Assembly (NCBI GenBank): GCA_947561715.1
Contig: OX387199.1
Span: forward strand, 13,459,001-13,523,000
Direction: 5' to 3'
From: Ascidia mentula
Lineage: Eukaryota; Chordata; Ascidiacea; Phlebobranchia; Ascidiidae
DNA length: 64,000 nucleotides
Below the pieces are notes generated by a model. The model saw nothing but the letters and a program-made list of their open reading frames with translations. It was not told where the DNA came from and made no database searches. A program made the position numbers and the translations under genes. This document shows, piece after piece, positions 1 through 64,000 of this stretch. Position 1 is the stretch's first letter; each line of letters opens with the position of its first letter.

Positions 1-279
1 ATAGTACAAGGTCTGCCCACTGTACCCTAAACTTTCAAAGTCCAAATAGACAACAAGAGGGACACAAGAAATTTTACTTGAATCCAACAAACTTTCACAC
101 TGTAGCTTAGTTGCTTCAGATATAAGTTGAATCCTAACTAGTTGCTCCAGATGTTTGGCTTTAAGTTTTTCCTGCTTTTTTTCAACATGAGCATTCTTCA
201 CTGCATCCAAGTGTCCACATTCAAAAGAGGGATTTACTTTAGAAGTGACTTTTATCAAGTCCTGAGACGAAAGGTACAG

Positions 280-1030
280 CTAGGAACCAAATAGTAGTTG
301 TCGAGTAGCTGACCGGATGGGTGGCTGAACTAAGTTGGATGTAGCGGTAATGTGTAAAAAGTTAAACACACAAACATGAAAATGAAAACGCAATATAAGC
401 AGAATTGTAGAGGAAAGCAATGTCGATGGGCAAAAATTGTACCTCAATTGCAAGAGCAAAGTAATTGTCAAATACTTCCGGTAGGCGTTTATTTTTGAAA
501 AGGTAAACAAATTTAGCAAGTTCCAAATGATGCATTCCAGCAATTTGTAACGTTTTTGTCTGATCATACAGCTTGGTAGTATGGCAGCGATAAGGACTGT
601 GTGTTACTATTTTAATGGCTCTGTTTTGCAGAACTTGAAGATGATGTAAACCCCTAAGTCTTGCCAGAACGCCAGTATTCCTTGCCACTTTGCTACTAAC
701 CGATTCAATGTGATTTTTCCAAGTGAGATGTCTGTCAATTGTAATTCCGAGATATTTGGTGGTTAAGACTTGTTCTAGCTCTTGGCCTTTGAGATTGAGG
801 TGGAAGGTAGGTAGTGGTCCTTTGTTGTTGCTTCCAAATAAGATGTATTTAGTTTTCTGGCAATTAAGTGAGAGCCTGTTTGATTCCAGCCAAATACCAA
901 CTCTTGCAGTATTTGTAAGTTTTTTCCTGACATCCATAGACATGTGTCATCAGCGAATAGTCTGGTATTAAAGATTGTGGAGTTTGGCAGATCATTGATG
1001 TAAATTAAAAACAGCAGTTGGTAATTTGCT
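280..1030 (-). pseudogene. 5'-truncated LINE reverse transcriptase fragment
   Basis: Read on the minus strand this is the palm-to-thumb end of a non-LTR (jockey/CR1-like) reverse transcriptase. The catalytic FADD box lies at 946-957, preceded by an LFLIYINDLP block that normally follows the VPQGS motif. About 130 residues downstream comes the typical TKYLGITIDRHLTW stretch (around 700-780), followed by the thumb-like region to about 362. The FADD box and the following open stretch are in different frames, so at least one frameshift lies near 935-945. The upstream palm, the endonuclease and the 3' end are missing; similarity stops near 1030. It is dead. The exact clade is uncertain. Confidence 0.75.
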
Positions 1031-1066
1031 GTAAAAGTAATAGGGACAGTAATGTATTTTATGGTG

Positions 1067-1098
1067 AGCTGCAGACAGGGCCCTGTTTCAGTGCAGCT
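1067..1098 (-). ncRNA. decayed hammerhead ribozyme (stem II lost)
   Basis: On the minus strand the outer arms AGCTGCA and TGCAGCT pair as stem I, and ACAGGG/CCCTGT followed by C looks like stem III with the cleavage triplet. Only CTGA of the CUGANGA box remains, running straight into AACA, so stem II and half of both conserved boxes are gone. The same arm sequences occur in the intact ribozyme at 10690-10744, which is why I read this as a remnant. It lies just upstream, on the same strand, of the reverse transcriptase fragment. Confidence 0.55.
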
Positions 1099-1717
1099 AT
1101 GGTGTGACTCACAACGATCTTGTCAGCAAAAAACAATAAAACTTCCACTTTGTGGTGGCTACATAGTTGGCATCAACCATTGGGTGTCAAACAAGATGGA
1201 ACCCACGGAACCTAAAATAAGCACCGTGGCCAATCAAAAGCTAAAACTAACAGTGCCATACAACTGTCCCTTTCTTACGTAACAAGTTGGTTAACTTAAC
1301 AGCAAGGTTTCACGCACATAATTATTTTCTTATCACATTTTTAACATATATCTTTAATCTTCGTATACTCATGTTTGCTGTTGCATAAGTACGCTATTTT
1401 AACATAACAGTTAAGCGAAATGCGGTGCCATGTTATGGATTGCTTTGAGGTATTTACAGTTGCAAGTGTATTTATTATTTAATACAAAACTTATTACTGC
1501 ATCTATTTGCTTAGTGCTGCACAGCTGCTCTTTTCTAACACCAAACTTTGGCAAATAACAATTACATTATGACATTGTCCACAAATACATTGGTGCCACG
1601 TGGGAAAAATTTGGTGCCATGCGTGCCATGTTGGTGCTACGTGGCCCGTGCCACTTTTTGGTTACGAACCCGCCTCGCCGGAGGAACGCATGTTTTGCTT
1701 ACATTTAAGGGGGAGAA

Positions 1718-1916
1718 TGTAACATTTCAAAATCACTCAGGCATACTACTGCGTCATACAGGTACGTCTAAGTGACATAACAATCATTCTTGGTAACTTA
1801 GTTGTTGAGGTGTGTGTTGTATAGTATAGGGTGAAGTTATAGATATATTGAGTAAAACTTTCCAACGTTGGTGTGACGGCCTCGCGGTGCCAGGCGCGGA
1901 AAATTCTGCCGTTACA
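1718..1916 (+). mobile_element. Gypsy-type 3' or solo LTR with polypurine tract
   Basis: A 199-bp block starts TGTAACATTT and ends GCCGTTACA, the TG...CA form of Ty3/Gypsy LTRs with matching TGTAAC/GTTACA ends. Immediately upstream, 1707-1717 reads AAGGGGGAGAA, a typical polypurine tract used to prime plus-strand synthesis. No protease, reverse transcriptase or integrase is recognisable upstream, and no second LTR copy was seen in the window, so this is the 3' end of a deleted element. Confidence 0.65.
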
Positions 1917-4417
1917 CTTACCCTGTTTTTTTAATTTAACTGTTTACTCAGCATTTTTATTCGAGAATAACACGGGTCTTGTTTTTTCGAAAAAAGCTGC
2001 TAAATTTTCATAGCTGTTTGTGATTTTTCGAAATGCCGAAACATCAAATACGCACGACAACAAAACTTGGATTTACATGCGAGAGTTTGCAGGAACCCGA
2101 ATGGCGAATTGTGACAAGCGTTTTAGAGTGGAAAGCCACCAGTCGTCAGCAAAACAGACACCAATGCCGTCTTTCATTCGAAGTTCAAAGTTGGTTGGGG
2201 CCTTTTCTAGCGGCAGACACAAAACTTTTAGATCAGACAGCTGTTCACTGGTGATGATACCAGTTCCAAATTACCCTGCCCGGCCGAATCCGGATAGTTA
2301 TCAATCAAATCGGGACGGATAATTTGGATTAGCTTATCATGAGTGGAACAAATAAACGTACAGGCATTCTTTAATATGGTATAACACGTCACGAAAAACG
2401 GCTAAAAGTATCCGATTGGGTCCCAAATAGGAGTAATTTGCGAAATGTTTGTCCGTTTTTAGGACAAAAGTACTTTTCCAAATTAAGTGTATTATCCGTC
2501 CGGGTACCCGGATGCGGCGCAAGATACACTACTGTTCGCCGACCTTGGGCAGCCAGTGCCGTCTTGAGGGATCCTGCCGTGCGCATGTAGAAAAGTTAGC
2601 TGCAGACGAGGTAATGCGGGGGCGCACGTAGTTGGCGAGAGCGAAGGTGTTGGAAGCAAGTGCTTCAATATACCCATTGGCGACATTGCTGTGCCAGAAA
2701 AGACATCCATCTTTCTTAGACTGCAGCATTGTGGAGACAGTGAACCAGCACGTAGTGGCAATGAAGATTAACGACGCACTGAAGAAGCTGGACAATAAAA
2801 GAAACAATTTCGTCCTGCTTTTTCGATGCAGCCAGGTATATAACCGTTTGCACTACGGCGATCAAGAGATGCTTGTTAAATTTTACGTAACATATCAGTG
2901 TTTGCATTCATGGACTTGGGTTTTTCACTGTTTGGAATCTCTTTCCACTGGGTTACGGGTAAAGGTATTTTTAGGTCGTCTTGGCAAGCGTGTTCATTTC
3001 AGGGTGTAGCGAGAGCAACAGCTGTTCATTCATGTGAATATGTGTATTTTTGTTTGTCCTTTGTGTGAATTGGTTTAAGAACTGTGATTTGTCGCTAAGT
3101 TTTCCCATGTGACTTTATCATCCGCTGACCATAACTTTCTTTCATCGTCCTTTCGCTTTGTTTCTCTCCGGTTTAAATAATGTAACTTTTCGTGTGCGTT
3201 TAGGGCAGCGCAGCTTTACTGTGCTCACCTCAGTTGTTTTGTGATTGGCTGAGGGTATGTCGTATCCAAAATTGTTCATGGTAAATAAATATTCAATTAA
3301 AGTCAGGTTAGGAAAACACCACAATTAGAACTCACGTACGATGTGATGTCAAATGCGTTAATCAAATAGGATTTCCCATCGATCATAAATAATATTGTTA
3401 GGACCCGGAAAGTGCGCCTCATTGTCAATTCGTTTGAAGGCGATGGTGTTGTGGTAAAGCGAGCAAAAGCAGGTTAGCACTGCCGCAGTTTATCTGAAAG
3501 ATGGAGAGCTCCCACTACACGATTAAAGAAACTCACGCCGATATCTCAAATCTGAAACAAGACTGCGTCGACATTGGTTCTTATATCAAGAAGCGCATGA
3601 TGAAAAACACCGATGTCTCTCTACTTTCCTTCTTGAGTGAAAATTTTCGTTTTTTAGGTCAAAAAATAATCGCCCTATTTACAATATTTTGATCCCTTTG
3701 CCAAACACCATGTCTATGCAGAACTGAATACTTAGTCGAAGTTTAAATCAACGAAAACTGGGCCTGTCGTCTATATTTCGCAAAAATAAACATCTTGCGC
3801 CACAACAAATAAATTTCGTGATATCGAATATTTATTGCGAAAGCAAAATATATTTTTGCTGCCTCGCAAATGTTAGCATCAGTGGAAGCACAACAGCGGC
3901 GAAGAAGCTCCACTGCAGCATCACGGAAACCTAAGAGAATGCAGAGGAATAAAGTCTATTAAGGAAACCAACCAGCCGGCATCATCATCATAGTAACAAC
4001 TTTTGGATATAACTAACTCTCTAGCAGACATTCTTCGTAAATACCATGGCCCTCGCAAGGCTGCCCAAGTGTGCACCCCAACCTCTGCATATTGATGTTT
4101 CTTGGCTCGGCTGAGGTGTAGCGCAAAAGAACTTGAAATCTTGTTTGTGTTTCATTTTTGAGTTTCACGCTTTCCTTAGTTAAACCTGGTTAGTTTCCAC
4201 CTGCTTAGTTAAAAGGTTGGCATAGAAGCATGAATTCGGTTTTATTTTGTTTTTCGGTAGTTTAGTTGTACCTCTGCAGAGGACAAATTATTGTTAGTGA
4301 CTTTTGCCATAATAATTGTCGACCTTGCGTCGCAACAAGCAGGCTAAAATCATCGGCTTTCTTCACTGCTGTAATTTTGGCGAAATCTTTTGTTTTTCAA
4401 CAAATATATTTCACGCA
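1917..4417. other. no recognised gene
   Basis: I recognise nothing here. Short open stretches exist (for example 2033-2254 and 3501-3692 on the plus strand) but show no motif, no codon bias I can judge and no partner exon. A 64-residue open stretch at 3501-3692 starts in a reasonable ATG context and could be an exon, without support. Confidence 0.4.
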
Positions 4418-4501
4418 TTAATGGATACAACTTGAAGGGATTTAACAGAAATAAAACACTTAATGGATACAACTTGAAGGGATTTAACAGAAATAAAACA
4501 C
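4418..4501. repeat. 42-bp tandem duplication
   Basis: The 42-bp unit beginning TTAATGGATACAACTTGAAG occurs twice head to tail (4418-4459 and 4460-4501) with no mismatch seen, so the duplication is recent. Confidence 0.9.
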
Positions 4502-5599
4502 AAATGTATACCGAAATTAGAACATAATGACCATCCAAAAACATGAAATCCCTCCGTCATAAAATATGATCATGGCTCCACGAATGCACCGAGGGTCCTC
4601 CGAGGAAAAAATGCCTGTTGATTGTGGGTAAAAGTATATTTTTATGTTGGAAAAAGTTTCATCGATGGAAGAAAACCTGCGTTTACCTCCGTCATGAATA
4701 AGTGATTGTTTTAACTTTTATAAAATACCACGTTCATCAGCATGCTCCAGACAAGCAGCCCTGTGCAAAATTAAAAAAATCCTATGGACCGGAAAGGTTG
4801 AAAATGTTCGCCTATATCAAATAGTGTCAGAATTGAAAGCATAGGGATGTTAAAGTTACATTTGATGTTTTTGGATAGTCATTGGGTGGTATTCATAAAC
4901 CCCAATCAGGATTGATCCTTGATCAGCTAATCCAGGATCAACGATCGGATCAAGTTGAAATTCATAAACCCCGATTAGCTGATCCTGGATCAAACACGGT
5001 TTCGTGATACAACATTCGCTGTAACAAAAAGTATCACGAATTTTTATCAAATTTTTTTCGGTTCAGTAAGTTTTATCTGAAACCGCGTGGTTTTGGCGTG
5101 GCCAGTGTTACCAGTTTCGGCGCTTTAAACGCCCAATTGGGCGTGTTTTCTTGGGTGTTTGCGCTTTTTGTTTTGTTGAAACAAAAAAATTTGGCGCTTT
5201 TTGTCAAAAAAATTCGCGAGTTTTGGTAAACATTGTTATTTGTGTTTGACACACCTGTCTTGCTCAATGTAGCCTCTGTTTGAACCGCTTAAAGCAACTA
5301 GGGGCTCCTACCGAAGGGGAACGCTTTTTGTACCAATTTGTTCTCAAGAAACAGTTTATTGGGATGGTGAGTGAAAAGGAAACAAAACAGATCGATATAA
5401 AGCGAATACAAGTATAGGAAGATCAAACGCAACAAAAAAAAACAAATTACATAAATCGAATATAAGAATAGGAGGATCTATAATAGTAAAATGTTTTATT
5501 GCCTTCCTTCAGTATCTATTATAATTGTTGTGATTGGTTGTTCAGAAGTTTCTTCCTCTTCCAGCATGTCATTATGAGAAATTGCAATATTGTGGAGGC

Positions 5600-6160
5600 A
5601 TATGGTTGAAACAAGAGTTATTGAGGTTTATCACTCCCCTAGTTTTAATTTGTGATCTGTTCTATCTATTATCAGCAGCAGTAATTGGATTTCTCAAGAG
5701 GAGTCATCCAGTATGGTCATCGCCTTAAAAGGATACCATCAAGAACCCCACTTTCAAAATCTAATTTGAGCAGACTATTATCAAAAATCTGCAAAACAAC
5801 ATAGACAAATTACACACACTGAACATTTAACGAAAACCGGAATACTTCCGCTTGATCACCTCCTGGGGATACAATAGGGATATGAGTGCAATCAATGACA
5901 CGAATGACTCCAGGAAAACCAGAAAAACTTGCTTTGCAGACGGCTAAAGCAGCCCAAAAGGTCGCCATCAGTGCGCTGAAAATTCCCCGTTGCGAAAAAA
6001 CAGAAATTCTTCTTAAGGATATGTGGAAAGTTTCCTTTTTGAGTAGGAATCGTTTTTTGAACTCTTATTGTTAAAAGGATTTTGCAAATCGACCAAATCG
6101 GATTGGGCTCTGTTCGCTGTAAGGTTTCAATGAGCTCCAGTGATGGAATTGACATTTTTA
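5600..6160 (-). pseudogene. Harbinger (HARBI1-like) transposase, decayed
   Basis: Reading the minus strand from about 6155, the frame contains FFATGNFQRTDGDLLG (the segment before the catalytic core in HARBI1-like proteins). In another frame follows GFPGVIRVIDCTHIPI around 5870-5930, which carries the first catalytic aspartate. Further down, 5640-5760 retains only ghosts of the third-aspartate region. Frameshifts and stops separate these blocks. The family uses a DDE RNase H fold to cut and rejoin TIR ends with a Myb-like partner. Assignment is supported by position between Harbinger-type TIRs. Confidence 0.75.
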
Positions 6161-7229
6161 ATCATCTGCAAATAAATAAAATAAACAAATGTAACAAAAT
6201 CAATAAAACTTGGCTAACATCTAACAAATATATGAAAAGCACATAATTACACTAAATATTTCCAAATGAATTTAGCTGATTTTTTAGAATTTTTATTTTT
6301 AGTTCGTGTCTTTGTTTCTTCCATTCATGCTCCTTTCTTCTCATTGCAATTTCTTCTAGTAGATGGTATTTTAGATCTTCAAATTTTCTTTTTTTGTTGG
6401 TGTCTGTTGTAAGAAGAAAATAATTGCCTCCACCAAAACTAACCTGGATTTTGTTCTGGATTTAGCTGGGATTCCAAGTTGTTCGCTGTCAAAGGAGTTG
6501 TTTCGTTTCATGGCCTGAACTGGGCTGGAATTAGTTCTGCAATGGGGGATGTTAGGTTCATTGTGAATAATTTGTCCGAATAGGTTTTCGTTGAATTTTT
6601 TACCAATGTGTTTTTTCAATTGCAGAGAAATTATCGTTGCAATAAAGGCTAGAAATATAATGCACCAGTGCCAGTTAATATTATTTCGGCAAATTATAAA
6701 TACAGCAACACATTTCGGCGCTCAAGAAAGTAAACAAAACCGTGACCCAGTTGTCGGCGCATTTGAGCAAACCGTGATTTAAGTACCGAAAATTGGGCTT
6801 GATCATACGGATCATAGCGCCTCTTGCTCAGATAATCACATGAAGTAGTTTGTTTTAATATTGATCTCAAGGAAGATCCTCCGACCTGCTTTAACAAAAA
6901 AAAACATGAGAAGTGATGTATTAGGTAGGACAGCAGGACAAAGTCGAGGCAAAAGAATAACTACAGTGGTGCATATGAATGGTAAAACATTGTTTAATAC
7001 ACAGGACATGAAAAATAAGGATTTACAAAATTTGAGATTTTTCAATCGCACCCATGAGCAATTTCAAAAATAACTGCTACATCAAATAAAAAACTATAGA
7101 ACATTAACATGCCATATCATTGGGTATTTGGAGGCCACCTCTGATCTGAAGTCCTCTTTCACAACTGATTCTTTTTCTGCCAAACTGTCAAACAATTCAA
7201 TGTGAATAGAGAAAACGTCAAAAAATTAT

Positions 7230-7550
7230 GGAATTTACGTGGCTACCTGCACAACATGTAAAGAACAATATGTTGGACAAACAAAAAATCGTTTCAGCAC
7301 GAGGTGGAATTCACACCGTTCCACATGGCGAGCAGGTTGTTTTAAAGATGCCACTGGCAAAACACTATTTAAATAAACACCCCATCGCATTTAAAAATAA
7401 ACCGGACATTGCAGATTGTTTCACGGTAACTTTCGCCCAAGAACCTCCCATGGCCTTTTTAGACATTTGTGAAGACAAATGGCTAAACGACCTCAGGGCG
7501 TCAATAAACATTCAGCCAATGATTTTACCCCGCATAAAATGACCATTTTT
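7230..7550 (+). pseudogene. Penelope-like GIY-YIG endonuclease fragment
   Basis: Around 7240 the plus strand reads GIYVATCTTCKEQYVGQTKN, matching the paired GIY and YVG motifs of GIY-YIG nucleases fused to Penelope reverse transcriptases, followed by RFSTRWNSHR with the family's helix arginine. The remaining domain continues in another frame from about 7340 (LAKHYLNKHPIAF) to a stop at 7540-7542. The reverse transcriptase is absent. The piece sits inside the Harbinger element, so it is a nested, 5'-truncated insertion. Confidence 0.7.
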
Positions 7551-8939
7551 GCGCTCTCCCGTCTCTTTCTTTTTTTTGTTTTCATTTCCATCACTGTTTT
7601 TGTATTCTGTGTTCGTCATCGCCTTATCGCAGTTCTACGTCACTACCCTTGCTCGCCCCATTTTTTTGCGTTTGGCTACTAACACCTTCAGTGCAGTCTC
7701 TCGTTGTTTCTCTTGGTACCACAGCGGCTTGTTGTAGAAAACAGTTTTTATCGTTTTAACCGCTTCGGCTTTTGTCTTGGCAGTCCCGATAGTGGACTTA
7801 CTGTTGAGTTTTTGTTGTGGTTTTTTATTTTTTATTGCTATTCTGTTTTAGACAGAAACTGAAGATGCCAATAGGCGAAATTAATATTTCTGTGAAATAA
7901 ACATCGTATTCTGGCGCCGATCGTCTTTTACTCCCTTTGGCAAGAAATTTTGTAATAGAAATAAGACCTTGACTTTACTAAAAGAACTCCCGTTTGTCGC
8001 ATATTCCGTAAGCTTTGCCAATTCATGCAAACGGATGTCAACACCATGCTTTCTGAAATTAACTACATTCCGGAATTTGACAAACATGGCAAGAAACTTA
8101 ATGGTGTCTGTATTATCACAACCAGTTGAAACAGATCCGCCTCCAGTCACAACTGATCCTTGATCGGGGGTTTATGAATTCCACCCATTGTGTTCTAATT
8201 TGTATATATACTTGTGTATTATTTCGTGGAAATGACAAGAGTCTTTCTCCTTAGCGCAAAGCCATGTCTAAATTTACAGGTGGCTTACGACAGCTGTTTT
8301 TCCTGTCCAATGTCTCCTAAAAAAGGCAGCGTGTACAACGAATTCTGGAAATTGAAACGAACTCAGCAATGGAGTCGAAAGAAGCAAGCTTTAAACAAAT
8401 TAAAATTAAGCACTACTTGTGTGACCATGGTAAAAGACCCTGAGACAATTGTCAACACAGTGAAAGTTCAAGTTGTACCAGCACCAATCCAACGTTGTCA
8501 TTGTCTGCCTGTAGTTCCAAGTTCAGTACTACCTGCAATGCCCAACGAGAAAGTGGTTTGTCAAAGTAGAGCAACTTTTTCTGGTGAAATTCAGCGCTGC
8601 ATGGGCTCTTGCAGAGCCCAATGTTTACCAAAGAGTTTTAATACTTTGCTCCCGTATCCTGAACTAAATTTTGCATGTGTGGTGGTGTATATATGTACAT
8701 TTCAGCAATTGGAGACATGGTCTTAAATCGATTTTAATCAACGTTGATGGTCAAGAGCCTGTGTGGGAATATACTGCACGAACACATCTTTGAACCGTGA
8801 ATTACCAAACCCTCTATTCTTGGATTCATTACTGACTGATATTAGAGATTTGCAAAAGAACCCATACATTTGAACTTGGTAATTCAGGAATATTTGTTTG
8901 CTATGCTCCAGCCCGATCCAGTTTGAAGCTAATCAAATC

Positions 8940-10070
8940 TCACACAGGCTACTACAGCTGCGAAAGGTGTACCATCAAGGGTGAATACTTTGCTTAATTC
9001 CATATAATATCCAGTCGAAAAAACTGTCAAAGCAATATTGCCTTTTGTCGTCTTCTCTAAAACATGTGTGGTTTGAATTGAATGGTGATTATTTTCTGCT
9101 GAAAGTTAATGATCAAATTAAAAATGTGTTCTGTTGCCATATAAAGGACATTTCGTTGTCATTAATTTGCTTTATGCCACATGATATATCTGCATGTATA
9201 TTTGTTTCTTCCACAGTACATTAGAATGGAAAATTTTGTTTGTATAAAATCCCCAAAAGCTGGATGGTCGGCACCAATGCATGTAAGTGGATACCCAGCG
9301 ATTTGGATGTACAAACAATTCATAGATACAATTGAAATTAACTGCAATTTGGTGGTGGCAGGATTTGCAAAGCTATGGTGAAAAATATTAACAAATACAT
9401 TAAAATTCCTAATGACGAGGAGGCAATGGATTTGGCTGAATACAATTAAAGGTGCAACAAGTTTCCTCAAGTATGGGGTGCTATAGATGGTTGCCACATT
9501 CATGTTTCCCCACCACAACATGGTTCATCGGACTACATCAACCGAAAAATGTTTCCTTCACTTGTTCTTCAAGCTGTAGTTGACAGACAATACAGGTATT
9601 TTTTAGTGCCATCAAATGTTGATGTGCATACAGTTAGATATTTAATTGTATGAAATTTTAGCCAGGATCTAGTCACGATGCTGCAGTTCTGAAAAAGTCA
9701 AATTTGTGCAGATCAACTTTTACCCTTGCCAAATTTTATGAGGTTTCTGGTCTAGGGTGTCATACTGATTGAAGATGTAAAGATTCCATTAATGATGGCT
9801 GGAGATGCAGCTGACCCCTGAACAGGTTTCATTTAACTGTTTTACAAAAAAAAATTGCGATTCCTGTTATTCAAGCTCCGCTGATTATTGCAACATGTTG
9901 CATAACATTTGTGAGAATGAACAAACAGCAGACCTTTTGGATTTTGAGGAAGTCGAACCAAGTATTAGTGAACTGAATGCAACTGACTCCAGGGAAAAAA
10001 GTGTTGTCAGAGATACTATATGTCAATTTCTTGCAAAAAACTATCCCCTGCGCACATCCAGCAGATTTTA
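8940..10070 (+). pseudogene. Harbinger transposase, second copy, split by an intron
   Basis: The plus strand carries FPQVWGAIDGCHIHV (about 9461-9505, first catalytic aspartate), then SSDYINRKMFPSLVLQAVVD. After a likely intron (about 9596-9661, GT...TTTTAG) come PGSSHDAAVLKKSNL with the second aspartate (about 9662-9706) and MMAGDAADP with the third (about 9793-9819). One in-frame TAA sits shortly before the first block (near 9447), and the C-terminal part is frameshifted. This is a HARBI1-like DDE transposase different from the 5.9 kb copy. Upstream, 8226-8726 holds a 170-residue open stretch I do not recognise that may be its 5' coding part. Confidence 0.75.
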
Positions 10071-10230
10071 AAATGTTCCACTGTGTTGTAGTGCTTTGTT
10101 CACACTGAATGGTGCAGGAAGGAGAAAAACACAGAATAATAAATAACAGAAGTGGCAATAAACACTAGTTTAAGCACAAACTTAGAAGTGAAATACAAAC
10201 AAATTGAATAGAAATAAAATGGAAAAAGTT

Positions 10231-10480
10231 CTATTCTGTAGTATGTTTTTGAAGCAGAGCGTCAATGAACTTCTGATTTTCATCAGATATTGCTTTAAGG
10301 ATCTTTTCATCTTCTGCTATTATCAATTCTCCGTCTTTTTCAGACTCCTCTGCAATCACTCTGGTTAAAAACTGCACGAAAAGTAGCGGCGACCAAAAAT
10401 CGTAAACCTTTTGCGCTGTCGCACAAGGCGCTCGCGACGAAAAATTATTTGAAGGTAAGAGCTTATGCAACTCGACACCA
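10231..10480 (-). pseudogene. possible Harbinger partner-protein C-terminus
   Basis: The minus-strand reading ends with an acidic, helical tail (EDEKILKAISDENQKF, then a stop). Convergent orientation directly downstream of the Harbinger transposase is where these elements keep their Myb/SANT-like DNA-binding partner. No DNA-binding domain is visible, and the open frame upstream of about 10480 runs through unrelated repeats. The assignment rests on position and composition only. Confidence 0.3.
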
Positions 10481-10687
10481 TCTTGCTGATGTAGAAAAGA
10501 AAACAAATGATTGTTGATAACAATGCAACAGTTGTACAAAATAATGATTTCATGGAACTTGATGTTGGTGATTTGTCTACAATCATCAAGCTTGGAAAGG
10601 GGGTAATTATGGCTAATTTGTAATAATGTATTTTTCACACATAAAATTGATAACATTCTTAATATATTTGAAGAACAATTAGCTTGT

Positions 10688-10780
10688 GTAAGCTGCAGAC
10701 AGATGGCCACTGTTTCGACCATAAAGGTCTCATCAGTGCAGCTTCCACAATTCATATAATTGGCTCTACTTTGCTTATCT
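10688..10780 (-). mobile_element. 93-bp hammerhead-bearing mini-insertion with 14-bp TSD
   Basis: The 14-mer AACAATTAGCTTGT occurs at 10674-10687 and again at 10781-10794. Such a perfect duplication exactly bracketing 93 bp is what target-primed retrotransposition leaves. On the minus strand the insert consists of a 36-nt leader followed by a complete hammerhead ribozyme and ends about 10 nt past its cleavage site. It has no coding capacity. Retrozyme-like elements (small non-autonomous retroelements built on type I hammerheads) and fragments of hammerhead-bearing Penelope elements are the two known kinds it could be. Confidence 0.75.
10690..10744 (-). ncRNA. type I hammerhead ribozyme, canonical core intact
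   Basis: On the minus strand: stem I 5' arm AAGCTGCA, then the conserved CTGATGA, stem II GACC-TTTAT-GGTC, conserved GAAA, stem III ACAG-TGGCCAT-CTGT, the GTC cleavage triplet, then stem I 3' arm TGCAGCTT, fully complementary to the first arm. Every core nucleotide of the hammerhead consensus (CUGANGA, GAAA, NUH) is present and all three stems pair. Stem I is the open stem, which makes it type I. Such RNA cleaves itself after the GTC. Two decayed relatives lie at 1067-1098 and 63110-63168. Confidence 0.85.
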
Positions 10781-10959
10781 AACAATTAGCTTGTCAATTA
10801 CATATCGGTTGTTGAATAATGTAGATGGATTTCATGGAACTTGATGTTGGTGATTTGTCTACAATCATCTTGGAAAGGAGGGGTAATTATGGTTAATTTG
10901 TAATGTATTTTTTGTTCCTTGCAAATGTAACGACATACATGTTAAAATTGATAACATTC

Positions 10960-13900
10960 TTAAAACAATTATTATCTATGGCGAGTGCTGTCCAGTATTA
11001 AGCTGTCTGTGGTTCCACATAACACTAGCCCTGTTTACAGGAAATGGTTTGCGGCTCAATTTACTCAACAAACACAGGCGAATTTTCCCACATTTTTATC
11101 ATTAGTATTTTATTAGTTTACTCGTTATACCTTTTGAAAGCAAACAAACTATCGTACACTCATATAACTGAAATGGATAAAAAACGGAAAACATAGTGAC
11201 GTCATATAAAGAATTCTAACCCTCCACCCATAACATAAATCCTCCCATGAATAACAAAAGCAGAGTGATTCCAACGATAATTTAGGAGAGGAGAAACATA
11301 TTTCTATGTGTTGGCTCTAGGTTCGTTTTGTTCAACTGTTCGCAGGGAGCAACGATCAAAACCTCCTGTCACATTTCAAGTAAAACTTTTCATTGTTTTT
11401 TTGTGCGGTAAATGGTTCATAGTTACGTCATCAATAGTTTGTGACCAAAGTTAGTGAGAAAGATTTGACTTAGTAAGTTTTTAGGTCAGTATTTTGCAAC
11501 ATTTTAATGTCCAAGAAAATTTCACAGAATCTTTTTATGACATCTTGTGGGTTCACATGGAACGTTTGCGTGTGGGTGCAGTAATGGGATTTATTCTTTG
11601 ACATAAATGAACTCAGACATATTCTTACTGCCAATTGAACACATTCCATGTCCATATCTTGGTTTTATCATGTCAAATCCCTTCCTGTCTTCGTGCATGA
11701 AATTAAGTAAACTTGATGAAAATGGTTTGTTATCTTCACCATGGCCTCCAGTCAGGTATGTGACTTCTACAAACATGCATTTAATTATCTAAACTGTAAA
11801 CGTTCACAATTACATTCTTGAAGTGGTTGAACCACGTTATTGAGCTGCAAATTTTACACTTCACCTTGCGGCGGCCCACTGTGATGTCACAGCCTATATT
11901 TGTCTTAATTGGGGGTTTTAAAATTAATTTTTTGCTGCTAAATTACAGTTTACTTGGTTGAGCTTCAGAAAAGACAAAAATCACAAAACGGCGGCTTAAG
12001 CAAGTGCATTGCATTATGCAAATCTCTAATGTGAGGATTTTGAAGTGGTACACGCACCGTAGTTTTTCTACTTGAGAGAGGCTTGAATGAATTTGATGCC
12101 GCAACAGTAACATTAAACGTTTTGCCTCCAATTATTTTTTGTTGGAAATATAGTAATGGAAGTGAAAAAAAAATCAGCTACTGCAGTAAATATTCTTTTC
12201 AGAGTAATAAAATAAATTTTAAATGAATTGTGGCAGATCTAGTGTACAAGACATTTTATGTTTGGCACAATGGTTCAAGAAACATTCCATTTCGCACTCG
12301 TTTTGAATTACCTCCATCAATGAAAAGAAATCCTGATAAATCTGCAACATAAACATTGTGTGTGTTGTGGTTTTGTTTGCATAAATAAATAAATTGTTTA
12401 GCTGAAAATAGTAAAATCCTTGTTTACTTCATCTTTAAAGCTAATTCCATCATATCTCTGATCAAAGAAGTGAAGAAAAAAGGCCACGGAGAAGAAAAAA
12501 AACGCTCGATTTTATCTACTTTCCAATTTCTAAATCTAATCGTCCGTGTGTTTATTTTGCATAACAGAGAAATTTCAAAGGATGCTATTCCACTTAAAAT
12601 CAGAATAAAATAATCTTGGTAGTGATACAGATGTCATTGAAATAGACTTTGTTGGTGAACCTGATGAAACAATTTCTTGAGAACAAAGTTTTTCTTATGT
12701 TTGTCGAGCACATCATATGGTTTGCAAGTTATTTCTGATCTTGTTTTATAGTATCCCGTAAGCCAAAAGTGGGCAAAAGAAAACACAGATTTTAACAGAA
12801 AAAAAAGTAGTTATAAACAAACAGATTAAAAAGGCAGATAAAATCTCTAAGAGAGAGGGACGAGAAAAAGGCGATCCTTACCTGACTTGTCTACGAAAGT
12901 ATTTTTTCCTGGCAGTATATCATCGCATTCCTTTTGTAGAGTAAACCTTCAAGTGTTTTGCATAACCCCACAGTGCCTTTAGAAACGTGGTACTGTGAAC
13001 TTCAGAAATCTCGATCGTGCCCTGTTTATACTGGCTACCCCGATGCTGTCTCGTTGCTGATGTGTTGTGTCTCACCCCGAATCAGTTAACGATTTAGCAT
13101 ACTGATTAGTTGTTCTTTCACTGCACAATATATTCACCAAGAGACTGGCGTGCGGTTGCGAATTTGTGACTCGTAGTACCTGACGAAGACCCGGTTTAGG
13201 CAGACCGATAGCGTGGGCCTATGCATGACATTCGACCGTGTTGTAGGCCAGAAAAATTTGTTACTTTGCATTGGATGATGAGACCTTCGAAGTAAGGAAT
13301 ACATTTTACCACTACTGTGCATTAGTTAATCATGCATTATGTGTTGTTTTATGGTTGCAATAGGTTCACACAGAAAGCATGGAACTTAATACAACGAAAC
13401 AACGGCTATCCAAAGACCACAATCATACATTTTATTACATAATTCTGGTCAACAAACCTGTTTTTTGGCTGTGTATAAAACACATGACGATATATAATTT
13501 GAAATATTAGTTTCAATGCAAAGTTGTCTAAACAGGTCTCATAAAAGTTGTCTCTTCAACAGCTTTGAAACTAACTTTACTTTTTATTCGGTTGGGCAAT
13601 AAAGCAGCCCCACGCATTATGTAAGTGCTTTGATACTATATTAGTCTTCTTTGAAACTTAACCCAGTTTTACAGTCGAATGTAGTGTTAATAGCCTTTTT
13701 TACATTAAGTGGAATAATGTGTTTTAGCAGTCGGCCAGAATCAATTGGTACGCTGCTATGATTGAAACTAAGTCTGCTTCAAACCATCCCAATTTACTCA
13801 TAGGTTTAGTTAATTTGTTATGAGGTTCAGGATTTGCTGTTTACAACAAAACTTTCAACTACGTGAGTATACTGTATGCTGCAAGGGTAGGAAAGATGTG

Positions 13901-14446
13901 CTTACTCTAGTTTTAGTACATTAATTTTGATTAATATTGTGCAAGATTCAGGACCTGAAGGAAGCAAATGCATTGCAAGTTTGTTGATACTTGAATGATG
14001 TATCCGAAAATATGATACTCATGTCCATATTGAAGTGACATGTACATTTTCCATCACAAAAAGAACATTTTTTAGTGAAACTATAATTAGGCTTAGCACA
14101 CCCATACACTTGTGTTAACTGTTTTCATTTGCTGCTGGATGTGTTTTTGTTATTATGTGAACAACAATCAACCACAAAATACAAAAGCAGGCTTATATAA
14201 ACCTTTTCTGTTTGTTCATGTTATGTAACGATCACATCAGCCTTTTCTGACACCCAATTGTACATTGGCGAAGAACAGAGACAATATACAATACTCTTAC
14301 CATGGTAATCTTTAACTACTTTATGGCGGAGGTGGTCATCAAGAAACTGTAAACTTGCATAATGCTCTCACTGTTTTACTGAATAGCTTCACACCCACTT
14401 CTACTGTCAACACTGTTTTTTTTATAAATTTTGTATACCGGTCTCT
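10960..14446. other. mostly unrecognised AT-rich sequence
   Basis: No gene is convincing. At 11591-11776 the minus strand encodes a Kelch-like fragment (LTGGHGEDNKPF ... KPRYGHGMCSIGSK) with the paired glycines and the R-G-H pattern of one propeller blade; it has no neighbouring blade, so it is either a lone exon or chance. Around 12868-12905 there is a weak match (GACTTGTCTACG) to the MULE TIR described at 33.1 kb. Confidence 0.3.
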
Positions 14447-14800
14447 AAGACTCTTCCATCTTCTCATGCAGTCTGCCACTCTTTAGAAATGAAATAAAGA
14501 CTAAATTGATAGAAGATTACATGTTCTAAGGCAACAATCTATAAAAAAAAAAAATTAATTTTCTTGATTAAATTAAATTCATTAGATATTATTGCCCACG
14601 CATTTTCTTTTCTGGAAGTGTCCTTGTAGATAGATGGTAATTGTAAAACCAAATGTATCAACATTTCATTAAAAGTTTTCATTTTGTTTGTAACCTGGTA
14701 CCACAGCGACAATATGGGTTGAATTCACCAAGTTAGATTTAATCTGGATTAAACCATGGATTAATTTATCCCAGTTTAATCTTGGTTGGTGACTACCAGT
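14447..14800. repeat. element end shared with 42972-43222
   Basis: This block, from CTAAGACTCTTCCATCTTCT to GAATTCACCAAGTTAGATTT, is repeated in the same orientation at 42972-43222 with deletions. Its right part folds into an imperfect hairpin (ATTCACCAAGTTAGATTTAA against TTTAATCTTGGTTGGTGA). The second copy follows a Harbinger transposase and partner fragment, so I infer the terminal region of one Harbinger-type family. Confidence 0.6.
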
Positions 14801-14807
14801 TTAAGAA

Positions 14808-15609
14808 AATGCTTCAGCATGCAGATTTTGCGAATATGAATTTCAACTAAAAACACTACATATTCATGATTGTCATGTTAATGAAGTTCTTGATTATGCT
14901 AACTTGGCATTTTATCTGTTGACAGTGTAATTTTTCATGCCACATATCTAAAGTGTTGCCTTCGACGTTGTTTTTAAACCGGGCGTTTTTTCAAAAGTTT
15001 CACATGGTGCATCCAACGTAATTACTTACAAAAAGAAGTTGTATGTTAAATTTCATATAAATTGCGGTTGTCATATAAATTGCGGAATTTATAAATTTCA
15101 TATAAATTGCGGTTGGCCATTATATGAATTTATATAATCTCTGGAGCCTGTTTATTTATTGCTAGTATAAGATTGTGGCTGCTGCCTGGTCAGAACTTAT
15201 TTTGTGTATTCCAGATATCGCATTAACAATGTATCATGTTACTTACGGTAACAAAAAGAGACTTTTCCCTTGCCCAAATAGTGACTCTATCTAAGATCTA
15301 GAAATCTAAGATGCTGTGGCGAATGAGTTTGAAATTTCTGGTGCAATAAATATTTAGATCTTGAACAATGATTTCAAAGGATGGGTGAACATGCTATCCC
15401 TGGATGAGAAATGATGCAGTGTGATGTATTTGCTGAATTCTTTTTTAGGAAATGCCACTAATGATTCATCATCCGATGAAACTACATTTGTTGAACATGA
15501 TACAACTATCCCAGCAGACAAAAGTACGTTGTATAGACGTCAAATTGTAGATCCGACCAGTGATCGTAATCTGGTACAGTTTTTGGTAGAAAGTGCAAAA
15601 TCAAAAGAC
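14808..15609 (+). repeat. segmental duplication unit A with exon-like open frame
   Basis: Unit A is repeated as unit B (15947-17000). Conserved blocks include GCAGATTTTGCGAATATGAA, the CACATATCTAAAGTGTTGCC segment and an exon-like stretch at 15449-15609. That stretch is preceded by TTCTTTTTTAG (acceptor-like) and stays open for GNATNDSSSDETTFVEHDT ... RRQIVDPTSDRNLVQFL. The two copies diverge right after AAAAGAC, where a GT donor would sit. The protein is acidic and Ser/Thr-rich at its start; I do not recognise it. Confidence 0.6.
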
Positions 15610-15946
15610 GTGTATCCGACGTCCTCTTTGTCGTGTGTTATGTTGTGCTTTCGTGCAAAGCAAAATTATTTTCACCTCATGAAAAGTTACCATTATTATT
15701 ATTATTGACTACAAACATAACAGCGTACTATTGTATTAAGTCAACTTTACAGTTTGCCGCTTCGAACCGACTTGTTTGCAGTTGACGTTGTTAACCGCGT
15801 TTTGTGTGACATATTTGCCGCGGGAATTTACCGCAAACCGCGTTCAGTGTGAACCGGGAAAATGCATGTCTAATTCATCAATGATTGAAGAGCCGCAGTT
15901 TGGCGACTCTTAGCTGCTGATAATTTTGGCGGTTTCAGAAAATGCT

Positions 15947-17000
15947 TCAGCAGTGCAAAAACATGCAGATTTTGCGAATATGAATTTCAACTAAAAACAC
16001 TACATTTTCATGATTGTCATGTTAATGAAGTTCTTGATTATGCTAACTTGGCTTCTGTGTATGGAGTGGTGAAGCCATGCCCCCCTGCATGTATTACTGG
16101 ATTTACTCACTACCACCAGACATAATGCAAAGCAATTTTTAACTATGTTCATTCAAATGGCATCATATCAAAGAAGAATTAAGAATACTGCTACTTAATG
16201 CACAAACTTTGCTTAACGAGACTGGTACTGACTTAACTTCTTTTCAACCTGGTAATTTTTTCAGTTTACCGAAAATTGTCACGACATACCTTGTTTCTGA
16301 GAACTGAAAATAGGCTTTGAGCACCAGGTATCATAATGAATTATGAATCTGACGCTCTTCGGGTGGAGAACAACAAATATACACCTTTTGTTTAAAAAAG
16401 ATTGTATTTTCTGACGTTTCGCTTGTACGTACGACTAGGCTTCTTCAGAGAATAAAACAAACACAGTAGCGAAGCGAACCCACTTTGAGCGTCAGATTCA
16501 TAATTCAATACCTTGTTTCATTGTATGGAAATCTAGCAAATTTTTCATGCCACATATCTAAAGTGTTGCCTTCGACGTTATTTTTAAACCGAGCGTTTTT
16601 TTAAAAGTTTCACATGGTGCATCCAACATAATTATTTCTGGAGCCTGTTTATTTATTGCTAGTATAAAATTGTGGCTGCTGCCTGGTCAGAACTTATTTT
16701 GTGTATTCCAGATATCGCATTAACAATGTATCATGTTACTTACGGTAACAAAAAGAGCAAAGGATGGGTGGACATGCTATCCCTGGATGAGAAATGATGC
16801 AGTGTGATGTATTTGCTGAATTCTTTTTTAGGAAATGCCACTAATGATTCATCATCCGATGAAACTACATTTGTTGAACATGATACAACTATCCCAGCAG
16901 ACAAAAGTACGTTGTATAGACGTCAAATTGTAGATCCGACCAGTGGTCGTAATCTGGTACAGTTTTTGGTAGAAAGTGCAAATTCAAAAGACGTCGACGT
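15947..17000 (+). repeat. segmental duplication unit B with exon-like open frame
   Basis: This is the second copy of unit A, enlarged by an unrelated stretch at about 16053-16330 and by a Penelope-type fragment at 16335-16525. The exon-like frame (about 16832-16992) has the same acceptor-like TTTTTTAG and nearly the same residues; the few differences (for example D to G in DPTSDRN, K to N in ESAKSK) do not open stops. Conservation of the frame with its splice-like edges suggests a real coding exon of an element or gene I cannot name. Confidence 0.55.
16335..16525. mobile_element. Penelope-type terminal fragment with inverted ends
   Basis: The ends TGAATTATGAATCTGACGCT and AGCGTCAGATTCATAATTCA are inverted copies. 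On the minus strand the middle carries CTGAAGA ... GCGAAACGTC (16408-16442), a CUGANGA-stem II-GAAAC-GUC arrangement like the hammerheads of Penelope-like elements. The same ends and CTGAAGAAGCCTA motif recur at 44168-44250 next to Penelope coding sequence, which identifies the family. It is nested inside duplication unit B. Confidence 0.6.
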
Positions 17001-18084
17001 CATATTTACCGTGTTTATGTTGTGCTTTCGTGCTTATCAACTCATTTACGTGCTATTCATTCGTTTTTTATAAGCCACATATTTTTGGTTAAAAACGGTC
17101 AGAGATGAAGAGTCTTTTAAGTCATTTCTTCACGCGATGTTATAATGCTGTATTAACGCCTGCATCTCAATAAGTTTACGTCACACGCGATTTTTTAGAT
17201 TTACTTAAATCATGTCCGAAACGTTAGGGTTGATTGTGGAAAAATGGTCATAACATTGTCTGTTTAGAAGTCCTCACTGAAGCATGACGTCAGCTAAGGG
17301 GCCTGACACGGAATTTTTAACATTGCGCAAATGAGGTCGCCCAGGCTGCATGCATTTTTCACAAACTTTCTTTTGTCCCTAATTAAGAGAAACCCTCGTG
17401 CTAGTTTAGGGGTTGTTATGGCTATTCGAAGCAAGAGATCACTGATTAACAGCTTTCATGAATGATTTGTTTGGGCCCATATATTAATTGACATGAGCTT
17501 AATGCAGATCTAAATCACCACTTTATCTTTTTGTTAGACATGGCTAAGTGTTTGCAAAACGTTAAAAGTATATTTAATTTTTGAACTTGCTGAAGGAAAA
17601 TAGCAGGAGAAATGCACAAAATGACAGAAGTTTGGTGTTACAATGCAAAAGCATTTGGGCAAGCGCGACATCTCGCGACCGCGTCCCCTCGACACACGAC
17701 TGAATCCTTTTTATTCACCGAGCAAAGACTCGAAGAGCATATAACTGCTAGTCGCAAAGCACATTAACACGACACATTTGACGTTACAAACTTGATTATT
17801 GAGCACTGAAGCCAGGCTTGGGAGCCGTAGGTAAAAATAATTCGCAGTGATTAATCTACGAAGTTCCAAATGCACTTGTAAAATTAAAAAGTGACTTATT
17901 TTACAGACCGCAGAATGCATTCATCACTCTCTAAAAACTGCATGTCTATACAATGCAGATTTGCGTATACGGCCAAGACGCAAATTACATTTCACATTTG
18001 CAAATCCTTTTTAGCACACAGTGTAGGCCCCACCCCGACCGTCAAACTTTGCCAACTCTGCCCAGTACAAAAACCCCACACCGA
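17001..18084. other. no recognised gene
   Basis: I see no motif or splice-structured frame in this stretch; open frames are short and mutually contradictory. Confidence 0.4.
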
Positions 18085-20545
18085 CCTGTAAGCATGTCCG
18101 TAAACTTTGTTACAGCTATGTACCTGTGATTGGCTTTGAAATGGCGGATTTTTTGTCTGCAAACACAGTTGTTCAAACCATTTTTTTTGTTCTGGCTTAT
18201 CAGACAAGGCAAAAGGCATGGAACTCCATGCAACACTTTGTAAAATCCTTACAAATCAAATTGAAGGATTCAAAAGTCAAAGTTTTTGGTTTGTGGCAAT
18301 ATTAATTATTCATTTTAGTAGGACCTCTTAGAATGTAATGGTGGCCAGAATAGCACATGATAAAAATGATAATTTTACAAATATAATGTTTTTGTTGCTG
18401 CCAGGCATATTGTAACTTAATAATCAACTTTATTCCGACGTTTCGCCTGTTATACAACAAGGATAACAGGCGAAATATGCCGGGCCTTGTTGTATAACAG
18501 GCGAAACGTCGGAATAAAGTTACGTTTTTATATATGCCAGAAGAACATAAATGGCATGTACATTGGAATGAGACTACAGGCATTCCATATGTAGTTGTTC
18601 AGGAGGAGTGCTGGAAAACATCTTGGCATTTAGACAAAACTTCAGTTTGCCAACACATTCAATGCCAATATTTAGTGACAATTTCACATGTACCGCATTT
18701 ACAGGAAATATGGTATAAATTATATGCAATATTTGATAAACTTAATATCTACACATAAATTTCACTTGTCTGTTTATTTAACGATACTTACGGCAAGCAA
18801 AGAGATTAGAAATCGCCTTTCTTTCAAAGATGCAGATTTGTTGCAGGAAGGTTTTTGTACACAGCTTGTTAAAGTCAAATTTGAGAAAGAAAAAACAGCT
18901 AATGAAATGGTTTGCATAGTTGTCTTGCTACTTTCAAGTAGGCACCACTACAGATGTACATTGTGTTTTTAGATTACGAGTACAAATGAGTTGGACTGTT
19001 TAAACAGAGGCAAGCAAAAGGTATAGGTAGTTAGCATTTTTATTTGTGCTATAATTTTTAATACTGAAATCTCGCAGTGGGTTTCTTCAGTAAATGAAGC
19101 TTACAGACTTATAGAAAAGTTTGAGGTTTCAACAATAACCAAGTTTATTATAAAAAAAGGAAAGAATATAGTATGTTAATGGAAGTATCAAAAACCATCA
19201 TGTAATTAGTGATTGCAAGAAAGTGCTTTTTTCCAGATACGTTCAAAAGTCGAATATTTTGGGACAAATGTTCTCCAATTCCGTATATTATTTTAAGAAG
19301 TTTGACTTTAGAATGCCACCAGGGAAAAGATCATAACAAAGAGAAGAAAGGGAACTATTCAGCTGTTCCTAAACAAGTAAATTTTGATATGCTAACAGAT
19401 TATGTTTAGTTGCAAGATCACCCTAATCCTTTCAAAAAAGAGGTTTTGTGTGCAAGGAACGAAGAATAAGAATTGCTTGTTTGTTCAAGAAATTATTAAA
19501 TTTCCGCAGTTTCAGGTATGTTGTTTTGTAACAATGTTGCATTGTTAAACAAAACAACTTATATCCAATAATCCATATTCTTTCTTTATAGTCATCCATC
19601 AAAGATGAATTTATTAAGAGCAAGATAAGCATCATTATTAAAGATCTATTACTGATCAATGATGTACAGCTGGTGAAAGAATTCTCTTTCCAAGGGATGA
19701 CGATCATTCAGGCCATGTGATTGGGGAAGTGTGTACAAGTTTGGAATAATGAATAATATTGAGATAATTTTTTCAATCAATTTATTTTAAGGCTGCCGGA
19801 TTTTTACAACCTATTGATCAAAGGTTAGTTGCCAAAATTGATGAACTGGTCACCGAAGGGGTAAACAGTGTTGAGGAAATTTTGCGAGTATTAAAACACT
19901 ACGCAGCCCATGAACTCTTCAAAAGAGAAGATGGATCCGGCCTTTCAAATAGGAGATTTTATCCTACTAAAAAGGATGTGCGAAACCATTACTACCGAGC
20001 TTTTACAAAATACAGGTTGGCAAAGATTAATCAAACCAATGTCCAAAGTTTGGTTGATGAATGGAAAAGAGATGGTGATTTGGGTGACAAGATTTATTTT
20101 CGTCCACATGTTGCCGGCAAGGAACCCGATGAAAGTCTGACAATAATGTTGGCCAACATAAGGACAAAGTGCTTTCACTAATGAGAAATGTAGCAAGTGC
20201 TGAATGTAAAGAAAGCTACGAAAAAGCATTGTGGCTCTTGTAGTCAAGTACACATTGGAAAAATAATTTAAAACTGCAAAAGTACTTCACTAATATTTGG
20301 CTTAATGTAAAAAAGGTATATGGCAACAAGCAGAATAAATGTAAAATAAACCTAAAACTAATTTTAGCGATGGTTGTGGTTGCATCGAGCCGATCAGTTG
20401 AAGGTTCTCATTCGCACATACAATGGTGTGGAGAGACAAGATCGTGTTTTGAAAGAATGCATGTCAGATTTAGGACAGACAAGTCCCTGTCTGGCCTAAC
20501 AAGGAATTTTTGCCAAACGGTTGGAACAAATAAGTTATTGTGCAA
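18085..20545 (+). pseudogene. composite MULE transposon, copy 1 (internally deleted)
   Basis: The copy keeps the N-terminal CaRF-like exons: VHWNETTGIPYVVVQEECW (about 18556), SVNEAYRLIEKFEVSTITKF (about 19090), SRIFWDKCSPIPYIILRS (19240) and LQPIDQRLVAKIDELVTEGV to RRFYPTKKDVRNHYYRAFTK (about 19807-20015). At about 20137 the frame jumps directly to the region after the second catalytic aspartate (ESLTIMLANIRTK, then SLMRNVASAEC), so the catalytic aspartates are deleted, and the piece ends near 20545 at the third motif (NGVERQ). Stops and frameshifts abound. It is a non-autonomous relic of the element described at 25.7 kb. Confidence 0.75.
18395..18540. mobile_element. Penelope tail palindrome nested in MULE copy 1
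   Basis: Two inverted copies of AACTTTATTCCGACGTTTCG plus CCTGTTATACAACAAGG face each other with no element body between them. The outer flank begins GCTGCCAGGCATA, the same start as the Penelope insertions at 38385 and 51197. Each arm carries the GAAACGTC part of the hammerhead-like motif, but the CUGANGA box is missing. Confidence 0.6.
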
Positions 20546-20879
20546 CAAACAATTTTTAACTTCTACCATGTACTACCTAAACGAATGCTTTTAGCGTCTG
20601 GTGATCTGTTGTGAAAATGCACCTGATCAATTGAACCAAAATGTTTCCTCAGTTGTGACGTCATAATCACAACAACAAAAAAGTGGATTTATTTTTACTT
20701 TTTTGAAATATTCTTTGCCAGAAAGTTATTTTCATGAAATGAAATAATTTGACACATGTAAAGTGGAATTATTGCAAATAGCTTTCGGCAAAAAATACAC
20801 TAAGCACCTTAGCTGTGTGCAACAACAATGAGAAAATCATAAAAAGTTAACACAACACAAAATACCAATTCTTACATTC

Positions 20880-21150
20880 CCAAACTTTCAGGTAGATGCT
20901 AAAGAACCGTCACCAGAATTAGTCGAGATATGCGAATTCCATAGAAATCAGCGCAAACGTTAATTGAACTGCTGTTTAAACACATGTAATATCAATGTAA
21001 AATAACATTATAATTTTATTCCGAATCGCATTAAAAGAGGCAACGTGCAAACTGCTTTTAAGTTGACATACCGCTATGCACTCGTTGCGTTGGAAGGTAA
21101 CTGGCGGGAAAACAATCACGTGAACAGGCGTCATTTGCGGCATGCGAATG
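20880..21150 (+). pseudogene. piggyBac transposase C-terminal fragment and 3' end
   Basis: The plus strand reads VDAKEPSPELVEICEFHR at about 20892-20945, the same as the C-terminus of the minus-strand piggyBac at 29.3 kb. The following noncoding sequence (GGCGGGAAAACAATCACGTG, then CATGCGAATGCGTTTG) also matches the flank at 29103-29176 inverted. It is therefore the 3' end of a second copy. Confidence 0.75.
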
Positions 21151-21523
21151 CGTTTGTCTGGGTTTTTATGAAGCAAAAGGTTTGTTGATAACTGCAATAG
21201 ACTAGTAGGCCTATACAATACTGTTTTTACGTTACAGCTTCTTTCACATTTCTGTTGAGATTATGTATTTTTTTAATGAGTTTGAATGTTTCGACTTTAA
21301 GGAAAGGCGCCATTTTCGAAACTGCATACGATGTGCACATTCTAAAGGGATGAATCAATCATGGTAATGTTTGCCCAAAAATGTATTTTACGTTTATTGT
21401 TGTGCCTAAATTGCTGCCAGACATATTGTGTTTTCATTATTCTGTTTTTCTGGCACCATGAAACAAATACTTTTATTTACAATCCCCCAAAAAAAGCGAG
21501 TTATAATATAATAGATTAATATT

Positions 21524-21960
21524 TTACCTGCTGCGCCCTTTCCTGAACAACATCGAGAAATGTTGGCTTTGTTTTGACCGGTTCCATCTGTTCAATGAAT
21601 TTCTAATGCAAAATATTGTTGTTAGTTTTGTTGGCACCGACATAATAGTTTTGTTGGCAAAAACATTTGTACTCACCGACAGTGGACTCGGCGCCATCTT
21701 TGTTCCCGCACTTAATTCGGGAAAATCCTGGATAGCCTTGACCGCCACCTCCCGTGATTGGACAGCCCTTTCCACATGTGTGAGCAGGAGTCGTAGCCCT
21801 TCATCTGATAGATGGATCCCATCGTTACTAAGTAACTGCGATGGGATGCCACCCTCAATAAACTGAAGTTCCACTTCTTCCCGCCGCGCGGCCTTGACCC
21901 TGGCTGATTCCGATCACTCGGCTCGCCGACTTATCAGATACCCCCCACCTAATAGGGTCC
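21524..21960 (-). pseudogene. SGNH-hydrolase-like fragment
   Basis: The minus strand encodes QLLSNDGIHLSDEGLRLLL, which resembles the C-terminal catalytic D-x-x-H block of SGNH/GDSL esterases (Asp and His two residues apart). Such domains occur in animal retrotransposon ORF1 proteins and in tailed uncharacterised proteins. The upstream Ser and Asn blocks are absent, so it is a fragment; the open frame beyond about residue 55 shows nothing. Confidence 0.45.
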
Positions 21961-22106
21961 AGCGTAAAAATAATGTTGCGAAAACAACTGATAAGTAACA
22001 TTCCTTTGTGGCAAACAACTCTAAAACGTAAAACCTCATCAAAATAATATTATTTTCTGCAAAAAATAATGAATTAGCTGTATGAATAATGTCTATAGCG
22101 TTCAAG

Positions 22107-22690
22107 GGCACAAGGGGGTTATGGTTGATATTCTTCAAATTTGAGAAGCTTTCGAATATTAATGCAAATTTTTTTTTGATTTTTCTTTTGTTGGAAAGTT
22201 CAGCCTGTGATCTATCTTTGTGTGAAAAAAGTAAGTCGCTGGCTTATAAGATGGCAGAGTTACACGCGACCAAAGTTTTGTTAACTGGGAATTTTTTTGT
22301 TACCTTTCGCGGCGGGCGCAGAACGTGGAAAAGTATAGGGGGTTATGGTTAATATTCTTCAAATTTGAGAAGCTTTCCGTTTTTCCTCGCGAAAAAGTTT
22401 GATATTTTTAGATAGTATGGACGCCAAAGAATATCTACCCTCAAGGATGTCAACGGAAATCGATGTTTACTTATAGTTATGGCATAGCAAACATATCATA
22501 TTCATATTCGAATATTAATGCAAATTTTTTTTTGATTTTTCTTTTGTTGGGAAGTTCAGCCTGTGATCTATCTTTGTGTGAAAAAAGTAAGTCGCTACCT
22601 CGTAAGGCGGCCGAGTCACGTCCGTTTAAACTTTTGTTAACTGGCGATTTTTTTTTGTCAACTAACATCCCTCTGGTCAAAAAAGCCTAG
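22107..22690. repeat. locally duplicated AT-rich block
   Basis: TTCGAATATTAATGCAAATT plus about 110 bp recurs 355 bp downstream (22152 and 22507). GGGGGTTATGGTTGATATTC recurs about 225 bp downstream (22113 and 22339). The two offsets differ, so the block was duplicated more than once or rearranged. No gene. Confidence 0.75.
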
Positions 22691-23186
22691 CTTGATAGCA
22701 TGTGAAATGTTAGGAGATAAAAGTCTTGTTTCATTGTGCGAGAATAACATTTTTTTTTAATGTTGTAAACCTGTCTGTAAAGTGCAAACCTTGTTACAGC
22801 CCCATACCTGTAATGACCTTCAATGTGTCCTTGTTTAAATATGTCAATAAAACAAGCAAGCATTTACAAATATTTTAGGTATATTGTTATATGTTTGTCC
22901 TGTTGTCGTGGTTTCAGTTAAAAGAAGATGCAATGAATTCGGTGCAAAATCATTACAACTTAAATTGAAGGACTCGACAGTCAAACATTTTGGTAAGTGA
23001 TATTACCCAACATTTGTTGGACCGACTAGGCTGCTACATAAGTGAAGATTTTTTTTTACTAGATTACAAAGATGCACATAAATGCCCTGTTCATTGGAAT
23101 GAGGCTGCAAGCATTCCTTATGTGGTTGTGCAAGAGGAGTGCTGGAAAACGTCTTGGCATTTTGATAAAAGTTTGAAACACTATTA

Positions 23187-24568
23187 CTATGTTTCCATGT
23201 CGCGAGTTTTGCCCATGTATTTGGGCCATGTGACCAAATATGGAAGTGACGCAAATGACGCAGGCCGAGTACTTGGCCAAAACGGCTGAATTTTTGGGCC
23301 ATCAAAATAGGTGGTCCTTAACTGACTTTGGCCAAGTAATTTTTCGGCCATGTAATGACTGCTGCAGGGTTTAGTAGCTTTTTGCGCAGTAAACAGCAGC
23401 TTTTTCGATTAATTTAACGCGCGTTTTGCACGGTGTTTAAATGAATGTCCTCAGTTACTTACAGCCTCCGTTAATCGCTTTTATTGTAAATATATTTCTT
23501 TTTTGATGGGTAGCAAGGGGCGTTTTATTACTTTGCAAGTGGATTATATGCCTTTCTCATCCTTTTATGCATGGATGTTATGTTGAACTGCAGTTTTAAA
23601 TGTTAAATTTAACTTAGAAAGTGGACAAGAGTGCTGTGGATGCATTGATAACCATATGAAAGTTTTTGCATGTTCATGCATTATATGCTAGTACAAATTG
23701 GTGAACACAATAGCTTTTCCACATTCTAGATAACTGCATCAGATTAGGTACTTAATAGCTTTGGAGATAAAACACATAGAATGATTTTTTTGTGTCATTT
23801 TCCCAGATTCACAGCTAGCACAATGACCAACTGTTGTTGAAATACATTTATTAATTAGTTATGCAAGAAAATGAACTAGAAAATAGTTCTGGAAGTCAAA
23901 GTTCATTTAAATTGTTGAACATGCTACATTTCCATTACCCTTGTGAAGATGCACAAACACTCTTAAAAAAGCACCAGGATTAGAAGTTGTGGCCTGACAA
24001 GCAAGGACTGCGACAACATGTTCTGACCATTTTGTTTATTTTTTTGCAATAAAGCTTTGCTCATTCAACAAATCACAAGTAAAGGACAATGTAAAACATT
24101 CATAATTTTGTCCAGTTTTGCACTTGTATGGCAGTAATCATCTCTCTCCAGTGATTCTCAAATATCTGTAAGATTGACAGTGGTTTTTTTTTTTATTATT
24201 AGTAATAAAAGTCAAGTTAAACATACCTCTTGTGTTGTTTGGAAGAACTTTGCCAATCTGTTTTCAAGGTTGAACCATGGTTATTGTACTATGCGCACAA
24301 TTGGAAAAAAACTAATTGAAAGTGCGGAAAGACACTAAAACAACTGCCACACAGTTCGAATCCAACTTTTTTGAGACACAAGCGTCCGATAGAGACGATT
24401 TGTCAGGTTTTCGCACTTTCAAAAACCCCGCGACACGATCAGTGAAGGGCGAAAAACTGTTACGCTTGAATGCGTATGCGACATGGAAACACGACCCGTT
24501 TTAGGACCAAAACGTAAAACATGGACCAAACATTTTGGGCTAAGCCAAATCGCGACATGGAAACATAG
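23187..24568. mobile_element. 1.38-kb TIR element (MITE-like) inserted in MULE copy 2
   Basis: Both ends carry a perfect 19-bp TIR, CTATGTTTCCATGTCGCGA (23187-23205, and inverted at 24550-24568). Each end abuts TA, as in Tc1/mariner-type insertions. The subterminal regions repeat GGGCCAT and GGCCAA motifs. No transposase is recognisable inside; an open frame at 24316-24504 runs into the right TIR and is likely chance. The insertion interrupts the MULE gene and postdates it. Confidence 0.8.
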
Positions 24569-25697
24569 TATATGTAGCCCATGAACTCTTTAATAATGAA
24601 GATGGACCAACCCTTTCAAATAGGAGATTTTATTCTACTAAAAAGGATGTGCGAAACCACTACCATCGAGCTTTTTCAAAATACAGGTTGGCAAAGATTG
24701 ATCAAACCAATGTCCAAAACTTAGTTGATGAATGGAAAAAAAGTGGTGAGATGTTGTTGATCATGGGGAATCAGCAACAGTAATTAAATATGAACAAACT
24801 ATGTTGTTTGTACACCAGTTTGCCTGGCAACTCAATTTATTGATTCGTTATGGGCAAGATATTTGTTTACTTGATGCTACCTACAAAACATCCAAGTATG
24901 CCCTTTCATTTATTTTTTCTTTGTGTGAAAACAAATGTTGGTTACCGAGTTGTGGCCAGCTTTATTACACAAAATGAGCGACAATTGGACATTGAGGAGG
25001 CATTGTCCATTTTAAAAACTTGGGCACCTTCTTGGAAACCAAACTATTTTATGGTTGATAAATGTGATGCTGAAATACATGCTATTGAGAGTGTTTTTGC
25101 AGGTAGGCATTGTAAAATTTGCAGGTGCTAACAAACATTCAACAAACAAAATATGCTTCCAGATACACATGTCCTTTTTTGTGATTTCCATCGAGAACAG
25201 GCATGGGAAAGATGGGTCAGAAAGTCTGACAACAATGTGGGTGAACACAAGGACGAAGTGCTTGCGCTAATGAGAAATGTTGCAAGTGCAGAATGTGTAG
25301 AAAGCTATGAAAAAGCATTGCAGTTTTTACAGTCCAGCTCACACTGGAAAAATAATGTAAAACTGCAGAAGTACTTCAGTAATATTTGGCTCAAAGAAAA
25401 AAAGGTATGTATAGGCAGAGATATAAAATATAAGGTAAACCATAAATGTATTTCAGAGATGGTTGTGGTTGCATCGAGCCGATCAGTTAAAGGTTCTCAT
25501 TCGCACAAACAATGGTGTGGAGAGACAAAATCGTGTTTTGAAAGAATGTCATGTCAGATTTAGGACTGACAAGTCCCTGTCTGGCCTAATTACTATTTTA
25601 CTTAAGGAATTTTTGCCAAACGGTTGGAACAAGTAAGTTATTGTGTTTTATCACTAGTGCTTTACCAGAGCTCAATGACAAGACACATTTTGAATAG

Positions 25698-27492
25698 ATA
25701 CAAACAAGAAAACTTGCGGTCATCAAGCAATTACAGAAGTAACAATGAAAACATTCCCACCTATCTACAAAATCGACCAAAAAAGGTGGTGCAACATTGT
25801 ATTAAACGAATAGGAGAGTCTGTGAATGTTGAGGAAGGTAGAATTTGTGGAATAGGAGACAATGTGTTTACTGTAGTGAGCAGTTCCACATGTGAAGTGT
25901 ACAATGTAAAACTTGGTAGTGGTAGTGAATTTCCAAAATGCACATGCATTGATTTTACACTACATTTTTTACCATGCAAGCACATGTTTGCAGTTTTTAA
26001 CAAGTTTTCAGATGTTGGTTGGTATAGCTTACCAGAGTGGTACCACAGCTCAGTGTACATGGTATTGGATCCTGCTGTTGTGGATCAAATCTCTCCAGGA
26101 AACGTTTATCATGATACACAAGTTGAAGAAATTGTTGACTCACCAACAACATTAAAAATAACACCTGTCAACAGTACTTCACAAGTTAATTCAGAAAAAG
26201 ACACTAAAAGTTGCAAAGAAACACATCGGAAATTTGTTGACCTGATTAAATTTTTGTCAGATCTTTCATATGATGTGACTACAGAGCAAGTATTAGAAAA
26301 AGGGTGTTCAGATGTTCAAGCAATTATTTCTGAATTTTCCAAGGCATGTTCCATTGATGCCGGATTGAGAATAACACAATCACCAAAATTGACATCCTTA
26401 AAAAGAAAAGTACCTACACCTTTACATGGTTCTCATGATGAACTGCCGCGTAAGCGCCCCAAACCAAATCCTTTTGCCTTTCGTGTTGGAAAGTATGCAA
26501 ATATGATGCAACCTTTGCACCAAGTTACCACACTCTTTCCAATGCGTAAACAGGATAAAATGCAAAAACAAACAACTAAAAGTTTTAAAAGTAAGTCCTC
26601 TTTTTGCAATGCACGTATCATGAAGGAGCCTCAGTGTCCTGAAACCAGCAGAAACCCGGGCATAACTGGCTTCATTAAAATTTATAATCCCATAAAAAAA
26701 GCTTTGCAAAATGGACCTCATTCAAGCTCCTTTTTGGAATTGAAATCACTGGATGACGAATTGCCTGCAGGCGAAGTTTGTGTTTTGCAAAAGCATGAAA
26801 GCCGATTTCATATTGGTTGGCTTTATGATGAAATCATTAACAGCTACCTATGGCAATTAACTTCCATGTTTGAACACACCATATATGCATATTCAACTGT
26901 AGCTCAAGCATTACAAAGAAGAGTGTCAATTACAAACATTTGGAAGGGTGTTAATGTACAGCAAAAACGGCTGATTTTTATACCCTGGAACCCTTCTGGT
27001 TGTCATTGGGTACTTATAGTTGTTCATATTGAAAGAAAAACACTGCTCTACATTGATCCAATGTCAATGCCCTGCAAGGAAACAGACGATTATGTTTACA
27101 CTGCACGAAAGATGGTTAATTATCTATTAGCTGTCAAGTTTGGTTGGAAAATTGCTTCCGTAGTGACTCCAGAAAGAGAACAGCAGCCAGATGGATCTAG
27201 TTGTGGAGTTATGATTTGCATGTATGCAAAATGGCTAGCATCAGGACAATGCTTACAACAATTTGGTTCTGTTAAAGGGTACCGAATGCAAATCTTAAAC
27301 TTGATTGCCGGCAAATGCCTTACTAATACAACAAACAAGGATGTGTGCAAATCATGCAAAGATAAAGGTGACGACTCTTCGGAACTTGTCTGGATTGAAT
27401 GCACTCGATGCAAACAATGGTTTCATTTAAAGTGTGTTAACTATTCACTAGAATATGCCAAGAAAGATAAATTCTTTGTTTGTCCAATGTAA
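25698..27492 (+). CDS. terminal exon of the MULE gene: SWIM, Ulp1/C48 protease, PHD-like finger
   Basis: This exon (acceptor TTTTGAATAG) stays open for almost 600 residues. SWIM zinc finger at about 25936-25990: CTC, then CKH, the C-x-C...C-x-H pattern used in MULE transposases for DNA or protein binding. A basic linker (RKRPKPNPFAFRVGK) follows. A Ulp1-like C48 cysteine peptidase lies at about 26780-27300: His in GCHWVL (27004-27006), Asp in YIDPM (27055-27057), Cys in DGSSCGVMI (27202-27204), the catalytic triad that cleaves SUMO conjugates. A PHD-like zinc finger (CKSC ... ECTRC ... HLKC ... FVCPM, 27355-27489) ends the protein, lacking the last expected cysteine. No lesion is visible in this exon. 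Confidence 0.85.
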
Positions 27493-28305
27493 ATACGCAT
27501 ATTTTTTAAATGCATAAATCATTCTGTAAGGGCAAAGGCATAGTTGAACGCAAGTGTGATCAACCAACGAAGACAGTCGGAACGTTCTGCACAAGGATGA
27601 GGTTTATGACAAAATGAAACTTCCCTTGTGTATGAATGTGGTTGACCGTTAAGCCATTACATTGTGATGTGCCTGAACGCTTAGTGTGGTTACCGACTAG
27701 CTAGCATAGGTTTACCTGATGCTAGCTGAACGCTTGTAAAAGTGTGGTTAACCTTAACTTGCTGAGCCCGAACCTTGTAACAAATAGTTTATGAAAGACC
27801 CAGTTTGATATGGCTATTGGCGAGGCTTCTGGGTTATCAAAAATGACCAACGACCACATGCAGGATGGCTCCCTCAGCCGTGGTTGGAAATCCTGTGCAA
27901 ACATAGACTGAATAACACTAACACCTTGTTTATGACTTGCAAATCACAACTTAAGTGCATTAATTTTTTTTATTTCTTTTCTCCATTTTTCTGTGAAACA
28001 ATAAAAAACTTTAGCAACAGTGTGTGTGCATCTAGTCGCAAGATATTTGTTTACAACGGTCTGATCATCCTCCTACAAAATACAGAAAACATTAGTCTGC
28101 AGAATTATTTGCTAAATAAATTTGACATACTTCTGCATATTTTGCAAAAATCCTTGGCAAATTTTCTACAATATTACCACATTTTAGTATATTTAAAGAG
28201 TATTGCTATTGGATGCAAAGTTTAGTTACAGTGTATATGTACTGAGATTGGCTCATTTTATACTTACAACATGTCTTTTAACTTCTTTCTACAAACAAAA
28301 AGAAA
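27493..28305. other. MULE copy 2 downstream region, no gene recognised
   Basis: This lies between the MULE stop codon and the tandem array. Open frames (for example 27722-27904 minus, 27884-28225 plus) show no motif. By analogy with copy 3 it should belong to the 3' part of the transposon. Confidence 0.35.
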
Positions 28306-28768
28306 CGGATTAATATGTCACATTGTCCTCCTTCTGTACTTGCCTCTGAAACAGGAACAAAACATATTAAATTAAAACTGATACACAACGTTAGATTAGT
28401 ATAAGACAATATATACTCACATTGTCCTCCTTCTGTACTTGCCTCTGAAACAGGAACAAAACATATTGATTACTATATTATATTAGTATTAGACAATATA
28501 TAATCACATTGTCCTCCTTCTGTACTTGCCTCTGAAACAGGAACAAAACATATTAAATTAAAACTCTTACGCGCAATGTTAGATTAGTATGAAACAATAT
28601 ATACTCACATTGTCCTCCTTCTGTACTTGCCTCTGAAACAGGAACAAAACATATCAAATTAAAACTGATACACAACGTTAGATTAGTATAAGACAATATA
28701 TACTCACATTGTCCTCCTTCTGTACTTGCCTCTGAAACAGGAACAAAACATATTAAATTAAAACTGAT
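28306..28768 (-). repeat. tandem array A of about 99-bp units with mini-exon-like cassettes
   Basis: Five units start at 28322, 28421, 28508, 28609 and 28708. On the minus strand each unit reads TTTTGTTCCTGTTTCAG (branch/pyrimidine tract and AG acceptor), then the invariant 24-mer starting AGGCAAGTACAGAAGG, then a GTGAGTATA-type donor (GTGACAT and GTGATTATA in two units). In frame the 24-mer encodes RQVQKEDN. An adjoining minus-strand exon-like piece lies at about 28910-28943, again with acceptor (TTTACAG) and donor (GTAAGAT). It lies downstream of MULE copy 2, as array B does downstream of copy 3. Confidence 0.8.
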
Positions 28769-29227
28769 CGGTATTTAATAGGCAAATCCTTCACAATAAG
28801 ATTGAATACTTTGCCCTTTATAACAGCGTGTAAAGTCTACTTATCAATCAAAAATATTACAGACTAGCAAAAAAATGATGTTTGCAGTACAAAGATTATT
28901 ATCTTACAATTCCTCCCAAAAAAATGTCTTCTGGGGCCCATCTGTAAAGGAAAAAAACTGGTTCACCACCACCGAATTAATGGTGTGACAATTTATTTTC
29001 GTCTCCATCTTCTTAAATTAATAAAAAAAATGATAAATAAAAGCATACTATTACAAACAATTAGTTAGATAGATTAAATTTTTGTTATTATGCCTGGGTG
29101 CAAACCGTTAACGTAAAATCACCCAAACGCATTCGCACGCTGCATAAAAGACTCACGTGATTGCTTTCCCGCCATTCATTGTGTGATGCGGCAACATCCA
29201 TGACATTAGGTATAGAAGACATTAGCA

Positions 29228-30550
29228 TTAAGTTATGCAGTATGTGATTTTTGCATTGATAATACATGTGTTTAAACAGCAGGTGATTCTATGGAATTCG
29301 CATATCTCGACTAATTCTGGTGACGGTTCTTTAGCATCTACCAAACTTTCATGATATAATTTAAAACAATCAATGCATAAATGCTTTTGGCATCCAGAGC
29401 ATTTGTACATGGTCGACTTGCGTTGAACAATTCTCCAATCCGAACAGTGATAGCAATCTCGTCTGCATGACTTTTGTGGATAGTGACCACGAGAAACAGA
29501 AGAATGCACTATTTCTTTATACCCCAGGAGGGAAACAACTATATTTTGTATAAAAGCCTGCCATGGACAACAACATGTCAAAAATTCTGCGATACCACTT
29601 CCTTGCTCGATGAGGAAACAAATAAACTTTTGATTTTTGGTCCAACAGGTCCACTCCACCCATAAACATGTTGTATTGGTCCACAGCAAATGGCTTCTTG
29701 ATTTGGCAAAAACCTGTTGGCGATTTTGTGTCTCTAATTTCTTTTGTTACACGCTTGACATCTTGCCAAACACAAGTCAAAAGTTTGCCACACTTGGCAA
29801 AAACTGGATCATCACCTTTTCTTAGGGGTAATTGGGATGGCTTCAAACTTGATGGCATTCCTTTCCTATTATAACTGACAGTGCCACACACACCTATTCC
29901 ACATTTACTCAGTTCTTTGGCAAGAAGTGGAGAGGAGTAATAGCTGCCAAATAAACAACACGACCTTTATTCTGAAATCCATGCAAATGATTTAAAACAA
30001 CCTGCTGAGTTTTCGAAATTTTACCACTGGCTTCATCATGTACTTCTTTGCCACAATACATTTTCCAATGTAGGCAATATCCAGAGGATGCTTCGGCAAC
30101 AGCAAATGCTTTGTAACCCCATTTACTATTTTTTTTGGATTATATTGCTTTAAAAAACTTCTTCCTTAGAGAAAGTTCCTTCTGGGGATAATATAGCGCT
30201 GCAAACTTTGGAATAAATATGAAAATAATTGGCCGAATTTTAAAAAGTCTGTCATAGCCTGGTTCGTCACGCTTCTTTATATGTTTGTTGTCAACAAAGT
30301 ACAGAAATGAACTGATTTTTTGAAATCGATGTCTTTTCATGTAATTTGTAAACTGTGGAGTTTTTGTTGGGCCTGTAGTGCACCAGTAATCTGAAATTTT
30401 TGGCTTAGTTACCAAACCCATCAAAAGCCTCATTCCAATAAATATTTTCATTTCCACAGGTTTCCATTGTACAGACTGAGTGTTGATTTCCAAGCAATTT
30501 TCAGCATATAGATTGGTTTGGTTTACAAGAAACAGACTAAAAAAATCCAT
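29228..30550 (-). pseudogene. piggyBac transposase with C-terminal cysteine-rich domain
   Basis: Minus-strand blocks in order: SDYWCTTGPTKTPQFTNYM, GYDRLFKIRPI, ELSL (where the first catalytic aspartate should follow), KWGYKAFAVAEASSGYCL, CGTVSYNRKGMP, then AVDQYNMFMGGVDLLDQ and a C-terminal cysteine-rich zinc-ribbon/RING-like tail (CRRDCYHCSDW, CSGCQKHLCIDC). The segment after ELSL is deleted and followed by a stop, and the second-aspartate block reads FGSYYSSP, so both catalytic aspartates appear lost. There are further stops near 29890. PiggyBac enzymes excise precisely at TTAA; I could not fix the TIRs. A 3' relic of the same family lies at 20.9 kb. Confidence 0.8.
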
Positions 30551-30687
30551 TGGTGTGAGACTTAGGTATTACTGTGGTATTACAAGAGGTAAAGTAGGGT
30601 TTTCTGTTGCTGATTCGGGCAGCAATTTTCGAGTTCACGGTATAGCGTTCTTAAGTCAGACTCACAGGTAAAAGTTCAATTGATAAG

Positions 30688-31830
30688 ATGGAGGCAATAG
30701 CAATTCTGCAGGTGATTCAAAGAAAAAAGGCACCAAAAATCCGAAAATATTTAACTGATGGACAGAATCCTGTGGACAGTCTAACAAACAATCAGTTTTT
30801 TATGCGGTATAGGCTTACAAAAGAAGGAGTGTACCAATTTATGCCACTGTTGGTAAATGATCTGCAAAGAGATTCAAACAGAGGTTAGCCTTTGCCCCCA
30901 ATTTTACAGTTCACTGTAGTTTTGAGATTTTATGCTACCGGCTGTTATCAAATAGTTGCAGGAGATTTGGAAGGCGTTTCACAGCCTACTGGTGAAAAAA
31001 ACCAGCAAACTTATTGCAAGAAAAAGAAGTCAATTCATTTGCTTTCCAAGTAGTCCAGAAAATGTACTTGGGCAATCAAGAAAGTTTTATGAGAAAGCTG
31101 TGAGTTTCCTGGTGTAATAGGAGCTATTGATTGCACCCATATAAAAATACAGTCTCCTATAGGTCCAGATGCTGAACTATTCAGAAAGGGATATTTTTCG
31201 ATTAATGTGCAGGCTGTTTGTGATGCAGACATGTCTATTACAAATATTTTTGCCAGATGGAGAGGGTCTGTACATGACTCCAGAATATTTGAAAACTCTA
31301 GATTGTATGAAAAATTTGAAAGTGGACAATACAAAAATATTCTTCTGGGTGATGGTGGTTACCCATGCAAGCCTTACCTTATGACACCATTTTCAACTCC
31401 CCAAACCTCTGCCCAAATTAAATACAACAAGTCCCATGTGAAAACACGAAACACCATTGAAAGAATGTTTGGAGTGTGGAAAAGGATATTTCCCTGTCGT
31501 TCACAAGAGTCCATGTTCAAACAGCTTTGTCTGTTATTGTTGCAACTGCAGTGCTCTACAACTTTGCAATGAAATATAGGTATGTTGCATTTCATCTCAT
31601 ATGGTCATTTGTGAACCTTTCAATATTGTCAAGGTTTTTGTAAGAAATATTTGTGTTACAACTTGAGTTACATTCATTCTTGTCATTCTTTGACCAGGTA
31701 CATTGAAGAAGAAGTACTTGAGGTCCAACACAATAGTACAGACAGCACACAACAGTCTAGCCCAGCTAGGAATAGTGTGTCAGGACTGACCAGAAGAAAT
31801 ATACTAGTGCAAAGCCACTTTTCAGCTTAG
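30688..31830 (+). pseudogene. Harbinger transposase, third copy, nearly complete
   Basis: The start MEAIAILQVIQ is followed by TVVLRFYATGCYQIVAGD (about 30910-30965), then GVIGAIDCTHIKI with the first aspartate (about 31112-31150), VHDSRIF with the second (about 31270), ILLGDGGYP with the third (about 31345) and RNTIERMFG with the conserved glutamate. A short intron (about 31580-31697) precedes the final exon YIEEEVLEVQ ... NILVQSHFSA and a TAG. Lesions: TAG at 30886-30888, a frameshift after GVSQPT, another just before CEFPGV, and one near 31490 (the tail VIVATAVLYNFA is in another frame). The partner gene converges from 32.8 kb. Confidence 0.85.
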
Positions 31831-32019
31831 TCTGATGTAGTTTTGTGTTTGAAAGTCATGTGTATGTGCTTCATGTACTTGTGTAACTGCTATTTTCTTG
31901 TTACCAAGACAACATTTTTTTGTGTTAATACAAAACGAGTATATTTTATTTCAAAAGTTGTGGAGTCAAGAAAGTGTGAAAACAGAACTACAGAAAATTT
32001 TTTTAACGAGTTACAAAAC

Positions 32020-32819
32020 CTAACTGATTAAAATATTTTCCTCTTGCAGTTGTTTCGACATAAGTTTCATTTTTAATTCATGCTCTTTAACTCCAATAAA
32101 AAGTTTTCTAAATCATTTTGGGGACGTTTTTGATTTTTTGGGGGTTTATGAAAACTGATGTTAGCGGATGAAGTTGAGTTGGACAGGTAGGTTGAAGTTG
32201 GTGTGACAGGTACAGAATCGATGGGTTCAAATAAGACAGCATCATTAGCTGCCTCATTTATCATCTGCACATCTTCAAATAGTAAAAAAAAATTAGATTT
32301 ATTCAAATATCTTATGTTTTCAGCTCAACTAACCAGAGTTGCAACTATCTGCAGGTACTTCAACTGCAAAAAAGCTGTCTGCGTCATCGTCAAAATTATT
32401 TTGAAGTGGGTCAAATTGTAAAGGAATCAATTGATAAATTTTTTGGGAAATTTCCGGAGTATCAGCTGGGGGTGGACCTCCCCCTGTTTTCCTGCGCTCT
32501 CTTTTTTCATGTGCAATGTCTTTTTTGGATCTAAAAGTGAAAGATATGAAAACTTCAAGATATTTCCTTGCATCAAGGGAGTAGCCTACATACCTGGCTT
32601 TTAAGTTGGCCCAACATTTTTAAGTTGATTCCAACCAAACTTTTGGACATTTGGGTTACTATTAAACTCTGTGGCCAAATTTTCCCAAGCCTTCCTTTTT
32701 TTGTTTAAAGATGTGCAGTCGTTGTGTTTATTTTCAAGTATGTGTATGTTACATTTGACAAGTTCGATCAACAACGTTTTTTCGGTTTCAGTGAAAACAC
32801 ACCTTTTTTTGCTATCCAT
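32020..32819 (-). pseudogene. Myb/SANT-like DNA-binding partner of the Harbinger transposase
   Basis: Exon 1 (32819 to about 32597) encodes FTETEKTLLIELVKCNIHIL ... KKRKAWENLATEFNSNP, a trihelix/Myb-like domain of the NAIF1 type; the usual LKxxWxNLK helix follows in a shifted frame, consistent with a one-base loss in an A-run near 32615. Exon 2 (about 32530-32332) carries GGGPPPADTPE and an acidic stretch. Exon 3 (about 32275-32020) starts after TTTGAAG with DVQMINEAANDA and ends in a helical tail, shifted once near 32090. In Harbinger elements this protein binds the ends and escorts the transposase to the nucleus. Confidence 0.75.
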
Positions 32820-33362
32820 GTTTGTACTGTGGCAAAATACGAGAAGTTATTTACTTATGCGTGTACATTTACATTAATTTAGCAAAATAAAACAGTAAAC
32901 AAAACCTTTGACCTTGTTGCGCAGACAACTGCCGACGCCAACGCTATGTGGCGCATTTAAGTTATCGATGACGTAATAACTCGACGATACGAAAAAATAT
33001 TCGAAACCGTCACGCAAGTCTGACTTGAAAGTGCAAACTTCAGCGAGACTTAAGAAACCTTTTATAATGCCGTGTGCCTGTTGATAAGGTTTAGCACACT
33101 TACGTAGACAAGTCGGATCACGAGAGGATTGATGTTTTGAAACGAAAAAAGGCAAATCTTTTTTTTCTTCTCTCTCTTTCGCTCTGTCTTTCTGGGCGGG
33201 AACTCAACGCAACGTGGCGTCTGGTCCGGTATCGTGACGACGTGACCGTTGTACTTATTTACAGTTTTGTAAGAATATAGGTGTGTAGATAATTAATTTA
33301 GGTTATTATATTAGTTTTAATAATTTTTAGTTAATTTTTATTAAAAAACGTTAAAGAGATGA

Positions 33363-36300
33363 GTGAGATGGATTTACGGTTAGTGTGCATACGCTGCACG
33401 AATTTATTGCGTTAAATGGGCATTTTGGATACATTGCAGGTTTGAAGAGTCCATAAAGTGGTTTGGAAGTGCAAATTGTAAAAAGTAAAAATGATTGCTA
33501 TATTTTCTAGTGTAATATTTCCAAATTTCAGCACTTTCCGACAATAGATAAAGCCTCCGAGTTCATTCACCAGTTTGAGACCACACTTGAACTAAAAAAT
33601 GAAGGTTACTCTTCAATAGAAACCGGTATGACATTTTATCTATCGTGGTTTATGTATCTGTTACAAAAACTTGGAATCAAGTTAAATTTTTTTTTTGCAG
33701 ATTACAATCAAATAGTTGTCCACTGGGATGCTGATAATGGTGTTCCTTACACCACAATTAAAAAAACAAACTGGGAGTACTTCAATGCTAAAAATGAGAG
33801 TGGAAAACCCAGTAGCAAATTAGATTGCTTGAGCAATGGAACTTTCCATGTTTAAAGGCATCGGCTGATTAAAATATTAAAAAATTTTATGCCCCCAAAA
33901 TGAAATCTTTTGCTCTGTACAGAGTCAACAGGAGCATGCACGAAGAAATGCTAGGCAAGTTATTCAAAATGTTCATTCCGGAAAAAAACACAGCAGTGGA
34001 TTGCAATACAACTTTTACCGCAGTGTTTTGTAAAAGTGGAAACAACTCATCAGATGTAGGTTTTAGTTTTCCAAAGTTTTTAGGTATGTGCTTTTGTACA
34101 AATCCTGTTCATAACCATTAGAAGCCCGAATTGCACAAAACAGTATGAAAATAAAGAATGCAATATACAGGTAAGTTCTTATTAACTGTTTTCAGTTAAT
34201 AAGATATCTTTTTAGTGGGTTGTCACACTGGAACATTGCCAGAACGCAATTAAGGAATTTGAAATTTCCACAATGACCAAGTTCATTCAACAAAGGAAAA
34301 TTTCATATGGTAAATCTGAGTTATTGCAGTAGTCTGTTGTAAAAAATTGTGATTTTGTGCAGACATTTCCAAAAGTTTAATACGCTGGGATGAATCCTTT
34401 GTTCCATATGTAATACTAAAATCTACATGGTTGGAATGTCAGCATGGAATTGACCGAAACAAAAAATACAATGAAAAGCGGAAAATATAAACTCCAAAAC
34501 AGGTAAAGAGAAAAAGGTTTTGTCATCAGTTAAGTAATAGGTTTTTATTGCAGTTGCACCTAATCCGTTCAAGAAAAACTTGTGTGTTCAAAGCACCAAG
34601 AAAAAGAACTGCCAAACAAAATTATGCATTCAAGAAGTTTGCAAGTTTCCACAATTTCAGGTGAGGAGCATTCTTACGACTTAAAGAAAAACACATTGAT
34701 ATTCATACAATTTAGATGTCCAAACACAACAGACGAAATAAAGCAAATTCAAGTGCAGCCATTAGAAGTCTGTTGGCTGGAAATGATAAAAACATTATTA
34801 AAAAGTTGGAATACAGAGTTTCCTTTCCTAGTGAAAGTGGGCATTCTGGCCATGTTTTGGGTCAAGTATGTAATTTCTAACACCCTTAAAAAGAAACTTG
34901 TATTGCATGAATGTTGATACTCATTTCAGGGTGTTGGTTTCTTACAGCCAGTTGATAAACGGTTAATTGAGAAAATTGATGAATTGGTATCTGAAGGTGT
35001 CCATTCTGTAGATGAAATTATGCGACATCTCAAATATTGTGTGCTTCATGAACTCTTTAAAAACGGCGATAGACCAGCACCAACAAACAGACGATTTTTT
35101 CCAACCAAAAAGGACATTCAGTCGCATTATTATAAAGCCTTCACCAGACAAAGACTCTCCAAAATTGATCAAACAAATGTCCAGTGCTTAGTTGATGAAT
35201 GGACAAAAAATGCTGAGGTAGGTGACAATATTTTGTTTCGACCATACAAAGCTGGTGATAGCTGGAATGAAAATTCCAAATCCGTTGATGGTCAACAATG
35301 GCAAGACAAACCACTTAACCAAACGATGCTGCTTGTTCATCAATTTGCTTGGCAGCGCAGACTCCTACTGCGTTATGGTCAAGACATTTGATGACAAGCC
35401 ACTTATAAGACATCTAAATATGCATTGCCTTTGTTTTTTGTTTGTGTAAAGACAAATGTTGGCTCAAGTCGTTGCAACTTTCATCACTCAAAATAAACGG
35501 CAATCCGACATAGAAGAAGCACTCTCAGTTCTCCAAAAATGGAAACCAAATTGGAAACCAGCATTTTTTATGACAGACAAATGTGATTCAGAAATTAATG
35601 CGATTGAAAATGTTTTCAAAGGTGAAACATTCTGTATATGTATTTGAGTGTTAAAATGTGTAGCTTACAATTTAAGGCCAAAATAATTTTATTGCAAGTT
35701 CACTAAAATAATATTTAATCACTGCAGATTGTCAAGTTTTAATATGTGACTTTCACCGAGAACAGGCATGGGAGCGCTGGGTGAAAAAATCTGAAAATAA
35801 TATTGGGGATGATAGAGAAAGTGTGTTAGCCCTAATGAGAGCTGTTGCCAATGCTGAGAGCAAAGAAAGTTTTCAAAAAGCTTTGAGCAAGTTCCAGTCA
35901 AGTTCGTACTGGAGCGACAACAAAAGGCTACAAAAATATTTCACTAATGTTTGGTTGACAGAAAAAGAAGTAAGAAATCAGGTTTAACACAGTATTTATG
36001 CAGCATATGTCTACTACTGTTTGCTGTATTTTAGAGATGGTTGTGGGTTTACCGGGCAGATCGCCTGAAAGTTCTAATACGAACCAATAACGGCGTTGAA
36101 AGACAAAATAGAGTTTTAAAGGAATGCCACATCCGTTTTAGAACAGACAAATTTCTTTCTGGGCTTATTACGATTTTACACAAAGAGTTTCTGCCCGAGG
36201 GATTGGTTAAGTAAGTTTGTTATACAGAAACTTGTGTATTTGTAGTAAGTCTTGAACTGTTACTATTATGACAAATATATTAAAGCAGTGCATTTTAGGT

Positions 36301-38049
36301 ATCAACAAGAAAATATGAGATCTTCAAGTGACTGCCGAAGTTGCAGTGACTTCGTTCCCCCCTTCCTTCAAAATCGACCTAGAAAAATAGTGAAACATTG
36401 CATTCAACGAATTGGGGAATCATCAAATGTCACAGCAAGAACAATTGAAAGGAATGGAAATATTTTTTATGTGAAAAGTTGTTCATCCGATGAGATTTAT
36501 TCCATAAAATTTGGAGGAACAAATGTTTTTCCAAAAGGCACATGTGCAGACTTTACTAGGTACTTTTTGCCTTACAAGCACATGTTCGCTGTTTTTCACA
36601 AGTATGATGATGTTGACTGGTACAGTCTACCTGCATGGTACCACAGTTCAGTGCACATGGTACTTGATCCAGAAATTGTTGGTCAACTATCCGTTCAACA
36701 AGCCTCAAAGAAAATGGATGAACCTGCAACCAAGTCATTAGACGAACCAACACATTCACATGATTATGAAAAAAAACAACGTGCCTTCGGATAAAAGTTC
36801 AAATTTACAGAAAAGCCATCATAAGTTTGTTGAAGTAACAAAGGCATTGCTAGACATGTCCTATGATGTAACTTCACCAGTCGTTTTAGATGAAGCAACT
36901 GCAAATGTTGAAACAATGTTATCCACATTTTCAAATGCATGTTCTTTTGACAGCGGTTTCAGAATAATTCAAACACCAAAACTGAAGTCGCTAAAAAGAA
37001 AAAGACCAGCATATTCACAATCCAAAAACGATGAGCTGCCTAGAAAACAGCCAAAGCCAAATCCATATGCTTCAAGGGTTGGTGCCCGGGCAAACCTCCT
37101 GCGACCTTTGCACCAAGTGAAAACATTGTTTCCTATAACAGAAAAAAAAAACAAGACAATTATTGCAGAACCCATGAATGACGACTTTGTTGAACCACCT
37201 TCATTCAAAGGGGAATTGCATAAAACAATGATAACACCACAGATTGCAAGCAAACCGAGCAAGGTTGATCAGCAATTGTTAAAAAATGGTCCCCATTCGC
37301 TCTGTATGCTAGACCTAAAAACAGTCGAACCTTTATTGCCAGACTGTGAGGTCATCCTTAAATCCAAAGACCAAGATTTCACCTCTGGCTGGTTAACTGA
37401 TGAAGTCATCAACAGTTACTTGTAGAGATTAACCACTGCAAACAGCCATACACTGTATGTATGTTCCATGGTTGTCCGAACATTAATGCAAAAAGGTTCT
37501 ATTAAAAGATTGTGGAGTGGTGTCTCCCTTCACAAAAAACAAATGATTTTTTTGCCCTGGATCACTAAAAGACATTGGATTCTTCTTGCAGTCAACATTA
37601 AAAAAAGACAATTGTTATATATTGATCCGTTGAAAAATTCCTGTATTGACCATTTACAGGGTGTTGCTAAGGCAAAATCAATGGTTGACCATTTGTTGTC
37701 GCAAAAATTCCATTTTAAAATTGAATCAGTGGAATCCCCAAAACGGGTTTATCAACCGGATTCTGACAGCTGTGGAGTATTCATTTGCATGTATGCCAAA
37801 TGGCTTGCTATGGGTATAAGCCTTGAGCAAAGGTGTTCTGTATACCTGTACAGAAAAGAAATATTCGACAGTATTTCTGGAAACTGCCTAACTGGCAAAC
37901 TTAGAAGACAGAAATGCAAGTTTTGCAATGACAATACTAAGACTCTTTGGGTTGAATGTACTAGATGCAAACAATGGTTTCATGTAGAGTGTGTAGGCAA
38001 AACCGTTGGCAATGCATCAGATGATATGTATTTTGTTTGCCCAAGTTAA
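33363..38049 (+). pseudogene. composite MULE transposon gene, copy 3 (most complete exon set)
   Basis: Likely exons: a start at 33360 (MSEMDLR); HFPTIDKASEFIHQFETTLE (33531-33625); VVHWDADNGVPYTTIKKTNW (33700-33855); WVVTLEHCQNAIKEFEISTM (34219-34312); LIRWDESFVPYVILKSTWLE (34364-34500); NPFKKNLCVQSTKKKNC (34555-34660); MSKHNRRNKANSS (34716-34866); LQPVDKRLIEKIDELVSEGV to RRFFPTKKDIQSHYYKAF (34930-35390); FMTDKCDSEINAI (about 35567); CDFHREQAWERWVKK; NNGVERQNRVLKE (about 36093); SWIM, Ulp1 and PHD-like domains to 38049. Breaks: stop after NGTFHV, stop and indel at the first catalytic motif (35388), frameshift near 36780, TAG at 37423-37425. SWIM has lost two cysteines (GTC, YKH). The protease triad residues remain. 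Confidence 0.85.
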
Positions 38050-38070
38050 ACATGCAAATGTGCAATTTTA

Positions 38071-38341
38071 GCAATCGCTTGGTCATCGAGTAAGGTGTAT
38101 ATGCCACTATGCTGTGCGACGGTTGCAAACCCTAGCCAGTGCAATCGCTTGGTCATAAAGTGAGGTGTACATGCCACTATGCTGTGCGACGGTTGCAAAC
38201 CCTAGCCAGTGCAATCGCTTGGTCATAAAGTGAGGTGTATATGCCACTATGCTGTGCGAAGGTTGCAAAACCCTAGCCAGTGCAATCGCTTGGTCATCGA
38301 ATGAGGTGTATATGCCACTATGCTGTGCGAAGGTTGCAACC
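38071..38341. repeat. 70-bp tandem repeat, about 3.9 copies
   Basis: Units starting GCAATCGCTTGGTCAT occur at 38071, 38141, 38211 and 38282, each containing ATGCCACTATGCTGTGCG. Identity is high with a few substitutions and one inserted A. It lies directly after the MULE copy 3 stop codon. Confidence 0.9.
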
Positions 38342-38384
38342 TTTTCTTAGATTAATAAACAAAACAATTTGTTCTTTATACTGC

Positions 38385-38515
38385 TATTTTTGCTGCCAGG
38401 CATACTTATTAATCAGAATTGTTCTTCTGGCACTCAAGTTTCTAGTGTTTATTTGAAACCGACGTTTCGTCTGCCATCCGGCGAGACTTCCTCAGGGTTA
38501 TGTTCTTTAGTTTAT
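38385..38515 (-). mobile_element. Penelope tail fragment with hammerhead-like motif
   Basis: It starts GCTGCCAGGCATACTTATTA like the tails at 18.4 and 51.2 kb. On the minus strand it carries CTGAGGA-AGTC ... GAC-GAAACGTC (about 38459-38497), fitting CUGANGA-stem II-GAAAC-GUC. No coding part is present. Confidence 0.55.
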
Positions 38516-38599
38516 TGGTGATGCTGAATAAAAAAAAAACAATATTGTAAATAATGACATGCATCCATGTGGTGAAACAAAATTAGCATTGCAGTGTTG

Positions 38600-39085
38600 T
38601 CAGTTACCTCTGGGTCTTTTATTTCTTCGTCTAAACAAAAAAAAAGATAAAATGTAGACTGGTTTATATGTGCTTGAAGATAAGAATAAAAATTGTGTCA
38701 GTCATAAGAATTGCAGTATAGTTACCTCCGTGTCCTTGGTTTCGTTTGTCTAAAAAAAATAAAATGTAGACTGGTTTATATGTGCTTGAAGATAAGATCA
38801 AAAATTGTGTCAGTCATAAGAATTGCAGTATAGTTACCTCCGTGTCCTTGGTTACGTTTGTCTAAAAAAAATAAAATGTAGACTGGTTTATATGTGCTTG
38901 AAGATAAGATCAAAAATTGTGTCAGTCATAAGAATTGCAGTATAGTTACCTCCGTGTCCTTGGTTACGTTTGTCTAAAAAAAATAAAATGTAGACTGGTT
39001 TATATGTGCTTGAAGATAAGATCAAAAATTGTGTCAGTCATAAGAATTGCAGTATAGTTACCTCCGTGTCCTTGGTTTCGTAAGA
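38600..39085 (-). repeat. tandem array B of 112-bp units with mini-exon-like cassettes
   Basis: Cassettes on the minus strand lie at 38608-38630 (divergent, 23 nt), 38726-38749, 38838-38861, 38950-38973 and 39062-39081 (edge). Each complete one reads TTTATTTTTTTTAG (acceptor-like), a 24-mer such as ACAAACGTAACCAAGGACAC plus GGAG, then GTAACTATA (donor-like). The open frame encodes TNVTKDTE. Unit spacing is exactly 112 bp. It lies between the MULE copy 3 gene and its right TIR. Confidence 0.85.
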
Positions 39086-39469
39086 AAAGGATTTGCCTTC
39101 TTTCTTTTCAAAACATCAATCCTCTCGTGATCCGACTTGTCTACGTAAGTGTCCTAAACGTTGATAAGCGAGCGCACTTGAGTCTTGTAAGTCAAGGAAC
39201 TTTTCTTTCTTTTCTGCTTTCTTCCCACCACCGACTTACACGGGGCTTGGAGTTTTGCACGTGCTTCTATAATAAGGGGTATGTAACTTGCTGGGAGCTT
39301 GCATATAGGTTTTGCTGAGTTATAGCAGGAGGAGGAGGATTCTTCGTCGGAGGAAAATGTGCCTCCATTATCATCGGTGGGGTTGGGACTCTTGTTCGGT
39401 GGTCTGATCCTTGTTTTGATCCTCTGTGATCTTCTTATTAGTTTCTTTTCAGCGACTTCAGTTTTGGTG

Positions 39470-40690
39470 TTTGAATCATTCTGAAACCGCTGTCAAAAGA
39501 ACATGCATTTCAAAATGGGGATAACATTGTTTCAACATTTACAGTTGCTTCATCTAAAGCGACTGGTGAAGTTACATTATAGGACATATGCCTTTGTTAC
39601 TTCAATAAACTTATGATGGCTTTTCTGCAAATTTGAACTTTTATCCGAAGGCACGTTTTTTTTTTTTCATAATCATGTGAATGTGTTGGTTCGTCTAATG
39701 GCTTGGTTGCAGGTTCATCCATTTTCTTTCAGGCTTGTAGAACAGATAGTTGACCAACAATTTCTGGATCAAGTACCAGTCCACATCATCATACTTGTCA
39801 AAAACAGCGAACATGTGCTTGCAAGGCACCTAGTAAAATCTGCACATGTGCATTTTGGAAAAACATTTGTTCCTCTGAATTTTGTGGAATAAATCTCATC
39901 GGATGAATAATTTCACAAAAAAAAAACAACATTTCCATTCCTTTCAATTGTTCTTCGGTAGTCACTTGAAGATCTCATATTTTCTTGTTGATACCTAAAA
40001 TGCTTTAATATATTTTTCATATAGTAACAATTGAAGACTTATTACTTAACCAATCCCACAGAAAGAGGTTTGTCTGTTCTAAAACGGATGTGGCATTCCT
40101 TCAAAAACTATATATTGTATTTTCACGCCATTGTTGGTTCGTATTAGAACCTCCAGGCGATCTGTCCGGTAAACCCACAACCATCTCTAAAATACAGCAA
40201 ACAATTGTTGACATATGCTGCATAAATACTGAGTTCTTATTCTGTCAACCAAACATTAGTGATGTATTTTTTGAAGCCTTTTGTTGTCTTAAGAACTTGT
40301 CTGGAACTCTTGCTCTCAGCATTGGCTATAGCTCTCATCCGGGCTAACATCCCCAATATTATTTTCAGATTTTCCTATCCAGCGCTCCTGTTCTCGGTGA
40401 AAGTCGCATATTAAAACTTGACAGTCTGCAGTGATTAAATATTATTTCAGTGAACTAGCAATAAAATTACAAATTGTAAGCTACACATTTAACACTCAAA
40501 TACATATACAGAATATATGGAACGAAGGATTCATCCCAGCGTATTGAACTTTTGGAAGCTTGTACAACAGACTACTACAATAACTCAGATTTACCATATG
40601 AAATTTTCCTTTGTTGAATGAACTTTTTATACTGTTTTGTGCAATCCACAGTTTCATCAGATTTTGTACAAAAGCACATACCTAAAAACA
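39470..40690 (-). pseudogene. inverted, deleted MULE copy 4
   Basis: Read on the minus strand this segment matches copy 3 (36985 back to about 34080) with gaps: the C-terminal linker, the SWIM region (39780-39870), the exon ending in the third catalytic motif (about 40070-40200), the CDFHREQ exon (about 40370-40430) and the IRWDESF exon (about 40510-40560). Intron edges are preserved. The SWIM CxC/CKH cysteines look less damaged than in copy 3 (ACKHM-like reading). With copy 3 it forms a large imperfect palindrome. Confidence 0.75.
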
Positions 40691-41201
40691 AAATCGTGTT
40701 CTGAGAAGTGTTTTAATTTACCTACTGTTTGAAGCAGCATCTGTTGTAACAATAAGATAATCTTTCATATTCAGAAAAGTCTTCAGAAAGACTTCCAGTA
40801 TGTGGATCTAAAATGTAAAATTTGTGTTATCGATATTTCCAAAAAATCAATATTATTTTCCCAACCTTATGCAAGGTGCTACTTCATTGTCCGATTGCAA
40901 CTCGAACACCAATGTATCTCGTTGATAATAGTAAATCCATTTTTCTTTGTATAGTTTAACGGTATAAACTATTGCATACCCTTTTGTTCAGTGGGTAATT
41001 TATATAGTTGCAGATTTTTAGTGGTAGGTCCTGTCAAGTTTTTGGAGTACCTTTTTCATTATTTTTCGGCATGTTTTTGCAATTATTGCCTCGGTTGTTG
41101 AATTCGTGAGATTTGTCTTCAATAGATAAGGAACGATTTTGTACTCACGGTTTTTGATACCTCCAGTTGTTGAAATAACAAGATCACGTCGGGGTCACCA
41201 A
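40691..41201 (-). other. unrecognised sequence ending in an LTR-element leader
   Basis: No gene is seen. The right part (about 41140-41201) is the leader of an LTR retroelement on the minus strand: a primer-binding-site sequence TTGGTGACCCCGACGTG next to the LTR, then about 50 nt later CCGTGAGTAC, a donor-like site also found at the same place in the 49.7 kb element. Confidence 0.55.
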
Positions 41202-41432
41202 TGTTGTGTTTTAATGCGTGTTCTTCTATAAACTCCGTAATCCGACACCAATCAGGAAAAACAATCTTGTATTAAGATGGCTGAAACGTACGCAGCAGTC
41301 CAAATGAAACCACAAGTAGAAAATGGAATGGAATGGTATGGAATAATCATGCAAGCCAATGTGGCCCATTTAAAGCATGAACACAAGTCACAAGTGCCCG
41401 CTAGGCATGTCAGGGCGGACCAACAGGTTACA
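41202..41432 (-). mobile_element. LTR (5' LTR of a minus-strand element)
   Basis: On the minus strand the block begins TGTAACCTGTTGG and ends TTAAAACACAACA, directly followed by the primer-binding site. TG...CA ends and the adjoining tRNA-complementary sequence identify a retroviral-type LTR. No second copy and no gag-pol were found, so only this end survives. Confidence 0.65.
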
Positions 41433-42228
41433 GCACTTTAATTGTTTTAGAGCCAGGGCGGTCGTTGTTTAAAGGTCTGTAATTATTACTCTACCACGTT
41501 TAGTTTGACCTTTGTACGTGGAAACCCGGTCACGAATATAAACAGTTCCAATATTACAATTTTCATATTAATATACACTGTGTTCGCTACACATGGAATA
41601 GCACCAAGTTTCATTCTTAAAGTGCCCTCACATATTGCAGCACCGTAAACACATTTGTTATTTTCAAACAAATGCAAATGTCATGCCAGTAATTATCCAA
41701 ATTATATACCTAAGTTATTTAATATCTAATCAATGCTTACTAAGTAATTGCACTTTGCACTGACCCTGACTGGGGCGTAGTACAAAATATAACACTGCCG
41801 TATATCTGACTCCTGCTCTACTGTTTAAACAAAATCTGCAGACCTTTAAGATTTACCCTCCAAATATATTCAATAAAACAACAAAACACATCGACAACTT
41901 ACAAACATCGCATAGAAACTGGTCTCAAACAATAGCTTTCTCCATCTGGATGTAATAATCGTTAACAAACTGTCTTAGGTACTTGGCCACAGGAGATTCC
42001 CAACAAACAATAGCCTTCAATTTCCTGTCGGGCGTTCGACCATAGCTTGAATTCTTACAGACACTTACAAAGCAATTTGTCAAGTTTTGCAGCCGAACAA
42101 ACTCCTTCTTCGGCCAGCAATTGTTCTTGCGCCTCGTTGTCTCCCGAATACAACAACAACAACAACTGTACCCTGATGCAACCTTTATCCTGGTCATTTC
42201 TTGCCAACTGACAAAAGAATTTTTAATT
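41433..42228. other. no recognised gene
   Basis: Open frames at 41486-41677 and 41925-42197 (minus) show no motif. The right part probably belongs to the Harbinger copy that follows. Confidence 0.35.
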
Positions 42229-42480
42229 ATAGGCTTGGAAGAGCAAGGCGGGTAATTGAAAATACAAAGTAGTTTTAATCACCAAGGCCTCTTGTTCCCT
42301 TTACTGCCTTCACACCTACTAGATGGTAAACTTGTACCAGGGTCCTGGAGAGCGGAAAGTATTGGCAACAACCTCCTAGAACTAGGCCAAATAAGCTTCA
42401 ATAACTACACTCGAACTGCTGCACAAGTGAGGGATTATTTCAAGGATTTTTTGGTTTCAGAAACTCTGTTGTTACCCGAA
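42229..42480 (+). pseudogene. Harbinger transposase C-terminus, fourth copy
   Basis: The plus strand reads [12 protein letters not shown] (about 42231-42266), the conserved block with the catalytic glutamate. In another frame follow GKLVPGSWRAESIG and AAQVRDYFKDFLVSE, the usual tail of PIF/Harbinger nucleases. The upstream aspartate blocks are missing. The partner gene converges from the right. Confidence 0.75.
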
Positions 42481-42544
42481 CATAAAACTCAGTGTAAATG
42501 TGTTTTATTGTTTACTTACGTTGCAACTCACAAATATACTGCAA

Positions 42545-42700
42545 GATATGGGTCATAGCATGGTCAGCTTTCAATTCATCCATTGACCGTAGTTTAATTG
42601 CAATCAGCTTCCCAAATTGAGCAGCAGCATCATCAGTGTGCCCTTTGGATAAAGTGGACCACAACAAATCAAAAGCTTGAACTAATTCACATGAAAAATT
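42545..42700 (-). pseudogene. Harbinger partner protein C-terminus
   Basis: The minus strand encodes DDAAAQFGKLIAIKLRSM followed by ELKADHAMTHILQYICEL, the C-terminal helix found in MADF/Myb-type Harbinger partners. It converges on the transposase fragment at 42.2-42.5 kb, the same arrangement as at 31.8-32.0 kb. The 23-bp inverted repeat described next interrupts it. Confidence 0.55.
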
Positions 42701-42742
42701 AAAAACTCACTTGGGTTCTTGTGAATTAGTTCAAGCTTTTGA
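42669..42742. repeat. perfect 23-bp inverted repeat (hairpin)
   Basis: TCAAAAGCTTGAACTAATTC plus ACA at 42669-42691 is repeated inverted at 42720-42742, with 28 bp between. The word CTCACTTGGGTTCTTGTG also occurs twice here (42706 and 42779). This looks like a templated insertion made during break repair. Confidence 0.85.
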
Positions 42743-42971
42743 AATGTTGGTAATGGTATGATTGTGCATGATTTTTGCTCACTTGGGTTCTTGTGTCTGC
42801 TTGTACTTTTTGTGTTTTTCACCCAAAACTGCAGTTTGCAGGGTAAGATCCAGCATCTCATAATTATTGACAGTTCTAAGAATATGTTACATTAGTGATA
42901 AAAACTGTAATGAAAAAATTTAAAGGTTTGTTTTAGATGAATCCTTTACATTTGGAATTTAACTACTTAAA

Positions 42972-43222
42972 CTCTAAGACTCTTCTATCTTTTCTTGCAG
43001 TCTGCCACTGTTCAGAAAAGAAATAAAGAAATTGATAAATCAAAGGCAACAATCTATAAAAAAAATTGATATTCTTGATTAAATTAGCTGTCCTTGTAAT
43101 CTCTGTGCTTGGTATTATAGATAGATGGCGATTGTGACACCAAATGTATCCATTATGTTTGTTACCTAATACCATAGCGACAGTATGGGTTAAATTCACC
43201 AAGTTAGATTAATCCAAGACCA
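42972..43222. repeat. Harbinger-type element end shared with 14447-14800
   Basis: Same orientation and order of blocks as the 14.4 kb copy (TCTAAGACTCTTC, GGCAACAATCTATAAAA, TAGATAGATGG, ATTCACCAAGTTAGATTAAT) with internal deletions. It follows the Harbinger gene pair at 42.2-42.7 kb and is probably the end of that element. Confidence 0.6.
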
Positions 43223-43899
43223 GTACACTTCTACACGTTTGGAATCGCAGCATTCGCCAAAATTGCCAATCGCGCTTTCTGGTGACTGCGCAAATTCGTG
43301 GATTAAACCTAGGGTGAACGACCAGTTCGAATCCACCGAGATAAACAATGGCGTTTCCAGCAAACACATCCGACCATCTTTCCACTATGAACGAGCAGGT
43401 TGCTTTTTCAGCTATAGGAAATTTGTGAAGAAGATGCGCACTTTGTTTCCTCTTTAAATGAAGCCATAATTTTTAAGTGTCTACAACAACAAAGTTAGTC
43501 TCAAGGAGTTCAAGAGCTTTTGGTATGCTTCCTGTTTTATATGTTGAAATGAGAGACTTTAGATTGTCATCATGGAAAAGATCGAAATAAGGCGAAAAAT
43601 TATAAGAAACGTGTTTCTTGCATTATCAGCAGCACGTTTTATTTCCGAACAACATTTTTGAATTTAGCTCTCGGATCATCCAAATCCTTCGAAGAGAAAA
43701 TTGATGCTTCAACGTACCAAAAAAGATTGCAAAGCTACCATTTTGGTAATCAATGGTTAACTATTTGTTGTCAACACACAAACATACACTTCCATACCAT
43801 ATGTGCAGGGAGTCAAGAATACTCTACGCCACTGGTGTAAAAGATGAAACCAGTATGCACTTTAGAAAACATGTTTCCCAAACCTAAAGACCCAATTTC

Positions 43900-44215
43900 C
43901 ATGCTTCCATACGTGATATGGAACCCAATAAATCTGCTCTATTTGCCCACATGCTTGACACCGACCACCGTATCAATTGCAAGGAAGGAAAAGTATTAAA
44001 ACAAGAAACAATTTTGGCAAAACATTCGCTACCTAATGTTTTAAATCGAAACGATGGAAAAGTACTTTCGCCCGTAACCATTTATGTCCCGCTGCGTTTT
44101 AGCTGTTGCGCCCTTTTGTTCTTTTTCGTCGCTTAATTTCTTTGCCTGTGGGTTCACTACTGTGTTTGTTTTATTCTCTGAAGAAGCCTAACGTCAGAAA
44201 ATACAATATTTTTTA
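43900..44215 (+). pseudogene. Penelope-like GIY-YIG C-terminal half and tail
   Basis: RDMEPNKSALFAHMLDTDHR followed by INCKEGKVL matches the second half of the GIY-YIG nuclease in Penelope elements (SAL-x-H and the downstream VL). The GIY and YIG motifs themselves are not readable. At 44168-44205 the tail reads CTGAAGAAGCCTAACGTCAG: compared with 16408-16442 the stem II/GAAA part of the hammerhead-like motif has been deleted. Confidence 0.6.
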
Positions 44216-44289
44216 ACAAAAGGTGTATATTTAGATTCATTATGATACCAACCTATTATCAGAAGAGAAAACAGTAAATCGACGCTTTG

Positions 44290-44960
44290 GCTCGAAGGTT
44301 CATCAAAGAAATTTGCACAATTGAAAACGAGTACAGTCACAGATGCAAAGACCTGACTCCTCCGGACAAGACTAGACAGGCTTTTAAACTTGTAAGAAAA
44401 GAAACTGCGGTTGGCAATTGCTTCGCATTGAAAATTCTCACCTAAAAATCTCGCAACTTAGGAAGACTTCGGAGAATCAGGAACATCTTTCTCAGAGTCA
44501 AACAAAGACAAACAACAGGGTTCCGATCAAAAAGTGTCTAACTAAAGCAAAAACAACATTGTTGAAAAAGGGACAAAATTTCGCCATCACTCCACGCAAC
44601 CATTGATTTGATCAGTGCCTCTGAAGCAACTCTTCAACGCCTTGGCACAGATAAACTAGCGGAAGCCGATCATGCCCGCAGCAAAATTTTGAAAGAAGTG
44701 AAGAAACTAAGAGTTTGAGGAACGACACCAACATCCAATTGCACTGTGGTCAAGATTATGACAATAAAGTTATCACCATGTACCAGACTGGAGACGAAAC
44801 TGAACAAATTTGTGTGGAAATTACGAACAGAAGACTGCATATCCCAACCGGAGTACCGAAAACTACCTAGCAGCGACGGTGTGCTCCCAAAGTTGTACGG
44901 GTTACCTACCAGCTAAGTTCATCAGCCAAATTTTATTGCCTTGACTTAACTTCTGGATAT
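44290..44960 (+). pseudogene. Penelope-like reverse transcriptase, N-terminal region
   Basis: Frames on the plus strand contain ARRFIKEICTIENEY, ATLQRLGTDKLAEADHAR followed by SKILKEVKKLR, and PKLYGLP near 44890, which resembles the (I/K)YGLPK block before the Penelope RT core. Several frameshifts and stops occur. It begins about 75 bp after the tail of the fragment at 43.9-44.2 kb, the partial-tandem arrangement Penelope elements often have. Confidence 0.5.
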
Positions 44961-45579
44961 AAATTACTACTGCATGAGTGTCAACTTAAATTTGTGTAGA
45001 AATGAGTTTGGCATTAAAATTAGGAGTTGTTTGTTGTCTGCAAATGGTGTTGCAGTTTAACACAAACAAGCAACACCAATGTGCATGTTTGGACTGTGCG
45101 GTTACAGGCACATATTCATCGGCTTGGACCATATTAGCTTTGACAAACGTGCTTCACAGGCCAATTAGTTGTGTATATAAGTTATGCAATGGAGCACATG
45201 GTGCAGTGACACTATCAACTACGTATCTGCCACAAAAAGTTTGTTTAACACAAATACATATTATGTTGAGTCGAGTGTGCTCTACCACTCACAAGATGTA
45301 CCAAATCACTTTGTAGCCCTTTTTCCAAAACTCCTCATCACTTTTCCCTCCAAATCACTCCAGCCATAAGTTAAAAAGAAAAGCAAGTGAATATAGTTAC
45401 AATGACCAGAAAAGCAAGGACACACCTGACAAAATTTACATATGGCAGTCACTTCCAAACAACAGCTTTCATTGTCAAAAAACAGTTATTACAATGCTGA
45501 CAGAAATTGGTGTAAAGGAGGCTGCAATAATCCCTGCTGGCAAAAAAAAAAATTGTTTTGTAGTTTTTGATAATGAGGA
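44961..45579. other. no firm gene; one exon-like stretch
   Basis: A plus-strand open stretch near 45360-45545 (SHKLKRKASEYSYNDQKS ... KKNCFVVFDN) has exon-like composition but no recognised family or splice edges. Confidence 0.3.
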
Positions 45580-47288
45580 TTGTTTAATATATATATAGAA
45601 GGAGAGCGTCAAGTGTTAGACAATGTAGGGGTGATCTCCGACGCGCGATCGCGGACCTGGGCCTTTACGACAGGTTCCATGGAGAGAAAGAAGATACCGT
45701 TTGGTGGAGGCACCATATGGATAGGGCCCTTCGAGATGGAGAATGGCCAAGTTGGGCTAGCCCATGGGCTTATTACATCACTCGAGCCAGGAAGGACGAG
45801 AGAGAGTAGTTCCCTGTGGAGGAAGGGTGGTGTTAGTAAAATATTACAGCACATGAGTATAGGCACAGATTATTTACAGCCAGTGAAGAACAAGGTTGAA
45901 TACGTCAATTACATGTGGAAACAGAGCAAGGACGAACTGCCAGACAGCTTAAAAGACTGGATTCAGCATTGGGGGAGAAGGGGTCTACGTTCAGTAACGA
46001 AGACAAGTTCATTCAAGACGGATATAAGAGATTCGGAAGTAAGCCAACGAAGAATGAGTGGTCAAAGTATCTCACAGACAAGTTTGGTTTAGGCTATAGC
46101 CAAATTAAAATTAATAGGAGTTATATTAGTTGGCCTAAGACGTCGAGTAGCAAGACTCAAGAAGAGGCAAGCAAAACCCATGACAGGTGCAATAGCTATG
46201 GATGTTTTCTATAAGATTTTAGACAATATAAAGTTGGGTAAATCCGATGACTCCATGTTAACGAGAGATGAGATTGAGTTGGCTCTAGTGTACTCGGCGT
46301 TAGAAGCACGCACAGAAGATATTGAGTTAAGTAAGCACTTCTGTTAGAGGGTGACGCAGGAGCAGGCAAGACTACCATGGTAAAGTTGTTATTCCCAGAC
46401 AACATAGCATCAACAATGCCAAACGATGCGAAGGGAGTGGGGCAAATGGAGATGGCAATGGGCCATAGAGTACTGAAGGTCGATGATGCGAGTGATGCCT
46501 TTTGGCAAAACTCAGAAATATTGAGTGCAATATATACGATGCACCAGAATAGCTGGGAAGCAAAGATCCACTCCAGTAAGCAAAAGAATGCAGCAACGAT
46601 GGCAGTTATCACTTCAAATAATGTGCACAATCTTACAAGAATTGCAGAGGTATGTGATTTAAAGGGAGCTAAACGAAGATTTAATGTGTTAGAGTTTCAT
46701 GGGAAGCTGAAATTGGATCAACGATACAAGATTGGTGCCTATACAGCTGAGGAATTTTTAGAAGTTTGGTTATCAAGATTCAAGTTAAGAGAGTTTAACA
46801 TCAAGTGTCAACATATTAAGGATATATATGAAAGTATGAAGGCTATAACTGAAGAAGAAGTCAGTGAGCCGGAACCAGAAGATCACAGCATAGGGAAAGA
46901 TGGGGCGCCCTTGAAGCCCTGCCTCCCGGTATATGAAGAATTAACTCAAGAAATGGATGACAGCGTTACCGTTACCATTAGCGTGTTGCAGAAATTAGAG
47001 TCGACAAGAGAGTCGGACGTACAAAGTGAGCTTGAAGATAAAGAAGTTAATGATATTCTTGCCCAAGCATGCATCGCGTTAGAAGACGATTGGATCTCGG
47101 TGCCATGTTCGAATCAAGCGATGATGAGGGATACGAGTCAGACGGGGATAGTGACCAATACGGAGTTGGACACAACGTCGAAAAATACAGCCTCGTGTAT
47201 TCCTGTACACCATGCGGAGATAGACCCATGTACCAGTACATGGATGCAGGAAGACTCGCAGCCATTTTTTCAGTGCGCGTCGCAATAG
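45580..47288 (+). pseudogene. endogenous HUH-SF3 replication protein (small ssDNA-virus-like Rep)
   Basis: N-terminal part (about 45600-45960): RTWAFTT, an E/G-rich block leading to AHGLI, and NKVEYVNYMWK stand at the places of motifs 1, 2 and 3 of HUH replication-initiator nucleases, the last with a candidate catalytic tyrosine. C-terminal part (about 46338-46700): GDAGAGKTT (Walker A, 46350-46376), KVDDAS (Walker B) and AVITSNN (motif C), the order of superfamily 3 helicases. The gene is broken: the frame shifts once in the HUH-to-linker region near 45970 and again before the helicase, with stops between. Parvovirus-like and CRESS-DNA-virus-like Rep proteins share this layout; I cannot choose between them. 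An acidic tail follows the helicase. Confidence 0.65.
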
Positions 47289-47419
47289 AGATTGGATTTA
47301 CTTGTTCGTGTGGAAACCGTTATTCTCATATGTACGAAACTATATGCCAATGTATATATCGTTCTTTTTGTCGTGCAGACCATTCTCTTGGTAACGTTAC
47401 CATTAATATTGTTGATTGA
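47069..47419 (+). CDS. open frame overlapping the Rep C-terminus
   Basis: In another frame over the end of the Rep gene, a 116-residue open frame begins MHRVRRRLDLGAMF, has an acidic run (ESSDDEGYESDGDSD) and paired cysteines (SCTPC, CSCGN, CQC). Overlapping reading frames are common in small DNA viruses, so it may be a second viral protein. I do not recognise it, and it may equally be a shadow of the Rep frame. Confidence 0.3.
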   Translation: MHRVRRRLDLGAMFESSDDEGYESDGDSDQYGVGHNVEKYSLVYSCTPCGDRPMYQYMDAGRLAAIFSVRVAIEIGFTCSCGNRYSHMYETICQCIYRSFCRADHSLGNVTINIVD

Positions 47420-47628
47420 CCTGCATTCCAGAGAGCAGGAAAGTAGCTGAAGTAACCGTAGACGATGGCCATAAAAGTATGGCCAATGTTTTCTATAATA
47501 GTATCATTTTTGTCTTGATATCTAAAATTTGTTTGCAGAACCATCCACTGACCACAACACACCATGAGTAACGTTTTTGTTAAATTTGTTACAATGATGT
47601 TGTTTGTTTCAAAAATTACTTAATGCAG

Positions 47629-47721
47629 GCATTGCTGTTTTCGAAACCCAACAAAACAAAATCGGAAGAAAAAGAAGATCCTTTTATCAAGTTTTTGAAA
47701 GGAGAGACTTTGTACCACCAG
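47629..47721 (+). CDS. candidate 93-nt exon of unknown gene
   Basis: The stretch is preceded by TACTTAATGCAG and followed by GTAAATAG, good splice edges, and is open for 31 codons (ALLFSKPNKTKSEEKED ... KGETLYHQ). No neighbouring exon was found. Confidence 0.3.
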
Positions 47722-47949
47722 GTAAATAGCAAAATACGTGTGCTAAACTGTGTTTGACATTAAAGCAATCGTGTTGTTCAAAAGCCATCAGGTTGCGTTA
47801 TTATGCTACTGTGCAACAGATGGAAACACAACACCTGTTTTGCTTCTATTGTGTTATTATTGTAGGAATGTGTATTGTTTGACTTGCGTGTTCAACTGCG
47901 AGATGCGTTTCCCTTAACTCCTGACTCCTCTTCGTAACTAACCAAACAT

Positions 47950-50078
47950 GTGTTAGTTTGTTTTATTCACCAAGACGATAGATATATGTTCAGAAATACA
48001 ACTCAACCCCAGAGTAGAATAAACAACGGTGATTCTACGCTAAAGGCGTACCAACAATGTAGAATGAATGGTGAAACTACACTAGGCAAAAGCCCAGCGC
48101 AGAGTGGCGATCCCACAATGTGGAATGAATTCGGGCCACAGAAACCAGAGATTTAAAGACAATTCATAATAACCAGTTATGCGGCTTGCGTGCGAACCGC
48201 GATACCTAATTACGTGTTACAACCAATTTTCCCTGGGCAGTTCCGAGAACTGTGGTATTTATCTGGGCGGTACAAAACTACAAGTCACTCTGCATTACCT
48301 AATGGAAAATTACGTAAATGTGAACACTACGTCATGCATAAACGTTACACTCGTCTTTTCCCAAAAAGTGTTTTTCAGGATAGGCAAAGAACAAGAAAAT
48401 GAAAAGAAAAAATGGTATTTTAGCTTTGTCAAAGTACATGTCACAAAATAATGGCCAAACAACAAAACCATGCGTAAAATATGTCAATCAGCAGTTATGT
48501 GCTTCATCAAAACAAAACTAGAGCAAGGATTTTTCCTATTGGGGCTTCAGACATAATAAAGAGTGCTGGGGAGGCAATATATGAAAGGGCGACCTTGCTT
48601 AATTATGCGCCATGTAGTATAAAGGTATCAGGCCCCATCTGACTTTGTCATGCTGACACGTTAAGGGTTGAATCAACATTTCACATTTAACAGACGTCAA
48701 TTACGCAAGGAATAATATCAACTAACGTTTCGGTGACAAGGAGACTTAACAAAGTTTAAAAACCCTTTTACAGAAAGTGAATATAAGGGGATTAGTATTA
48801 CGTAACCACTAAGGGCTAGGCATGGCTTAAAAGAGTAGAAACAAAAGTAGTAGGCACATTACCGGGTAATTTTCGATAACGTTCCGACGTTTGTAGCCAA
48901 GATTTCTTGAAATATCCTTGATGTTTGCAATGGCAGGTAAAAATTCAGTTCATTGCGTTTAATAATCCATGACCGTTGAATAGCGAAATTGTATAGTCCA
49001 ACAGTATTCCATAGGTTTGACTGTGAAGGTCTTGGAATGAAATCCACCTTCCCTCGCACAACAGACTTTGTCGTGGTTCATTCTTGCCTGTAGGCATCGG
49101 TTCCAACACAGCGTGATGGTCCGCCGGAATTGACGGTGCGATTTCCCGCAGAGACAAGCCAACACCTGCCGGCAGCCCAGCCCAAAATAACGAGACGGAA
49201 ATTGGGCAGGGGGAAACGAACAATCACGGAAAATATCCAACGTTGTATATGGGAAACGATGAAATCCGTGCGTACGCGAATTGAATCTCCTCTAAGCTCG
49301 ATTAAAGCGCAGGGCTGGAGTTGACGAATCCTCAGGAAAACACTCGTGAATGGAAATTTGGAAGAACAGTGGATGAATCCAAGAGAAATGGTGGTCCAAC
49401 AAGCGAGGAACCTTGAAAATCTCAGCAAGATTTGAGAGATTAGCGCGTTAAATTGCAACTGTGCGCAATCCAAGAAACAGCGTAATAAACGCCGAGATTA
49501 TGGCTTGAATATAGCCTGATAAATATTCAACCAGATGGCAATTTTGATGAAAGATTATAAAAGAATCCTCGTGGCAATGAGATGATGAAAGAATGTCGAC
49601 CAAAAGTACAACTGGTTTGGTACTCACGGTCAAGATTTGTCGTTCGTCGTGGTAGAAATAGTTTCAATCTTCGTTCTTCGAATGTTGCAGGAAACTTGCA
49701 GTTACGGGGTCGCCAAGTGTAGGTCGTTCATCTTGGAAGAATGTTTCACCAATGGACGAAACGCTAAAGGCGAACCAAGAATGTCAAAGGAATGGTATGG
49801 TGACACCACACTAGGCAAAAGCCCAGCGCAGAGTGGCGATCCCACAATGTGGAATGAATTCGGGCCACAGAAACCAGAGATTTAAAGACAATTCATAATA
49901 ACCAGTTATGCGGCTTGCGTGCGAACCGCGATACCTAATTACGTGTTACAACCAATTTTCCCTGGGCAGTTCCGAGAACTGTGGTATTTATCTGGGCGGT
50001 ACAAAACTACAAGTCACTCTGCATTACCTAATGGAAAATTACGTAAATGTGAACACTACGTCATGCATAAACGTTACA
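47950..50078 (-). mobile_element. two-LTR non-autonomous retrotransposon
   Basis: Direct repeats at 48081-48349 and 49810-50078 are identical as far as I can see; similarity extends leftward with indels to about 47950 and 49718. On the minus strand each LTR begins TGTAACGTTTATGC, and the 5' LTR ends CCTACA. Next comes a primer-binding-site-like TTGGCGACCCCG (49704-49716). A purine-rich tract (GGGAAAAGACGAG) precedes the 3' LTR. The 1.37-kb interior has no recognisable gag, protease, reverse transcriptase or integrase. A CCGTGAGTACC donor-like site lies about 85 nt after the primer site. Near-identical LTR cores imply a young insertion moved by a related autonomous element. Confidence 0.75.
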
Positions 50079-51185
50079 TTATGATGGTTATGAGGTAGTA
50101 AATCCGCTTGGCTCAAAAACTGGCACAAATCAATTCTAAAGACTCTTGCAAAATTGAAATCGGGGATGAAACGCATATTTTGGAGTACAGTGTTTAACAC
50201 AAATTACATAAAACACTCACAGATTGGATGGGAAAAAATTCTTCAACCTCTTAATGCGGATCTCAATCTACTCGAAACAGTAAATCAAAAATATGGTTAC
50301 AAAATTTTCTGTGTTTTTATATTGATTCTTGTACCTTGCAGCATGGAATTCAGATCAACATTCAAGGAATAGACATGACAGTCAAAGCCACCATTGCACA
50401 AATGTCATTCGATAATTTAGCTGCACATTCAATCCTTGGTTTCACCATATAGTAGGCCGACTGATTGTCGGTCATGCATGGGTGTATCTGCTCTCATACT
50501 GTCTGGTGAACATTTGAAAACCCGTAACTTAAAACTGTTATTGCAAATTATAACATTAAAATCGTGTATCTGTAAGTTACTTTGCTTGTTTTGTTGTATT
50601 TTGTAGTTACTTACTGACAAGTAGATTACGCTAAACTGAAGACGTATGTCTCTGGCAGAAAACTTGTAATAGTTTGTACAGGCGATAGCAAATATTTTTA
50701 TTGGTGAAAATGGAGTTCGCAAAAGACCGTTGCAAACATAAACGATCTTCTTCTGGATGACCTTGACGGCGATCACGCGGAGGCAACTACATTTACAGCA
50801 AACGTATCTGAAACGTTAAATAAATACAAGATTTATTACACTTGCTCCAAAAGGTATATATTTATACCACTAAAGAAGTTAATCAATCCCCAGGAAAAGT
50901 AGACTTTGTTTTATTGGCGGAATCAGTGTGTGCTTGCAACTATATTTTGTTTCTAATTGACACACCCAAATCATGGTCGATAAAGTTGTGACTTATATAG
51001 TTAAGAAACTTACGGAAAAAATGCTAGGTAAAACTTGTAAACAGTCCTAAGGGCTGCGGAGTGACCTGAAAAACAAATGTAGCAAGTAAGGTGATTCTTA
51101 TAAATATGTTTAAATGTGTCTTACCTTACTATATCAATGGGAAAAAATTTAACAGATTTTAACAATTGATAAACAATAAATTATG
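50079..51185. other. no recognised gene
   Basis: Open frames at 50154-50372 (plus) and 50429-50776 (minus) carry no motif I know. Confidence 0.4.
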
Positions 51186-51289
51186 TAGTATGTTGCTAAC
51201 GCTGCCAGGCATACTATTTAGTAATGAGAAGCTCGTCTGCCAAAAGAAAAACTTGTTTGTTCGACGTTTCGGTTGTTATACAACGAACC

Positions 51290-51599
51290 TTCATCAGGAT
51301 ATCTTGGTGAGACGGGTCGCGCCCTACGAACACGTCTAAAGGAACATCAACGGGATGTTGGCAAACCCAATAAGGTGGCAGGGACGGCATTGTCGCAACA
51401 TGTTGCAGCAACAGGACACGCGGTTAATTTTGAGGACACAGTAATTTTGGACCGGGAAAAGGACAGGTACAAGAGAATGTTCTTCGAGTCTATTCATGTA
51501 AACGCACATGGGTTCGCACTTAATGATAAGAGGGAAACCTTCTTTACACCCGTTTATCGCAATTTGATAAACGGTCTGCACGACATGCCCCCTGGTTGA
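51290..51599 (+). CDS. Penelope-like GIY-YIG endonuclease domain (5'-truncated)
   Basis: The open frame reads GYLGETGRALRTRLKEHQRD (the YIG-ETGR block and helix with conserved arginines), then ALSQHVAATGHAVNFEDTVI, which fits the H-x-GH/N pattern and the conserved glutamate region, and ends at TGA 51597-51599 after NGLHDMPPG. The first GIY motif and the reverse transcriptase are missing, cut by the left tail. The domain normally nicks DNA for target-primed insertion. No internal stop, so this insertion is fairly young. Confidence 0.8.
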
Positions 51600-51787
51600 A
51601 CGTGATGGTCTTGCGCACCTCGAGGCGCTATGCTTTAGACCTCGGTATCGTCCGGTTGGCGCGCATTTTCTATTAATGGTGTTCCCCCCCTCCCCGCTTC
51701 TTAGCTTGTGTTGTTTCTTTCGCCCCCTTTTTTGCTTTATGAGCGCGTGAATATTTATCGCCGTGTGGGCGTTTTTTACTTCATTAT

Positions 51788-51835
51788 CCTGATGAAGGTT
51801 CGTTGTATAACAACCGAAACGTCGAACAAACAAGT
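51788..51835 (+). ncRNA. hammerhead-like motif in the Penelope tail
   Basis: The plus strand has CTGATGA, stem II AGGTT ... AACC (loop CGTTGTATAAC), GAAAC and GTC. All core boxes match the hammerhead consensus, but stem III would be only ACGT with no loop and stem I is weak (two pairs), so activity would need dimerised RNA, as reported for Penelope hammerheads. The left tail carries the same motif inverted (51262-51300). Confidence 0.6.
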
Positions 51836-52079
51836 TTTTCTTTTGCCAGACGACCTTTTCATTACTAAATAAATCATGTACTGTAAAACCAAAACGTTTA
51901 AGCAACTCGCCCCTTCTTGGGCATTGGCTCATTAGATACTACTGTTATCCAAGAGTTTTTGGCTCCATGGGTTGAGCTTCCACCCTTAATTTTTTTAATG
52001 ATTTTTCGTTGTAAAATGTGTTGCATGCCATAAGATACTTGAGAAATGTCTGGACTCTAAACATTTCCTGAGTTTTGTT

Positions 52080-53250
52080 TGAATCACACAAAAATCATGG
52101 TACTTACTATGTTCCCAAAAAATGCTTCAAGCTGTTGTGAACAAAAGGCCTTCCAAAGTAGGATATGCCATAATGCGTCTTTTTTCAGCAGTTTTAACAC
52201 TGACCTATAGAAAATGTAATATATATATAAATTTAAAACAATTTGATCTGTATGGATTACCTGCCAATTTTGCAATGTTTTGACAAATGTAGTTTTTAAC
52301 CAAATGATTCTGTCATCCATCATATTTCGAATCGGTATAGTGCTATTTACGATATCGAACCACCTTGTAGAAAAAATATTTTGGATTAAATGCAAAAAAA
52401 CAACTTTACTTTGCAAATAGCAGTACATTAGCAGTGCCCATTGCCTGTGGGATCATTTTAAGGCAGTTTCCAACTTTCCTGTTGATACAATGGCTTTAGA
52501 TTTATATGGGCATCTGTTAATCTAGTACGATACAAAAGTGTAGAACTTTTTTCCAATTTATACAATTCCTTTATATGGGTCCACAATATGTCTTTACCGT
52601 GTCCTTCCATATTGATGTATCATAGTGAATTTCTTGTTGTCTACATTAAATCACACATATTTGGAAAGTCAGTTGGCCCCAGGAAAAAAAGTTTCCCAAT
52701 ACTTTTAACAAGTGAGATGGGTCTGAACATAAAAATACCATCCTATGTTAATGGATTAGGAGCTGTTAGAGCTTTTGTAATGGAAATGTTGTCCATCTTT
52801 CTGTTGGTAGCAGATTCATCTGCAACAACTGCATGAATATTAACATTCCTGGTTTCACAATCCTGTAAAATATTCCAAAAAATTAAAGCCAGCTGCTGTG
52901 CTGGAGCGGTGTTGGTAAGGTACCAAGCAAGTGGAAGCGACAGCTCTCGCTTGATGGATCTCGGTGACTGATTTAAACCCAAGGATGTGGGTTGCCAGTT
53001 TCAAGTCATTGCAACCTCCGCCTTACGGAATATCTACAAACCCAACCAATTTGTCATCTTATTATAACAAGAGATATGGTGCAGATAGATTTGTTATACT
53101 TTTCATTTCATCGAGGGTTAAATAAGATGACAGGGGGCAATTTTCATTTTGAAGACGCTCCATTTCACGTAGTGCAAGCATGTTCCTAAACAAATTGTGT
53201 TATATGTTTAAAAATACAAGCAATTCAAACTAAACTTTTTGCAGACTGGC
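52080..53250 (-). pseudogene. P-element/THAP9-like transposase fragment
   Basis: On the minus strand: ALIFWNILQDCETRNVNIHA followed by VVADESATNRKM (about 52800-52890), the RNase H strand with its aspartate and the N-R-K-M block of P-element transposases. In other frames follow KLFFLGPTDFPNMCDLM (corresponding to the D-x-x-H-L-x-K-x-x-R-N region), GKDILWTHIKELYKLE, LTDAHINLKP and IFSTRWFDIVNSTIP (about 52370), all in family order. Frameshifts and stops are frequent. No THAP zinc finger was found upstream. Confidence 0.7.
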
Positions 53251-54003
53251 CGATATTGTTTGATTGCTGAAGTTGATGGTCTAGTTCTGACATGTTCGTA
53301 TGCTGCTGGTGATCTAGAGTAGAACTCAACAGCCCATCTAATTATGTCAGGATGATACCTCCGTCTTGTAACAGGTTCTTGTAAATTTATTTAACTTTTG
53401 GTGCTCTAAGAATAATTTTTGTCATTCATTAAACGCAGACTTTCTACTACTTTCATCACTCTAAAATAGTTGATGTCTTATGTCTCACAAGATCAAACAG
53501 CTGATGTTAATCTCTGAGAAAATAAGGTTGGTTTACCAGGATTCTTTCAGGTCAGAACAAATGACCATGAAATACCAACTATTCACTCAGCAAATTCACA
53601 TAAACAGTGTAGTCTACACATGACTGTCTAAATTATTCTGATAAAATCTACATACAAAAAATATCAACCATAGAACATAATGGCCGCATTCTTGTTGATA
53701 TAACCTGTAACAAAACGAAGTATTGTACCAACAATAATATCAATTAAGTCGGGTTCATAGTGCTAACCAAACACAAAGGGGTTCACGTCGGTTATGGTCG
53801 CAGACGGTTGTATAATATTTAGCAACAAAAGCAATGACAATCGACATTAAAAAGGGCAGTTTCAGCAGAACTGAATTTATTTCAAGAAAACATCTTGACA
53901 CCACAAGCGTCTTGCATTATTACGTCATATTATGGTATTTTCGCTTTTGTTGCAATAATTACGGATGGCCATTGTCTATTGAGTCAGTAAGCTAGGCTGT
54001 ATA
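53251..54003. other. no recognised gene
   Basis: Sequence between the P-element relic and the hAT element; no motif seen. The part nearest 53250 may still belong to the P-element relic. Confidence 0.35.
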
Positions 54004-56760
54004 TTGCTGCAAGTTGAAATCAAGTGTATGGAGTTATTTTGAAGTTGTTAAACATGACAAACACACAGCTGTTTGTAATGTCTGTGGGGCGCAGATTAAG
54101 CAGAGGTAGTAAATCTTCTTAGGCCGGGTCCACACTCACGCTTTGCGCCGGCGGATTCTTTGTTTGTTTCATTGCCGCGGGCGTACGCTCGGGACAAAGC
54201 TTGGAAGCGTGAGCTTTCGCTCACAAGAGGTCGCGGGCTTGCGAGCGCTCGGCGTATTACGCCCGCGACTTGCCGCTGAGCGTATACGCCGGCGAAATCA
54301 TTTTGATTTAGCTCACGCCCGCAAGCTTTGGAATTAGGTTGTGGGTCGAAGGTATAGGTGTTGTAAGTGGAAGTTTGAAGTATTTTTTGAGTTTAATTAA
54401 TTTCGAAAATTAATCACAAACTGTTTTTTTTTCAAAAACTTTAATTAACAAGACATTTTACCTTTGAAACCAAAATAGAAATTTGTTAAATCATGTTAGC
54501 TTTATCAAGTTGTAAGAACAGTTTTAGTTGAATTAACGCTTCAAAAGAACATGTCTAGTATTATGTAGAAGGGCAAAATCAACTTATCAAGATAATTTAC
54601 ACGTTGATTATACCATGGCATGTTTATATCTTCCAGGTTCCAGCTTTTGCATAGTTTAGGTATTTCCATTTAGCTAGTGAAAAAGCTGTTTAAATAGAAA
54701 ATGTAAATTGTGCTCTTGCTGGCCAATTCACCTAAAAACCAAACAGCTTTTTGTTGTACAATAAACTAATGGATATTTAGACATGATTTCAATATCTTTT
54801 CGAGCAGGTTTTATTTGAAATGCTTTGAGCAAGCCTCCTTTCTATTTTAAAGTGAAGTATCTTTCATTGGAATATGAACATGCATCCACTAACAATCAAC
54901 ATGTTTAAGAAAATGTTGCATTGTTATATTTGGTATAGTTATCTTTTGCATCATCTACTGTTTAGCTTTAAAAATTGCATGTGATATGATGCTTTAATTA
55001 AGTGATACATTGTATGGTTTCATGATACTGTATATTTGTCTAAAATATGTGCTCTTATTTCTTTGAGAGGTTTTCTTCAATGTTGCCTATACATTTTTCT
55101 GTGTTTATTCAGCACTCGTTGCCAAAACTCAGCAGCATTGTTCAGAAAAATTTAAAAAGGAACCCAATAAATTCAATAACATGAAAGAATACCAGTTCAC
55201 CATGACAACTACTCCAGTGATTAAAGTACTAATCAACATAATGATCATAATATCCGCCATTGATTTCAAACCAGTAACTTCTCATTTCATTTCTCGTATT
55301 ACTTGTTCATTTGTGTTTTAGTCAATTCCACAAAATAAAAAGGTTTCATTTGGTGTTATTGTTCAATTGTAGATGCAGGTAAAAGTTTTTAAACACGGCC
55401 TTGTGAATGTTGTAATTGCATGAGTTGTGCAAAACCAGCCAAACATACTTCAGTTGTTCTTGGTAATGGTTTTGACTAATGCAATACTTTTTGCCTTTGA
55501 GCACTTTCTCATCATTAACACCAGCATTCACCACGGCCGTAATGTCTTCGGTAATAAACAGCACATTTCTCACGTTTTTGAACGCCATACAAAACAAAGG
55601 ACCAAGTGTGATAACTGACAGCGAAAATACGCCGAGCGTGAGTGAGCTCGCCAGCCCAAAGTTTCTCTCTCTGTGTGGAAGCCAATGCGCCAGCGCGTGA
55701 AAGACAAGCAACAATTGAAGAGGCAATATCAAAAAAGAAGAATTTCGAATCCTCGCATCCCACAAAATTACTGGTATGATTGCCGTGGATTTTTTACCCT
55801 TCTCTGTTGTGGAAAATTGGGGATTTCAACGTTTGTTGTAAGAACTGAAGCACCGTTATCAACTTCCAAGTAGAAAATATTTTACACCAATTTTTGGAAC
55901 TTGGACTAGTTTGCAAAACGTTGCATACATGAGCTTGAAAGATTGTCTTTTGTATTAGCTTGTGCTGAAGTTGAAGAAGATTCTCACACAGCAGACGCTA
56001 TATTGCGTGAAATACAAAGAGTGGGAGATAATGCTGCCAATGTGGTAAGAGCACTTAAAGACGGCAATATTAATAACGTTCGCTGTATGGCCCACACTAT
56101 AAACCTGGTAGTCCAATTCGAATTCAAGAACGGACAAAGAGTCGTTTGCGATAGCACTGCCATATATTTGCAAAGGACACCAAGCGTTATAAAGATTATC
56201 TAGAAAACCAATACTAAAATTAATTAGCGACGTCAGCACCAGATGGAATTCGACTTTTCAATTACTTGATCGTCTTGTGCACTAAAAGAAGCAATAAATC
56301 ACTTTGCAAACAATGAAGGAATTGCTCAAACCTTGTCATATAATGAATGGCAGATCGCCACTTCTTTTGTTGCTGTTGCAGTTATCCCACCAAAACACCA
56401 CTTTGGCGCATGTTCTTCCAATTTCATTGCTAAAGTTCCTCGAACAATTTCAAAATGACGTAAATGATGGCCGACTATATGGAATAGGGAGTTTTGTTGA
56501 TATTTTTAAGGAACAGATTTCCCATTTCGGTGAAAACAACGAGAGAATCTTATTTTCGGGATGAAAACATTTTCCAATTCTGTGTAGTTGCGTCAGCTAT
56601 GGATCCACGAATAAAAGCTTCTACCATTTCAAATGATTTGGATGTTGACATTGTAACTCTAATAGAAAAGGCGCACTTAGACATATTGGAGTTTGTTCAG
56701 AAAACGTCAGTGAAAGTCCATCATCGGATGAAGGTACGTACAGAAAGATTTTTCGACAGC
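54004..56760 (+). pseudogene. hAT transposase (ZBED-like), interrupted
   Basis: A BED-finger exon lies at about 54015-54108 (KSSVWSYFEVVKHDKHTAVC followed by NVCGAQI), ending at a GTAGTA donor-like site. After about 1.5 kb of unrelated sequence the core resumes: IAVDFLPFSVVENWGFQRLL at about 55780-55840, an in-frame TAA, then ELKHRYQLPSRKYFT. ADAILREIQRVGDNAANVVR (about 55995) carries the D-N-A-x-N block, followed by VRCMAHTINLVV. Further blocks are STRWNSTFQLLDRL (about 56250) and VVASAMDPRIKAST (about 56586-56627). hAT enzymes form 8-bp duplications; TIRs were not identified. Frameshifts and stops make it inactive. Confidence 0.8.
54120..54330. other. GC- and CpG-rich patch inside the hAT interruption
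   Basis: This stretch is strikingly richer in G+C than its surroundings and full of CG words and short inverted motifs (GCGAGCGCTCGGCGTATTAC, GCGTATACGCCGGCG, GAGCTTTCGCTC). It begins AGGCCGGGTCCACACTCACG. Around 55625-55660 a similar CG-rich stretch (CGCCGAGCGTGAGTGAGCTC) reappears, so the two may be the ends of one inserted element of about 1.5 kb. Confidence 0.5.
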
Positions 56761-56761
56761 T

Positions 56762-58160
56762 TGTTTGAACCAGTATGGATTCATTGCTATCGATCACGGA
56801 GGAGAATGTTTGCCACAATGTGTGGTTTGCATGAAAACCCTCTCTAACGCGGCCATGAAGCCCAGCTTGTTAAACCGGCACCTTGAATCGAACCATGCAG
56901 AAAAGAAGAACCGAGATCAAAGTTTATTTTGAGCGACTTGGGAAGAACACAAAAAGACAGCGCCTAGACCCGACGGGCCAGTTTCTGGGACAGTAAAAGC
57001 ATCATATGAAGTCTCTCTTCTGGTAGCTCAGAACATGAAAGTTCGTACGATCGCGGAGTCCCTTGTTTTGCCAGCAGCAAAAATACTAGTCAAGAACTTG
57101 ATTGGAGAAGAAGCAGTTGCGAAATTGAATAGTGTGTCCCTTTCTAATGACACTGTAAAACGCCGCATTCAAGATATGTCTGTTGACATTGCAGAGCAAG
57201 TGATTGCTGGAGTAAAAGACTCGAATCAACTTGATGAGTCCACCGATGTCACCAAGTGCAGCCAATTGCTAGTTTATGTCCACTTTACACAAAATGACAC
57301 AGTGAAAACGGAATTAATGTTGAGCCAGGAGCTGGCTACTACAGCGAAAGGGAAAGATGTGTTCAACATTTTGGCCAATTTCTTTGAAGAGAATGAACTG
57401 GATTGGAAAATGTTAGTTGGATGCACGACAGATGGTGGTCCAGCGATGCTAGGGCGAAAATCAGGATTTCAAGCATATGCGAAAGATGTATTACCAAAAG
57501 CCACTTTTGTCCATTGTTTTATCCATAGATTTGCACTTTGCGCCGAAGTGCTCCCTTCTGATTTCATGTCATGCTTGAGCAATTTCATATAAACATCAGC
57601 TCTGAATACTCGGCTCTGTGAAGATCTCGGTTCTGATCTTAAGTGTCTCCTTTTCCACACAGAGGTCCGCTGGCTTTCCCATGGTAATGTGACAATGAGG
57701 GTCTTTGAACTTAGGCATGATTTTCAAAGAGAAAAACCACGACTTTAATATTTTCCAGGCTCTCAACTTTGTGAATCTTTCGTTGCAAGGATCGAACAAC
57801 AATGTCACTGTTTTTATCTGGACTAAAAACGTGGAGAGAAAACAGTACGGAATGTTCAAACTCCTTACATCACAAGAAATTGGTGGTCACCTTAAGCTGC
57901 TCAAAACGGAATTAATGCATTATTTCCCAGATTTAGTAAGTTGCACCTACTCTGTCAATCCATTCTGCATCGATCCAGCTCTTCTACCCGTAGAGAACAA
58001 GAAGAGATTATTGATATTCAAGTTGACGAGACAGCAAAAGCAAGGCAGAAGGAATGCTCTCCTATAGATTTCTGGCTAATCATGGGTTCCACATACCCAA
58101 CATTGGCACAAAATGCTGTTCCTCAGCCAAGAGCCGAAATCGTCTAACTGCGCCTGGACA
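56762..58160 (+). pseudogene. hAT transposase, ZBED5/GTF2IRD2-like
   Basis: It starts within another element: YGFIAI, then PQCVVCMKTLSNAAMKPSLL followed by NRHLESNHAEKK (BED-like finger, about 56775-56905). A clean stretch at 57035-57592 holds AESLVLPAAK, NQLDESTDVTKCSQLLVYV (first aspartate), CTTDGGPAMLGRKSGF (second aspartate) and CFIHRFALC. After the TAA at 57590-57592 come TEVRWLSHGNVTMRVFELR (about 57660-57717) and then frameshifted C-terminal pieces to about 58110 (CSPIDFWLIM). It abuts the preceding hAT directly, so one inserted into or beside the other. Confidence 0.8.
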
Positions 58161-59305
58161 TGATTTTCGATGTGCTGTGAGTAAGGTTGTAGCCATATCA
58201 GTACTACGCTTTAATAATGATTTATTTATTATTTTTTTCCCATTTGAATCAGTATAATACTTATTTTAAGTCGCTTTCTCCAAGAGAATAAAAAAACAAA
58301 AGAAGCCGTTGCACTACCATAAGAGTTAGTGTGGTTGAACGGTTTTCGGGAAGTAACACATATGATTCGCGATATTTTTCTGTGCACCACTAAGGACATT
58401 CAAACAAAAGTAATTGTTTTCTTTGTGCGCAAGCAAGTCAACCAACAAATTTCAGTAAGCCGCAATTACTCTTTTATAAAATGGATGTAAAACCTTTAGG
58501 CGTCTTACAAGGACCCGGTGGACAATTAAGCAGCAGACATACATCATGATTTGTTTGAGGGGGACAATACCTTACATTTTAAAACTAACTTTGCAGGTTA
58601 GAAAACCATAAAATATATAAAACTGCTGATCAAAGTCGCACTTTTGCCGCTGCGAACGAAAGCGAGATATTGTTGCGTGACGTCATAGAAGGCGCTTCGG
58701 TCGTGCGCGAGTGCTGGCAGCAAGCCTTATGCGTAGGAATGGAAAACATTGTAAAACTTTTTTACAGGGTGTTCCTGTTGTTTAAGCATTTATGATCGCG
58801 ACAGAGGCAAACCGTTAGTTTAATGCGTTATTTAGGGGCAAATAAGCCTTTGATTCGTGACGTCACAATGAAAAACCCTGTCCTGACCTTTAAGGTAACG
58901 TAATCTGTAGATTCTCCTATGTTTGAAATTATTCGATATCTAAACAATGCATTTTTTTGACACAAGCGCCAGTTGTCATATGCACTTTAAGTTTAGATAA
59001 TTCGCTATGTTTATGCAAAAGGATTGTACCCAGTTTCACACTAGAAAACCAAAAGCAGAATATTATTCATTCTATATTATTTAATTTCAGAACCTAATAT
59101 TTGCCAAAAAGTATATAAAACACTTAAATTATGGCGTGGATAAAAGAAGTACACCAGCAGATTTATTTCCTCTAATTCGCAACAGCATCCCAATGCAGGT
59201 GTTTATTCCGAATGTTGGTTGGAAACTACATACCAGAAGATGATTCTTATTGTTCATAGATATTGTTGATATGTGCTGATCACCTAGAATATCAACCACG
59301 ACTGT
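58161..59305. other. no recognised gene
   Basis: No motif-bearing frame. At 58620-58870 there are paired TGACGTCA-type words (GTGACGTCATAGAAGG, CGTGACGTCACAATG) in non-coding sequence. Confidence 0.4.
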
Positions 59306-59309
59306 CATA

Positions 59310-59445
59310 GAGTTCGAAATTGAATTACAATGTTTTTTTCATTACATTACATTCTTCATTAACCTCGGTTCATTAAAAAAATTGGGCGATTCGAAGCAAA
59401 GCACAAACATTTCAAACAAACCATAACAAGAAGTAACAATTACAA
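59310..59445. repeat. dispersed repeat, also at 62000-62085
   Basis: GAATTACAATGTTTTTTTCA, TTCTTCATTA-CCTCGGTTCA and AACAAACCATAACAAGAA occur in both places in the same order; the first copy holds an extra 35 bp. Likely two copies of an unnamed element. Confidence 0.7.
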
Positions 59446-60718
59446 AAATGTTTCTCATACACCAGCTGCAGTTAGCATCCACTATCTTAAAACAAGATCT
59501 GTTCTTATTTGATTGCAAATTATTTAAGTATACTATTGTTATTTCAGATGAAATATTTGCATGTTTTGACTGACTATGTGATTTTTGAAGGTGTGTCATA
59601 TTTCAAATCATGTTGTAGTGAACACGCATGTGTATTTTTAACATGTATTTTTATAATGTAGTTATATTACTTGCCGATGTTATGTTTGTGCAAATTTTAT
59701 ACCCTGGAGCGTTTACCATTTAAAACTTTCACGACCATCGCTCTAAAACAATTAACTCGCTTGCGACCCCGATAAAAACGTGTCAGTGTCTCCGCCTTGT
59801 CTGGACGCAGTTATAGCGCGCTGGCACATCATGACTTGACCTGGAGGCATTTTTAACTTGAAGAAGTTTTATGTATGAAAGAAAGTTGCAAGCGGGTTTA
59901 AAAAGCGATGTAATGCATTGTCTAAAAACCAGATTACTCTAACAACTCAACTCAATGCCATTCTGTCTATTTCGATACCGAACGTTTAAATTGATAACTG
60001 AACTCTTGGATTTGCTGTTTGATGACTGTCAAGTTTTTGCCATCTCAATAAAAGATTGTTATGCTGAAATGGTGTCAGATCTACACAGAGTTTTCTAAAA
60101 TAGAACACGCATCTACAATGTGTTCTATGTACCACTAATAATGTGCCACAATTGATGCAGGTTGACTCATCGGTTGGATATGAAATCTTATTGTGATCAC
60201 TATCATGGGTGGGCTATACTGCAAACGGATATGGTAAAATACGTGCAACAGAAGGTTTAGTGTTCTAAATTTCGAGTTGAATGTACTGCGTAACTTTTTT
60301 CGGTTTTCCGTAAAAAAAAAAAAACTTCATAATGCATAAAACAATATGTTTCAGATCTTGAACTGCACGCCAGCTGTAGAATATGAAACCCTTTGGTTTC
60401 TATTCCATGTTGCAAATAGCTTTCAAATTGCCAAAAAAATGTGTGGGTGACATAGTTACAAAGCTACAACCTACAAACAGACTCGACAAGGTTATCATCA
60501 ACACAGACAAAAACACAAGGCTATGACACCACTGCGCGGAAACCCAAAATACTGCAACAGCCGAAGCGACAGTGCAATCCACCTAAACAAGTTAACTGGT
60601 TCAGCACACACAATTAACATTGTAGCATTGACTGACTGTGCTCAACACTATTATTTAGGTGAAAGACAAACACTATTAACCATGTAACTGCATAACGAAA
60701 ATTATTCTACACCACCCA
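59446..60718. other. no recognised gene
   Basis: AT-rich sequence without a recognisable frame, repeat or RNA. Confidence 0.4.
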
Positions 60719-60940
60719 AATAAACGATTGGGTATTTGGTTTGGTTTTGGGTGCTTTCAATCATTACCCAAAATCGTTATTGGGTACACAAATAAGGGTT
60801 TCAAAGGCATTATACCGAACATAAAACTGCCCAAATATTCACAAATTGGGCATAAAATTGTAGTACCCAAAAACGCCACCCAAGAATTTTGGGTAAATCA
60901 AGGAACTGCCCAAAATATTTATAACCAAGTATTTTTACAG
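60719..60940. repeat. cluster of TTGGGTA/TACCCAA words
   Basis: Many copies of TTGGGTA, TTTTGGGT and their complements (TACCCAA, CACCCAA) alternate across about 220 bp, beginning CACCCAAATAAACGATTGGG. The open frame over it is a by-product of the repeats. It could be the subterminal part of a MITE. Confidence 0.5.
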
Positions 60941-61039
60941 TGTATCTGTAAGGTAGATTTGCAAACGAAAAATAACATAAGCAACTCTGAACCGCCCACC
61001 AAACCTCATCACGGTGCTTTTTGCAAGTTTTGTTGTTGT

Positions 61040-61450
61040 TTGCCCCTCATCAAGCTGGTGGAACACACCTGGGCTCCTTTGAGGCATTAGACAGTTTCAA
61101 AGTCATGCTGTAACATCCAGCTTCCTTTCTGGAAATGGGTGGCGCATCTGTAAACGACTTGATGCCGGTCAGTCGAAAGACCCAGGCAACCCAAAATCGG
61201 AAAGTTCTGGCCTCCATCATTGAAACGATAGAAGTTTGTGGGAGTCATAACATCTCTTTACGGGGCTCCGTATACTACGGTTGTTTCGAAAATGTACAGC
61301 AATTCGAAACCTCACGCAAGGAGGGAAATTTTCAAACATTATTTAGATTTCGTGCGGCCTCTGGTGATGGTGATGTAGGGGTCAATAACGCAGGTTTTTC
61401 TCGGTATTGGCAGATGAAACCACATATATTTCCGACAACGAGCAAATGAC
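61040..61450 (+). pseudogene. hAT transposase fragment, TTF-zinc-finger/DUF4371 type
   Basis: The 61135-61449 frame reads ATQNRKVLASIIETIEVCGS, ISLRGSVYYG, GNFQTLFRFRAASGD, matching the N-K-L-x-x-I, L-x-R-G and GNF-x-x-L-x-x-x-R-x-x-SGD blocks of the DUF4371 region in TTF-finger hAT proteins (ZMYM1/THAP12-like). Upstream, in another frame, lies a decayed TTF-type finger (about 61030-61130). The catalytic part is absent. The frame 61407-61727 is unrelated. Confidence 0.65.
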
Positions 61451-61739
61451 TTGTTTTGTTAACATTACAGATTTGACCGGCCGAGGTCCGAAAGACAAGA
61501 AGAATAGACCTGATAGTGACGATCATCAAGAAGATATGGAAGTTGGCTCCACTGCAGACCAATCAGGGACGAATGTTGCTAGAATTGCAGGCAATGGGAG
61601 CGGTCCTGGATTATTACAGAACGAACTAGTGCGTGGATCGTTCTCAAAGGGATATAACAGTATAACACAGAATATATTTCAACGTGATATGCTTGAATTT
61701 GCATGCTACAATTGGAATACTGAATAAGTAGTTAGTGTG

Positions 61740-63105
61740 GTTGTGCAATGATATATGAATGCAATAATCATAGCTTTGGATTTAAACTGCCTACATCAAC
61801 AACTGATCTTGCTGGTCGGACAAAGATGATGCCATGGCAATCCCCGACTACTATCAACACTTTCGTGTGAAGGCTTTGAAAATTAAGATTGTTCATCCTA
61901 GTCTATTTCATACAAGTGGTGCCGTTACACATATAAATTGACTTCAAGTATTGAAAAATGTAGATCTAAACCATAGAGACTTTTATGCAGTTCGCCGTTT
62001 CAACGAATTACAATGTTTTTTTCATCACATTCTTCATTACCCTCGGTTCATTAAAAACAAACCATAACAAGAAATAACAAGTTCGCCGTTTCAACGTGAT
62101 TCTTATCAACACGCGTCCGATGCTTCATAGAAGATGATGTATTTATAATTTACATCCTCCCATCTGACTACAGAACTGTTTTTGGCTCTCTTACTAGTCA
62201 GTGGCAATTATTTACAGAATTAGATACATAACCAATAATGGGTAACACAGATACGTTACAGTTTTTATCAACATGATCTTGTGGTTATCGAAAACTGCAG
62301 TACAACCCAGCTATGGTATGATTTATGTTTGTTCATTGCGGTAGTTTTCTATTGGTTGGCACACTTTGTGTTTAAAAAGTCCTCCTCTGACCTTTATTGT
62401 TAGGAAATTGGTTTTAGTTATCGAATCGGTCCCCAAACAATAGCTCGTATAGCTAGGCGACAATCAACCCAATGTTTTTTCTTAATCTTTAGTCTTTGAC
62501 TTTTGGGCTCTTAGTTCGTAAAGGAAAACTACTTCAAAAAATGACGATGGTGTTCACCGTTTCCCTGACTCCGCTTTGGTAACAGATCGACTTGGGTTAT
62601 ACGAACGAAACTTGTGTTGTTGGATGCGCCGGATAAACTTTAAAACAACATGCACAAGATAAAGTTTAAGACAACCATAGTTTTATTTTTGTGGTGGTGT
62701 CTACTGATTGCTTTATTTTAACTGACTATATTTTATTGATTCTTAAAAGAGTTTTGCCGTCTGCAATCGTAAGATGCTTGTTATACATGTTTGGTTTAAT
62801 AACCAAATCTTTATGATGCCCATTAAAAACACAATATAATTGTTAATATTGTCCTGATAGATTTTGGATTTGTATGTCGCAAATACCATAAATGTTTGCA
62901 CATTACGTCCACAATTGTATTTGTTTACAGATGGGTCTCAGAAGAAATCTAAATTCTTCGCAATATTGACACACCCCAGGACCGGTTTTAGATACCCCTC
63001 ATCTTTATCAAACTTGGTTAAATTATTGTGTTTAACTGGGCCATTTTTTTATTGTACCTGATAATGGTGAAAATAAACTGAATATTGTCTAATAAATACT
63101 AGTAA
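61740..63105. other. no recognised gene apart from the repeat at 62000-62085
   Basis: No coding motif. The open frame 62864-63061 (plus) is unrecognised. Confidence 0.4.
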
Positions 63106-63109
63106 TGGA

Positions 63110-63168
63110 AAGCTGCAGACAGGGTGTGTACACGCTCTGTTTCGACCTGCAAGGTCTCGTGCAAAGCT
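63110..63168 (-). ncRNA. decayed hammerhead ribozyme (box 1 damaged)
   Basis: On the minus strand: GCAC-GAGACC-TTGCA-GGTC-GAAA, then ACAG ... CTGTC and TGCAGCTT. Stem II, the GAAA box, stem III and the GTC cleavage triplet are kept, and stem I arms still pair partly. Four bases of the CUGANGA box (TGAT) are missing, which should abolish cleavage. It is a sister of the intact copy at 10690-10744. Confidence 0.65.
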
Positions 63169-64000
63169 CGATTTTTTTATTGCGTGTCGCACATCTTGAG
63201 AAAAATTATCGTGCTTGTCAAATCATAGAATACTAAAACATGGAATGGAAACTCTTTTCGTCACGCATGAGTAACACTTTACGCAAAATGACAAATGCAT
63301 TGGGTTAAATGCGATTTTGGCGTTTTTCGGCGGCGAAAAAGTCTAAGTTAATGTAACCACAAGAATTTATTTAAATGTAATTCAAGTAGTTTCATCCTTA
63401 ATCTTTTGAAATATGTGGATGATTTTAATTATGACGCGCTATAATGCACTTTTTGACCGTGCGTTACAAGTCACCTTACAGACTAAAAAATTGTTAATAC
63501 GTCTTCGCGTCAACCTCAAAGATGACGTAAGACATGTAATTACGTCATACAAGTGATGACGTAATGTTTTAGATTTGCATATCTGCCTAAAAAGCAATCA
63601 TGGGATTCAGAAACCTAATATATGAACAAAATAGTCTGACCCAGAGGTCACATATTTGCAGTCATTATTGGGTATGTATCAAAATGTTTCATAACTCCGC
63701 TTTTTGTAAAGACATATGTTGGACAGATAGTGCAGTACTACATGAAGTAGTTTTTGGCCCAAAATGTCAGATTGTAGCCTTTGTAAACCAGATAAAATGG
63801 GGCCAAATTTTGCTGCTTAATTTTAAAGATTGTATTTACTTGGTTAACCATACTTAAATCTGGCAGTTTTTCATCTTTTGTGCAAATAATATTAAATAAC
63901 AAATAAATAGTGGTAACTTGTAACTATCTAAAAAATATTGACATAATTAAATAAATTCTTGTGTCATTTTTTATATTCCATTGGTTCTGAGCAATTCATG
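63169..64000. other. no recognised gene
   Basis: AT-rich, with several ACGTCAT/ATGACGTA words around 63515-63560. A plus-strand open frame at 63600-63857 has no recognised motif. Confidence 0.4.

Follow-up and report, generated by a model that had tools for sequence, protein, structure and literature searches.

Does the interval from 22770 to 38049 of the analysed DNA, a window of 64,000 nucleotides from the ascidian Ascidia mentula, hold a single Mutator-like gene that joins CaRF-like (ALS2CR8), MULE, SWIM, Ulp1 protease and PHD-like domains, as the first-pass annotation had proposed, and what would such a gene imply for the origin of CaRF? Our main reading, to which we assign a probability of roughly 0.8, is that the locus represents a clade of autonomous animal MULE transposons with one multidomain transposase, and that CaRF and other proteins with only the ALS2CR8 domain are most likely host genes derived from such transposases.

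The window was found to contain three broken copies and fragments of a Mutator-like transposon, on the forward strand unless stated otherwise. The most upstream copy (18549..20542; tblastn with the exons of the intact copy L019, and blastn) retains exons E1, E3-E6, the first half of E7, E8 and E9, and is 91-92% like family C (L016-L018). The second copy (22678..28957) belongs to family F, its pieces being 91-95% like L023, and a displaced 5' piece of it lies at 20895..21494 (blastn, 90% like L023 1474-2127). It comprises E1 (23089-23211), an E7 remnant with two stops in the match (24571-25101), stop-free E8 with the MULE C2H motif and E9 with NNGVERQN and the catalytic Glu (25162..25633; tblastn 2.3e-36 and 5.4e-33), and E10 (25699..27489), which encodes SWIM, a helical hairpin, Ulp1/C48 and PHD in one open frame; no match to E2-E6 of L019 was found in it. 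The single ORF at 25606-27489 matched C48 (1e-10), PHD (9e-7) and SWIM (4.8e-5). A 99-bp minisatellite of 4.7 copies (28318..28768), common to L023, lies near the element's 3' end.

Pieces of piggyBac and Harbinger elements separate this copy (22.7-29.0 kb) from the third (34.1-38.2 kb). The latter is a broken family E copy (34146..38189), 80% like L021, with E3-E10. Its E4 (34362..34502; tblastn 9.3e-13) carries the first strand and first Cys of the CaRF domain (PYVILKSTWLECQHG), matches positions 10-48 of the ALS2CR8 profile (4.5e-5) and has one stop in the match, at the end of the exon. E5 and E6 (34559..34865; tblastn 6.7e-12 and 3.7e-9) encode the middle of the domain, and E7 (34930..35617; ALS2CR8 6.2e-12, MULE 1.5e-5), with two stops in the match, its end and the start of the DDE core. 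These are followed by E8 and E9 of the core (35727..36211), by E10 with the SWIM region, hairpin, C48 and PHD (36300..38040; two match pieces, one stop in the second; C48 5.4e-12 and PHD 6.9e-7 in 37426-38046) and, directly 3' of the gene, by a 70-bp minisatellite of 3.8 copies (38071..38339) with the unit seen in L021 and L028. A fragment on the reverse strand (39444..40426) holds E8, E9 and the start of E10 and is 75% like the family E copy L022 over 39442-39955, and an isolated CaRF E4-E5 fragment lies at 43535..43748 (tblastn 3.4e-6 and 9e-7).

Profile searches of the window itself recovered every domain named by the first-pass annotation. ALS2CR8 exceeded the Pfam cut-off at 19768-20178 (6e-12) and 34918-35388 (6.2e-12) and stayed below it at 34353-34487 (4.5e-5) and 24544-24780 (2.1e-4), while MULE lay just under the cut-off in the two pieces scanned, which are broken exons (1.5e-5 and 1.6e-5). 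The domains are present, but the interval 22770..38049 is not one gene, since it spans two broken copies of different subfamilies (F and E).

Two near-identical complete copies of 7.2 kb each (family D, L019 and L020) were found elsewhere in the genome. Both have 287-bp TIRs and 9-bp target duplications (ATATTTTTT and GATAATAAC), in line with the MULE superfamily (TIRs and target duplications of 8-11 bp). Because the two copies come from separate contigs and have separate duplications, we rejected an assembly artefact; such near identity of elements suggests recent movement. One of them encodes a protein of 1,257 aa in 11 exons with a single open spliced frame, in which profile searches found the order ALS2CR8, MULE, SWIM, Ulp1/C48 and PHD. 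The ALS2CR8 match (PF15299; E 4.6e-36, 125.3 bits compared to a Pfam cut-off of 28.9) extends from position 6 to position 228 of a model with 235 positions and takes in the helical region that follows the finger; the resemblance to CaRF proposed by the first-pass annotation is thus a strong profile match. MULE (PF10551, 8e-12) is well over the cut-off, and values of 2.4e-4, 7e-12 and 3.6e-6 were obtained for SWIM, Ulp1/C48 and PHD (PF00628), respectively. The DDE core carries the D, D, C2H and E motifs of the MULE type, and the best fold match is ISCth4, a member of the IS256 family. The VHW-D segment, originally listed as part of the CaRF-like region, belongs to an extra N-terminal unit of the ascidian families, E1, which is itself a diverged duplicate of CaRF exon E4 (hhalign score 34.3, compared to a maximum of 14.0 in 60 column shuffles; probability 93%, E 3e-7).

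In 18 of 20 genomic copies, all eight exons E3-E10 were matched in order, which bears out the common exon order; on this ground, and because of the open spliced frame, a chance neighbourhood of separate genes was rejected. Of 49 MULE matches, 31 have ALS2CR8 just upstream, and 26 of those 31 also have C48 downstream. The N- and C-terminal parts therefore occur together at 26/70 ALS2CR8 loci and 26/49 MULE matches, and the N-terminal exons do match the ALS2CR8 profile, so that neither result named beforehand as contrary to the proposal (no such match, or parts found only apart) was observed. The full domain set was also found in Ciona proteins, and ALS2CR8 with MULE in proteins of a coral, a mollusc, an echinoderm, a mealybug and a bryozoan. 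A Hydra protein (P0008) combines MULE, SWIM, C48 and PHD, with ALS2CR8 merely as a sub-cut-off tail. With the coral N-terminus as query, a region-limited protein search retrieved nothing besides the query.

In the mechanism that we envisage, the CaRF domain would recognise the element's ends, the DDE core would perform cutting and joining, the PHD finger would read chromatin, and the protease may act at the donor or target site, stripping SUMO, or a relative of it, from repair proteins or chromatin and perhaps, as the first-pass annotation proposed, countering SUMO-based silencing. The His motif of Ulp1/C48 is present in 18/20 copies and the Cys motif in 16/20; the triad Asp was found in five of the six representatives shown, with Asn instead in L017 (family C). 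Between subfamilies, dN/dS values of C48 range from 0.15 to 0.32, which argues against the view that these two domains, protease and PHD finger, are mere passengers that contribute nothing to transposition. That view draws on the PHD finger, which is the least constrained part (pattern in only 14/20 copies; dN/dS up to 0.56 and 0.77 in two pairs, and 1.49 for L028, the last exon of which has a stop), and on ALS2CR8+MULE proteins with no C48 or PHD match (P0002, P0009 and P0010), some of which may be incomplete gene models. However, the C48/PHD pair recurs in Hydra (P0008), Ciona and Crassostrea (PHD below the cut-off in the last), and both domains also occur in other transposons (PMC2836005, in the part available). 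We consider the passenger view improbable.

As regards end recognition, none of the CaRF binding motifs TTCGAGGC, AACGAGGC and RRARYGAGGC, nor the core YGAGGC, was found in the L019 and L020 TIRs. Across the 20 copies, RRARYGAGGC occurs once each in L022 and L023, TTCGAGGC once each in L025 and L026, and AACGAGGC not at all, compared to base-shuffle means of 3.2, 2.5 and 2.7, respectively. The motifs are absent from the TIRs and no commoner in the copies than in shuffles, and thus give no sign that the specificity of CaRF has been retained by the transposase domain. A minisatellite search, run for 12 of the 20 loci, yielded units of 57 bp (family A), 99 bp (F), 105 bp (C), 97 bp (G), 101/71 bp (E) and 71 bp (L028). 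The family A arrays are long and inverted and flank both sides.

CaRF has been published as an orphan factor (PMC2877716, excerpt). The host ascidian has its own CaRF gene (L029), with an ALS2CR8 score of 98.5 bits, over the Pfam cut-off, and no DDE, SWIM, protease or PHD match. Two intron positions are common to this gene and the transposase: L029 and L019 agree in a phase 1 intron before and a phase 0 intron within the ALS2CR8 domain; two of the four introns are missing from the CaRF clade. Perhaps the ascidian CaRF also shares the C-terminal hairpin of the transposase; the signal is weak (hhalign probability 57%; best hmmsearch match 12.3 bits), and 8 of 14 real targets, including L029, were not above controls. 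In the unrooted ALS2CR8 tree, tunicate CaRF-like proteins form a single clade (100/99), which, without an outgroup, meets the transposase side at the midpoint root. The profile search reached tunicate CaRF proteins and no vertebrate ones, and the link to human CaRF is made through the Pfam ALS2CR8 model and the NCBI name of a Clavelina protein. Tree, shared introns, possible hairpin and a transposase relative without the core favour the descent of CaRF from a transposase, as the first-pass annotation had supposed; this is a comparison of sequences in which the direction is not proven, as the tree is unrooted and the CaRF compared is that of the ascidian.

The opposite order, in which an ancient host CaRF came first and a MULE took its DNA-binding exons before spreading through animals, appears rather unlikely to us. 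It would agree with the tendency of MULEs to acquire host gene fragments (PMC6446971, in part), with the age of CaRF, indicated by an orthologue in Nematostella (PMC2877716, excerpt), with the well-supported tunicate clade and with the unrooted tree. However, it requires the capture of the domain and also of a hairpin hundreds of residues off, beyond DDE and SWIM (the hairpin match being weak), and has to accommodate ALS2CR8 with MULE in cnidarian, mollusc, echinoderm, insect, bryozoan and tunicate proteins. Several ALS2CR8-only loci, moreover, lie among the transposases and share with them the two introns that the CaRF clade lacks.

These loci (L032, L033, L034 and L002/L035) group among the transposases with an AU p of 0.0075, the placement of L034 being weak (82/23). 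Their position in the tree, and the loss of His and Asp from the L002 protease (judged by eye), would fit decaying transposon remnants rather than exapted genes, a possibility that we rate somewhat below even. Against it, L002/L035 keeps an open last frame of 590 aa, matches ALS2CR8 (1.9e-36) and PHD (1.3e-7) and has no MULE or SWIM match, and L034 is located within a series of five matches to ALS2CR8 exons that stem from at least two adjacent gene-like units. The most likely origin of CaRF and of the other ALS2CR8-only proteins is from such transposases, as host genes that lost the catalytic core and retained the DNA-binding domain.

The WRKY-GCM1 zinc finger is a beta-sheet finger with the ligands C, C, H and H, and Babu et al. 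reportedly linked such fingers with transposons in 2006. For the CaRF-like model, a WRKY match came from the second-look aligner alone, Foldseek giving nothing at E 0.001; neither the finger profile nor a single sequence found a WRKY or FAR1 chain among PDB sequences. CaRF and the transposase N-terminus might descend separately from an older finger of this type and merely resemble each other. We regard this as very improbable, since a match over 6-228 of 235 ALS2CR8 positions, helical part included, and two agreeing intron positions are more than a shared fold. With slightly better than even confidence, we propose that CaRF is a domesticated Mutator-type transposase which lost DDE and SWIM and kept the DNA-binding domain, a WRKY-GCM1-type finger, and the C-terminal hairpin, and that this route was repeated in the ascidian lineage (L032, L033, L034, L002/L035) from elements with signs of recent movement.

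No paper linking CaRF/ALS2CR8 to a transposase was found in our literature search; in the portion of PMC5454887 available, the one work on transposable elements found to name ALS2CR8, it appears only in one row of a table, about the silencing of LINE1 in colorectal cancer. The presence of the CaRF domain in the N-terminal part of a transposase that is widespread in animals provides CaRF with a family, a candidate origin and a fold hypothesis, and suggests that the 'orphan' factor was formerly a component of a mobile element. The transposases are natural comparators for CaRF, with transposon ends as testable DNA targets. One naturally intact protein is predicted to bind the ends, cut DNA, read chromatin and carry out SUMO-type proteolysis, which makes the suggested role of Ulp1 in transposition testable.

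Among known systems, Rehavkus is a MULE-related superfamily with arthropod and annelid hosts listed (PMC6446971, PMC10218199; both in part). By description, it resembles the present elements in its PHD finger, 9-bp target duplication, TIRs (26-400 bp in Rehavkus) and minisatellite near the 3' end; in Rehavkus-1_TC, the inverted termini contain a 164-bp satellite. The available descriptions (PMC6446971, PMC10218199) name neither a CaRF nor an Ulp1 domain. The transposase studied here has the PHD finger, and minisatellites are present in families A, C, E, F and G and in L028; family D is an exception, as L019 has no array and the sole L020 array lies outside the element. Ulp1 in animal Mutators has already been reported: MuDR elements of hydra and lancelet (Repbase reports via PMC2836005, excerpt) likewise combine a Mutator transposase with Ulp1, and a figure of the same paper shows alignments of the Ulp1 and PHD domains from transposases of Ginger1 and Mutator, with no CaRF domain mentioned in the excerpt. 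Given the sub-cut-off ALS2CR8 tail of the Hydra protein P0008, these elements may belong to the same clade minus the N-terminus. Plant Kaonashi (KI) MULEs also carry a ULP protease domain, but are non-TIR elements with ULP in reverse orientation to mudrA (PMC2528002, in part); the earlier comparison with them is not supported, given the in-frame fusion in one protein and the TIRs of family D. CaRF itself has the DNA-binding domain, two intron positions (ascidian L029) and possibly the C-terminal hairpin in common with the transposase, and differs from it in that mammalian CaRF has an activation domain (PMC2877716, excerpt). Plant FAR1/FHY3 and MUG genes kept their transposase domains, whereas CaRF would have lost them.

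All domains named in the first-pass annotation were found in the window by frame translation and Pfam searches. ALS2CR8 (PF15299, the CaRF DNA-binding domain) matched at 19768-20178 (6e-12) and 34918-35388 (6.2e-12), with its N-terminal part at 34353-34487 below the cut-off (4.5e-5), and a single open frame of 628 codons at 25606-27492 carries SWIM, C48 and PHD. When exons taken from an intact copy were mapped onto the window, they delimited three broken copies, each of another subfamily (18.5-20.5 kb, 22.7-29.0 kb and 34.1-38.2 kb), together with two fragments, one inverted (39.4-40.4 kb) and one of two exons (43.5 kb). The range 22770..38049, previously read as a single gene, actually holds two separate degraded elements, since the exon mapping separates the copies and piggyBac and Harbinger pieces intervene.

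These intervening pieces, between the second and third copies, are of a piggyBac-type transposase at 29517-30565 on the minus strand (PF13843, 1.4e-14 and 3e-24) and of a Harbinger-type transposase at 31093-31569 on the plus strand (PF13359 DDE_Tnp_4, 2.9e-29). A 112-bp minisatellite of about 4-5 copies (identity up to 98%) lies directly outside the 34-38 kb copy, at 38528-39193. On the plus strand, ORFs at 45577-47288 with a P-loop-like GDAGAGKTT motif resemble, by eye, a small-DNA-virus helicase of superfamily 3 (no Pfam match), and an ORF at 56933-57592 resembles, by eye, part of a hAT-type transposase (nothing over the Pfam cut-off).

The 195.8-Mb assembly (79 contigs) was searched for further copies, and 20 were compared by their longest blastn match. 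The 28 pairs within families share 93-100% identity, the 154 pairs from different families 64-85%. The two family D copies, L019 and L020, align in stretches of 5.6 kb (99.7% identity) and 1.6 kb (99.0%). Both have intact ends, stopping abruptly at 287-bp inverted repeats that start with GGTTACC and agree at 99.3-99.7% between opposite ends, and each is flanked by its own 9-bp target duplication (ATATTTTTT; GATAATAAC). The outer ends of the element are fixed for family D only. Twelve of the 20 loci were scanned for repeats. Family A showed inverted arrays of 57-bp units on either side, 3'-side arrays of 71-105 bp occurred in families C, E, F and G and in copy L028, and no arrays were found inside the family D element. 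The family A copies L012 and L013, about 0.77 Mb apart on contig C70, are 100% identical over 9.8 kb including the minisatellite arrays, which would be explained by segmental duplication or by an insertion that happened very recently.

Eleven exons of L019 with GT-AG borders yield a frame of 1,257 aa without internal stops; the start and some N-terminal junctions of this model were chosen by us, and the end of E1 was placed so that the frame stays open. The protein matched, all over the Pfam cut-off, ALS2CR8 (4.6e-36, residues 159-359), ZSWIM1-3 RNase H-like (1.5e-12), MULE (8e-12, residues 442-530), SWIM (2.4e-4, residues 735-762), C48 (7.1e-12, residues 1074-1185) and PHD (3.6e-6, residues 1210-1256), with ALS2CR8, MULE, SWIM, C48 and PHD following one another along the chain. 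The common exon order claimed earlier holds, with E3-E10 matched in order in 18 of 20 copies (L024 lacks E3-E5 and L015 lacks E8); stops fall within exon matches in four of the 20 (L014, L015, L022, L028). The DDE motifs LxDATYKT and DKC occur in all 20 copies, CDFHREQ in 19 and NNGVERQN in 16, the SWIM pattern in 16/20 and the PHD pattern in 14/20. The protease His motif is kept in 18 of 20 copies, the Cys motif in 16 of 20 and the Asp in five of six representatives (L017 has Asn). The major parts are under constraint: between-family dN/dS (Nei-Gojobori, seven pairs, with L019-L021 saturated in every part except C48) was 0.12-0.20 for ALS2CR8, 0.04-0.11 for DDE and 0.15-0.32 for C48. PHD gave 0.22-0.77, and 1.49 in L028, whose last exon contains a stop. 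E1, the exon with the VHW-D motif, matches E4 of the CaRF domain region (probability 93%, E 3e-7, 26 columns aligned, score 34.3 vs at most 14.0 in 60 shuffles); ascidian transposases therefore seem, from their sequences, to carry tandem CaRF-like units, the first without the ligand pattern.

Whole-genome searches gave at least 98 ALS2CR8, 49 MULE and 87 C48 matches. With adjacency defined as same-strand ALS2CR8 no more than 2.5 kb upstream and C48 no more than 5 kb downstream, 31 of 49 MULE matches have ALS2CR8 upstream, 26 of these also having C48 downstream; C48 alone accompanies two of the 49, and 16 have neither. Among 70 ALS2CR8 loci, 26 lie next to both MULE and C48, five next to MULE only, six next to C48 only and 33 next to neither. 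Based on these counts, the N- and C-terminal parts linked in the first-pass annotation clearly do occur together. Solo ALS2CR8 loci exist as well and are informative.

A search with residues 126-900 of the transposase found 12 proteins, named 'uncharacterized', 'hypothetical' or 'SWIM-type domain-containing' where a name is given. The Ciona intestinalis protein is 49% identical across 89% of the query, with all five domains over the cut-off; other matches came from Oculina, Mizuhopecten, Crassostrea, Actinostola, Hydra, Patiria, Planococcus and Watersipora. In a domain rescan of all but P0005 and P0007, the Crassostrea protein matched ALS2CR8, MULE and C48, with PHD below the cut-off, and the Hydra protein (P0008) matched MULE, SWIM, C48 and PHD, with just the tail of ALS2CR8, below the cut-off. 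The combination of a CaRF-type DNA-binding domain with a multidomain MULE is real and animal-wide. In the bryozoan protein P0012, a reverse-transcriptase-like N-terminus (by eye) is joined to ALS2CR8 and MULE, perhaps through gene-model fusion.

The host CaRF gene (L029) has three exons and a 429-aa product, in which ALS2CR8 (7.2e-28) was the one domain found. This product shares 81% identity with a protein of Phallusia mammillata and 65% with a Clavelina protein named calcium-responsive transcription factor-like at NCBI. Three ALS2CR8 loci stand in tandem at G000:C2:1090678-1108664 (minus strand), spaced about 8.5-9 kb; L031, the one inspected, closely resembles L029 by eye, so CaRF seems duplicated in Ascidia mentula.

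In the unrooted ALS2CR8 tree (36 rows, 20 of them transposases, several rows including L034 on long branches), tunicate CaRF-like proteins form a clade of 12 with L029, L030, L001 and P0016 (100/99). Opposite that branch lie all 20 transposases and the ALS2CR8 loci L032, L033, L034 and L002. L032, L033 and L002 group with tunicate transposases (96/94) in no firm branching order, and L034 pairs weakly with a coral transposase (82/23) within a 99/96 group. Monophyly of all 15 ALS2CR8-only rows was rejected (AU p 0.0075; 0.0009 with L002 included). L019 and L029 share a phase-1 intron just 5' of the domain and a phase-0 intron past the first Cys (both sides read). Among readable junctions, the phase-1 acceptor also fits in L028, L030, L031 and L033, and the phase-0 donor in L030, L031 and L032. 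Donors of two more phase-0 introns are placed alike in L019, L028, L032, L033, L034 and L002; both introns are absent from L029, and L030 is open across both places.

The transposases have a two-helix hairpin after SWIM (699-714 and 720-740 in the P0002 model), and a predicted CaRF-like structure shows, with middling confidence, a similar pair of helices (341-350 and 354-373). Comparison of their profiles yielded a probability of 57% and E 1.1e-4 (score 23.3 vs a maximum of 14.1 among 60 column-shuffled controls). With the transposase hairpin profile, six real CaRF proteins outranked all 714 shuffled or reversed controls (best 12.3 vs 4.9 bits), and the remaining eight real targets fell among or below the controls; the case for a common C-terminal hairpin is suggestive only. 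The paired loci L002 and L035 (G000:C71:7151414-7153562, plus strand) hold ALS2CR8 (1.9e-36), the hairpin region, a PHD finger (1.3e-7) and a C48 remnant (1e-4) whose His and Asp are, by eye, substituted; MULE and SWIM gave no match there. Judged by sequence, this is a natural case of core loss and a candidate exapted regulator. Taken together, tree, introns, the possible hairpin and this core loss make the earlier proposal, that CaRF originated from such a transposase, the best explanation, which we hold with moderate confidence.

By analogy with known families, the CaRF finger or fingers would bind the element ends, where minisatellite arrays would supply many binding sites, and the DDE core would cut and insert as in other MULEs. 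The PHD finger would bind histone tails and C48 would cleave SUMO or a relative, possibly so that chromatin or repair factors stay permissive, or to counter silencing. A part in transposition has been suggested for Ulp1 and OTU domains (PMC2836005).

We found no paper on ALS2CR8 together with a transposase in the open-access literature searched, outside which Repbase reports lie. By titles and abstract openings, none of the ALS2CR8 papers found there concerns a transposon origin, and none combining 'calcium-responsive transcription factor' with transposon concerns a CaRF-transposase link. Neither CaRF term is present in related open-access papers among the matches listed, and PMC5454887, on transposable elements, has ALS2CR8 in a table row only. 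Nearest in anatomy is Rehavkus, compared here by its description rather than its protein, which shares the PHD finger, minisatellite, 9-bp duplication and TIR length (PMC6446971, PMC10218199). Mutators of hydra and lancelet are already on record as carrying Ulp1, and a Ginger1 as having PHD next to it (PMC2836005). The C-terminal protease with PHD is a known theme; the link of this MULE to the CaRF domain is apparently new, at least to us, and testable.
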